From: Polytrichum commune
Lineage: Eukaryota; Streptophyta; Polytrichopsida; Polytrichales; Polytrichaceae
Assembly: GCA_950295325.1 (NCBI GenBank)
Contig: OX485803.1
Coordinates: 15,130,001-15,194,000 of the forward strand
Length of the DNA: 64,000 nucleotides
Direction of reading: 5' to 3'
Shown: piece by piece, positions 1 to 64,000 of the stretch
How positions within the stretch are numbered: the stretch's first letter is position 1
Layout: each line of letters opens with the position of its first letter
The notes under the pieces: model-generated
What the model saw: only the letters and a program-made list of their open reading frames with translations
The model's database searches: none
Told to the model about the DNA's origin: nothing
Made by a program: the position numbers and the translations under genes

Positions 1-334
1 TTACAACAAACAAAGGAAAAATAGTGATGATAAGTAAAAACTTGCAGACCTCCTCTCTTACTAACCTTTAAAATATGTGAGTCCAACACTTGACATCTGA
101 ATTGAATGTGCAGTGAGGCTATTAGCTAATGTTTAGGACTGTAATGAAGTGGAATTGAAAACCCTTTTATCATCAGCAATGGCAGCCAGAATTACAAGTG
201 TCATCATAACTATAGTACGAGGACTGCAATATATAGTTGGTACTAGTAGACAATATCAGTCACTTGTGTTGGAATTAGGTGACTTTCAAGAACAAAAAGA
301 GGCTACAAGTATATATTTGTATCAAGAATTATAC

Positions 335-3300
335 CTCCTGAGACATGCGTCGACTTCGCACCCACCACTCGACAATAGTCTCAAAGACAGTAGTGAGGGT
401 TGCATCATCAAAGTCAATAATGTAGAGCAGATTAAAATGACGAAGATATCTTGGTGTCACAGGGTTCCGGCCACCCCCTGGTGGTCCCATGGCTGCAATG
501 AACTGGATATCCAGAAGTGCTCTGTAACAGTTTTCTTCTCTGTCATACCTACCACATGCAAACCACCACTTTGTTAACATCGATCCTTAGCACTTGGAGC
601 AATTACTTCTTTGAGACATGATATGCATGCTCATACTTGTATATCCTTGCACTCAATGGAACTTTTCGTCAGGAGTTGGTTCCCTGATTTATTCCACTGG
701 TTGTTTTCCATACAATATCAATAATTCCTTTCCACTAGTGGTGCATGCTTGGAGGTAGTGTTTGAATTTATACAAAGAACAAGTATTTCAATTTATTGAG
801 TGCCAAACTCATTTTAGCACCTCTTGGGATACCAAGATGAGTTTGACCCTCAAAGGACCGATATAGAATGTTCTTCATTCAAACTTCCGCACTACCTCCA
901 AGCATGGAAATCTACGGAACATGGAAGGTATTATATGCAAAACAACCAACTCCCCAAAAAAAGTCATGTTGAGTTAGAGGATAGCTCTAATGAGAATATA
1001 ATTGTTGTAGTGTTAGCACTAATTAGTTTCTTGAGATAATCCTAAACCTCAGGCATTTACACCCTAAACCCTGAGGCCTGATCAAAGTGAAAATATTCAC
1101 CAGCCTCCATGATCCATCCATTGGCGCAAAATCTCAATAGGTGGCTGTGCACCATATGTTTCAAGAGCAGGCATGTTCAAATCATCCACAAAGATAACAC
1201 ACTTTGTCCCAAGTGGTGGACCATAGACATTTTTCCGCCTCTTGTCCAATTTGGAGTCAATGATCTCCTGCCAACATTCAGCCCACAACAATATTTTTCA
1301 TTCTGGAGTTTCAAAGTATATAGCTGAGTGCATAATCGAAACTTCTAGTCACTTAATGATATAAAACTATATTCTTCATGACAATATCAACATAAACGCA
1401 CCTGTGTCTGATTTGCATTTGTTTGGGCGGAGAAAGTTATCATTATTTTGCGATAAATGTTCTGATTAATTCCAGACGATAACACATTTTTAATGTACAC
1501 TGTTTTACCTGCACAATAAGAACATAGTACAAGCTAGGGTTGAAATATGTCGAAACAAATATGGATCTTTGCAGAATGGAGAACAAAGCATCTTAATTTA
1601 GAAGCTGATGGATAACCTCAATATTTGGCGAGCAACCTATCTGCCTGGGTCTATTTACTTGCTAATAAGATCTGTGGTCCTATTGCAGCCCCATAGACAA
1701 AGTTTGGTGATTGGATCGGATTGGAAATGGATTCATCCAGTGAGCAATTGCGATGAATTGCAAAGATTGTCAGTTAAAAAGTTTCAGAATTGGACTTTCA
1801 TGAGATGCAAAAGTTTTAAGAGCTCAAAGTAAAGTTTCTCATTCTCTTTCCCAGCTTAAAATATTTTAATTTAGGTGCATTCAAGTGATCACATAGGCCC
1901 TCTCAATTGTATAAACTATTGAAACTATAACGGTGCCTAAAACTTGAGCACGTAGTCTGCGCATATAGTCCAATCTTATTGTAACACGAATCTAAGGTAA
2001 GCAGGCTTAATTCGGTTATTTATCTAAATCAAAGACCTATATTTAAGTGGCAGGTGCTTATATTCGAGTGGTGAGTGGTTAATTGTAGATCTCACAACAG
2101 ATACCAAAAAGACATGTTTTTGAAGAGATTCGACTATGTGCTCAAGATTTGTTGACCATTCTACGCTTGACAGTCAACGTAACTGGGGGGACCTACGTGG
2201 CCTTCTTATGGCTTACTGTCAGTGGGCTTTGATAATTCATAAATTGAGATTAGCTCCAAAATTTTCTGGGGATTGATTCTGGCTTCTTCAGATACATTTG
2301 CAGATGCACAGAAATTTCAGCCTTGTGAATCCAAGTAGTATAAGGTAGCAAACAACAAAAAGTAGTATAAACATCCACATGTGAGGGATGGATGTAAAGA
2401 ACTGACCTGTGCCTGTAGGGCCACCCAGTAGCACATGAACCTGATGAGTGATGAGAAGCACCAAAAAAAATGCATATCGAGCAGTATCAATTGTTGCCAC
2501 AATGATGTCGTTGTATTGTGCGTCATTCCCAGGACCACGCTTGTCCGCAGTGTCCATCCAGAGTTTCCAGGTGCACTCTGGTTTCGAAAATGTGTAAGCA
2601 AATACCGAGTTTACCTCGGGAAACTGCAAGATTATTGCAAATTTGGGTTTCTGGACAACAAACCCTGCACTGAGCTCATACCCTAAATAATCCTGCTGAG
2701 TAAGCAAAGCGCGGTAAAATCCATCAAACTTCCCTCTCCCCTCGTTGTCCATTGATGCTGCTATCGACCAAACAATTGACATCAACATAAGACATTGCAA
2801 CCAAGTTTCTCTGTCGCCACCGGTTGGTGCTGCCATGCCAGAACCAGAATTACCTTGATCAGTTTCAACACCGGAGCCTCGCCGAACTTTTACTTCGGGG
2901 ACTTTGAACTCATCTAACATGCATTCGAACATGTTCAAGGCACTTTGTGCGAGGTTGATTGGGGATGTAGGGATTGGCTCCTTGCAATGCTTCTTCACAA
3001 AATCGATACAAGGATCGACCAGCCAATTCAATAAAGATTCTATCATAGCCATGTCGGATGGCCCCAACAAGGTGAAGTTGTCTTTGATTCTTTTCAACCA
3101 GGATGATTTCAGAGGGTGCCAACCGATTTGGCTGGGCTCTGTGTACACCATGCCACACCGACTGACGGTGGCAGGTGACGCCACGGCCAGATCTTGAACC
3201 TCAAATATCAGGTTCATTTGCATTGACATTTGAACAATTTCTCCACTCATCAGGCACAGTTTCTTGTTGTCATCCAGCACTGTGTTCATGTTCTCAATCC

Positions 3301-6300
3301 AAACCTGTCTCACCCACAAACAATCAACTGTCAAATCTGACGTACTTTAAGTAATAGGGGTTCAGCAACCCTGGGGTTTTTCCTCAAACATCTGTTATCT
3401 GAGTACAGAATGTCAAAATTTGCAACAATTACAACGTCAGTGTGAAGTATAGTTTGGATTGTACAGCTCACAGATTTGACCCACAAATTCACTGAACAGT
3501 TACCTACTAGGTTGTTAGACCATATTCAAACAAAAGAGCACAAACATCTGTTATCTGAATACAGAACGTCAGTACATTGCAACAATTACATTATTGACTT
3601 GATTTGTACAGGTCATAGAATTGACCCACAAGATTACCAGATAGTAATCTGGAATATTATTAGACCTTGACAAAACGAAGACAAATATCTGTCATTCGAA
3701 TACTCATATGCTATAATTTGCAACATTTACATTGTTAGTTCGGATTGTACAGCTCACAGGATTGACCCACATAATTACCAAACAGTTGTTTACAAAGTAC
3801 TTAAACCTCCCCTAAAAAGAAGACCAGACATTTGGGATTGGTCGTAAGTATATTACCGCATCAACAGGTCCATCAAATATGATCCACTTACGGTCCGGAG
3901 TCTGATCAATAGCTGCATTTCTGAAGGCTTTAGCAAGTATGCCATCAGTCCACTCATGCGAAACCGGATCGAATTGCCCATACAATTGTCCTATGTAGAT
4001 TGATTTGGGATTTAGACAAATACATCTGGTAACCTGTTCCCCATCACCTGCTGCCTTCATATCACCCAAAGCGGCTGCCAAAACTCGGTAGCATTCAGTT
4101 TTTGCCCCATAGGAGTATCCTACGAGCATCAGGCCATGTCTCACCAAAATCATTTCATAGAGTTGAAAAATCTGTTGAAAAAAAAGGTGATTTCATTAAG
4201 AAGTAGGATTGAACAAATGAAATGGGTGCAGCAAAGATCTTATAAGACATTGGGATGAAATAAAATCCAATGCAAAGGATAATTATGATGGTAGAACAGG
4301 GGGTTTACTTCATGAAGTACAGGATAAGGGGCGTCAAACTAAACGATATACTGTACGCAGAAAATCTTTAGACATACATATGCAGCATTCTCAAATTCTC
4401 AAATCAGATTCTAGGTTGACATTGGAGTAACTGGAATACTGATGATTCTTCTGTAAACTAGTCTTTCTCCCTTTCATCGTCCTCTATATATTCCATACAA
4501 AAAAGTAGTCTACGCAGGATTGATTCGCTGCCCAAAGGCCTTATTGAAGAAACTAAAGAATCTTGTCTTAGAAACAAAGAACAAAAAGAGGAGAATTTCC
4601 AATTTGCTTAGGATTGATGTACATTGTAAAACCAATTGCAGTCCATCTTTCTCTAGTTGGACTAACAGAGGGAGATATGATGATATTACAGGATATGATG
4701 ATGATCACAGCATTGTGCAGTTCGAAACCTCAACTATTCACACACTAGTTTCTCCACTTTCCACTGACTTAGCGTATTGGAAAACTCCTCCTTGTTCAGA
4801 AAACAACAGATCAAAAGAGCGAGCAAAGACGATACCCTACTTTCTCAAGAAAGACTGGGTGAGGTTGCAGGTTCATCTTTTCACAATTTTTGTTGATATG
4901 TATCAACATGATGTCATAGTCAGGCGCTGGGAGAACAACTCCAGGGAAGAGATCCATTAAGATGCCCTCAAATAGTGGGATATCATGAGCCAGAAACTTG
5001 GGGTGATTTACATCCTTTAGGGACTTGAGCATGAGCACATCTTCTCTTTCTTCAGGGTACTTCTGCTTTACAGCCCCTGCAGCTCGGAGCACTGATATGA
5101 CTGCTCGCATTCCATAGTCATAGTGTGTTTGACTAGACAGCTGCTCACTGAGGACAAAAACAAACAATTATGTTATTGTAAGGTATTTTTTCTCTCACAT
5201 AGCAAGGAGAAGGTGAGAATCCTGTAGAAACGATACAAATTTCCACAAAGTCTCTTAAAAAAAGACCAAACTAGGAGTTTGGTGCCTCTTTGAGGGGACT
5301 TTACTATTAATAGCGTGATAGAGTATATTGTGTCAGAGCCTAATTTTAAAACATGGGTGAAACTCCTTGGACCTCCTCTTTCAATCCAAAAAACTTTGAG
5401 AGAACTTTAGGATTTAAAATAGGGTCTGACCCATGGGACCTGTCACCCTAAATCCCAGCTCGACCTATGCTCGACCTATGCAAGGCTAGCTTGGCATACT
5501 GATCCTCGTATGACTAAACAGCCTAGCCCCATTCTTTTAGCATGTTAATTTAAGCCTTAAGAAACTTGGGTGACTTCATGCATAAGCTCTTGAACTCATC
5601 TTTTAGCCAACTCACCTGCAATTTGACACTGAGACTTTACAGATAACTCTAATGTACTCATTGACTACAGATAAACTGCATGGTAAGACAGGATTATTAA
5701 TGTAGACCATGTGTTCTTCCAGGGAGGCATGATTTGGTTCCAGAGAAAGCAAAAATCACATTCCAAAAATATAATCATACCTGCACAAACGATAGGTGGC
5801 CACAAGTTTTCGAGCTTGAGCATGAGCATCCAGGTAGCCAAAGGAATAAAGAGTAATCTCAGAAATCAAGGCATAATCAGGAACCATCATTGCAACCGTT
5901 CGAAACAACGCCTTCAAGTTGTCAGGAAGCTCAGAACGTCCTGCATATCCAGGGTTCATGGTGATGAAGCAGTTACATGTTAATTTAAGTGACAAAATGG
6001 TCCCCTCGAACTCAAACTTCTTCAAATTTGCCGCCTTTGCTCTCTGGATTGTTAATATCTGTTGAGCAATAACACTCAGCACCTGTGCACAGAACCATAA
6101 AGTTGCTCAACTTCTACTCGTCTCCTCCTCAAAACAAAAGTGTATATTGAACAAAGTTTGACAACAAATCCTGTAGACTAGATGTAGTAATAAATGCAAT
6201 CTTTAAGCATTATAAGGTAAATAACTCCAAAAAGAACCCAGTGACCAGATGGCAGTATGCTACGACAGAAAAATATACAAAAGAGCACCTCAAGTTCGAT

Positions 6301-9300
6301 TCTGTTGAACTCATCAAAGCAAGCCCAAGCGCCAGAGCTTGCCAGCCCTTTGAAGAATTTTCCCATGGCCAGATAATCTAACCCATCAGAGCAGTTGAAT
6401 ACAACACATTGCATTGCTATTGCTTTAGCAAGATCTTTTGTTGTTTCAGTCTTGCCGGTCCCTGCATATGATATCCAGTGTGTTGTAATCATAATCATTC
6501 AAGTTATTCAGATAGTTTTCTCACCACTGCACAAAATCATGTCAAGTTGGTAAAATAATGTTTGAAATGACAAATTTGAGATGCCATTTGGGGGGCCTAG
6601 CCAATACATTGTTCAGAGAAAGCATCAAGCCAATAGCTTGAGTGGTTGGGACTCATCTACACCTTAAAAGTAGTGTGGGCTCCATTCTCCATCAAGCCAT
6701 GCTAGTGTTTCCTGCTACGGTCCATCCAACCCTTTGTGGGGTCACAGGGTCAGTGTGTCTTTCAGAAAAAGATGTGGTACTGAAGGGATCGTCGAGCCTG
6801 GGTTGGAAGGAACAATCAACAATCAAGTTGCCCCAGTTACGGCCATCAGAAAAAGGCAGCTCAAAACCCCTGGCCTTAACCTGGATCCCATGGGCACTCT
6901 GAAGTCAACCTGCCTAAGGCTGGAATAGTGCTCAAATGGGTGACCTTCCTAGCAAATGATTTTTGGTGCACCTTACAACCTATGCTCCACCCAATCATAC
7001 TTGGGGTATCCAGGCGAACCAAATATTTTCCACCAACCATGTGGGAACCTAGGGGCTTGTCATGGGTGAGGTTAAGTGTGGGTAGGCTTGTCTGCCCCCG
7101 TTCAAGGTGTTCAACTTTAAGAGAAGGCATTATTCTTCAGGGCCCTCTAACTCTCGTGATGCCCGTTTTGGGATTACATATAGACTTAGCCCAAGTCGAA
7201 CATGAAGCAAGACTATAATTCCTGCTGGTGGCAACATCGGAGGCATCTCCTCTTCTACTTCTTCTTCTTCTCCAGCTCTTAATTAAGTTAGTAGCATGTG
7301 GGCGAAGAAAATCTATACTTCATGCTAGGGTAGAAATTATCCTCTTTTTGACAGAAAGACCCACAAATACTAGGTTCAGAGAAGAATAAAAGAACCTGCG
7401 GGTCCTTCGGGAGCCCCTCCTAGGTTCAGGTGAAGGGCACCCATCAGTGTCCGGTAACACCTATCTGTAAGTGGAGTAATCACCAACCGACTGCTGTTCC
7501 CCAAATACTCCCAAGCATACCAAATTCCAGCATTAATCATTCGTACCATTACATTCTCTTGCTCATATCCATACCTGCACATAGAAGGGATGGAAATAAT
7601 GTTATTTCTGATCTCAAGTTTCTTCCAGAAAGAGTTAGATGGAGCAATTGTATAAGGAAAGGAATGTGGGCCTTATGTGGTCACTCTTCTTAATTGGACA
7701 CCTATGTTAGAATGGTGTACAGCAAGGTTTGCAGTTAAGAATGGACACCAAAAGGACATGTGTAATGATGAGATTGGACATGTGCTCCAAATATTGACAT
7801 TATTCTGGGTATAATTGTTCATACAATTGGGGGGCCTAAGAGAAGAAGAATCTCATCTCAACTCCGATTTTGAAACTTGAAATGACAATCTTGGTGATTC
7901 ATCACACTTGCTAACCAGATGAGACAATGCCAGGTTGAATCCAAGGCCAAAATTGGCTGTGGAATTGGAAGTGCCCACAATCCCATCACATTTCTTAGGA
8001 GTAGTGATTACAAAGGTCCATTGTTTATAGACGTGTCACAACTTTAGCAAAACTGACCCACAAAACAAAGAGGTAGTCAAAGAACTACAGGATAGGACAT
8101 CATCTTTATGAAACCTGATTGCATCCTGATTTCCTGGTTCAATATGAAACCGTCCCAAACCAGGTCAGATACCTTCAGAAGATAGGAAACCCAATTTCTG
8201 GAATATCTTGAAGGCTGTCAGGAAATCTATGTCCGGCACTGGACAGAAGGAAAATTTAGGTTGACAGCAATCTTACTTTTCAAGCATTTCCTGAAATTTT
8301 CTAAGCCAAGTATTTAACAAAGCAAGGGAAGTAAATGTCATGTAGTTGGGACGTCTTCATTTTAAAAAGGTGAAGACCTTACCGTAGCTGAGAGATCCAG
8401 TCAAAATCTGTCACATCTGTCAAACCAGAATCAGCTAATTCTTTGACAACATCACGGGCATGCACATCAATAACAATAAGTGCTCCTATGGTTTTTCTTT
8501 CCAGGCTTGTCAGCTTACCACGAACCTGAGAGTAAACAACATAACCACTGTCTTTTTCATTTTAAATTTCTCAATCCCGGAATTAGTAATAACTGAAATA
8601 TTTTATAAATAACAACAACAATATACCGGTTCTCTCTTTTTCTACATATTTTAAGTATGATTCAATGATGGGCGTGTTCATTCTGTTGTCATTAAGATCA
8701 TTTTGTTCTGATGATTAACATGATCAGCAATATTCCCATGGAATTTTTGGCACTCACAAAGAACAAACTAACCAATGCAAATGCACCCACCTTGTTCACA
8801 ATTGCTTGTAGTTGCATGGTGTTCTTCTGCTCACAGGCTGGAAGAGCACCGATGCGAATACTCTCTTCTACCTCTTTTGTCCAGTACATTTGAGAGGCAC
8901 AAAGAACAATTTGTCCAGGCCACTCCAAAGTCCAATCTACCCTGGCTGTCATTGCATAAGCCTGATAGCCTCGATGACACACATCTTGTAAGCTTTCTCT
9001 CATGGCGTCTTCCACCTGTACTACCGCAAAATGCAGTTGTCAATTTATGCAAGGTCCAATAAGAATACTAGAGAAGATAGGCCTAATGTGAAAGTTGACA
9101 ATATGTAAAGCCTAGGTAATTCCAAAAATCTATATCACAAAAATAGAGAATTCTTTTGTTCCTTTTTTCTTGAATGTCAAAGAAACAGAAACTTTCTAAT
9201 TGAAGACCTTATCATTATGTGAAACTACTTTGGGATTGGCGACTTTTCGGTCCCACGAGCCTTCAGGCTGCTGCAGACGTGACTCGAAGTTGAATCTCAT

Positions 9301-12300
9301 GACTAAATCCCAATTTTAAATATAAAATAGAGCCCCCTTTATATGATATGATAAAGTTGGTGACGCCTACTTAACTTTTCTCTTTTTGTATCAAAGGCCC
9401 TTTTTGTCAATCCACGCGTGTATGTATGGTATGTAACCTTTAATGGTTTTACCAAAAAATATATAGATTTTTTTTGCTTTACATTTTCCGGGCGCAAAAC
9501 GTGCTCGATTGACTCTACGTTTTCTTGCGCGCAGCGCAGAAAAGGCGCAACAAAATCATTTTTCTGGAACACCTTCCAGAAACCATTGTTGATAGAAAAA
9601 CTAACCTCTAGGAGCCACTTCTCAACTGCACCTTGAGCTGTCTTGGGATTGAAATGAAATATAAAGTCCACGCGCTCACCCTCCTCACTTAGCATGGCAA
9701 CAATATCCAAGTCGTCTTCAAAAACAAGTCGATTGATGCCCTCAAATATTTTCTTACAGAAGGGCTGAACTCGCAAGGGATCCTTTGTCTCCGCTAGAAT
9801 CTCCAGCAGCTCATCATTGGAGAGGAAAAAGAACCTAGTAGTAAATTACCATGTCAAGACAAGAAGCTGAGAGCCCTATAGAATTGCAAAACATATACAA
9901 TTCCTGCACGAGCACAAAGATTTCTCAGCAATGGGGATTTGACCAAAGCCATACTTGTCTAACCTTTGAGGACCTGCCTCCTCTGAAACTGTTGAGCCAT
10001 GAGACTTCTAAAAGGCACTAAAACCTAGCAAGTTTGGCAAATGGAGGCTAATCTCACCTGGGGAAGGCAAGGCGCTTGGTCTCCAAATAATCATTCAGAC
10101 CTTTATTCACCAGTTCCAGTTGCTCATTATTGACAAGCAAAGTGTTGAGCAATTCTTCATCACAACCAGCAATCAGCACCTCTGCATTTCGTGCAAGTTT
10201 GATCATGATTTTCCGCCACGAGCTGTCAACAGCCTTGAACCGGCGACCTTCCACAGGCATTTGCATCATTATGTCCTCTGATGTGAAAATAGGCTCCAAA
10301 TACATCCAGGATTGCTGACATTTTAGCCATTCATCAAGCACCTGTAACCATCCTAACAATGAAAGCAGTATGAGTTATTAGGTTCATATTCCTTGCTTGG
10401 TATTTAGGTTTCGTGGTGAAAGCTATGTTCAAAACAATATGCATATGTGCAAACAACCCTGTTTCTAGATTTAATAGGGCATCTGAAGGTGCATTCACAC
10501 ACAAAGCACCGCAGCAGTTGAGTTGGACTTGTAGCCCACCTTTGACCACAAGTACAGGTATTTTTTATTATACACACAACTCCTCTTGTGTTTGAAGACT
10601 CTATTTGACCTCAATGATCGTCCCTCCTAGTGGTGCGATTCGTGGAGTGGAGACTAACCAATTTATGAACTCTAGTGCAAAGTGCGTCCAAGAGTAATTG
10701 CCTCCTACAAATCCTTTCCCATGCTTTGGCCTTAGAGTTCCCTCCAGTGCCACGAAGTAATTACAAACAATATAGAGCCAAAGAAAGTAAACTACAACCA
10801 TCGCAACTACTTCCAATTTCACCTTGCATTGTAGTTGGGCAAGGTAGAGTACTTGTGGTTGTGGTTGTAATCAATCCAAAGGAAGCAAACTGCAACCATC
10901 AACCACTGAATCGGTGGTTGTGTGTAATCACACCTTGAATTTTAAATTTCAGAACGGAAGAGGCATAGAGGGTTTTAGGTTAAAGGTTTAGGTTTTAGGG
11001 ATGACCTCCTGGACAAGATTGAGTTTTTCAAGCCACAGCTTCACACGATCTTCAAAAGGACCAATATAAGGAGACGTTGCAAGCGATTGCGTCTTCACCA
11101 AATGCTCCTCCAGCATTTGTTGTAAGTCATCAACACCACGCAAAACAGTTGTCCCCGTGGCATGCCATGGTCCATACTCAAACTTCACACCAGTCCATGC
11201 AGCTTGCATTTTGTCAAGGCTTTGCTCCACTGCATACTCTTTGGTGGCAAATTCACTCACCTGTCCATGATCACATCGCATTGTCATTCTGAAAGTATTA
11301 AATATACGTGTAATGAGATACACCATAACCATGCCACTCTGCTAGCCAGAGATCTTCAGTCATGTAAAGAACACTCATTGTTTGAATACATCTCACAATT
11401 TGTGTGCTTTATTAGATTTATCTTCTAATCAACATGACTTTTGGTCAGGAGTTGGTTGTTTTGCATACAAGACCTTCCATGTTAAGTGAGTTATTGGTGC
11501 ATGATTGGAGGTAGTGTGGAGTCATGCACAAAGAACATTGTATATCGGTTCATTGAGGGTCAAACTCATTTTGGCATACAGATGAGTATGGCTCTCAATG
11601 AACCCAAATAGGTTGCTCTACTTTCAAATTCACTACCTCTGAGGATGAGACCTTAATTGAGTTCCTCATATTAACTAATGTGGCCTGTGCCCATTGGTTG
11701 TCAGAAAGATCTCAATGTGACTAATAAACGAATAAACAAACAAATCTCATATTTAGGTGAGAATTGATGTTAGTATTTTAAAAACATAGCAGGGCAAAGC
11801 AGAGAATTAACATCAAGGCTGACCTCATCAAGAATAGAAATGTAATTTGGTAAATTGAGCTTCAAGGCAGCACTGACTGTGAAGCTTGGAGTGGCCTTTA
11901 CATGGAACCCAAGCTTTTTACTAAGCATCTGATAATGCCGATCTCGCATACCTGGGTTTCGAAGAGCTGCAATCATTGGGCAATAATGCTGCAAAGTTCA
12001 ACAGAGTAATATCAACTGGAGTAAGAAAACCATGTGCAACCAACATCACGTTTACAAGACCTCATATATCAGGTATAAGTAGTGACCCCTAAAATATGAA
12101 CTCACCATTAACTTGTCATGATATTTAAATTCCTAAATCAGCCTCTTCTCGTAAGACAATCACAGACTTTTCAGGCTTGTATTCCATCTTAGAAAGCCGA
12201 CTTTTTAGTTGGGCCATTTTCATGCTTACTTCAAAAATAATCACCTTTAAGAAGATGAATAACTAGCTCATGTTGGACAACAATAGATATGGACCGTTAC

Positions 12301-15300
12301 CTGGAAGGCTTTGATTTGGGTCTTTAAGGACTCTGCAACAATCTTGGCAGGGCCTGTCAGCAGTTTTGCACATTTTGCGGATGCACGATACCACTGCTCC
12401 ACATTATTCAAGACATCCTCTGCATTGAGAAGACTCATAGGGCCCTCCAACCACTGCGGCAAAACTTTGAGGAATGCTCCAGCAGTTTCCCAACATAGAG
12501 CATAATTCTCAAACTCGCTCAAAAGCGTATCAAGCTCGGGAAACTCAGTGACCATTGCATCAAATATCTGAATCAAATATCCCACTTTCAAAATGTCGCC
12601 ATGAATAAGGCCTTGTAGAAAAAGGATCGCTTTTAAGGCTAGGTTTTAGGTACATTACTGTCACAACTCCTAGATAGTCCCTACCAGTGTTGGATTGGTA
12701 TCACCTATTTTAATATTGAGATTTAGGTTTATAAATGGAGAATTTATTACACTTTTGTTATACCGCTAGGTAAGAGGTATTTAGTATATATTCTTCATAC
12801 CATTCAGGTCTATATACCATCCAAGAACCTTCATACCTAGATAAAATTACCCTAGTATCAGTATGGTATTAGAATGGTATTGACCCAATTAATGACACAG
12901 GTATACAAAGATTTTCTCAGCCTGTGATATCCACCAAGTATCAATATTTGACTGATGCTACAATTTTAATATCGGTCAGGTAGGTAATCTTTGATACCAT
13001 TATTGATATTGCGTGTTGATACCATGCATTCACCTATATACCAGTTCAATATTGGTCTCTACTCACCACCTCGCGATTGTTGTACAGCTCAGCCCTTGCA
13101 ACAAAATCTTGAAGCTTTTCTTGAATTTCCCCAAGAATTACCACACGTTCCTCCACCGCATCAATGTCACCAAGCTTCATGAATTCATGGCACTCCTTCG
13201 ACAGGCTTTTTATATCTAATTTTAACTTCTTGACATCTCGGAAGACCTCATTTGTGAACATCACCTATTTAAATCAGAAAACGCAAGAACAAATATTACA
13301 GCTAGAAACAAAACTCCTTTTCTTCTCATCTTCAATCTGCACAACGACAAGAACATTGCCAAAGATAAGTATCATCATACCCGTGCTTGAGAAAGCCGCA
13401 TCTGAACATTTGTGTACGAATGGTCTATCTTCTGTGGCCAAGCCATGGTGATCCAATAGCAGTTATTAGGTTTCTCAGGTACTTCAAATGAAAAACGGCC
13501 CAACATAGACCATACCTGAAGCCTTCCAGATTCAGTCCCACCAACAATTTAGAATATAGAAGGATAGATGCACTATCTTACTCGAAATACAATGCAAGTA
13601 CATATACCTTACTAGCAAACTAATCAGCAAAACATGTCTTGATCTTGGTCATTGATGTCCAGTTTTCTACCATAACTTTAATTCTACCATAATTTTAGCG
13701 TATGAGCAAACATCTTATATGCTAAAACTCCTTCTGAGTTGTCACTCCTGTCCGGTTTACTGAGTCTGATTCCTCTGGCTAGTTGAGAATTTTGAACTTA
13801 CAGCTACGGAAGATTTGCATTGCTCTGCAAGGGATTTGATTGAATCCTTTGCATCCAGAACATAGTCACGCATCACAGCTAGTTGCTCCGCATTGTCTAT
13901 GGGACTGCACCACCATGTACCACACATGGAAGCTGATTCAAAAATGCAAAGTGATGACATAACAACTGTTTTTCAAGATTAACCACTCTAAATGGTTGGC
14001 ATAAGCCCTACTGCTCATTAATGACCAAAAACAGGCTATTGTTGAAGCCAAGGTTTGAGGAGCTGGTACCCATTGAGCACAGAGTCCATTTCTTCATATT
14101 GTTTGCGAAGAGCCCAATTCTTCTCTGTCGTTACTTCCATTATCTGAATCAACAGACTGGTAGCAATATGTTTTGATTTCTGGTACAGGTCATCACGAAG
14201 TGTTCCACAATCGACCACAAAGAGCCCAAAAGACACCTCCCTGTCCGAGTGGTTAAGTGCTGCATCTGCCTCCTGCTTCCCCGCCCCATAAAAGTATTAT
14301 TAGGTTTCAAGTCCCACACCCTCAGGCTCAAAAGCTCATGTTCATACTGGTTGATGCTTAAAATAGGAGATAGAAGCAATAACCTTTGAGAGCTTCCATC
14401 ACATGAGAAAGACAGATTCACTAATTTCACATGACCTATGACACCAAAGGATGCAAGGAAATTATGACGAACTCAGGGCTGATGAGGAGTGCACATGCAG
14501 CAAAGATTATGCACTTAGGAAGTGTCCAATTTGAACCAAGACCTTCAAGTGGTAGGTAATCTTCTGTTCAAACTCTTCTAAATTATGATGCTCGTCTTTC
14601 CACGTCTTCACAAACTCTTCCACCCCTATCACTGCCAAATCCTCAAACTCGGACTTGTACGACTCTCGCAAACTACTTGGTCCAGAATAGCCTTGCTCCA
14701 ATATATCCTGAGGCAAATCAATATGAGTTGAGACTCAGTACATTAATCCACCTATTTGATTCATACTTGTAATTTAGAGTTATCTTTTAACTCTATTGGA
14801 CTTTCCGTCCAGAATTGGACCCTTATAATTTACAAGTGGTTGGTTTGCATATACTCTCAATAGATTCTTTCCACTTGTGGTGCATGCTTAGACATAGTGT
14901 TTGAATTTGAAAGAAGAGCAACCCTTTTCGCTCCATTGAGGGCCAAACTCATTTTAGCACCTCTTGACGTGCCAAAATGAGTTTGACCCTCAGTGCACCA
15001 ATATAGAATGTTCTTTCAAACCTCCACAATACCTCCAAGGATTCACCAAAAACTTACTAAACACGGGAACATGAAAACAACAACTCCCGACCAGAAGTCA
15101 TGTTGAATTAGAGAATAACTCTTTTAATCCACCAAAGTAATTCATGAATGTGCTGCAAAGTGATCGAACCTTGATTATTCTTTTGGAGTCTACAACCACA
15201 GGATGATTTGCAGCAACGGCCTGAAAATAGCTAGGTACTTCCAAGTGGAACACATCCTCGAGCCTTGTCTGCAGATCTTGTATACTGCTCATGTCAGCAA

Positions 15301-18300
15301 CCATATCATCTACAAGTTGGACCACAGTTTTCTCCACTTCCAGCAACAGTGGGTAGAAAATAAAGAATTTTGTTGTCAAGAGCAGCTTAATCTTGAACAT
15401 GGGCTTACATGTGCCTCGAGCTTGTGCGACAGAAGAAGATGAAACACTATCAAACCTCCCTAAAAGGCTCCTTTGCGGCAACCTTGGTGTAAAGTAAGCC
15501 TCCCAAATCCTCCTGTACATGTGAACAGAGTTCAAAGTTATATCCTGAAGCTGCTGCCCCATGTTCAATGAAGTGCGGTAAATAAATGCCAGCATTCTCT
15601 TTCCTGCTGTTGCAACATCAACACCTTCTTTGGCTGCCCTATTCTGTTGCAGCAAGATTGTATCCTCAATCAGCATCACCACATTCGTGACCCACCTGTT
15701 CCAAATGATAAAGAATGCTGGTTCAACATGGAAGCCAAGATCTACAATCCATAATTACGTGTTATTTTGAAGAAAAACGTAACTAGAACAGATCCTTTTT
15801 TTTTTTTAGATCAAATTTTGAAAAAAATTGTAGACTCCAATGAGAGCTTTACTCTTGGCTGATGAAAAGGGATTCCACAAACTTTCATCCCTCACAACAT
15901 GATGTACCTACTAATTATGATACACAAAATAAGAAGAAATGAAACTGAACGGAGAAGGGGAGGAGAATATCATGACAAAAGAAGACTACATTGTCCTCAA
16001 GGTGTCCACAGATTTGGTCAAATGATCTATAAGCATTAATGATAAATCTCCAGGTGTCCATGGTCGAGGCTCAGTGTGAATGGCCGGACTAAGCAGCTCA
16101 ACGCCAACATCTGTTTCTACATGGAATTTCTGGATTGCTCGCAGAATCAGCTCGTCCGCAACACACAAATTGCTTGTGATTGTATTTTTCAAAGTTGGAA
16201 ATGTGATTTCACCATATAATATTGGTAAACAACCTTGACTGTAAGCCCAGATCAGCCCACAGCACTTGTTGTGTTAAACATACCTGTGTACACATCAGGC
16301 AGGCCTCAACACTAAAAGACTAACTTCCCATAATGAACATCCCTATACCACATGAAGAATGTAACTCATAAATTGCGCCACTTAGATCCTATGCTCTAGA
16401 ACCTGTGCTTCGATTGGCCTTTTGAGGAAACTTCAGCTTTAACAGGCCAATCTATGAAGTCATAGGCTTTGCAAAAACTTGTTCTTAAAGAAAAGAAACA
16501 ATTTCTATTTGGCAGCTCTTAAATGGCATTATTTGAAAGAAATGTGCATAAGCCATATCAGATCTCTTAAGAACAAGGTCGTTGTGATAATGATGAAATG
16601 TATGATTGCCTATAACAATGCTTCATACTGATGCTTTATCCTACTTCCTAATGTTTGTTAGAACTGTATGGTGCTTCCTGGTTCACCTTTTTTGATGCCG
16701 AACTATAGTTTCCACATGGTCTCGAGCAATGTAAGACTGCCATGTGGCAAAGTTTCGAGAATAATAATTCATTAAAAGCCAAAGCAGGAAGCACTCTACG
16801 ATATTGGATCAGCATTGGTCTAATGCATACAGTCACAGCACAATGTAGTTTGAATAGTTGGCTTACTCCTGGTGTGGTGTGATGTGTTCAGCTCCTCGAA
16901 AAATCTGAAGGCCAAGAAAATGTGACCGCTCTTGTTCATCAGCAATTGCATACTGGTGATGTAAAGATGCGTTTTTAACTGCCCAATTGAACGGAAATGT
17001 CCACTCCTTAACAAAGTCTGTGACTGTACTTGGGTAGCGGCGGCCCAACTCAAAATTTGCTCTACAACAAATACGAGTCTTAAAATCTTCATCATTAAGA
17101 TCAGGAATATCCATTTGAAGGGCCCCAACATACTTAGAGAGGCGCTGCAACACAATATAAGAACCCAAACATCACTAAATAGTGAGTGACAATATGATTT
17201 GCACTATACAGTGGCAATCAATTTACTTTAAGTTACTGTGATAAACTACACACTACTAGTTCTGAGAAGACTATCGAAACTACAAGGATGCTAAGTTCTG
17301 TGTACATTATATGTTTCAAATATGATACTGTCAGAAACCCATCTGTATACACACAATCGACAACTCCAAGATGTTATAATGACATTTTTCAGGACTTTGT
17401 CATGCTATGTTTGACTGTAAATCACAAGCCTGCTTCCGGATTCCAGCTATGTGCAATTATTACCATCTGGGCTTCAACCCGCGTCCTCAGTTCGAAGGCA
17501 GTCATCACTCGGGAAACAAAACCTCCTTCTCGCTCCTTGTCAAACAGCAGATTCAATCTACGACCATAAACATGGCAAGCCTTCAACTTCAGTTACTACT
17601 TCAAGTTCTGAAAGACAAATGTCACAAGGAGGACACCTACCTCAGGTTTGCTGGGGCTTGGTGGTCTGTACCTCTTAACATTTTTTGGTTTGCCGTTCGA
17701 CAGCCATTTGATAGTGTACGTATCTGTTGGTTGGTGATAGTTTATAACTTCACATGGAGCCCATTCAAAACTTCCGTCGTTTGTATAAAATTTAGACCTT
17801 GCAGTAGGTGGTCGTTCACCCTTCGCCAGTGCCTTTCCCAACACACTTGCAGAAAACATATATTCAGTGCATACTATATATACTGCACAACAGTCACCAG
17901 CAATTCTTTCAGATGACTATTATAAAGTAACATTTTATCTGAGGTTTATGTGGAATGAAATACCCTTCAATCGGGATATTATTAGGTTTCTATATCTTCA
18001 TCGTTCCAATTGTTGATTTTTTGGAGGCATCCTAGTCATGTTTGCGTAATCCACATTCAGAAGAAAACAATTTTCACAGTGGGATCACTCTACTCATCAT
18101 ATAAATATGTACTGGGCTGTTTGATTATTTGGAGCATGGTAAGCAACAGATATCATTTAATCTTTACAAACCGAAATGGGATTTAACTCTCACCTTGAGC
18201 ACATCATGGGAAGGGTGCACCAAGTCCATCTCCACACAATCAAAGAGCTCTAAAGGAACTGCAATCTTTTGAGGAGTCCCTTCCACATCTACCCAAGAAA

Positions 18301-19459
18301 GTCCATCACAGTCTGATGGCTGCACATCAGTTTCCGGGTCCGGCTTCACAACCATCATGGAGGCAGCAATGTCTTCCACCCTCAATCGATGCAGGTGATG
18401 ATACTTCAAATCTGAAAACACTTCCAGCTCCGGAGGCCGTGGTGGGTAGGTTCCTGTGTTGGTGGGGTCAAAAAATTCCACACTCCGCAGAGAGCTCCAG
18501 TCAGAGTGCTGCTGCCTTTGCAACCTGGATGGTGCACCGGGATCCTTCAATCCACTCTCTGTCATGACAAAGTGAAAATCATCCGCATACACGGATCTCC
18601 TGAACTTTCTCGATGACAAAGGTCCGGAAGAAGCTGGCCTCGATGATGATGGAGTCATCTCCGAATCACATGTGAGCCTGCCATCTTGCAATTCAAGGTG
18701 TGGAGGTTTTGACATGTCATATGACATCTTGCGTCGGTGTTTGGCACTCACTGGCCGTGGTGAGACGGCTGACTCCATAGCCGGGCTGCAGAGAATGGCT
18801 TTAGGGTAACGAACAGCCAGAACAGAAAAAACTCCATTTGAGTCAGCTATGGCGGGGCTTCTGGGTCTTGATGATGAGCTTGCTGGTGCTGCTGATGGTA
18901 CTACGGCAGGTGCAGTTTTAGGTCGAGAGATGTTGGTTCCAGAAGGCAATCCAGAGGTGTTGGAATTCATTGACCTGCCAGTTCCAGGGCCAAGAGGGAA
19001 AGGATCTGCCGCCACAGATGTATGCCATGACAAGGGAGACAAAGGGGCAGACCCATACACAGTTGGTGGCGGGAACCTGGAAATTTTGAAATTCTGTATG
19101 ACACCGGTGAAGAGTGGAGCCTTTGGTCGAGTAGAAATTAGAGAGTAACGTTGCAGGAATCGGTCTCGGGGTATTGCGGAAGTTGTCCAAGGCCGTTTAG
19201 TTGATTTGGGGTTAGGGGTCATGGTGGAACTAGACGTTGATCGCCTGGGAGCAGCAACAAATGTGGATCCGGCAGTGTGCGGACGACGATTGTTGCTGGA
19301 GGATTTTGGTGGCCATGGTGACTCAAGGTCTGCCTTCTTTGCCATTTTGTTGGCAATAGGCATGGGCGCTTTGATACCGAACCCCACCTGTGCAGGTGAT
19401 TTCCTGGGTGGTCCATATGTCTGACTTGTCACCTTGAAATTGTGCTCTTTGAGCGCCAT
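335..19459 (-). CDS. Axonemal inner-arm-type dynein heavy chain, 5' part (27 exons)
   Basis: ATP-driven microtubule motor of the flagellar axoneme, in a plant used only by motile sperm. Exons read on the minus strand: 18194-19459, 17641-17820, 16867-17144, 15990-16172, 15409-15695, 15170-15336, 14543-14707, 14070-14272, 13802-13904, 13381-13515, 13067-13264, 12301-12567, 11824-11988, 11006-11260, 10058-10341, 9606-9834, 8791-9015, 8383-8525, 7396-7574, 6289-6461, 5781-6082, 4841-5147, 3857-4171, 2407-3304, 1402-1508, 1101-1267, 335-548. All borders are GT/AG and phases match, giving 7395 nt (2465 codons) without a stop. Diagnostic motifs are [14 protein letters not shown] (linker), [10 protein letters not shown] and CFDEFNR (AAA1), GGPTGTGK and [13 protein letters not shown] (AAA3). 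A full heavy chain is about 4000 residues or more, so the C-terminal AAA4-6, stalk and tail lie beyond the left edge. A few donors are weak (GTCTTG, GTCAGC, GTCATC), so borders may move slightly. The altered AAA2 P-loop suggests a monomeric inner-arm class; the exact paralogue is uncertain. Confidence 0.93.
637..1005. mobile_element. Foldback MITE copy A in a dynein intron
   Basis: The segment folds on itself. The left arm starts near 637 (TATCCTTGCACTCAATGGAAC) and the right arm ends near 1005 with its inverted match (GAGTTAGAGGATAG). The centre is the tight hairpin CCAAACTCATTTTAGCACC / CCAAGATGAGTTTGACC around 800-860. No coding capacity. Two relatives occur at about 11430 and 14775, all inside introns of the same gene. 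Exact ends are approximate. Confidence 0.7.
1509..2406. other. Dynein intron with a dispersed-repeat copy
   Basis: This 898 bp intron between exons 2407-3304 and 1402-1508 holds a stretch (about 1690-2000) that resembles 33500-33760, sharing for example AGTGATCACATAGGCCCTCT in slightly altered form, and a piece (about 2095-2150) with ACCAAAAAGACATG shared with other copies in the window. No exon is recognisable. Confidence 0.5.
3386..3800. repeat. Three diverged tandem copies of a ~150 bp unit in an intron
   Basis: Units begin near 3386, 3542 and 3682. Each carries ACATCTGTTATCTGA or a variant, then TTGCAACAATTACA, then TTGTACAGCTCACAG, then TTGACCCACA. Spacing is about 156 and 140 bp. The array fills almost the whole intron between dynein exons 3857-4171 and 2407-3304. 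Confidence 0.75.
3857..5147 (-). other. Dynein AAA2 coding exons with altered P-loop
   Basis: Exons 4841-5147 and 3857-4171 encode AAA2. The P-loop reads [20 protein letters not shown], in which the Gly before the catalytic Lys is Ala, unlike the canonical GPTGSGKT. The Walker B region reads [13 protein letters not shown] across the next splice junction. AAA2 usually binds nucleotide without cycling, and divergent P-loops here are known in monomeric inner-arm dyneins. This supports an inner-arm class. Confidence 0.85.
5781..7574 (-). other. Dynein AAA1 (main ATPase site) coding exons
   Basis: Exons 7396-7574, 6289-6461 and 5781-6082 encode AAA1. The Walker [11 protein letters not shown] is split by the intron between the first two exons (phase 1) and restored exactly on splicing, at about residue 1637. 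Walker B is [15 protein letters not shown], and the sensor region reads [17 protein letters not shown]. All catalytic residues look intact, so this should be an active motor. A region of about 650 bp inside the preceding intron (6600-7250) resembles inserted repeat DNA. Confidence 0.92.
6600..7250. repeat. Probable inserted repeat DNA in the AAA1 intron
   Basis: The 935 bp intron between 6461 and 7396 contains a stretch of higher GC and different texture. It includes AGCTTGAGTGGTTGGGA near 6637, which resembles a tRNA A box, but I find no matching B box. It may be a degraded retroelement; identity is not established. Confidence 0.3.
7690..7800. repeat. Copy of dispersed repeat family R4 in a dynein intron
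   Basis: It shares TTGGACACCTATG, GGACACCAAAAGGACATGTG and GATGAGATTGGACATGTGCT with the copy at 49550-49720. It lies between exons 8383-8525 and 7396-7574. Confidence 0.65.
8383..13515 (-). other. Dynein linker (DHC_N2) coding exons
   Basis: The exons in this span encode the linker that swings over the AAA ring during the power stroke. Recognisable pieces are WSMLGRFSF and MAWPQKI (13381-13515), NPGMRDRHY (11824-11988), [16 protein letters not shown] (11006-11260), [19 protein letters not shown] (10058-10341), [14 protein letters not shown] and [10 protein letters not shown] (9606-9834), [15 protein letters not shown] (8791-9015) and DFDWISQLR (8383-8525). These are among the most conserved stretches of dynein heavy chains and occur in the expected order. 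Confidence 0.9.
11430..11720. mobile_element. Foldback MITE copy B in a dynein intron
   Basis: It starts near 11430 (AACATGACTTTTGGTCAGG, shared with copies A and C) and has the same central hairpin (GGGTCAAACTCATTTTGGCA / GAGTATGGCTCTCAATGAAC). It also shares GTGCATGATTGGAGGTAGTG with copy A. It is shorter and more eroded on the right. It lies in the intron between exons 11824-11988 and 11006-11260. Confidence 0.65.
14775..15123. mobile_element. Foldback MITE copy C in a dynein intron
   Basis: Best-preserved copy. The left end GAGTTATCTTTTAACTC is matched by the inverted right end GAATTAGAGAATAACTC, the arms continue through CCGTCCAGAATTGG / CCCGACCAGAAGTC, and the centre is CCAAACTCATTTTAGCACC against GTGCCAAAATGAGTTTGACC. 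The whole 350 bp could fold into one long hairpin. It lies in the intron between exons 15170-15336 and 14543-14707. Confidence 0.78.
17641..17820 (-). other. Dynein exon 2: short beta-type module (WAPCEV / YTIKW)
   Basis: This 60-codon exon contains [12 protein letters not shown] and [12 protein letters not shown], a pattern that resembles a small Tudor/SH3-like beta-barrel. Similar WxPCxVxxY motifs occur, as I recall, near the N-terminus of some inner-arm heavy chains of the DNAH1 type. The acceptor at 17820/17821 is the one that keeps phase 0 with exon 1; an AG further upstream at about 17846 would break the frame. Family assignment from this module alone is tentative. Confidence 0.6.
18194..19459 (-). 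other. Dynein exon 1: long low-complexity N-terminal extension
   Basis: The first coding exon starts at an ATG at 19457-19459 (MALKEHNFK) and runs 422 codons to a GT donor after the codons for HDVLK. Most of it is rich in Ser, Pro, Arg and Ala and looks disordered, with several Ser runs. The last 90 or so residues become acidic and more ordered (for example [20 protein letters not shown]). The start is chosen because it is the first ATG of the open frame. Long variable N-termini occur in some inner-arm heavy chains; what this one binds is unknown. Confidence 0.8.
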
Positions 19460-20948
19460 TTTGCTGTATCACACATCACACGCAATATTCATTACCCTTC
19501 CATCACCTTAAAGATGAATCTGCGAAAACTTCCAGACATTAATCAGAGACCGGCTCCATTTATGCCATCTTTGCAGCAGTGGCCTAATTTCAACCATGTG
19601 CTGATGGATTTCCATGTTCAGAAACTAATTGCATATCCGTCAGTCGAGGTCAAACAGGGTGAATGATCAGTAGCGAATTACCACCCGCTTAGGATTTGAG
19701 TCACAAGAAGAAGAGCGTCACGACCAATGCACGTTTGTGTAATGTGGTTGCCTACTGAACATTCAGTGACCTCCAAGTAGTCCATCAATGATTTAGACTT
19801 GACAGTGTAAGTGGGCTGGCAATCTCTTCAAAGAGAAAAGCAATGAAATTGATCAATACCAGTCACTACAAGTAGACAGCGCCAATTTTTCAAGGCTGTC
19901 GAGGCCATGACAAATTAACATCGAGTCTAACCTGAGAGCTATTTGAAGCTTGAACCTCTTAAGTCGTCACCACCAGCGACAGATCATAATATCCCAATTT
20001 GAGTCCTCATTCGCCACATGCCGTAGCGACTGGCCCACATACACAACATGCATCGGGCAATTGCTGAGTGCAGGGAACACATCAACCAATGTATCACCCA
20101 TGACACCATTACATTTCATCGCAGATGGACTTGGAGTGTCGAGTGCACAAGAACATCATCATTATTCGTCGACAACGGCGGGACTGGTGGAAAGTGGCCC
20201 CAGCCGGCAAACAAGGCTGTTACTTCAAGCGCCGCCTCTTGTCTTCAACTCCATTCCGTCATGTGTCCAATTTCACAAACGCATTTGTTATCTGTAAGGG
20301 AGAAGCCCTAATAATGGATCATAACGAGATGTAAAATTGCAGAGGAGAGATCTTACATGGTGGAAAGGGCTACTCAAGAACTTCGAAATTTAATATGTCT
20401 ACAGTACATCAGCCCAAGTAAAATGTGCTCTTGGATCTTGTCTTCTCTAAATCTACCCCTTCGCTGATTTCGTCATGCTGGAACTCAAATATTAGACACA
20501 AATTGCTGATGTGCAAGTCAACAAATAATTTCATTTACATTGCATTTCAAAAGACAAATTCACTCCTTCAAATAAGGACAGTGGGCGTCACTCCACAACA
20601 GTTTGAAGTTCCAAGTTCCTCACATAGTTGGGCAGGGGCAATGAGTGCCTATAATCCAGCACAATGAAGTCTAGCCAGATGACAAACTTGCTAAGGGCAT
20701 ATCATGCAATCAAGATCAATCCCTTGGACGGTTGACATGTTTCGCATTAGAGATGAGTATAACCCAAATGAACTTCTCGTTGTTAAGATCTGCAGGAAAT
20801 ATTCTCCCACAAGGCTAGATTTGATGAACAATCCTGGATGAATGTGGACTCAAATTGGCTCACTGAATTATATAACAACCTGCCTCATTAAAGCACTATA
20901 ATTATTTTTTGAACTGCACATGTCAAGTTGATATATAATAACAATTAG
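19460..20948. other. Intergenic spacer between the sigma factor and dynein genes
   Basis: Both neighbours run on the minus strand, so this 1.5 kb should hold the 3' end of the sigma transcript and the promoter and 5' leader of the dynein gene. Several small overlapping plus-strand frames at 19950-20334 have no family features and look like chance. I see no clear TATA box or RNA gene. Confidence 0.5.
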
Positions 20949-23173
20949 CTAACTTTTCACGTCTAAGTACTCTCGTAAAACACCATTTCGGCCTGGCTGT
21001 CGGAGCTTCCGCATAGCTTTTGCCTCAATTTGTCTTATACGTTCTCTAGTCACCTTAAATACATTGCCTATTTCTTCTAATGTTTTAGATCGACCGTCAT
21101 CTAACCCATACCGAAGTCTCAGTACCTCCTTCTCCCTGGGATTCAATGTGCTGAGAACACCTTCAAGGTCTTGTTTCAGCAACTGCTTTACAATAGCCTC
21201 CTCAGGGGATTCCACATCTTTATCTGGAACCAATTCCTGCAACAAAACAGACATCATTAGATGGACTGATAAAGAAAATATCATCTCAGGCAGTCAAAGA
21301 TCGTAAAGGACATGTGTTCAAAGTATTCACATGACCCAACTCCATGTTAGACAAGCTGGAATGTTGGTCGATGTGTAGAGCGGAATACTTGATAAATATG
21401 CAACCAATAGGAGAAACCACTACCTAAATCGTAATTCTTACCCCAATGGTTGTGTCCTTCTCTTTACCAATGGGCCTTTCCATTGATGTTGGAGCCCTAG
21501 CCGACTTCACTACAGTTCTCAGTTTCTCAACAGTCATGCCAACCAATTCGGCCACTTCTTCATCCCTTGCTGTCCGCCCATGCTCCTGGGACAGCATCTT
21601 CTTAGCTTTGTTGATACGTGATATAACCTCATATAAATGAATCTGATCAACCAAACAGCAGGTCAATAATTCATGTCAAAGACAGCAACATGATTCCCTC
21701 AGATGGAGAACGCACCCACTTTCAAATAATGTCAATGCTTCAAGATTTGCCCAACCATTGCAATCACAAGTGAGGGTCCAGATCTTATGCCAGAAGACAT
21801 TGAGAATTTGTTTCACAACATAAAATGTTAATGACTCACAAGGACCTTAACACTCCCATCTTTCCCTCAAACATGTCCACAACCCAGTATTGATTTGCCA
21901 AACATGTGTTCTAGAAACAATGCCACATACTCAAGTCATGCCTGAATGACCACAAAAACTAAGAACAAGCAAGGGGAAGCACCACTTACTGGTAAACGAA
22001 TGGTTCTAGATTGATCAGCAATTGCTCGCGTTACAGCCTGCCTAATCCACCAATGAGCATAAGTGCTGAATTTAAAACCCTTAGTCGGATCAAATTTCTC
22101 AGCGCCCCTTATTAATCCCATGCTTCCTTCCTGTGATTTGTGTGGCATCCATCCAAACACTCAGACTTCGAAACAACCCATATCAATCAACAACCCTTAA
22201 TCTATACTACCAAGCATGTGTCCTATTCAATCCCCAGAAAATCAGCCATAAGTTTTGATGCACCCATGTGGCATCTAACTAACAGAATGGTAAGAGTGTC
22301 CTTGATGAGAACATAAAGAACATATCATCTTCATAAAAAAAACCCAATGCAGTCTAGGTTTGTTACAAACCTGAATTAAATCTTGAAGGGTCATGCCTCG
22401 GCCCTGGTAATTTTTTGCGATGGAGACAACTAGCCGCAGGTTTGAGTTCACCATCTTATCCTTGGAAAGCCGACCCTCTTTTATACGTAATTCAAATGCA
22501 TTTTGTTCCATACCAACTGCTCGACTCCATTCCCCAATGGTAGGTTCCCTTCCAATCTCTTGCATAAGGTCATCCCGAACTCTCTCCAGTGCCAATAAAT
22601 CCTGATTTTAGAGACATCAATATTAGTTCCCAATATTTGATTCTCACGATGCAGATATAATCAACTGAGATGTGCAGAGAATCCACATAGGGTTTATCCA
22701 CAACCTCAGCCACAAGTGGTTCTCACAAACCCAAACATATCCAATCTTATCTTAAACCCAAAGCCTCCCTTAAAAGCAGTAAGGGAAGACCGAACACCTG
22801 TATTCCCCTCGACAATTCAACTTCTTCTGATGCTGTGAGCAACTTAGTCTTTCCAATATCCCGCAAGTATGAGCGTATCGGATCCGAAGGATCCTGTGCA
22901 AACTGGGGCTTCCGGGGCTTTTGCGCCACGGGAGCAGATGCAATTGAAGCTGCAACTTTCTCTGCTTTCTCAAGAGCCCGCTCCCTCCTTTGCAACCTCT
23001 CTCCTCTACGCTTGGACCTTACCGTCACGTTGAGGCCAGTCCTCCGAGGTTCAACCACAGTTGGCTCAGTTACTAACGAATCTGCAGAAAAACACATCCC
23101 TTTAGTTCACAAACCCAAATCTGGGTAACTCCTTTGAAAGAAAGGAAAAAATTATCTATTAAACCCCAAAAAA

Positions 23174-23212
<39 letters not shown>

Positions 23213-24571
23213 TATCCAAGAATTCCCATCCTGCTCCCCAAAATAGAGATTCTCAAGTATCCCAACTAAAGGAACAACTATTCACCATACTTGGAACAAC
23301 TCAACCTAGTACACACCTTCATGTACATCCTTGTCTGATTTTCCACTTGGTAGGGTTTAAGGAAATTATTCCAAACCCATTCCCAACTGCGTAGGAGGAT
23401 CGGAAACATTAAAGTGATGTGCGGATTCCATGTAGTTCTAAAAGCAAGACATCATTTCGTAAACTCCAATTTACCTGAACCCAGCCGTGCCTCAGTTGCA
23501 ACATCAGCCTCCCGGACGAGGGAAGACACATTATCCAACAAAGCTTCTAAGTGGTTGACATAACTCTGTTCTGCCTCTAACAATGCTGCCTCGGTGTCAT
23601 AATCCAGTCGATAAGCTCGCTCCATCTCACTCAACCTCGCTCGCTCCAACCTCATTAAGTCCACTTCAGATGGAAAGTCCTCGTTCTCCACCACCATAGC
23701 TTGCGCATAGTAAGCTGCGTCACTGGCCGCCTTCGCAGCCGCTCTCGCTAACGCCATTGCCTCTTCTCCAGCTGCTGATGCTACCGCTTCGTCACTTGCT
23801 ACCCAGCTCTCTGTCGCCAGAATGGCGTCCACTCGCAACGCTTGCCTTTGAGATGACGATTTCTTCGTAGCATAAGACAATGGCACCATTGCCGCAACAA
23901 CTCTTCTCGTACTCGACGACGCCAATTTAACCCTGCCAGACAAACACAAGCCAAGCACCAACACTCAGAACACTTAAACCACGCCCATCCTGTGCACATT
24001 ATCTCCTTCTCCATGAAGCAATAGCTGCTTATCACTTTCTACGTCCCTCCATATATGAGCGGCCTTAAAATTGGTCTTTGGAGAAGATTTTCTTTCATTT
24101 TGCCTATGTCACATCAATATGTATCATTATATAAACCCTCTGGTCATGTTGTAGTGTGTATACTTATACTGACATACTCAAATCACATAAGAGTCAATGT
24201 CATATGACTCAATCCTCGCGTTCCTCCCCCATCCATAGCATAAAAATGCAGCCAGAGCACTCGACCACATAGAATTCCCTCATACACAGCCCCCAAAACC
24301 CTTCAAACCCTTCAAACCCTCGAAATTCACCGCAATACAACAAATGGCAATTACTTCCGAATTTTCACCTTGCAGGAACGGCTCTTCGACCCGAAGGTTT
24401 CTTTCCACTACTGCCACCCGTGGAGCATGTGCTGCTGCTGCTGCTGCTGCTACATGAAGCTCCATCTCTCCCTCGGACCCCTACCCCAATGGGCTTGGAG
24501 TCTGGCAACAAGGTGCAAGAGGGAACCGCGGCTGCAGCCATCGCGTCTATAATTCCTTCCCCCCGAACCAA
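20949..24571 (-). CDS. Plastid sigma-70 factor (SIG-type), complete
   Basis: Nuclear-encoded sigma factor that should guide the bacterial-type plastid RNA polymerase (PEP) to chloroplast promoters. Exons on the minus strand: 24369-24571, 23475-23932, 22798-23081, 22371-22601, 21990-22130, 21442-21642, 20949-21236. Borders are GT/AG, phases fit, total 1806 nt, about 601 residues plus stop. Residues 1-90 are Ser/Ala/Arg-rich, as in a chloroplast transit peptide; a second possible start (MAAAAVPS) lies ten codons in. A variable Ala-rich region follows. Then come region 1.2 ([11 protein letters not shown]), region 2 ([44 protein letters not shown]), region 3 ([16 protein letters not shown]) and region 4 with its helix-turn-helix ([20 protein letters not shown]). 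The FSTYAHWWI region resembles the SIG2-like branch and cyanobacterial SigA, but the subgroup is not settled. Exon 1 was joined by phase and splice sites and is the least certain part. Confidence 0.92.
23176..23210. repeat. (AT)n microsatellite
   Basis: About 17 uninterrupted AT units lie in the second intron of the sigma factor gene. Length is likely to vary between individuals. Confidence 0.95.
24430..24450. repeat. (CTG)7 trinucleotide run coding Ser in the sigma transit region
   Basis: Seven CTG units on the plus strand read AGC on the minus strand and encode part of the Ser run in the predicted transit peptide of the sigma factor. Length changes would keep the frame. Confidence 0.85.
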
Positions 24572-26125
24572 ACAGAGCGCACCTTATACCGCATGCATCC
24601 ACCAGAGGCTCTACGGAACCCTGAAAGCTCGAGGGATTCGGAGAAATCGAGCTACTGGATGTTTGGCGAGGCCTCCATGGCCTGCCGGGATGTTGCAAAA
24701 GAGAGATTGCTGCGATGGCTTCGCAGTGGTGAAGAGAGACACCGCTGGGAAGGGGAAGGGAAGGAAGGAGAAGGCGAGAGGAGGACCCTCCAGTTTAGAT
24801 AAGCCTCCGGGCCTCTAAGATGTACCTCTGGGGTGGATTCTGACTTTAGATAAGCCCCTGGGTGGGATGGTATGTACCGAGGGGGTTCATTTGGGATAGG
24901 GAGTGGGGGGGTGTGTGGAGAATTGGTAGATTTCAGATCGTCTTGGTGGAAGGGTGTAGGTGTAGGTATGTTAATAAGAAGGAACCTCACTTTATTGTGT
25001 GCAGTGAATCTTGTGTTTCTGGGTGTAATTGACATATCTTTGTTTTTGATAATCTTGTAGTTGTGCAGAAGTAAATATCAATAATAGATATGATCTCTAA
25101 TGGAGAGGAAATTTTGTAGTTTTTAATGTGACATCATAGTTGATTTTATTAAGAAAAGACTTTTAGAAATTTAATTTTGAATTTAACAATTTTCAGTTGA
25201 ATCTATTAACAAAGGAAAAGAGTGAATTTGAGATTGACAATCAAGCTGGAAACTAGGACTATACCACACATATATATGGGACGCATTAGTTTCATAGAGC
25301 CCACATTGATGTTCAACCCACGGCAAATCTTTAGCTTTAGATTGAGGGGATTGTTAAACCGACCACACGCTAGTTAAAACGACTACAGAGGCACGTCGCA
25401 GGGTCACATGACCTATAAAAATCTGAACAACTCCAGTTGTAAGTCGAAACGTAAAGAAAGAGGAAGCAAAGTTGATACGTTACTCCCCTTCATGTGTGCG
25501 ATGAAAAACCTAATTTTGAGAGGTCACGTGAGTACATGACACGTCTTTATGGGTCGTTTTAACAAACTACGTGGTCAATTCAATCATTTCCAAATTAAAT
25601 GTGGGCCACCTCAGTTTTTCCATGAATTTGACATGGGTAAGTATTTTATTTTATTTTATGCAAGGTGTTGGTGGGAAGTCTCAAGGAAGTCTAAGGAGAA
25701 GACCAAAGGTATTGGACCCTCATTATCTCCACTTGCAATGTACAGTATAACTAGGATTTAAGAATATTTGGATTTATGAATTAACTTTGAACAAATCTAA
25801 CTACCAATATGACATACACTAGATCGCAAAACCACACAAATGTGGTGGTTGGCAAACGTGGAATACAAACAGTTGTGATGTTGTTGTTGTTTTCACGTCT
25901 TGATGTTTTTGTCCCAACAAGTGCAGATTCTTTATCATTTTTGGACAAGTGGTTTGTCCACAAATGCTTGAATGCCAATTCTAAATAGGTGCACCTAACT
26001 GATATGTGCAACACATGTGTGTCATATTGTTACGGTAGTAATAAACATTCAAGATACACAGTGTGGAGTGTCGATAAATGAACGTGGGGCAACCTAATTT
26101 GAACATATCAGTATAACGATTGGGG
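24572..26125. other. Intergenic, upstream of the sigma gene; no gene recognised
   Basis: The first few hundred bases should contain the sigma promoter and leader. Small open frames on both strands (for example near 24650-25035) are compositionally biased and show no domain. I see no RNA gene or repeat in the remainder. Confidence 0.45.
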
Positions 26126-26129
26126 GTAA

Positions 26130-26360
26130 GAGAAAATTACCAAATACGACCATACCTCTCATCCATCCAACATAAAAACTCGACCCCCCGTAAATTTGTT
26201 GCTTATTCATCTCAAATGAGTTGGGGTAGGCTAATCCAGGGTCTTCGTAACTAATTCCGGTGTCAAATTAACTACAAAAAGTAACCTCCAGCTGCACACA
26301 ACTGAAGGGCTTCAATGATGGATGGATGGATGAGAAATATGCTCATATACAATAATTTCC
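26130..26360. repeat. Dispersed repeat family R1, copy 1
   Basis: This stretch is homologous, in the same orientation, to 29398-29632. Shared landmarks in order are CATACCTCTCATCCAT, GATTCATCTCAAAT (TATTCATCTCAAAT here), TAATTCCGGTGTCAA and the closing ATACAATAATT. It is followed by a run of 13 G at 26376-26388. Element class unknown. Confidence 0.7.
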
Positions 26361-26375
26361 CCCCTCTCCATGACT

Positions 26376-26388
26376 GGGGGGGGGGGGG
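26376..26388. repeat. Poly-G run
   Basis: Thirteen consecutive G follow repeat R1. Such runs are prone to sequencing error and slippage. Confidence 0.9.
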
Positions 26389-26389
26389 C

Positions 26390-28060
26390 AAGAGCAACTT
26401 GTAAGCCAGTAACTTATCGCAGGTGGTGGGTGAAAGAGGACCGGAATCTGGTGAATCTGCAGCATGCCACGTCACATGCCACGTCATTGTCAGCTGGCTT
26501 TCTCCGTCCATCCTCCTAGATTCAAGATCCCTTTAAAGTAGGCAGGGAACCTAGTGGGAATGCAAGAGTAGTCCAGACTCCGGCCTAGGCAGGGAAGCAA
26601 AAGCTGGGAAGTTGTGGATAAAAGTTGTGGCTCAAGTTGCAAGACCTGCCTTGTTGGCTCGCACTTTCCCTTTCATAATAATGTCGGCATTTTGGCCCCC
26701 GGGCGACGCCCTTCTTATTTGAACATCTAAAGAGCAAGCCCATTCATCCTGCATCTACATTTGCACTTTTTGGCATATGCAATGTAGATGCATATGCAAG
26801 ATAAGCTCTTACTCGTGCCGGTGTATGAAGGAGACATATGAAAAGTAAGGACAACCTACTGAACCTCCCTGCATATGTGAGAGATATGCAGGGAAGGTTA
26901 AATGGAATAAGACAAGAATTCTTTTAACCTCTGACCTACTTTTTTCTCTAGTATGAGCTAGAGACAGATGAACTGGATGAGTTTGAGAAATAACCGGTTG
27001 AAGTTCATGACTTCAAGAAAGATTACCGATCGTTTTAGAGGGAATTCAAGAGATAGTGTTGAAGGCAATGTAGGATGAGTGGCACTTTTGCTTGGATCTA
27101 TATCTGCGACAAAAGCCACTTTTCATTCCCGTATGCAAATGCAAATCTAGGAACGAGTGGGCTTGCTCTAAGGTGATCAACCCATTCCCGACCACCATAA
27201 CATTTACGCATCTTGTGCCAATCTATTTCCGTGCAGCACAATATCAATCTTTAATCAAGGCAAACATGTCATAGGCGATATCCAACTTAGCCCAATGTTT
27301 GTGGCTAGGGTTGAGGCACCTATAACCAACAAAATAAGAGAGTTTGCATCTTTTTAGGAGGAGGGATAGTTGGGGGTTATTTTTCTTGCAAAGAGAAACA
27401 CATTCTAAGGAGAATTTCATTTTTTTTCATATATATGGAAATTGCTACAAATCTTGAAGCAGTAAAGTTTACTACAACACATAGTTAATCTATAGGTTAA
27501 CCCATAACCGCTCATCTAAATGCTACTTCTTGGCTACGACATTTTGTCAAAACTCTTATGATGGTAATCAATCACAAGTTGTCACCACATAAACCTTAAC
27601 TCCGTTCGCCTAAAAAATATAGATTTCATCCATGTCAACGTCACATGTACCCTAGTGAGTGGTTAAATGAACATGGTTGACTATGAATGCCTCGACCTTA
27701 AGTTCTAAGCTAGGTTTACAGTGTATTGTGCAAGCTTATTTAGGTGCCATGATTATCGATTTCAGGAATCAAGCGTCCTCAATTTTCCAATTGATTGGCT
27801 ATCAGAAAGAGGGTAGTATGTCTCACGAATATAGGTCGAAGAGAATATCCACTTAGAATATTTCATAATAAATTGGATATTGCAAAAAATATTCTAGAAA
27901 AATAAGCTTTACTTCTTATTTCTATTTTTCTTCATGGGTAATTTTTTCTATGATTATACCTAATTTGTAGATACACTAAATTGCTCAAGTGGTCGGGAAT
28001 GGGTCGGCTACATTAAACATTGACTCATGGTGGTTAGTGGCAACATTTGTACTCAAGAAT
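26390..28060. other. Intergenic DNA; one partial repeat, otherwise nothing recognised
   Basis: Apart from a piece at about 26962-27056 that belongs to repeat family R2 (GAGTTTGAGAAATAACCGGT, then ATTACCGATC), I see no coding or RNA feature. Confidence 0.4.
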
Positions 28061-28064
28061 GGAC

Positions 28065-28300
28065 ACCAATGAATAGGGAGAACCAACCACTAGTTACACG
28101 TGAGTGACCAATTGAGTTTGAGAAATATTGGTTGAAGTCGGAGACTTTGGGAAAGTTCCCGATCATTTTAGAGGAATTTGTGAAATATGCATCAAACTAT
28201 AAAGAAGAACCAAAAGATCACAATATTTGACTGGTAGGCCTTTGAAACACTAGGACTTAGACCGATTATGTCCAAAAATCTCCTCAAACACTAATTGATG
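28065..28300. repeat. Dispersed repeat family R2, copy 2
   Basis: It is homologous to 43202-43420 and partly to 26962-27056. Landmarks in order are AGGGAGAACC, TTGAGTTTGAGAAAT, CGATCATTTTAGAGGAATTT, ACACTAGGA and ACCGATTATGTCCAAAAATC. Copy 3 has ACCGGTT where this copy often has ACCAATT or similar. Confidence 0.75.
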
Positions 28301-28483
28301 GACACCTAAGAGACTTGTGTTACGATGAGATTGGACTACATGGGCACTATTAAGATAAGCGGGCTTACTTCAATTGCTTATGTTTGAGTGGTGTGGTGTT
28401 AGGTGCTAGAATTATGAGAGATGAGGTGCTTATGTTTGAGTGGTTCAAGACTTCTAGTGTGAATCTCAATTGTGCAAAGAGGG

Positions 28484-29145
28484 AGGGATCGTGTTTAGTT
28501 GAAGATTAATAAAGAAATCAAAATTTTTTTTAAAAAAAACCAAGAAAACAAGTGAGTGTTGTTAAAGGGTGTTCAATGTTGGGAGAGACTCTTACCAGAG
28601 GAAGCATTGTTGAAGAGAGTTCAGTGTTGGGAGACCCTTACCAAAGGAAGCCTTGGTTGCAATAAAAGCATAATATGCCATCCTAGTCATTCTTAAGGTA
28701 GAATCCAATATGTTTGGCCTATAATTTTTATTCCTTTTTAATTGCCCTTGTGTGCCTTCTAGTATAGAAATATAAACCTTATTTCGTTGTATAATTGTGA
28801 GTATACAAATGAAGTCTTATAGTCCAACTATCACTTTGTAGATGCATAACAAATAGGTATTTAATCCCTTTCATTACGAATTCATTACATGCTTTTTACA
28901 TTCTTCGGCTAGGTGTACATGTTTGTTTCCTGGAGAATTACGTGAGGTAAGATGTTGGGAATATCAAACTTCTTGTTTGGTTGTGCAAGGAGGGAGGGAG
29001 CGTGTTTAATTGAAGATAGAAAGAGAACATGTGAGTGTTGTTTGAGGAATGTTCAATGTTGGGAGAGACCTTCGCTCCTAACCAAGGAAACCTTGGCTGC
29101 AACATAAGAGTACCCAATGTGCCATTCCTAAGGTTGAAAATGATA
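28484..29145. repeat. Two direct repeats with LTR-like starts, ~500 bp apart
   Basis: At 28484 and 28987 a purine tract (GAGGGAGGGA) is followed by CGTGTTTAGTTGAAGAT or CGTGTTTAATTGAAGAT. Both copies then share GTGAGTGTTGTT, GTTCAATGTTGGGAGAGAC, and a stretch with CCAAGGAAACCTTGG or a near variant. A purine tract followed by TGTT is typical of the polypurine tract and LTR start of retrotransposons, so these may be eroded LTR edges. Confidence 0.55.
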
Positions 29146-29397
29146 GTAATGGGAGGCAACTTCATTGTTCTCAATATGAATTTCCTTTATATTTGTCAAC
29201 TTGGATGATGGTGATACTTTTGACACACGGTTAACATGACATTCTTTGAACAATGTTATGTGATGTGATTTGACACTAGATTCAACACAATAAACTCCAA
29301 TCTTAATTTAATATAGCACTATAAATAACCCAAAAGTATGGAGGAGAGAATAATTAGTCTAGATTGACGAGAGGTAGCATGCCTATATGGTCACTTG

Positions 29398-29632
29398 GGA
29401 GGGAATTGCCGAATACGGGCATACCTCTCATCCATCAAACACAAAAACTTGACTTCCTATACATTTGTGGCCGATTCATCTCAAATAACTTCAATCATAC
29501 TAATTTGGTGTCTTCAATATTAATTCCAATATCAAGTCAACTTAAAAATTTACCTCCAGTTTGTACATTATTCTAGGGATTTGTTTTAATGAATGAGAGA
29601 TACACTCATATGCAATAATTCCCTATCAATGT
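29398..29632. repeat. Dispersed repeat family R1, copy 2
   Basis: Partner of 26130-26360, with the same order of landmarks (CATACCTCTCATCCAT, TCATCTCAAAT, AATTCCAATATCAA, ATGCAATAATT). The copies have diverged by point changes and small indels. Confidence 0.7.
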
Positions 29633-29652
29633 ACAGTTCACGTGCAAAAAAA

Positions 29653-29653
<1 letters not shown>

Positions 29654-29697
<44 letters not shown>
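29654..29697. repeat. (CAT)n microsatellite
   Basis: About 14 units of CAT/ATC lie in intergenic DNA. Confidence 0.95.
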
Positions 29698-29699
29698 TT

Positions 29700-31880
29700 T
29701 TGTCATGTGGATTTTGTTTCTAATGTCTGCCATTGGGGATGCAGTATAATCTTGCACCATGTGAATTTGTTATTGATTCATCATGATTCAATGTTTATAA
29801 TCATGATCGAGGTGATCTTTTGGCCTAAAACAATAAATTATGGATCTACATAGCAATCAATTTTTCACCCTCCCCTTTGTAGGTGCTACAAAACATCCCA
29901 TAACACTGCTTAGGGTGAGTTTCCATGTAGGCCGCTCACCCACTAGATTCTAGATAATAGTGGGTTGGAGGTGTTCGTATGTAGTTAAGCACAAGCCACC
30001 ATCCAACCACATTCTAGCAGTTTGTGAGACTTCCATGCAATCACTAAAGAGTCTCTAACGTACAAGTGCCGGTCGTCGAAGGATTAAGACCGATTGAAGA
30101 CTCGAGAGAACCAATGTTGGTCTAGAATTACATCTTTGATAACGGGGAAGAGGAGGTTAGTACATGGGCCCGGATTTGAGAAGATGGGAGTAGCTACTAT
30201 AGTTGGCACATATGAACCCTTCCCCACCAAATTCCCTCTACATTTGGACATGTTTACATTACTCACATTAGAATTTGGTGGACGAGCGGTCTACATGGAG
30301 ACTCATACGGGGGCACATTGGGCTAACCATTGGCCCAGCTAGCCAACCCAGGCCATCCGGGGGGGCCCGCATACACCAGTGGCCAGCCAGGCTGCTACAA
30401 CCAAGGTTGGGCATGTGGCTCGGTTGACTAGCTACAAGGCACCCCCTGCAACCAACCAGCTAGGGTGCCTACCCGCTGCCTCCGGTCAGGCATGTTGGAT
30501 GCCTGCCTCGACAACTAGAAACAAGGCTAGCCGGGCCCGATTTTTATTTTTATTTTTAGAAAGATTGGATATTTTCATGTAAGATTTAACATGGTATGAA
30601 TGAATAATGCTACACTTACATATCGGTGCTACTAGTAGACCCTCTATGGAGGGATATAGATATTAGATATTGATAGTTAGCGTTTATTAAATATATATGC
30701 TAAATAAGTAACACTTATAAAATCATAAATATATGATAATATATATATACTTTTATACATTCACTTATATATTTAATCTTGTATATATCTAATGTGTACT
30801 TGGTAAGTAAAGACGGTTTTGGAAGGGATCCGCCGGACAAGAACATATAAGTGCCAAGCAGGGACATCAATCGTTCGCAACAGGCCCAACTGGCGTGGGG
30901 CCACACCAGGACAACCTAGCCAACTACCTCCCAGGCCAAGGCCACCAGCTGGATGGACCTGACCACCCTAGTGTGGCTAGGGTATCACCCTTAGCTGCCT
31001 TGTACAATTGGGTACCCCCTCCCCCCCCCCCCCAACCAGCAGGGTGGGGAGTGGTATTGGAGGAGAATCGAGGTCGTTTTTACGACCATAGCGCCAACGT
31101 CAGGCCAACTATTATTGTTGGACCTAAGAAGCGAAGGGTGCAGTGGACGAAAGTTAAGCCACCGTGTCACGTGCTGAAATGTATGTTTGGTTTTCAATCA
31201 CATTTTCTATGTTGTCTTGGATTGCTTTGTAATGGATTTGGGTTTCTTCTCCTTTTCAAGGTCAATCATGGAAAGTGGCAAAAGGATAAAGTGGGACTGA
31301 GACGATTGGTGGTGTATGTGGCACTCTGAGGGCCAGGCTTGTGCTTTTGGATAGGAAGGCCGGATCTAATACTAACTTAAACCCCTTTTCGCCTTTCGAA
31401 TCTCAACCCCCACACCATTCATCCATAGCCCTACCTTTGTTGGCTCTGTATGTAGGACAAAGACTATGCATCAACTTCTTAGTTTCAAGAGCAAATTTTT
31501 TAACCACTTTGCGTTCACACTTGGACGTTACTTGTTCTTGTTATTTTTGGTCCACTTTATTTAATATGGACTCTCTCTCTATATATATATACATATATAT
31601 AATTGTTCCCTAAAATGCATTGAAAGAAATCTAGTTAACTATAGTTATTTCGGCAGTTCTTAATTATTCATTTAAAAAATTTCAAGTGATAAATGAGTAG
31701 CTTCAATCCTTGACCCGCATTTGAGAAGAAGGTGCCCAAAATCCAAGAAAGGTTTGGTATAGTGAATAACCATGGATTGGCATGAGTAAAGTGGACATCT
31801 ACAATTGTAGTCTTTCATAGTAAAGGACAAAGCCTCACGGTTCTACCGTTTTCTTGTTCCAAAAGCGAATCTCATATAAT
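29700..31880. other. Intergenic DNA; no supported gene
   Basis: A 144-codon plus-strand frame at 30895-31329 encodes a Pro run from a 13-base C tract (31021-31033) and shows no domain; I do not call it a gene. Stretches of GGCC-rich sequence at 30330-30540 and 30885-31060 look like parts of one element interrupted by AT-rich DNA. Confidence 0.35.
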
Positions 31881-31885
31881 TCCAC

Positions 31886-32112
31886 TGCACCGTTTACGGT
31901 ATCTGGTGTCACTTACTATTTGGAGTTACACATGACTATAACATTTTATTGTTGATGCAAATTCTTATCAAGTGAAGATGTTATTGTTATATAGCACCTT
32001 AACAAGCAATTTGATCTTTGTTGGTAGAAAAAAATGAGACCCATAGTAAAAAGTTATAGCACACTGTAAATCCAAACAGTAAGTGACACTAAATATGATA
32101 AATGGTGTATGG
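31886..32112. mobile_element. MITE-like element with ~50 bp terminal inverted repeats
   Basis: The left arm GTGTCACTTACTATTTGGA is matched inverted on the right by TCCAAACAGTAAGTGACAC. The match extends inward through CTATAACATTTTA and outward through the sequence near GCACCGTTTACGGTATCTG. No open frame. A clear target-site duplication was not found, so the superfamily is not assigned. Confidence 0.65.
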
Positions 32113-32997
32113 ATTCAAGGATTCTTCACCCCAGATTATTGTGTGGGCTCATGTTTCATGGCATCAATGAAAATGGAATTGAAGATTTCCTAGTAAATAT
32201 AATCTTTATCTAATAGGTTGAAGGCTAATTCATTGCAACTGGACCTCACGATACTAATTAGGGATCTTTGTTGCTAGTTTGGAGTAAAATCAACTGAAAG
32301 TTGGAAATTTAGGGATATGGAATAGCTCATTGTGTTTTCACCTTCCTAATGGATAAGTGTATCTAGATATCATGAAGCTAGATACGTTGGCTACACATGT
32401 ATAACACATAAAATTGTGACATGTGAGTGTACCTCTCACTTACTCGTGCTAAAGACACTTACCACTTCTAACTTCATGGTTAGTTTATTTCAAATCTATC
32501 TCACTGTATCAATTCCGGATTTCTGAAGCTACACCAAAGGGTGTCTTTAGTGTCATATTGTAATTTACATCACTTGCAATAACTTTTTCTGATGACACTT
32601 CCTATGAGTAAGTTTACAAGTATTGTCATCCCAACTTACATTTAGTTCATCCAAATGTCAATTGAAACATAATTTGATATATCATTCATCCCTAACATTT
32701 ATGTAACGAGATGTTGTCATGGATGATTGAAATTTAGAGGAAACGTCACTTAGTAAGTGAAAATATTTGCAACATTGTGAATCTATAGTGCCCAATTTTT
32801 TATTTTTTTTACAAGGAGTGAAAAATGCTATTAGGTTACATTTAGTGTTGGTGACACTACACAAGCGGTTTAGAATAGGTATCCAGCAAGACAAATAAAA
32901 ATGGCGACACTAAATACAATATTTTTTGTAGTTTTGGTGTTGTGTTATCTTTAAAAGAAAATCCAAAAAATAAGTGACAACTAACTTACCCAATGTA

Positions 32998-33173
32998 ATA
33001 TGCCCCGGGCCAAATCACATCTTCATTCGACTGGGTCCCACCCCTCCCACTCCTCTTTCACTGCCCGGTCTTCCTGCTTGCACCTGTGTGGGAACTCTTC
33101 CCCGTAGGGAACCAATATGACAATACCCAGTCACTTAAGCGAATGAAGATGCGATCTAGCATGGGGCATATTA
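32998..33173. mobile_element. MITE-like element with ~35 bp terminal inverted repeats
   Basis: The left end AATATGCCCCGGGCCAAAT and CATCTTCATTCG are matched inverted on the right by CGAATGAAGATG and ATGGGGCATATT. About 175 bp in all, GC-richer inside. No coding capacity. Confidence 0.72.
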
Positions 33174-33899
33174 TATCAGGGCGATATCAAGGCATTTTCA
33201 TTGATAGATACGATCATGTGCTTTGATTAATTCCATCTTGCCTACTATGATCGATTCGGAAACATAAAGAAAGGAAAAGGATAACATCTATTTTTGCCAA
33301 CACCTCCTCAAGGAGGCAAATATTGATGTTATCAAGGTTAAGTTGGGAAATAACATGAGACTATCTTGAAGTCGATTGTACTTTGCACAAGAAAAAATAC
33401 AGTTGATTATGAGACACTCAAAATCGATGATCAAGACCATGCATCATGTAAGGTATGTGGCCATGTTGTGGGCAATTCCAACTCCATCAACTACTTTGAC
33501 AGTTGGATCAAATTGGAGATTGAGTCATCTCGTAAGTGAGTGTGACTCATGCAGATTGTCATTCCAAGTTTCAAAATTGGAGTTGAGATGCAATATCATA
33601 AGAGTTCAAAGTGAAGATCCTCTCCCGTTGAGTGATCACGTAGGCCCTCTCAATTGCATTAACAATCAAACTCATAATGGTTGATTTATGTTTAGGCCCA
33701 ATGTGTAGTCCAATCTAACAACATAACACATGTCTTTGTTGTGTCCGTTCCCATCTACAAACAATGCAATAAATATAGGTGTCTTATTAAGAAGAGTGGC
33801 CTTCTAAGGTTTGCATCACAAATACCTAATTACTTGAGGAGGAACTTGGGATCTTTCTATTGGCTATACTTGAAAACGATTACCACTTGAAAATAAGTT

Positions 33900-34230
33900 C
33901 TGTATTGGATTTGAACTTCTTAAGGGCCACTTCACACACGAGACTGAGAGCCCGTGACCAGTAAACTTCAAAGCATTCTCATTGGTGGAAAAGGCAGAGC
34001 CGGGTCCAAGTTTGCTTCACACAACGCTTGAGGGACCGACGGAGTATGTGAATGCAAGATGTAAAGTCTATATGGATTCCTACATGGCATCAAATGGATC
34101 ATGTTTCATGGTCCCTTGGATTATTTTCGAAAATCCCTCTTGGAGGTAGGTCTAACACAAAACCGGGAGACCATGGCACTCTGAAGGCTCATAATCGTTG
34201 GTTTATTCTATTTTATCATGTGTGAGGACC
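33900..34230. repeat. Dispersed repeat family R3, copy 1
   Basis: It shares ordered landmarks with 36430-36760: a phrase with AGGGCCCGTGACCA or AGAGCCCGTGACCA, a stretch with AACTTCAAAGCATT or variant, and GGTAGGTCTAACACAAAAC against GGTAGGTTTAACGTTAAAC followed by AGACCAT. Element class unknown. Confidence 0.55.
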
Positions 34231-36429
34231 TGCATGAATAGTAATTCATTGAAATAACATTTGATTGAGGGTCCGGTCACATATGACTTCACACTACACT
34301 TTGAGGGTCCGTGATCACACTATATGATTTTGGAGGTGTCTTGGGATGGCCTTTTGACACTTTTTTGGGGGCTCTCATAATTTCATGGTCACGGCTCTTG
34401 GCTTGTGTGGGAAGTGGCCCTAAGGTCTACTTTCTATTCCACTTTGCAACTATTTTAAATGCAATAAAATATTATGTCATTGCATTTTGGTTGCCATGAC
34501 CATTCAAAGATGAGTTGCATATACCTTTAAGAAACACATGCATGTCGATATGTGATGTTTCCCCCCTCAATTCTTGGAATTAAAAGTGAGTTCATGACTC
34601 AAGAAGGGCATTAGCGAAAACTTAGAGACTACATGCAATAAAATATAGGGTCTCATATATTAATTGTGGATAAATTTTGTAAAATAATTACATATAGTAT
34701 AGGATGCTCTAGGTGTGCAACACATGATTATATGTAATATAGCATTTGATATAACATTGTAATATTACCTTAGTGGTACATATAAAATACCATGGACACA
34801 AAAGGCTAGATATGAAAGATCACATACCTTGCACTTCAATTATGGAGAATGGGACGAATAAATGTTGAATTTTTGGTGTGAAGATGGAGGATTCGTCAAG
34901 TCTAGGGCACTCCATGCCCTCCGATTGTAGTGGAAAATATCTCAGTGGAGGACCTATGAGATCCATGGGACTTCTTGAGATGCTTTGGCAACATCTAGAT
35001 CAAATTTTTGGGTCTTGTCTAAACACCGCACCAAAATGTAGTAAATGTTTTTTCAAACCTTTTCTTGAGGCTCACAATTTTGATAGTGTTGGATTTTAAT
35101 TGTATTAAGTATTGGTTTCATGATTAATTGTGATGCAATGAGGCTAAGTTATGTATGCTTTGTAGAGGGTATGTTGTTTGCAAATACCTTGTCCCATTGT
35201 CTTAATGGACGTGGTCCCTTGTTATGATCGTGCAAGTTTCTCGTCCATATTATTGGGTTTTGTTTGGCTATGGCTTCTTCATTTGATACTATGATTGGAG
35301 AAAATATGTTTGGGTTGTGTGTGTCACCGCGGTGGCTATTAGTGTTGTTACAATTAGCACAATACACGTATTCTGTAAATTTATGTGGCTACATAGTATA
35401 CAGACTGGTTTTGCATAGGGCCAATAAGAACCTTGTAATTATGACTTTTGGACACACATAGCATGACATTAGGGTCTCTAACCATGCCATAATTTTGAAA
35501 TCCCCTAAACTATGTTAATGAACACAAAACTTTAATTCTTGTCATGTTATGTTCATGACATGCACATGCAATTCATTATTAATATGCTATTATGTTGCTT
35601 TGCATCGGACTTGAATGTGATTTCAAACAATAAACCTTGAACCCTAGAGTTTGCTTGTTTTCCTTGTTTTGTACATGTACTTCTTGTGAGGCTTATAGTT
35701 AATCCTACAATTCAAGGACTTTGGAGAATTGAGGATCTTTATTTACATATAAGTAATATAAGGTGCCATTAAATCAATCATTCAACATCTTTTTCTTTGA
35801 AAATTAGCATGCCCTACAATCCATTATAGCACATAAAGAGCCCCCCCCCCATAAAGTACTTTGTTATCGCAGGTGTATACATATTCTAAGAGGAATCAAC
35901 CTCCCCAAGGCTCACATTCTTTGGATTCACGTCCTTAATTGCTTTCAATTGATACCTTACCCAAAACTAGAAGTGAAAAATGAAACTATAGTGAGCACGG
36001 TTGAAGAGTCAAATTTAACCATCGTTGCACTATATTTTTAAGTATGATGGTTTATAATGTGGGCCACAATAGAGATGTGAAGGGGAAGTCACATTATACA
36101 TATGCCCACAATATTTATCTTAAGTAGTGTAAATTTCAACATCAAGTTGATGCAATTCCATCATGTTTCAAGATGTGGAACCTTCTTAAAGAGAAAGTTG
36201 GATTCTCGGCCATCTTCACAAACTATGTGGCAAATGAAAAGAGGCCACCCTTGAAAAGGGGAAGCAGCCATCGGGCAAAGAGGCTCTATTATTCACACTT
36301 GCCCAAAGGGTAGCCGACATTATTATTTACTAACTTGCTTACTGCAAATCGTAAACCATCAACACCAGTGGCTCCTATCAAGGCAAATGAGACCTCATGA
36401 CTAGGAGCCTAGGAGGTCGATACATATGA
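34231..36429. other. Intergenic DNA; no supported gene
   Basis: Short open frames exist (for example 34878-35099 and 35264-35461) but none has a recognisable domain or matching splice structure. A 10-base C run lies near 35841. Confidence 0.35.
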
Positions 36430-36760
36430 AGGCTCCCACACATGTTGGCGACATTGAAATCCTTGACCGCCTTAAGACCACTTTACAATAGAGCTTGAGG
36501 GCCCGTGACCATTGAGACTTAAAATATTTCACTTCAAAACAAAGGCCAATATCGTCTTATTTCACTTTACACTAGAGTTGGAGGGCCTACCATACCAAGA
36601 AATTTTGAACAGATGAAAAATCAACATGCAACCCTAAATGAAGTGAAATTCATTAATTTTCTATTGGATTTTGCGTGAAGCCCACCTCAAAGGGGTAGGT
36701 TTAACGTTAAACCCAAGACCATAACACTTCAAAATTCCAAATCCCTTAAATTGTTGTAAC
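36430..36760. repeat. Dispersed repeat family R3, copy 2
   Basis: Partner of 33900-34230, diverged. It is followed directly by a purine tract with an uninterrupted G run near 36780. Confidence 0.5.
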
Positions 36761-37118
36761 TTATTGCATAGGAGGGGAGGGGGGGGGGGAAGAGAGACAG
36801 AGAGTTGGGCATTTCTTGAATAGATCTAAGCTTATTTTCAAGCATAGTCCTTTCTTAATACATCCTCTTATTGAGAAACCACACCATTCTTTTATAGATC
36901 TATGTTTTTTTAAAAACTCAGGACGAGGAACATCCCTCATGAACACATTATTGCAAAACCATCCCTATGTTTTTGTCACTACTACATCTTGGTAGATATC
37001 TAATACATTACCATCATTGGGCACCCACACTTCCATAGGTTGCACACTTGGTGTCTTTAGGCCATTTGTTGCAAACTATATCCATTGCTAACATTATCAA
37101 ATTTCAATAAGGTATCTA

Positions 37119-37643
37119 ATGCCCCTTTTCCACCTGACTTTAGCTAATAACCATAGTATTTTCTAAAAACCGGGTAAAACTCCCTCGGTTATAGCGGAGG
37201 CATCCGGATATCCCAATGCACCTACGAGAACTTGCTCCGGAGGATTTCAAGTGGGTTTTAGTTAAGTAGCTTTCACACATGTTCGTTGTTTTATCTACCG
37301 AGTAGTGAATGTTGGGTAGTTTTTGTCCCATCCCCAAATGCCTTACTACTCACCTATCTTATCATCAGTTTTTGTTTATGGAGCTCCTCATGCCCTCATA
37401 GCTAAGACTAAAAAAACAACCAATCACAAGGGCGGGAGGTGACACTTTTAAAGGTCCTATATTCTTGCCTCATGTTTAGGTACCGATGGGAGGGTCGGTG
37501 CTTGAGGCTTTAAAACCTCCACCTTTAAGCCATGCCACATCATTTGCCAACTAGGCTCGGCACTAGATAATGTCAATGGTGTGAAGGCCGGGTTGTTAGA
37601 ACCAACTTTTAGTCTTAGCTAAAGTCAGGTGGGAAGGGGGCAT
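37119..37643. mobile_element. MITE-like element with ~28 bp terminal inverted repeats
   Basis: The left end ATGCCCCTTTTCCACC with TGACTTTAGCTAA is matched inverted by TTAGCTAAAGTCAGG with TGGGAAGGGGGCAT on the right. Length about 525 bp, no coding capacity. The target-site duplication is unclear. Confidence 0.75.
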
Positions 37644-38502
37644 AAGACATGTACAAACCACACCAAAGTTTTGCTCATAAGCTAAACAATGCCATGTAAT
37701 CACACTATTGTAGAATACCTAAGCATCATATACACATTATTTTTTGAAAAAGATGATATTCAAAACCTAAGATTGCCGGCAAGTTTGTGAAGGGTATGCC
37801 TCACATGTGTCTATGCCACCAACCAAATCCAAAGAGAGGGTTAGTAACGTACACGAGGTGAATAACAATAGAACCCAATTGTTATCTATGTCACACAATC
37901 ATTTACGACATAATCATAAATTTTGAGTCAAAGCATACCCAATACAACCATTGAGTACTCTACATGTTCCTTAGCTATTCGAGACTTGAGTGACCAAAAA
38001 TTGTGGCAGTTACTATGCACCTCCCACATGTCCATAAGCTTTACACTAATCCCAGAAGTCAGTTAAGGCAAGTTGCTAGTGTGGCTTAACCTTGGAAAGG
38101 AGGTGCTCATGTCTCCTTTTACCTAATATAGGATTGTGTTGTCTGGGGGAGCTATGAAGTGAATTTTGACATTTGTTAGGTGAAAGTATTGTATTATGAA
38201 TTGGAGAGGATGAGTTCATGGATTTGCCAAACTGCTTTGTTATGTATGGTAGTTTAAATGCTGTTGACAGTTGGGTTAGTGCACATGGAGAGGAGGTGGA
38301 GGCATGTGTGCACCAAATTGTGACGCATGGTTTAGGGAATGGAAGTTGTTGAGTTCAAGGGAGCCCTAAGGGCGCATGTGAGGGGCCTAGAGCAATAGGA
38401 ATTTTGAGTGGGAATGAATCAATGAGGAATGATAGTATAGAGATGGATAAGGTAATGTGGTTGAATGCTTGTTGCAATTAGCAAGTTGGTTTTTTCTTTT
38501 CT

Positions 38503-38527
38503 TTGTGTGTGTGTGTGTGTGTGTGTG
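38503..38527. repeat. (GT)n microsatellite
   Basis: About 12 GT units. Confidence 0.9.
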
Positions 38528-39644
38528 GGAGGGGGGAATGTATTTGTTGATACCGGTTCCAAAGCCATTGGATTTATGGGATGAAGATGAACTTTTTTCC
38601 GGCCCAACCTTGTCGCATGTAAAGTGGTGAGGCCCGATTCTAGGGCCCGATGGTCTTGAGGGTTAAGTTTCATGGAACTTACCGTGGTCAATGCCCGGTG
38701 CTCCTGAGCATTAGTTACACGGCTTTTACTATGGGGGATGATCTCTATAGGCTTATGGTTAGGGGGTCAACCTTGGGTCCCATTAGACTATATCGAGCCC
38801 TTTGAATATGATTCCGGTGTCAAAATGCTCATATAAATTCACCTACCATGTACAATGGAATAACCGATGTACCCGGTAACAAAAAAAAAAACTAGAGTTG
38901 CAATGATACAATATGCATTATAGAGTAATCTATGTTTGTAGATATTAATTGGCTTCGTTCCGTTCGGGAACATGACGACATTGAGCATATATTTTGGTGT
39001 GGGTTACTGATTGTAAGTAGGCATTGCGCCAACATTGTTGTCGTGCTTTTTATTTTTCAAGCTACATACATTTATAGACTTAATCAACCTTTCTAAAGCC
39101 TCAATTAACTTTCTCTTTATAGATAAGAGATTTTATTTAAAAAATAATAATTCTAACCATAGTATAAGTTTACATTATTGTTGGATCTAAGTGCGTGTAA
39201 ACTTTTGAGCATGGTTCCACTTGGAAACTATCTTTGGCTTATTTTTGGAATGTGTTTGTTATGGTTAAAATTGTGGAGTCACTACACTAAACATGATATT
39301 TAGTGTGAGATACTATAAATACGATCACTAGACTAAATATCACTAACCCTATGAAAGTAAGTAACATTAAATGTAAAATCAAACACTAAATATCATCCAT
39401 GGTAATATGTGAAAGTTACATGCACGAATTTAGTGTTAGGAAGGATATGAAAAAAAATTAACAATGAGAAAAAGAGAAGGGACATGGTAGTAGGGAAGGT
39501 GGTGGCGCATTTATGTCTAACACTAATTCTATGAAAAAATAATTAAGGGGAAGGTGGAGGGGAGAGTAGTAAGGAGGAGAGGAAATGCTTTTACCCCTCC
39601 TATTGATTGACGGACAAGATTGGAACAATCCAACGGAGGAGCCC

Positions 39645-39870
39645 CATCCGGCCCTAGATGGGAGTTCGGGACGAGGAAAAGCTCGTCCCGAAATCTCATC
39701 TAGGGCCCGATGGTTTGGCGCCAAAATTGTGCCACCTAAGACGCCACATGGGATAGGTGAGTGTTCGGGCCGGCCCCAAGTATAAAGCCCTTGGGCCCGA
39801 TTTGATGAAATCGAGCGATCCTATTGGTTCAAATTTTGAGAGTTCCGGCCGGCCCTCAATCCGGCCCCAA
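39645..39870. repeat. Strong hairpin within a GGCC-rich repeat
   Basis: GGCCCTAGATGGGAGTTCGG and GACGAG pair with CTCGTCCCGAAATCTC and ATCTAGGGCC across a loop of about six bases (39650-39707), giving a stem of about 26 bp with one or two mismatches. Two nearby copies of GGCCCCAAGTATAAAG (about 39773 and 39862) bracket the following stretch. Likely the terminal part of a foldback or MITE element; a related phrase occurs near 38638-38655. Confidence 0.6.
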
Positions 39871-40546
39871 GTATAAAGTGGCCCTTAGTCATTGTGTGAC
39901 CATCACATCTTTCAATCCACTCTCCCTACATCCACAAACAAAGACTCAACCCCATTCAACCTTGCAAGGCATTTGGTACGAATCCCAAACATAGTACATG
40001 GCTATAGTCTTCATTGCCTTATAATCCTAACATTTCACCCTATGCAAAAGACAAGAAACCTTACCTATTGTTGAGGTCAAATGCTTTTTCTTTAATTTGA
40101 CTTGGATCCTGATAATCTTCTAGTTCCATATAGTATATCATTGCCCAAGCCTGCACGGAGTGGGGAAGGAGACAATGAACGGACATTGCATGTCAATGTA
40201 AAAACCTATTGGTGTTTTTTTCTTTCCCTTTAGCATATCACTTCACCACAAGATAACATTCACATGTGGGCAAAGAACACTTGAACAAAAACACCTCTAT
40301 TGTTGTCTTCAATATATCAAGAAAATAATTTAATTTAACCAAATATGCATATCTTCAAGTAGCAAAGTCATGTATTGCGATCTCAAACAATCTATTCAAA
40401 CCTTCAATCCCCTTGAGAAAAAATTCCTTATGCTAGAAGTGACCTAGTGACCTATAGGTCCATACCCTAATTGTGCATTCTATATCTTGTGTTGTACAAC
40501 AAGCCCAAAATACTGTAAGAAAATGTCAAACACAGTAGGGATTTAA

Positions 40547-40785
40547 CTACATTTTGGTCACCTTAAACAACTCTATGTAATGAGAATCAATAATTTGCTT
40601 GTGGCATGCCATGGCTTGGTGAGTTTTGTTAGAGGATATGAACTCCACAAACACCTCCCCAATTGGACAATTTGTGGGTCCCATCATAATGTGCATGTTG
40701 TTTGGTATTATGTTATATCCTGCAGAAAATCTAAAATGTTTTTTTTGTTCAACATTATATGGCAACTCCTTCATCTTAATGCAGA
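40547..40785 (-). pseudogene. Isolated quasi-RRM fragment (hnRNP F/H-like)
   Basis: The minus-strand frame reads CIKMKELPYNV, then FSAGYNI, then IGEVFVEFISSNKTHQAM and SHYIELFKVT. These match the order of a quasi-RRM of the hnRNP F/H and ESRP kind: an RNP2-like strand, GYxI, the RNP1-like GEAFVEF pattern and the closing YIELF strand. Only one domain of about 78 residues is present, followed by a stop, and no flanking exons are recognisable. It is probably a captured or retrocopied gene fragment rather than a working gene, though a degenerate exon of a larger gene cannot be excluded. Confidence 0.6.
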
Positions 40786-40938
40786 CATGTTGAGCATGTC
40801 AATTAAGCTTAGACTCTTAGTCATGTTTTCCAAATCCAATTACCGGCACATGTATTCATCTCATTCAAACCTTGAACTCCATTGGCTTTCGTCATGCTCA
40901 AAATCTAAAATCCACAAACCTAACTTTACACTTCAAAC

Positions 40939-42220
40939 TCACAATTGAAGTACCCTGGGAACTCTCAACATGCTTGTACAATCATATAGTACCCATTGTG
41001 TCAACAAATGCCTACTTGCATAAAGAAATCTCATCCTTTGTCTAGACATGATCCACACTAGATTGGGTGGATGTTCCCACTCGAGAAGAATCCTCATGTG
41101 TCTCTTGATGTTGGAATCTCCAACCTTGCAGTTGGACGGATTGCACATTCATGCGCAACAATTTCAAGGCATAGAAGTGTTGCTGCTATTATCAGATGTA
41201 GAATTTGCAACTACATGATCCATATTTGGGATGTCATTTGCCTTGGATTTTTTTTGATTTTCAAGAACTTCGGTGAAGAGTGAAGTCATGTTGTCCATTT
41301 GGGAGGTAATTCTGCCCAACAAAATAGTATTGTCCATGGTTCTCTCCATTACCATATCGATGTTTTTTTTTAGCAAAGCCAACTCAGCATCCTGCAATTC
41401 ATATGGTGAGTGAGAGTGGATATGGATGTCATTCTCCAATAAATGTGAAAGATGAGCTCAAGTCACAAGATGAGCAAGTGAAATTCAAAAATCAAAGAAT
41501 GATATTAAAACATACAAACCTTAACCCCTATTCAATTTCACACTTGAATAGTAATCATGTGTGTGTGAGAACATTTATATTACCAAACTACTAGGCAAAG
41601 AAGAAACATATTCAAGTAAATGAACAAATATGACGGATTTATCTACAAGGCCACTTGAAATGACCAAGAAATTATTTTTGATGAGGAAGTACAAGGCTCT
41701 AGAATTCACCGTTGTTTTGGAGGTCATGCTTCCATTGTGTCCAAGACCTTCAATTTCTTGGGCAAACGTCTTTGCTATGTACAATGGCTCTTCCCCTGCA
41801 CACTCAAATGAGGATCACAACACTTTGTGAGCAAAGTTGCCATAAGTCCCACTAACTATCACAAAAACATACATAATAAGTGACAATTGACAAGTGATTC
41901 ATGTCACTTGCATTGGTTGTGGCAATCAAGACCATCTCACAACCAAATCAAATTCCATTGTTGATTCACACCTTGGGTGTGGAAATTGTGATTGATGAAA
42001 CAATATCTTCTATAAATATCAATTATATATCCAAAAATAATATGATGCAAGTTTTTGTGCATGTATGTAATCTAGAAATCTTGGACAAAAAAAAAACGAC
42101 ACATGAGGAATTTGACCAATTGTGCTTCTAACCCAAATGTCCAATATTATTTGTTGTTGCTGAAAAAGGATTGGAGTCCCAATATGTCTCACTTGAAGCC
42201 ATTTACACAAAACATCAAAA
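40939..42220. other. Intergenic DNA with short frames of unknown origin
   Basis: A minus-strand frame at 41164-41439 (91 codons) encodes a Glu/Lys/Asn-rich, possibly coiled segment (DMVMERTMDN, EVLENQKKSK). It matches no family I know and lacks clear context. I record it as unresolved and do not call a gene. Confidence 0.3.
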
Positions 42221-42388
42221 TTATAGTGGTTTCTATTGATGGTTAGGGGATTATGACAACATTATTCGAATACCATGACATGCTATATTTCATTTAAAAG
42301 ATTAGAATGACCTTCAATTACTCAAATTGAGCCTCGGTTTCATAGAAATTTGTACTTGGACATTTTTGAAATCATATCATTGTTTTGG

Positions 42389-43934
42389 TCAAAAACCTTT
42401 TTTTTGGAGCAAGTTTTTGTGATGTATGATCAACCAAAGCTTACTTGAATTTGAGCATGTGTCAATCTCCATGAAAAAGATGCGGAGTTGTTGACATATA
42501 GTGCTCATTTCAGGCCGATCAAAACCTTTAGGCTCCACGCATTGTAATGCTAATTTCGTTATCATCCACATGTTTTTCCTATTGAAATTGTTGCCCAATG
42601 ATGGGTCAACAACTCTTTCTATATGCCCTTCTTGTAGATGTGACCTCACCTGTGGTATCAACAAGAAATTTGAAAGTCATCAAAACTCCTGCATATAAAT
42701 ATAGCAAAATATTTGACACTATTGATCCTTCAATATTTGTGGGCTTCTTGGAGTTGATAAATAAAAATGTTTGAATTTTTGAATTTTTAACTATATTAAC
42801 AAGCTCAAAATGCATTCGGATCATATAGAGGTATTGTAAACAAAGGCTCTATATTAACCTACTAAGTATTAATTTAATTTAAGATATGGTATGGTGGAAT
42901 ACCATCCATTCTAGGCAGCCCTTATTGAATAATCAAATAGAGTGAAGAAAAGTGGTTGTTGAATTAATTCAACAAAGGTATTATTCAATATTTAAAAAAA
43001 ATACAACTAAAATATAATGCTTTATCATATGTAAAAGAGTGCATAATCTCTGTAAAATTTGAGAATCTTGGGCTGTAATCTAGTTTACAAAGTATAATAA
43101 AATTACTAAATTTGCATGATGATATTTTTCAAATAAGAAAAAGTACTTCATTCATAATCTTCTCAAATATCAAATCGAAATATTATCGAAATGAGTCTAC
43201 TTCAATGATCAGGGAGAACCGGTGGTTAGTTACAAACGAACCGGTTGAGTTTGAGGAATAACCGGTTGAAGTTCAAGACTGCAGGAAAATTACCGATCAT
43301 TTTAGAGGAATTTATAGAATATACCCCAATTTAATAAAGGAAAACCGGAGGATGTCCACATGTAACCGGTTGGACTTGCAAACACTAGGATCTCAACCGA
43401 TTATGTCCAAAAATCTCCCCGATAAGTAGACTCTACTTACTAACTTAAATATAGTACATAAGTGTTTAGGTGTTTTCCTTGTCCTACTATGCATACAAAT
43501 TTATAGTAACAATTTATGTTACAGATTCCAAGTTCATTAATGCTTGACAAAAGATGACTTCAAAATCATCAACTCCCTATACTATTGACCTAAATACATC
43601 ACCTAAAGGTATACATCCAAGCACTAAAAAACCAAGATTGAATCTTCCAACAAGATGCTCAAACTAACTCTATTCCAAGGATTAAACCACCACCCAAGGC
43701 TAGTCCATTAATATCAAATGTAACACAAGTTGAAGCACACAAACACAATATTATACATGTAACCCTCAACCAACAAAGTCTTTTTCTTTTTTTCCCAAAC
43801 CTAAATACCAAAAGAGACCACCTCAAACTGGTTGCAATAGCACTTATCCCATAGCCATGCTTTGAAAACTTGTTTCGAGTTCACATATAAACTCGCAGCT
43901 ATGATCAAGGTGAAGCATCCCTCATTCACGCCAA

Positions 43935-43967
<33 letters not shown>

Positions 43968-46235
43968 ATACATACATATATAACATATAGATCAAATAAA
44001 CATATGGGATCATGGAACGCACCCAATCACAAATTAACATCTTGGGTGTTATTGGAGGACGTCCAGAAATGAGTTCCAACAAGACAATGCCAAAACTATA
44101 AACATCGCTAAGAGTTGTAAGGCGCCCCGTCAAACAATACCTGCCACAACAATTTGAAGATTGGTGATCCAAGGTTGTAATGAGATCGTTTAGAAAGATC
44201 CATGAACAAATTGATTTGAATAAAATACTAGGTACAATTGCCTAAGCCTAAGCCATCAATATAGTTTGTTAATGAATACCCTAAGGTGTCCAATAAAAGT
44301 GCCCAAAACATAGTTGAATCCAATGAATAAAACCACAAGGTCAAATTTCTAGAGATAAAGGTCGGAATAAAAACACTTACTCTGGATCAATATATCCCTG
44401 AGTACCTGCCACTCCGGTAAACACATGTGTTGATTCTTTGATGTTTTCTTTTGAGAGTCCAAAGTCGGCAATTTTGGCGCTCCAATGGTTGTCAAGCAAG
44501 ATGTTACTACTCTTCACATCACGGTGAATTATGGAGGGATTGCATCCAGTGTGCAAATAATCCAAACCTACTTGCAAGAATCGACATATTAGAGATAATA
44601 ATGAGATTTGTGTAACTCACGACTGTAATTCAATATCATAAAAATCACTTTAGAAATTTAGAAAATATTCGTGTACATATTGAAGACTACCTATTGCAGC
44701 TGACAATGCGATGCTTTGCCTCATTGTCCAATCTAGATGTCGTATAATCCTTTTGGGGTAGCTTTGATGTGCTAGAAATTTTCACAAGGCCAATCATGGA
44801 GTAAGAAACTCTCGTGATGACAACTTCGTTAACAAAACTGCTTCCAAAAAAAATCCAATTCCAATACATGCAATGCTAAAAGAAAAAATGGCAATGATAT
44901 TAATGGACATCACGTCATGCATGGTAAACAATGCAATGTGTAATCTCTAGGTGTATAATATCTACCACGATCTTAACAAGAAATTTCACAACACATTCAA
45001 GAATAAGGGATAATGTAAATCTCCTTGAATAAACCCATGAACTAGGCCAAATCTTACCATGAAGATGATCTTGCAATGTGCCATTTGACATGTACTCGTA
45101 TACCAACATCATGTTGTGATTCTCATGACAATAACCAACAAGTGTCACAAGATTCTTATGATGGATTCGTGAAAGGAGTTGCATCTATATTCAAAAACAT
45201 GTGCACAATTGTCAACAATATTATCCAAGCAAAGGGAATTCAACCCCAAATGAAATCCATATTTACCAATTTATATTTTGTATCTCCAACTATTGTTTAA
45301 GCCTTTAAAATATCCAATACTCAATGGCATAATGTCATTGTCCACAACAATATGTTTATATTGAATGAGTTATGATTTCAAATGCATCACAATTTTGATG
45401 TTTTTAGTATTATGATGACCTTTATCATAATGCCACTAGATATTGTTATGTACCTCATTAGCATATTCTTCAATCTGATGATGTGATATCGCATTAGAAA
45501 CTTTTACTGCAACTTCTTGTCCATTTGGGAGAATCCCATAATATACACGGCCATATCCTCCTTCACCAATGAGGTCTTTGAAATTACTTGTGGCCTTTAT
45601 CACTTGTGCTAAAGTAAATTGGTTGTGATATTCGTATGAAGCCCTTAGCTTGACATCTGCAAATCCATGGTCCAAAATAACCAACTATCACGTCTCATGT
45701 TGTAGAGTAGCGTGCACAAAGGCAATATCATATTAGTTTGTATGCAAAAAATAACAATATAATTCAAAATGCATTTAATTTCTATATATTAGTCACTATA
45801 GTTTGACATTTCATTTGTGCACCCTTTCAACAATATGAATGTATTTCTATTTTCTCGAATAGTGAATACCTAGTCAAATGTCTAGACAATTTTTTATCTA
45901 TATATGTCTTGGGTCAAATGAGCATCCCTGAATCCATTGTACAAGTTTTAATTGCCTCAAACAATATGATTTTTTTTCAAACTAAGTTCATATCTACCAA
46001 AAATACACAATGACTACAATCAATCATTCCTTTAGAATAACAATTTTTGCATTACGATAATTTTACCGCAAGATCTCCACATAGTAATAATTTTATGAGT
46101 AGAAAAAACTTACTTTCTTTTGATCCAATGGCATGGAAAGAGTTTTCCCTTCTGAATCTGATGACTTTGTGCAACCGAATTGCTATTGCTTGGCACAATT
46201 TCCCCGTTTTCATTTGGAAACTGTTTTGCTGGGTC
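42389..46235 (-). CDS. Receptor-like protein kinase, kinase half (LRR-I/malectin-type lineage)
   Basis: Seven exons in phase on the minus strand: 46114-46235, 45454-45656, 45058-45184, 44691-44771, 44381-44567, 44023-44140, 42389-42649. The first is basic and may be the juxtamembrane region. The kinase has [11 protein letters not shown] (G loop), VAVKV (lysine), [14 protein letters not shown] (helix C), [29 protein letters not shown] (catalytic loop), [17 protein letters not shown] and [16 protein letters not shown]. It closely resembles the plant LRR-I group of receptor kinases (At1g67720-like). A TM segment and ectodomain should lie upstream, but I find none up to 47.4 kb, so the copy may be 5'-truncated or the N-terminal exons are too diverged to see. 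Kinase residues themselves look intact. A 1.37 kb intron carries repeat R2 copy 3. Confidence 0.8.
43202..43420. repeat. Dispersed repeat family R2, copy 3, inside the RLK last intron
   Basis: It shares AGGGAGAACC, GTTTGAGGAATAACCGGTTG, CGATCATTTTAGAGGAATTT and ACCGATTATGTCCAAAAATC with 28065-28300. ACCGGTT recurs several times within it. Confidence 0.75.
43937..43965. repeat. (CT)n microsatellite
   Basis: About 14 CT units in the last intron of the receptor-like kinase, close to the 44023 donor. Confidence 0.92.
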
Positions 46236-47491
46236 CTACTCATAAGAAAACATATACTAATGTAAGAACACTAATTACAGATCCATTTTTCAAAGTTATA
46301 TCCATCTTAACTTGAGTCTAACTCATGATAACATCTTTGACAAGTATGACTTTTACAAATTGGCTTCAACTTGTATTTTAACCCTTCAAGACCTTCCCAT
46401 TTATCACAATAATACCACCTCCAACATGAGGCACTTAGTACTTGGGCCACAACTTCCCCCCACAATGGATTCACATATGACTCAATCTATGCCAAATTAG
46501 GGGTCATCTCTTTCTCAGTAACATGTAACAACATCGCAAATTGACAAAATGTTCCACTACGCTAATTCTGTGTAGTTATTATGGACCATTACAACTATTC
46601 CATTGTGACTTGACATTACAACTAATGACAAGAAAATGCATAAATAAATCACTTTGATTATCAACCAGAGGTTTTTGGCTGCGGTTTTTAGACTATGGGT
46701 AAATCAAAACCTCCAGTTGACAACCAAAATTAATTTTTCATACATTTTCTTGCCATAAGTCGCAATGGCCAAGTCGCAACATATGGTTGCAATGGACAAG
46801 TTTTCTTCAAGTGGCCCGTTTTAGTCATAGTGAATCTTCATAGCCAGAGATCATCTACAATATCATGAAAATATCTTTAGCTTTTTCAGTCAAAGATTTT
46901 CAACCCTTAATGTTTGTGCCGTGGTCATGTGTAATAAACTGGAGCAATTTGTATTGATCTACTACAAATCAAGAAACTCATCACTCACAGTCATATTCAT
47001 TACAAAATCTGCAATTACCAAACTTTATGCCATCCTATCATCTGCTTCTCCAAGTACAGGGACATCAAACGTAACTTGGGATTCATCAATACAATAGAAA
47101 CGATTGATTGTGAGACATGCTAACCACTATAGTTCAGTAGTTCTAGTCGGTGAATTGAATGACTCCTCTCCTTTCAAGGGTAAAAAAGTTTATTAATGTG
47201 GACAAGATGTCTTTCGTAGCACGTAGATTTCAAGATTAGAAAGAAGAAACAGGCTGATGATTCAAATACATGTTGTGAACAATACTGAAGATGAATATAA
47301 GACTTCACTTTATAAGCCAGGCCCAAGTCTCCAGAATAAAGGAGACAAGTTGCCTGGTAGATTTCCGACTCCATGGTGCATCTGCCTACATTTGAGTAAT
47401 CCTATGTCCATGTTTCCATTAGTGAAAACGAAAACAAGATACTTACTCAGACATTCAAGAAATTGTAAAAAAGTACAGAAATACAAATAAC
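46236..47491. other. Spacer between the two kinase genes
   Basis: No TM or ectodomain exon of the receptor-like kinase could be recognised here. Open frames are short and AT-biased. It should also contain the 3' end of the upstream TKL kinase transcript. Confidence 0.4.
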
Positions 47492-49177
47492 TCAAAGGAG
47501 GTATAACCTGGATGATGTATCACTTGCAATCTCCGTGTACCCGGAGTGTGTTGTATACGAGAAGAAGACAGGCATGCTCCGAAACGTTGGCGTTACATGG
47601 AGACTCAACCACTTGGCATGCTTGAGCATCCTGCAAACATCTGTGAAGTTGGGCCGCCTCGCCGGTTGTAGTTGCCAACAACTTTCAATGCAAAATTTTA
47701 GGTAATCCGGGCAGTCGTTCGGCAGAGCTGGCCGTAGGCCTTCTTCTCGAATCCTTTTGTGAAGGCCTACCCTTAATGTCACATTGTGATAAGGAGGTAC
47801 ACCATTGAGTACTTCAGAACATACCATTGAGAAGCTCCAAACGTCTGCCTTCAAGGGAAACTTCCTCGGCTGCTTGATATCTTCCCCAAACACTTCCGGC
47901 GCCCCGTACACAGGTGTGCCCCTATTGGGAGTCTGTTGGTGTCCAGTTGAGCTCTGGCAATCCCCCTTGGCTAGCCCAAAATCGGCCAATTTCACATCCA
48001 CATATCCAAACTCACATAGCTCAAGTATGCCACACAAAGGTCTCACAAGCACATTATCAGTCTTTAAATCTCTGTGGGCGATGTTCTTGCCATGCAAATA
48101 TTCCATGGCTCGTGCCACTTGAAGCATAATGTCGATCGCCACAGGCAGTGGAAATGGCATGCTGATGGTTTGAGTTGACCTTGTAAATGATGAAGTAGAA
48201 GACGAAGGTTGACTACGATTCATCTTCGGTTGTGCTGCAATGTGCTCAGTGAGATTTGTGGACATGAGTTCCATCAGTAAGTGCGAGCGGTTGATGCTGT
48301 GAGCTTGTTCAGATGTGTAGGGAGCTTCCCAGTACCCATAAAACTGCACAATATGTGGATGTTGGAGTCCCCGCAACAATGTTGCCTCTTCTTTGTAGAT
48401 GCCTTTGAACACTTTCAGAGCACATGGGCGTCCGAAATACCTAACCTTCAGAACCACGCCAAAGGAGCCTTGCCCTATGGTCTTCGGATCTTGGTAATCA
48501 TTCAATCTTGACTCCATCATTGCTTCCTGGTTAATATTCAAACTTGGCTCAATGTCTTCTACCTTCAAATTGAAGCGGGAACACAACTGAACTGCAAGGG
48601 TGGATTTGTGTGTACTATCTTGCTCTTTTCCTGCTCTAGTTGCAACTTCCTTTACCAATTTTACAAGAGTTGACAACAATTCCGAGTTGTCAGATTTTGC
48701 TGCCACTTGAAGCTCACTGTGCTTGGAGTGCAGGCTCTTGGACAACCTCACGTAATCTTCTTCGGCAGTCTTCAAGAGCTCCAAGGCTCCCTCTTCTGGC
48801 AAGGACTTGACCTGAGTGGCAATGGCAATATGAGACAAGGATTGCCACCAACATACGTCAAGAAGAACCTCCACTAGGTCACCTTTGATTTCGGCGGCAC
48901 CGAAGGCTACTTCTGGCCAGGTGATTGAGTGCTCACAACAACACCTTCGGATCAAATTCTCAGCTTGAGTCATTGTGTTGAGAAAGTGGAGATGAGCTGC
49001 ATGTCTGGAGGATTTGAGATGCTCCTCATTCTCCCTTAAAAATGGTTTGATGTCCAAGAGTTTGCTAGCGAGAAATTGGCACTGACTTTTATTCAGTTGC
49101 ACCTGATTGTCACTTATGCCCACCACTCTTGCTTGCACTGACTCAATGATTTTGAAAGCACGCTGACGTATATCCAT
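47492..49177 (-). CDS. TKL-type protein kinase with helical N-terminal region
   Basis: A single open frame of 561 codons. Residues 1-225 are mostly helical and Leu/Ala/Glu-rich, resembling the N-terminal helical bundle seen in MLKL-like proteins. The kinase domain spans about 230-525: IGQGSFGVVLKV (G loop), ALKVF (Lys255), LMELM, NIAHRDLKTDNVLV (HRD 368-370), LADFGLAKG (DFG 399-401), TPVYGAPEVFG, ADVWSFSMVCSEVL and CIESCWQLQPARRPNF. These mark a TKL kinase. A Ser/Thr-rich insert (residues 318-340) sits before the catalytic loop. No signal peptide or TM segment is seen, so it is probably cytosolic. Similar kinases are, as I recall, expanded in non-seed plants. The last dozen codons may be read-through of a GT donor at about 47506, so the true C-terminus could differ. 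An MLKL-like death role is only a possibility. Confidence 0.88.
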   Translation of the reverse strand: MDIRQRAFKIIESVQARVVGISDNQVQLNKSQCQFLASKLLDIKPFLRENEEHLKSSRHAAHLHFLNTMTQAENLIRRCCCEHSITWPEVAFGAAEIKGDLVEVLLDVCWWQSLSHIAIATQVKSLPEEGALELLKTAEEDYVRLSKSLHSKHSELQVAAKSDNSELLSTLVKLVKEVATRAGKEQDSTHKSTLAVQLCSRFNLKVEDIEPSLNINQEAMMESRLNDYQDPKTIGQGSFGVVLKVRYFGRPCALKVFKGIYKEEATLLRGLQHPHIVQFYGYWEAPYTSEQAHSINRSHLLMELMSTNLTEHIAAQPKMNRSQPSSSTSSFTRSTQTISMPFPLPVAIDIMLQVARAMEYLHGKNIAHRDLKTDNVLVRPLCGILELCEFGYVDVKLADFGLAKGDCQSSTGHQQTPNRGTPVYGAPEVFGEDIKQPRKFPLKADVWSFSMVCSEVLNGVPPYHNVTLRVGLHKRIREEGLRPALPNDCPDYLKFCIESCWQLQPARRPNFTDVCRMLKHAKWLSLHVTPTFRSMPVFFSYTTHSGYTEIASDTSSRLYLL

Positions 49178-49549
49178 TGTATCTGAAATCGAACACTAGT
49201 TCCTAGAAGTTGGACATCTCAGGATTATCTATGAACTAGGTTTCTTTTCGGTAATTTAATCTCCTACGATTGTGGCCCACGTTATTGATCTTGCCATAAA
49301 TGGGTAAAACAACGAGAGAGGAGAAGGTGGCATGGGACATTCGCTACTACAGGGGTTATAACAAGTCATGCAGACCAAGGCCACATCATTTGAACTTTGC
49401 ACTTCGATTAAATGCCACCCTCTATCAAACATATATGGAGTGTAGTTTGACAGGCCTGAGTAATTCAGTGCTCCACTGAATGCTCTAGTTGTGAAGAAAT
49501 GAATCTGGCTGAACTTAAGGCACTAGAAATGCATAACTTGGTTACTTAC

Positions 49550-49720
49550 TTTAATTGGACACCTATACTCAAAGCGGTATATAGTTTAGGTGTGATTCTA
49601 AGAACGGACACCAAAAAGACATGTGTTCAAAAGAGATGAGACTAGGTGCTCAAAATATGTTTATCATTCTGAACTCAATATTCAACATAATCGAGAGACC
49701 TATACAACCATTCTAATGAG
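49550..49720. repeat. Copy of dispersed repeat family R4
   Basis: TTGGACACCTATACTC, then GGACACCAAAAAGACATGTG, then GAGATGAGACTAGGTGCTCA. A related order of phrases occurs at 7690-7800 in a dynein intron (TTGGACACCTATGTTAG, GGACACCAAAAGGACATGTG, GATGAGATTGGACATGTGCT) and pieces at about 2095-2150, 28300-28330 and, inverted, 51375-51415. Confidence 0.65.
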
Positions 49721-50870
49721 CATAAAGAGTGTCACTTTCATAATGAATTAACATATTCATACGAGCTTCAAATATCATGAGGAAAGTGGCTATGGCCTTG
49801 ATTTGGATTTGCTAACCATCTCATACTAATCAAGTGTCTCGTATCCTGCAAGAAGTGGGCTAGTCAGAAAAAGTAACCATTCAAGACCCACTTACCTTGG
49901 TTGGTTCCACCTTCCAGCTTTGAAACATGGTTTGTTTAGTGAACTTTCCTTGATAGAATACTCAGGCTATGGAATGAGGAAAAGCTACAAATACATTTCA
50001 TCACAAAGCATCATCGGGACTTGAGCTTTGCTGACCCATAAAATGCTTTTCAACCAAACCCTAGCTAGAAAATCTGCCACTGTTCTAGCGACTATAGCAG
50101 CTGCTCATTCCCGAATTCTATTGCAGGACTGACAAAACGTTGGAAAACTGCAACAATTCAAAAGGCAATTGTCCATCTGGTCGCTTATGAAACCAAAAGG
50201 GCCGAGCCCAGCCTGCCTAGCCGAACCACACAACCATTCAACAATAAATAGCCACCGAGGGAGCCTAGCCTATCGATCCACTACCCCAAAGACAAGAGGA
50301 TTTTCACAGCTGAAATCTCAAGGCCCCGAATCCCTGTGCCTGCTCACTTCCAGAATGTTGGAGTCACAGATGGCCGAACGCTAATCTTTTCTTTCATTTT
50401 TGACAAGTCTCCTACGTTGAACCAAAATTCATTGTGCAACACTTCAACATTCTACTACTGAGGGCACAGAGGTTTAACAAGCCTTCCAGGACTGATGGCT
50501 TGAAGGAGTCATAAATAGTGATGCTGGTGCAGGTAACAAGATGTGAGTAGCAACCCATCAGAATCGTCCAGTTTGCGATACACAGTCCTGTCGAGCACAA
50601 AGACTAGACTTCCAAATTCTCCACAAGAGTCGCAAATGCTGTTGTCAACAGAAACAGGAAATTTCGGAGAAGGGCGCAGGCATGCCAGGCAAGTCAAGCA
50701 AGGCATGCAAGCAAGGACGAGAGGAAAGATCTGAGTCAGTCGGCAGGTGGCATCTCTGCCGTTGGAGAGCAAGAGGGGAATCGACGGCCAAGGCCGGGCA
50801 GCTGTTCCAGACCGGGCGGGCAGGGGGCTGCATATGGAATGCCAAAAGGGCCATACTTTGTAAAACAGGG
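49721..50870. other. Intergenic DNA upstream of the TKL kinase; no gene recognised
   Basis: No domain-bearing frame is visible. The GC content rises from about 50680 toward the minisatellite that follows. Confidence 0.4.
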
Positions 50871-50875
50871 TACCT

Positions 50876-51022
50876 TGGGGAAGATGCCCAGTGCCCCGGG
50901 AAAGATTCCCGTAATCCGGGGAAGATGCCCGATGCCCCGGGAAAGATTCTCTATACCCTAGGAAAGATGCCCCGTGCCCCGGGGAAGATTCCCTATACCC
51001 CGGGGAAGATTCCATGTACCCG
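50876..51022. repeat. 21 bp minisatellite, ~7 copies
   Basis: Units read CCCCGGGGAAGATTCCCTATA with small changes (GAAGATGCCCGATGCCCCGG and similar). Because 21 is a multiple of three, both strands stay open through the array, giving 7-residue peptide repeats such as PGKIPYT on plus and SPGYRES on minus. This explains the long open frames on both strands around 50509-51057. Confidence 0.85.
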
Positions 51023-51030
51023 GAGGTATA

Positions 51031-52790
51031 ATAAGAAAAAATATTAGTAATTAACAAAAAATTGAAATTGCATTATTCAATTTAAAAGGTTAATTTTAAA
51101 TTTATATGTAAGGAGTGGATTGGGCCAGGGTTTAAGGTATGTGGGTGTTATTTGGTTCATTTTTCAAGTTCTCCGTTACATTTACACATCTAAACGCGTG
51201 TTGCATTAGCAAATCTATGATGAAACATATTCGAAATCCAAATTGAAAATCGGACCTTCCTTGATATAGTTACGGGTATTGGAAGTGCATATTTGTTGAT
51301 ATCTTAACTCGATACTTAAATCTTTTCAATTGTGTTTGTTATTGAGAGTAGCGTGATTATCAATATTTGAAGATGTAGTCCAATCTCTTTTAAACATATG
51401 TCTTTATGATGTTTGCTCTTTGATCCTTTGGGGAGGTTCAATTTTTAATCCGGGTTTTGTATATGTTCCATTGTAGATCTGCTAATGTAACCCAAGCTTA
51501 GTTGTGTAAATCTAACAGCGGTAGAAGCTAAAGAACTTGAAAAACGAACCAAAATACACCCATGTGGAGAAGAAAACTTGTCCAAATCAACCATGTGCCA
51601 TGGTGTTGGTAGCAGCCAGGTCCACTACCGTTTTGACAAGAATTGCCATTTTGACTACCTTTTATGCTGAAATGGCGGTGATTGAAACCCATTTTGGGTG
51701 GGACCTGGTTATTGGTTGATTCAATTGCAATGTCATCTGTTCCAACTAAGCACCACTATTTCGATTGCACTTCGGTTGCCGGTTTTGGTTGTTCAGTGCA
51801 CTTATTGGGTGGAGGGTGACCTATTGGTTGCATTTCCATGGTTGCATGTTGTACCGGTCTTGGTGGTTGCCCTATGTGGGTTGACGTCCACCGTATGAGG
51901 GTATGGTTGTCATCCCCAACGCATCTGTTTTTCAGGATTTTGGTGGACACCATCTTCCCTCGTATGGTAGAGGGTGGTAGAGGAAGAAGAGGAAGGAGAG
52001 AGGAACGTACACACTAGTTCCTTCTTTGTGCGGTCATCTCCCAAGCCCTAGCTATTACCACCATCGCCTCCTTTTCCCCTGGTCCAAATTTTGAGCACAC
52101 ACTCTTGTGAATGTAGACGGATTACACTAGAAGGAAAGGTGTCCAAATCAACCTTGCAGGGTTGCAGGAATTACAATGGAAACGGTCACCGGATTCTGGT
52201 GGTAGCCATCAATTGGTGCAATCTTGATGGCCTACTTTAAAGCCAGGTGATGCATCCAATAATGTAGTGTTCAACATCTTGGGGCCGTGGGTGACGGTCC
52301 CCATCCTGGGTGTGAAGCATACCCTTTGCTCATTCTACCACAATGGCTAGGGTGGATTGGGTTTTGGGTGACACTCATTTGGTGGCCTCTTGGTACGTGT
52401 GCCGGAAATGGTGTACTTTGTGGTGCGCCCCACCTACCCGCATCAGTGGACATACCAAGATTGCCACCGCTGTGGGTGCACACATGCCATTCACCTATCA
52501 TGTGTTGACACGACTTCATTGGAGTATATGGAGGGTATGACAAGTTACCTGTCCACGGGTGGTGCATATCAGTCACCGAACTAACCGAATGCGGGTGGAC
52601 ATTTTGGGCGGCATAGTGCATTATTGTAAACCGGGTTGGGTGTCGGGTCAAGTATAGGGTACATATGAAGGTGGCATTCAGGTACATACTTACCCATATG
52701 GTCACCACTGCCAGTTTTGCTTCCAATTGTCGTATCCACGCATGCCACATCAGTTGACAGGTGGCCAAAGAGGTGCCATTTGTTACCCGT
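51031..52790. other. Intergenic DNA; no supported gene
   Basis: The long minus-strand frame at 52271-52807 overlaps plus-strand frames of similar length and shows no domain. Many GGTGG/GGTTG phrases suggest degenerate repeat DNA leading into the following minisatellite. Confidence 0.4.
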
Positions 52791-52799
52791 GGGTGGGTG

Positions 52800-53275
52800 G
52801 CATTCAATGAGTGAAGATGGGTCGGTATTGAGTTGGGTTGGGGTTTAGGGTTATTGTTGGGTGCGCGTTATCGGTGGATGGGTGGTGTTCAATGGTTGAG
52901 GATGGGTCGGTATTGAGTTGGGTTGGTGTTTAGGGTTATTGTTGGGTGTGCGTTATTGGTGGATGGGTTAGTGATGGATGGGCATTTTCGGTGGTTGGAT
53001 TAGTGATGGGTGGGTGTTCTTGGTGGATGGGTTAATGTTGGGTGGGTGTTGGGTAGACGTCCTCGGTGGATGGGTTAGTGTTGGGCGGGTGTTGTGTAGG
53101 TGTCCTCGGTGGATGGCTTAGTGTTATGTGGATGTTGGATGGGTGTTATTAGTGGATGGGTTATGATGGGTGGGCTTTCTCAGTGGATGTCTTCGTGTAG
53201 GTGGGCGTTCTCGGTGGAAAGATTAGTGTTGGGTGGGCATTCTCGATGGATGGGTTAGGGTTTGCTTTGAATTCT
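52800..53275. repeat. G-rich degenerate minisatellite
   Basis: The stretch is built of variants of GGTGGATGGGTTAGTG plus TTGGGTGGGTGTT. A larger unit of about 85 bp (GATGGGTCGGTATTGAGTTG) occurs at 52816 and 52901. The plus strand is strongly G-rich with many GGG tracts. Confidence 0.8.
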
Positions 53276-53875
53276 TAATTACATACCATGCCAAATACCA
53301 CTCAAATATAGGTGTCTCATATAAGATGACGATTTATCATTAATTTTTGTATAAAACCCAATAAGACTTCAGATTCTGAAGTTCGGAGAACATCCAATCA
53401 AATATCATTGATTCTCTATCCATATCTTATACATTGCCACGGCCTTCTAGCAAATTCATACAGTGAGTTGAACTTGTTTGTGCATGTACCCTCGACTACA
53501 ATCAAATGCAAAGACATTTGAGAATGGCAAAAACATCCATATACAATAGTAGCTAAAGTGGCCAAGGGACAATGTCTAAGATGTACATATGACAGGGTTT
53601 CGTTGATCATTAGTGCCAGACTCCAAAGCTTCTGGTAGCGGATGGAAGATGAGGGCACATTTATGGGTAGGGGTGTTTCCACATTGAAGACCAAACATGT
53701 CGCGGCCCGCATTTTCTTAAAATCTTAAGAAACCTCGTTTTAAGTTTAAAAAATAGGTCTGACCAAGGAAAACATAATAAGTAGAGTACTTTATAGGTAG
53801 ATTGTTAGGTAGGTTATTTAGAATTGAGAAGAAAAATTAGAATCCTTAAAGTAGTTAAAAATATCGAATTGAGTT
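53276..53875. other. Spacer before the decayed gag-like gene
   Basis: Nothing coding is recognised. An AT-rich palindrome with TTTTCTTAAAATCTTAAGAAA lies near 53713. Confidence 0.4.
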
Positions 53876-53952
53876 AGTGTTAGGAATTCCGTTTCGACTC
53901 GGAAACCTTAGAGCGGAGCGGACCGCACAGGCGACAGCAGGCCGCAACCACC

Positions 53953-55829
53953 ATGGCGACCCAAACACGGAAGAGGATCGCGGACAAGCCGCTAGCCCTC
54001 CGCAAGGTGCACGTGGTCACCCCCACATGTCGAGAGGAGAGCAATGAGTTCGAGGCAGACTTGAGGCGCATGGGCTGCCTCGGGTTATGGGAAAAATCTT
54101 AGAGAGTACGCTGTGAGGAGATGGTGAGGGAGTTGGTCACTGGGGAGGTGGACCAAGTTTACGCTTCCACCATCCGGGGCCGACCGGATAGGTGGAATGC
54201 GGAATTGTGGAGTAGGATTTACGGGTTCAAGCAGAGAGGGGAAGGTATGGCCACTAAGAGAGGTGATTATACTAGGGATAAATTCTCCCAGAGGTTGGAC
54301 ACCAAGTATGGTTACTTTGTGAAGAATTGTAAAGACGAGAGGAAAAATAGGATGTTAGCTTTTCTAGTGCCTATCTTTAGCCCGGAGAAGCCCTATAACA
54401 TTATTCTTACTCTTGCCACCACCTTATTTCTTGCATATTCCGAGAAGAAGGTGGTGGATTGGGGAAGTATCATTGGGGAGTTGGTGCACAAGTTGGCAAC
54501 CAATACTAAGCGCGGCCAATCTTCCTACATTGGGCCTTTCCTCTTCCACCTTTACGCACACGAAAACCTACTCACAGACGAAGAGGACATCCAATGGAGA
54601 TCGCATCAGTTCATGCGGGAGCTCCAGACTACCGACTCGGAGCCGGAGATGGGCCATGAGGGTTCGAAGGAAGAAGATGTGGTGGAGTTGAGCAACGAAT
54701 AGCGACCCGTGACCAAGAAGCGGAAACTAATGTTGGAAATCGTGCGACACGGACCAAGTTCGCCACCAAGCCGGTAGGAGGTGGAACCTCCACCTTCCCA
54801 TTGGAGGACAAATTAATGGACTTCATTATCCGCGACTTGAAGGAAGTACGTCCCGGATTGCGGAATATGAGCTGCAAATGTACCAAGTAGGGGAATTGGT
54901 GGGCAACCCTCCGCGGGAGAGTTTGGTGCCGCAATACAGGAGGCCATCCAAGATCCGCGCCGGTTGCGGGAGCTGGAACGTAAGGTGGACCACCTTATTG
55001 CGGAAAAGTGGAAGACCGCGAAGCGAGTGCGGAAGTTGGAGGCAGAGCGAGAGAAGCTCCTTAAGCAGGTAAAGAATACCACCCTCACGGTACAAAATGT
55101 GAGTGATATGGTGGAAATCCCGGGGAACGTGTGGTGGAAAGCCTAGATGTTCGACGCGGAATTGAAGAATGCGGGTCACGTTTTCAGGTCGAAGATGGTT
55201 ACTCTCATCATGGATCAAGGAAGTAAGATGGACGCATCTTTGAAAGCAATGAAGGCCCTCATTGCTAGTTGCACGGAGTTGTTTCCCGTCCTAGTTGAGT
55301 CATCGGAGGAAAGAGAGTCCTCATCGTGCTACTCCGACTTGACCCTCATGACATGGTGGAAATTTAAGGTGCCGCGGTAGAAGGTGGAAACCAACATGCG
55401 GAAGAGGTGGACCAGGTAGACGACATCACGGCGATCACGGCCCTGCCGGTTTCCACCACTGAGGTGTTAGTTCCCAATGCCACCCCAGTTTCCGCCACGG
55501 TTGGAGAGAAAACCTTGGGTGATTGCCACGTGGCCGAGGTCTCACCACCGAGCTTTGTCACGGACTTCCAAGTAGTTGCCCGGGATCCGCCGCCACTTGC
55601 AATTCTTGCTCCGGGATTTTCGCCGGATAACCAACTGTCTGTGCCACTGGCACCGGACGTTGCGGAGACGGTGGACCGCGTGGGAGTGATTCCCGGACCC
55701 GATGGACACGAGGTGTCAGTGCCACCACCATGTGCTCCATCTTTGGCAGCGGACAGAGTGGACCGCCGCGAGGAGCGGAAGCAGAATAAGAAGGAAGTCA
55801 AGTTGAAGAAGCGGAAGGATAAGGAGTAG
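53953..55829 (+). pseudogene. Decayed gag-like gene of a plant retroelement, multi-frame
   Basis: A long coding relic interrupted several times. It starts at ATG 53953 (MATQTRKRIADKPLALRKV), hits a TAG at 54100-54102, and continues in the same frame through 54121-54702 (RPDRWNAELWSRIYGF, KRGDYTRDKFSQRLDTKYGY, NRMLAFLVPIFSPEKPYNI). A second part, shifted between frames around 54705-55000, encodes a coiled coil (LRELERKVDHLIAEKWKTAK). A TAG at 55144-55146 separates this in frame from FDAELKNAGHVF at 55147. A final Pro/Val-rich part with a Lys-rich end (EERKQNKKEVKLKKRKDKE) stops at 55829. The GC content is higher than around it. The first part recalls the uncharacterised plant transposon proteins found in gag position; I cannot name the family. 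No pol domain is visible. Confidence 0.55.
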
Positions 55830-55940
55830 ATTTTAATTAGGATTCCATTTTGGGTTGTTTTGGGCAAGTAATTAGGTGGCCCCGAGTTGTGCGCCTCGTC
55901 ATTTTCTTTGTTTGGATTTTGACCTCTCCATGAGGTGGAT

Positions 55941-57678
55941 TGTTAGGACTGCCACATGGCCCGCAATTTCCAGCATGGAAACCATGGCATGTGGATGTTA
56001 GTTTGGTTTTAAGGGGAGAACACTTCGGTGTTTCTCTCATCATTTTGCAATGCAAATGTTATTTTTTTCAATTCGGACCTTATGCTTTACTTCACCTTCG
56101 GTTTGAGTTGAGTTTGAGTACATGTGTAATGCAAGTAGTTTCTCTTTTCCGTACTTGAGGTTTCCGAGTTTTCTGCCATTCCCTATCACTGTATAGGTTA
56201 GTTAGGTTAGTATTCCGTGATAGGACAGGGGGTCAGTAATACCCCGAGGTGCGTGTGGTTAAAACGCCCCTATGTGAGCATGTGATGGGCGGAGGAATCT
56301 TAAGCGCGGAAAGGAGGAAAGGATTGGCCGAGCAACGGGAAAGATCTCCACCGTGGGGTTGTTGGGCAAGGGAAGTTCCACACCCACGGTAGGTTCTTCC
56401 CCACTTATTCTGTCCAACTAGGGACCGACAATGAGCAGCAGTGGATAGACCTGTCCAATAGTAGGGGGAGAGTTTTGGTTTACGCCTTCCGCTTGCCGTG
56501 ACCTGGAGGTGGATCACACCGATCAGCAGTAACGGAATGGTCTAGAACACTCATGCACCTGCCGCGACTGGCGCTTGGTTCCCACCGCGGATGGTAGGCG
56601 TAGTAGCCCCATCCCTATGTTAGCCCCGCCGTCACAGAAATCAACAGACCTTAGATCCTATCATGTGTGACCTGTGGAACAGCACAAGCTACCCATTGTG
56701 AGGATAGGAGCGAAGATGTTGTGTTTCTACCTTTCTCGAGGGAGGATTCGGTTTCCGCGTGTGGTATAGTGGAAACTGTGCCATCATGGAAACCGGATCA
56801 AGCTGGTTTGTAGACCCAAAACTTCCTCCACCTTTCCCCCCGTCAAAGGGGGTGGCACGCGTCGGATACTTGAGTGGGACACCTGGGACACCTTCCCGAG
56901 GGAGGGCTGTCCCCATCATAACACTAGTCTAAGGGAGTAGTAGTTAGGAGGAGGAAGTGGAGATAGGGAGACAACCCTAAGAAATCAACTCAAAGGGTGA
57001 AATTCTGATGAACAACTACCAAGTCTCTCTGAGCATTCTAGCCTAAAACACTAGAATTATGGTCCTTGTGACACGGTCGAAAATCTAGCAGATAGTGGAA
57101 ATACATGTCCGATCTGCTACCTCTATCGTAGAAACCTTATCCCGGAAGTCATGACCCGTAATAAGGAATCTTAGAATGGAGTGTATATAGTTGTTATACT
57201 ATGGACTCGGGACGCTGAGTCTATTGTTGTTACTACTCTAAGGTGGGAGCTTGTCCATATTTTGTGTTGTGTTCCCTACCTCGGTCCACTACCGGAAAGG
57301 CGGAAATATCCGTGCCATACTTTCCGTAATATCCCGGATTTCTTAATCCGATTTGTGTTATCTTAGTTTCTGGTGTTTCTTGTGTGTGTGTTAGTGAAAG
57401 ATTTCCTCCCTGTATGTTGTGAACGACCGCAGGTTCTTCGTGGGAACGAACTTGGCACGGCTGTAACGTTTTACGCGTTTATCAGGTTAATTTAATGAAT
57501 ACGTCACCACCGTGCTACGACATGTGATTTTGGCGCGGCTGTGACGTTTTACACGTTTATCAGGTTAATTTAATGAATACGTCACCACCGTGCTACGACA
57601 TGTGATTTTGGCGCGGCTGTGACGTTTTACGCGTTTATCAGGTTAATTTAATGAATACATCACCACCGTGCTACAACA
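55941..57678 (+). mobile_element. Candidate 3' LTR of the gag-like element
   Basis: A purine-rich tract (TGAGGTGGAT) directly precedes TGTTAGGACTGCC, as at the start of a 3' LTR. The stretch ends with CTACAACA, so the termini TGTT / AACA are inverted, as in LTRs. The end falls exactly where the 78 bp repeat array stops. No partner 5' LTR is seen upstream, so this is an inference from termini only. Confidence 0.4.
57454..57678. repeat. 78 bp tandem repeat, 2.9 copies
   Basis: Units start at 57454, 57532 and 57610 with GGCGCGGCTGTGACGTTTTA or a one- or two-base variant, and each contains TATCAGGTTAATTTAATGAA and CACCACCGTGCTACGACATG. The copies are almost identical, so the duplication is recent. 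Confidence 0.93.
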
Positions 57679-57719
57679 AAACACGAGGGCTTCGTGCTCA
57701 AATAACGTCCCGCCTACGA

Positions 57720-60517
57720 GTTCCATAATGCACTCATGTGTAGTTGCCAGTGCTCTTTGCAACTGGAGAGCCGTTGGAAGAGGCAGGAGGAAATGCTTTG
57801 TATGTCAATCTGTTCGAGGTGTCCGTTGCTAGGGTGTTATCTCCATCTACCTTCAATTGTTATTGCACACTCTCTTGTGTATGTTTCAAGTTGAAGACCA
57901 CTACCTGTGTCAAGGCTCTCACATTGGAATTCAACATGACAAGTTTGTATATAAGAGCAGCTAGCAAAATCCACCTGAGAAAATCCATATTTTGAAAATT
58001 TTCATTCTAAAGCTTCCAGGCGCGTAACCATGTTAGCAGTTACATGCTGTAAACAATGGCAGTGCGATTTGAAATGGATTTGTAACATATCAGACTGACA
58101 ACTTTGCAACACAAATGAATCGTTGGGTTGCACATATTTACATAAAAAACAAGGCATCTCTTACTAATATCGTATTGAGATCCTCAAATAAATGGACAAA
58201 GTGGAAACCACATGTGACACACAATTGAATAACTAAGAAATGTAAAATTGTAGAGTACAAATGGTGTTCAGAGTTTACCGATATTTTTTCGGATGTCACT
58301 GCGGTTTGTATACCTACCGAACCCATATTTAACAACTTCCCAAACTCGGGTGAGTTTCAATATGTCTTAAACATGTCCTACACATCTGGTTGATCCTTCG
58401 GAGGCAATCACAGTTAGGTCGCGTCGTGTATATTTTGTTCAACCGGGAGTCTTCTGCCTTCATACACTTTGACACTGCTTTCATAAACCCATCATCCAAA
58501 ATTATGTGTCCAATTTATTTAAATTCAGAATCCACCTCTTCGCGCAAGCTGGCGTAATTGTCTACGTTTTGGTCTCGCACCTTAATATTTGACACATCCA
58601 ACAATATTATGTGCAACACTCTCAAACTCTCTAAAAAATTGGATCAAACATTGCTAGATTCAATTGGTTTTCATGTGTTGTTCCACTCAATTCTGTACGA
58701 TTTTTCCCCGTGTAAAATCCTATTAGTTTCATATGTCTCATAAACATGTTGCACACTTCAATGTTCTTTCCTCGGCAACAATGTCCGTTGTACAAACCAG
58801 GTTATATGTGTATTATCCTCTAGATTTGCGTTGCTCCTCATTGCGGAGGACTCTGGATTGAATGACTCAATAGTTGTTGGAGTCATTCCTGGACCTTTGC
58901 AACGCGTTTGTTGCGCTCGGCCTCGTAGGTGCCTAGTTGTTGCACAAGAAGGCCTTGCTCCTCAACACCCCCCCCCCCTCTTCCACACTCCTTTTCCCCT
59001 TTGTGCTCCATTCCTCCTGCGCGCTACCTCCACAATACCTTCTACCTTGAGTCTTTATCCTCCCATCCTTCCACAAACACTCGCCTACGCCTAGCCTCCC
59101 GCCTTTCCACCTCCTCTTGCCCCTGGTCGTTGAAGTTGGCATCCCAATTCTCTCTCCCCTAGTCGTAATTGCTCCCTCCCACCTCTCCTCTTCCCTCACT
59201 TGCATGCCTCAATTTGCATTGCCCTCCCTATTCGATGCACCGGAATATTGGTTGCAAGGAACCAGCGCCAACAAGCTTGATCTCTCCACTCTCCTAGACA
59301 ACACCAACGCTAGCATGCTGCAATAATATGGCATGTCCAAACAATCCCAAACAGCCATGTGTGGAGGACTTCTCCATGTGAGGGAAGGATTGTACACATA
59401 CAATACCCTAGGTGAGTACATGGCTGAGGTGGGCTCCACATTCACCATGTTTGGTGATTGTCACCCACATAGGCAACCGTGTGGGTGGACAACACATCAC
59501 AAGTACTTGCAAGATGCGAGGCATCTGATCATGTACAAATTTACTTGCCAATAACCCAATGATAATTAGATATAATTGTACAAATTATCCAATGGTATAT
59601 TTTTGCATTAAAAGTAATTATGCTTGAATTAATGACAAGTTAGTCAATTGAGCATATGTGGGCTTATTAGAACAACTATGTAGGTGTGGCTGAAGTGGGT
59701 AGTTCTCGTGATTGCATACTCAATAATGTTTATAAACAACAAATGCGCATGGACAAACAAAATGGAGAGCAAACAAATAAATGCACATGCATGTTCTAGT
59801 TCCATCCAATTTGAAACTTTGGCGTGCAACAACCTTCATGGAAACATGTCTACTACAATTTCAAAGTTCATGCCAATAGCCAGCCACCACTTTTAATTGC
59901 ACAAACCCTCAAAATAGAATTGGCACCTAGAAATGTCCACTAAAACATATGACCATCAATTTCTCTGTTTAGATTGGATAGGATAATATGCAGGTGGTGC
60001 CAATGTTGTTGAACCAAATCACTTAAGTTGAGGCCACGGCAATTGATTGCTCATGTTCTTGGGATGGCAATGCCAGCTGGATGGAAGCCCTTGCAATTGC
60101 GATAACCAGTTGCAAGTTGTACTTTTATGGGGAAATGGTCTATCTATGCATATAGCAAAAATGTCTGATGTGGTGCTATAGGGGTCCATGCACATATGCA
60201 TTTGGTATTTTTATTTAGTTATTCTATATATATATATTAGTAGGTGGACAAGCAATTGCATGTCTCTACATGTTTACATCCGTGCTTCAATTGCATTTTG
60301 GCAAGCTCTCTAACATAATGCATTGGAAGTCTAATAGAATTACTAGGCACATATAAAAACCTAATACAAAGACCAAGCCACCAACATGGGAGACCCAAGT
60401 TGAACGCCGTAACGTGGCTTAGTGGATCCTATACATGTCGCAATGCGTGATGAGAGGTTATGGCGTCGAAAGAAGGCCATGTATGCACAACACCACATAA
60501 AACACATGGCTTGTAAA
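57720..60517. other. Intergenic DNA; no supported gene
   Basis: Short frames at 57744-57995, 58831-59094 and 59333-59554 have no recognisable domain. A 10-base C run lies near 58969. Possible outer end of the copia LTR lies at about 60518. Confidence 0.35.
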
Positions 60518-60824
60518 TGTTTAGGGCTTAGGGTTTTCATTGCACTTAGTTACTATGAATGTGTATGAAGGAGGCATTAGTCACATAATTTAGAGAATGA
60601 ATTAGTATAAATATCCACAAGCACTAGTAGAAAATTATGCGTCCGGATCAACAGAAAGGCGTTGGTCGCGGTTGTTACTTAAGACGTGTTGACTTGAGCA
60701 TGAAGTAACACAATTTTGTTGATTTTTTCTGTTGATCTGGTCACAAAAAGTTTTTTTTTAAAAAACTTATTTTTTTTATTTATATATACATATATATCAT
60801 TAAAAAATCAAACATGAATGGTTG

Positions 60825-61005
60825 CCGGTCTGCAACTTCTAACCCCTCCCAAATAACCCTCAACCTATACCTCACCTACAAGAATAGACAACCTACCACT
60901 CACCTAGGTGGCAAGGCCAAGGCCAAAGGTGTCGGCCACGGGGTTCGAACCTTGCACCTAGTGACACCCATACATGTGCCTTAACCACTAGGTCATCACA
61001 TCACA
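60825..61005 (-). mobile_element. tRNA-derived SINE-like element inside the CACTA element
   Basis: On the minus strand a pol III A box (CCTAGTGGTTAAGGCAC, 60976-60992) is followed by a B box (GGTTCGAACCC, 60941-60951) at tRNA-like spacing. A GC-richer tail follows toward lower coordinates. This is the usual head of a plant tRNA-derived SINE. It does not fold as a real tRNA that I can support. Ends and duplications are uncertain. Confidence 0.6.
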
Positions 61006-61069
61006 CATGATATAAATGGAGTGTTTTAAACCTTTCTAGACTAAGGCCACTATTTTCTCTTTACTACCT

Positions 61070-61390
61070 ACTTGATGTATATATTTACAGTAAATATTTA
61101 CATAATATTTACTGTATATAATTACAGTAAATATATACAGTATATATATACTGTATATAATTACAGTAAATATATACTATATATATATATATAATATAAT
61201 TACAATAAATATATACTGTACATATATATTGTATATATTTATAGTAAATATATACATATTAATATGTATATATTAATATATACATATACATATTTTATAT
61301 ACATATATATTACATATATGATATTTATATTATATTAATGTGTATATATATATAATATTAACTATCAACTAATATAATATTTATAATATT
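61070..61390. repeat. AT-rich palindromic tandem repeat
   Basis: Many overlapping copies of ATTACAGTAAATATATAC and its complement, then TATATATTAATATATACA. Lies within the CACTA element and can form many hairpins. Confidence 0.85.
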
Positions 61391-62002
61391 TACACACCTT
61401 TGAATTCGTAATTATATCCACACCCATACACTTACAAGTCGATAAATTGCAAAATATTAAAAAGATTCTATCATATTCCAAAAGATTCTATAATATTCCA
61501 AAAAAAATTCACATTTACTAAAATTTTGTTGATTTGGTCATTGTACTATTCAGATCAACAAAAATGTAGGCAGCAAACTGTTGATTTTTACAAAAATTCA
61601 AAAATCAGTGAAATCGGTCATTGCTGTGCCCGGATCAACAAAGATCTGTTGATGTTTTGTTGATTTGGTCATGATTTTCTAGTAGTGAAGTATGTTTAAA
61701 TTGTTGAGAGACAAGCATTATGAGTATAAAAAAGAATGAGCCGGTGCTCTATTTCATTATGGTTATATAGTGATGAAATATAGTTGGTTAATTCAAGTTA
61801 AAATATATAGTATAACTAGAGTTAACATCCTTTTATTTTATCGCTATCGTCCTATGTTTACTAAGCCATGGATGGAACCGGAGAGTGAATGGATAACATT
61901 CATCATGTCTTAACAATCCTCCTCGAACGATGATCTTCCTCGTTAAAAAACCTTCATAATGTTGTGAAGGAAAAAAAGTAAAGTCATCGTTCGCCATCTA
62001 AT

Positions 62003-62325
62003 TCACTCTAGTTCAGTAAGGGTCCTCATACCAGCCGCAATGATTAGTTTGCGGTGCTGAGGGGCTGGTAGTGCTTTGGTGAGGACGTTGGCGATGTTGT
62101 CTGCTGATGCAATCTTCTTGACCTCGATCTGCTTGGTCTCCATGAGGTCTTGAATATAGCCGATGAGGTGAGGACTGATGTGCTTGACACGGTCGGCTTT
62201 GATGAATCCGGAGGAAACTTGCTCAATGCAGGCCGCGTTGTCTTCAAATATGGTCGTGGGTTTGTCCATCAATGGAAGACCACTCATTTGAAAGATGGCC
62301 TGTTGCATAGTGCGTAGCCAAACGG
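62003..62325 (-). pseudogene. Ty1/copia polyprotein, 3' end (RNase H C-terminal part)
   Basis: This is the last part of the copia frame, separated from the rest by the insertion at 62326-63475. It reads TIFEDNAACIEQV (the conserved EDN of RNase H), HISPHLIGYIQDLM and NIANVLTKAL, then stops at 62003. The first few codons (VWLRTMQQAIF) directly continue the frame that breaks off at 63476. No stop or frameshift is seen inside the fragment, so the insertion is the only visible lesion here. Confidence 0.88.
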
Positions 62326-62412
62326 TGTCGTGACGTAAATACGTACACTATATAGATGTGTACGTATTTAATATTGCATTGTGATTCTTGGTCTTGGAGA
62401 AAAATAATAAAG

Positions 62413-62600
62413 AATAGAAGTAGATTACTTTTTTTATTTACTCATAGTTTATTTTAGCTATCATTACCTAAGGATAGAAGTGGATAGAAGTTGCTTACCT
62501 TTATGTTTACTCATAGTTACTCTTAGTTACCTTTACCAAATGATAGAAATAGATTACCTTTTTATTTACTCATAGTTTATTTTTGTCTTTTAGTTATCTT
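62413..62600. repeat. ~65 bp tandem repeat within the solo LTR, 3 copies
   Basis: Each unit has GATAGAAGTAGATTACC or variant followed by TTTACTCATAGTTTATTTT or variant. Arrays like this are common in LTR U3 regions and can act as enhancers. Confidence 0.75.
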
Positions 62601-63070
62601 GAGTTACTTTGGACCAATGGGTGATTAGAAGCCATGTGATGAGGATAAGAGAGAACTTTGTCTCTCGCATGGATAGGGAGAGGTGGTGAAGGAAAGATGT
62701 TATGTGATTATTGAGGGAGAGAAGTTGTGGAGAGAGAGAGAAGTGGATTCGAAGCTCACGGTGTGAGTTGTTTTAAGAAGAATATGAAATAAAATACGAG
62801 GGATTTGTGATTCATGAGAGATCTCACTTGTTGTTTTGGAAGTTAGCAATCAAGATTTGTGCTTGTTTGAGTGGAGGGAAGTCTGTTGGTTCTTAAAAGA
62901 AGAGCTGAGACTTCGACCGACCATAGAAGACGGACAGATTAAAGAATTGAAGGCTTCAAGACTCGAATGTGTGGTTGCTTGTGGCACGTTGTCTTTTTCT
63001 TGTGTGTGTGATTCCAAGCCGGTTTTGGAGGCTAGTTGCATTTCATTTCTGCATCGTAATTTGTTTCTTG

Positions 63071-63148
63071 TGTGACAACGAAGTGGGATTAATGACCCAC
63101 AAGGTTGTTTGTGACAACGAAGTGGGATTAATCACCCACAAGGTTGTT
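63071..63148. repeat. 39 bp tandem duplication within the solo LTR
   Basis: TGTGACAACGAAGTGGGATT followed by AATGACCCACAAGGTTGTT occurs at 63071 and again at 63110 with one base changed. Confidence 0.93.
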
Positions 63149-63475
63149 TTCTGTCGTTCCCACTGGTGAGGCGCGATTGCTGGTCACCGTGGGTTTGAAA
63201 GTTTAGGAGCCAATCTTTCGGACGTCAGCTCGTGTTCTGACGTCCCGTTTTACCCGTCCGAAGCCCGTGGTTTCTTATCACACTACCCTTACCCTTTATC
63301 CATATAGAGCCGCAACAGGATAGGTCGACGGGAAAGAGGTTGAAGATTAGAAGAAATTGAAGACTAGAAGACCGGAAGATTCGATTGAAGATCAGAAGAT
63401 TCGACGGGTCCGATAAAATCTAGTTGCAGCCAGAAGCCCAGCGCTTTCCCAAGGCGGAACCCTCTCTACCCGACA

Positions 63476-64000
63476 ACGGGTTCACGGGAGGCCTCGTGGA
63501 ATGAGAGTAATTCAGCATGATTTGTGGACGTAGCTGTCACGGTGTGCTTGGTGGAACGCCATGAAATCGGTGCGCCATTTTTTATGAAGATATAGCCGGT
63601 TTGAGACTTGCCTGAAACGGGGTTTATCTTGAATCCAGAGTCTACGTATCCAATGATGTCACTGGAAGTATTCTTGCGAAAGTGTAGGCCGAGATCCTCC
63701 GTGCCGCGAAGGTCGCGTAGGAGATGCTTGACGCCCTGCCAATGCCGGGAGGTTGGTTTTTTACTGTGACGCGCGAGGACGCTGACGGCGAATGAGATGT
63801 CCGGCCGGGTATTCGTGGCAAAGTACAATAGAGCTCCAACTGCGGCCAAGTATTGTGGCTTGTCGATCTCCTCCTCCTCCTCATCTGCTGGCCGGTAGGG
63901 ATTGTCTTCAGTGCGACTTTTGCCAATCATGGGAGCTGAAAGCACGTTAGCGTTATCCATGTTGAATGTGCGGAGTAACTTTTTCACATATATTTGTTGA
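63476..64000 (-). pseudogene. Ty1/copia polyprotein: end of reverse transcriptase and RNase H N-terminal part
   Basis: The frame is open to the right edge of the window, so the rest of the element lies beyond it. It reads YVKKLLRTFNM, a Glu run, QYLAAVGALLYFATNTRPDI (the conserved connection of copia pol, split across two quotes in most members), FAVSVLARHSKKPTSRHW, then the RNase H start IIGYVDSGFKINP and KSQTGYIF. The usual DADWAG motif of copia RNase H is DSGFKI here. The frame ends at HEASREP where the 62326-63475 insertion begins. Inserted and disrupted, so not functional. Confidence 0.88.

Follow-up and report, generated by a model that had tools for sequence, protein, structure and literature searches.

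Nested elements of the copia, LTR and CACTA classes are common across plant genomes. The target duplication of plant LTR elements usually measures 5 bp, and a duplication of 4 bp is unusual. For plant Helenus, a duplication of 5 bp is given (PMC10886601). For Chenopodium CACTA elements, the published description names CACTAGTAGAAA ends, subterminal units in repeated copies and duplications of 3 bp (PMC8978399). Ginger1 elements have TGTNR ends, inverted repeats of 40-270 bp and 4-bp target duplications that are CCGG (75%) or CCGT/ACGG (24%) among 112 Hydra elements (PMC2836005).

The locus considered here occupies positions 60518-64000 of a 64,000-nt window, the whole stretch of DNA that was analysed, and its features were found where an earlier note had placed them. 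The locus appears to be a copia-like element that was struck by a solo LTR and by a small CACTA-type element (Table 1). We regard the following layered reading as fairly probable: a minus-strand copia element received an LTR insert that is now solo, as well as a CACTA element that most likely lies in its 3' LTR, and the tRNA-like stretch inside the CACTA element is a SINE or other DNA. Our confidence in this reading is reduced because the reading frame alone is satisfied by 4 of 11 candidate insert boundaries, and because the placement of copia before CACTA depends on where the copia LTR ends.

Table 1. Features of the nested locus, in window coordinates
Feature	Position	Strand	Basis or remark
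Copia-like pol, from the end of reverse transcriptase into RNase H	63477..63999	-	Open until the insert edge, last residues ...HEASREP
ACGG duplication, right copy	63476..63479		Sequence
Solo-LTR-like insert, 1150 bp, TGTCG/CGACA ends, TGTCGTGACG...CTACCCGACA	62326..63475		Ends, ACGG duplication, frames
39-bp unit in two copies, 97% alike, in the insert	63071..63149		Repeat analysis
Tandem array in the insert, diverged copies of a ~69-bp unit	62414..62583		Repeat analysis
Perfect 13-bp hairpin (9-base loop), set 10 bp in from the left end of the insert	62336..62370		0/200 resamples of the insert
ACGG duplication, left copy	62322..62325		Sequence
Copia-like RNase H end, VWLRTM...LTELE before the stop	62006..62323	-	Open frame
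Purine-rich GAGGAGGAT abutting the putative 3' LTR	61916..61924	-	Sequence
Putative 3' LTR of the copia element, TGTTAAGAC...CCTAAACA	60518..61915	-	Far end provisional
AAG duplication flanking the CACTA-like element	60619-60621 and 61688-61690		Sequence
CACTA-like non-autonomous element, 1066 bp, ends CACTAGTAGAAAAT / CACTACTAGAAAAT	60622..61687		Ends, AAG duplication
AT-rich array within the CACTA-like element, imperfect tandem and palindromic repeats	61075..61358		Repeat analysis
Possible SINE head with tRNA-like A and B boxes, within the CACTA-like element	60941..60995	-	Box search

The interrupted copia-like frame

Two minus-strand frames, 63999-63477 and 62323-62006, join in phase (HEASREP / VWLRTM) across the 1150-bp insert. 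The second of these reads VWLRTMQQAIF...SADNIANVLTKALP...LTELE before its stop. The frames contain TRPDI, ISWRS, EDN and SADNIANVLTKALP, which we take to be copia-like motifs, and they are followed by a purine-rich tract. Judged by these motifs, the pol pieces likely belong to the Ty1/copia group. As in Ty1/copia elements, the presumed RNase H motifs stand at the end of pol, followed by the purine-rich tract and by a putative LTR that starts with TG and carries a TATA box. In contrast to such elements, the 5' LTR and most of pol lie beyond the window edge, and the pieces were recognised by no profile library (including Pfam) or solved structure that we searched. Profile matches below the threshold, to NeuB (E 0.016) and PRK12938 (E 0.18), were taken as chance, and single-sequence fold models of the two pieces (mean pLDDT 39.2 and 49.8) were too poor for use.

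An insert of 1150 bp with TGTCG/CGACA ends and an ACGG duplication had been described previously, and we confirmed it at the same position. By themselves, its ends and duplication prove little. When TG..CA termini, 5-bp inverted ends and a 4-bp duplication are required, the 2087-bp copia stretch contains 2 pairs, compared with a shuffle mean of 0.48, and at least one such pair arose in 180 of 500 shuffles of that stretch. Across the whole window, the same rule yields 106 pairs, whereas 20 shuffles averaged 86.75. The insertion is accepted because both open frames close just inside the edges of the insert and share one phase. The frames 63999-63469 and 62347-62006 run only 7 and 22 bases into it before closing, and their phase agrees after subtracting the 1150 bp and one 4-bp ACGG copy. 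Phase is not unique evidence, since it is also satisfied under a looser rule (3-bp inverted ends, 4-6 bp duplication) by 4 of the 11 pairs around the break. Among these four, only 62326-63475 has edges that match the ends of both open frames.

Identity of the 1150-bp insert

Judged by its sequence features, the insert is most plausibly named a solo LTR. It is a single unit with TG..CA ends and a short target duplication, with ends and duplication that do not exceed chance. The insert resembles Ty3/Gypsy-type solo LTRs (TGTNR ends) in its TGTCG/CGACA termini, its single unit without a long coding frame and its short duplication. It differs from them in that the duplication is 4 bp instead of the usual 5 bp and in that no full-length relative was seen. 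In the inverted comparison of its first and last 150 bp, the local score was 8, a value that 227 of 300 resamples also attained; the direct comparison of its two halves scored 16, attained by 27 of 60. Neither similarity exceeds chance, which is what a single LTR should show, and a two-LTR TRIM was rejected because the halves are no more alike than chance allows. The insert was also rejected as a copy of the copia LTR: comparison with 226 bp of the latter gave scores of 18 and 20, which 3 and 6 of 60 resamples attained (weak, not nil), and blastn of the insert against the copia LTR returned no match. A second copy of the insert sequence was not found within the 64-kb window.

The length of the duplication can also be read differently. 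The left flank ends in AACGG and the right boundary is CGACAACGG, which is one A short of CGACA plus AACGG. In this version of the solo-LTR reading, the duplication would be the 5-bp AACGG, with one A of three lost at the right. We consider this possible, if somewhat doubtful; it costs one extra event, whereas the 4-bp duplication costs none. The TGTCG at both ends and the 4-bp ACGG duplication fit, in addition, the TGTNR ends and target described for Ginger1 (PMC2836005). The insert could then be a non-autonomous cut-and-paste element related to Ginger1 and mobilised by a Gypsy-integrase-like transposase. We find this very improbable, as the inverted repeats of the insert stop after 5 bp, compared with the 40-270 bp stated for Ginger1, and no transposase is present in the insert, whose longest stop-free stretch is 93 codons. 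A shade less probable still is that the insert represents a Ginger1-type element, or a derivative without long inverted repeats, which in a probable land plant would have kept the ACGG target choice of Hydra. A solo LTR is our best reading of the insert.

The CACTA-like element and the putative copia 3' LTR

A CACTA element of 1066 bp with an AAG duplication, also claimed in the earlier note, was recovered. Its ends match at 13 of 14 bases next to a 3-bp duplication, which ranks first among the 10 such pairs of the window; shuffled windows attained 12 of 14 at most, in 1 of 20. The end alignment score of 18 was reached by 6 of 300 resamples. Besides its inverted CACTA ends and 3-bp duplication, the element has subterminal repeats of RATCAACA, a motif that was picked after viewing the ends. 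The window contains 17 copies of it, and 8 of them lie within these 1066 bp, in both orientations (3 forward, 5 reverse). The element shares CACTAGTAGAAAA-type ends, subterminal repeats and a 3-bp duplication with CACTA (En/Spm) elements such as Chenopodium Jozin (PMC8978399), and differs from them in its length of only 1066 bp, its lack of a transposase and its AT-rich core. No transposase was found in it, and the 1066 bp hold no frame of at least 150 aa, so it would be at most a non-autonomous member of the group. Rfam microRNA matches in the AT-rich core were rejected; the best had an E of 0.00092, yet its 32.4 bits fall short of the gathering score of 100.

The sequence TGTTAAGAC at 61915, abutted by GAGGAGGAT, is likely the start of the copia 3' LTR. 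TATATAA occurs inside the putative LTR, placing the TATA box at about 147 bp. Among the candidate ends listed down to 60300, three are likely (60518, 61702 and 61693), and all give TGTT..AACA. A fourth AACA, at 61855, was set aside; it would make an LTR of 61 bp. With the end at 60518, the LTR measures 329 bp after discounting the CACTA element and one AAG. The proposal that the CACTA element split this LTR, with 60518-60618 as LTR sequence, holds in so far as the element starts 228 bp into the putative LTR, but the end at 60518 is not unique. Both 61702 and 61693 precede the CACTA-like element and yield an LTR of 214 or 223 bp. If the LTR ended at either position, the CACTA element would have landed beside the copia element and not in it, and nothing would show which of the two arrived first. 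We judge this unlikely. The end at 60518 fits too, with more room beyond the TATA box, whereas the shorter LTRs require that the CACTA element landed within about 15 bases of the LTR end. Insertion of the CACTA-like element inside the copia LTR is likely.

The tRNA-like stretch within the CACTA-like element combines an A box that has a single mismatch with a fully matching B box, GGTTCGAACCC, and the two are spaced as in a tRNA. The A and B boxes of the tRNA-derived SINE head proposed earlier are thus present, but its flanking duplication does not exceed chance. The candidate duplication is imperfect (10/11; 61000-61010 and 60807-60817), and its score was equalled in 53 of 200 resamplings, or in 73 of 200 when the downstream side alone was resampled. 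The stretch may be a SINE. That it represents chance or captured DNA is somewhat short of an even prospect. Box pairs of similar quality, with at most one mismatch in each box, occurred in 14 of 50 shuffled windows, and the real window contains one further pair at 28381-28452; a looser rule gives 15 pairs in the window (10 plus, 5 minus). No tRNA was detected at the stretch by ARAGORN, no tRNA family was among the Rfam matches, and no other copy was found within the 64-kb window. Against an origin by chance or capture, the only mismatch here is in the A box, the B box being perfect, whereas the shuffles permitted one in each, and the 11-bp repeat lies about where a SINE duplication belongs.

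Order of arrival and the surrounding window

A piece-by-piece search of the window at E 0.01 did not turn up a further copy of any layer. A self-comparison of the window in overlapping pieces (E 1e-4; 34 rows) involved 60518-64000 only through the tandem repeat inside the insert. Three copia protein patterns gave 44, 11 and 65 stretches in viral contigs, and one piece used as a pattern gave 139 in genome contigs, none of them a relative. One DNA pattern of the insert gave 0 matches in viral contigs, and no match was obtained for one protein piece in phage records or for the insert in plasmid records. As none of these collections is of plants, little can be concluded from the absence of matches.

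Other repeats occur elsewhere in the window. Three copies of about 250-350 bp (642-991, 11399-11647 and 14781-15136), in both orientations and about 70-81% alike, match their own reverse complement and look like a MITE-type family with inverted ends. A dispersed family at 26964-27046, 28067-28283 and 43203-43418, two copies of which are 74% alike over 219 bp, may be a SINE family; a loose A/B-box pair lies at 43221-43276 in its third copy. Another dispersed family (7671-7980, 33466-33809 and 49551-49702) is 67-76% alike, and the direct repeats 26135-26360 and 29404-29623 share 71% over 227 bp. Tandem repeats include a dense G-rich region with several nested periods (52782-53257) and a 78-bp unit in 2.9 copies with 95% matches (57452-57678). 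Among coding sequences, a protein kinase domain lies in a 567-codon open frame (47492-49195, minus), and minus-strand dynein heavy chain frames at 2288-3346 and 9339-9845 (Pfam Dynein_AAA_lid, E 1.2e-30; DHC_N2, E 2.6e-28) point to a host that probably has motile cilia or sperm. The dynein frames mark the window as eukaryotic and, taken with the plant-type CACTA ends, suggest a land plant that has swimming sperm.

The earlier note had read three features well: the copia-like element, the insert that interrupts its RNase H region, and the CACTA-like element. Its four-layer nest does not stand, as the 1150-bp insert lies beside the CACTA-like element, neither being inside the other, and the SINE is a possible layer only. 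Two nest levels have good evidence, and there are three at most: copia, CACTA and the possible SINE. The claim that the order of arrival can be read from the duplications was too strong. Since the insert interrupts the copia-like frame, the copia-like element is older than the insert. It is older than the CACTA-like element only if the latter sits within the LTR. The insert and the CACTA-like element lie side by side, so their relative order is unreadable. A SINE, if real, may have arrived before or after the last move of the CACTA-like element. Layered remains of this kind are usual in plant genomes.

We propose that an LTR retrotransposon of copia type integrated in minus-strand orientation. 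A second LTR retrotransposon would then have entered its RNase H gene while the end of pol was still open or at least undecayed, and recombination between the LTRs of the newcomer would have reduced it to a single LTR. Before or after this LTR insertion, a transposase-less CACTA element would have landed, most likely in the copia 3' LTR, carrying a tRNA-like stretch that could be an inserted SINE or other DNA.

None of the features seen at 60518-64000 suggests a host function or points to a new mechanism, and the nested insertions here are ordinary. The locus is a fair teaching case, in which in-phase frames identify an insertion where ends and duplications alone fail.
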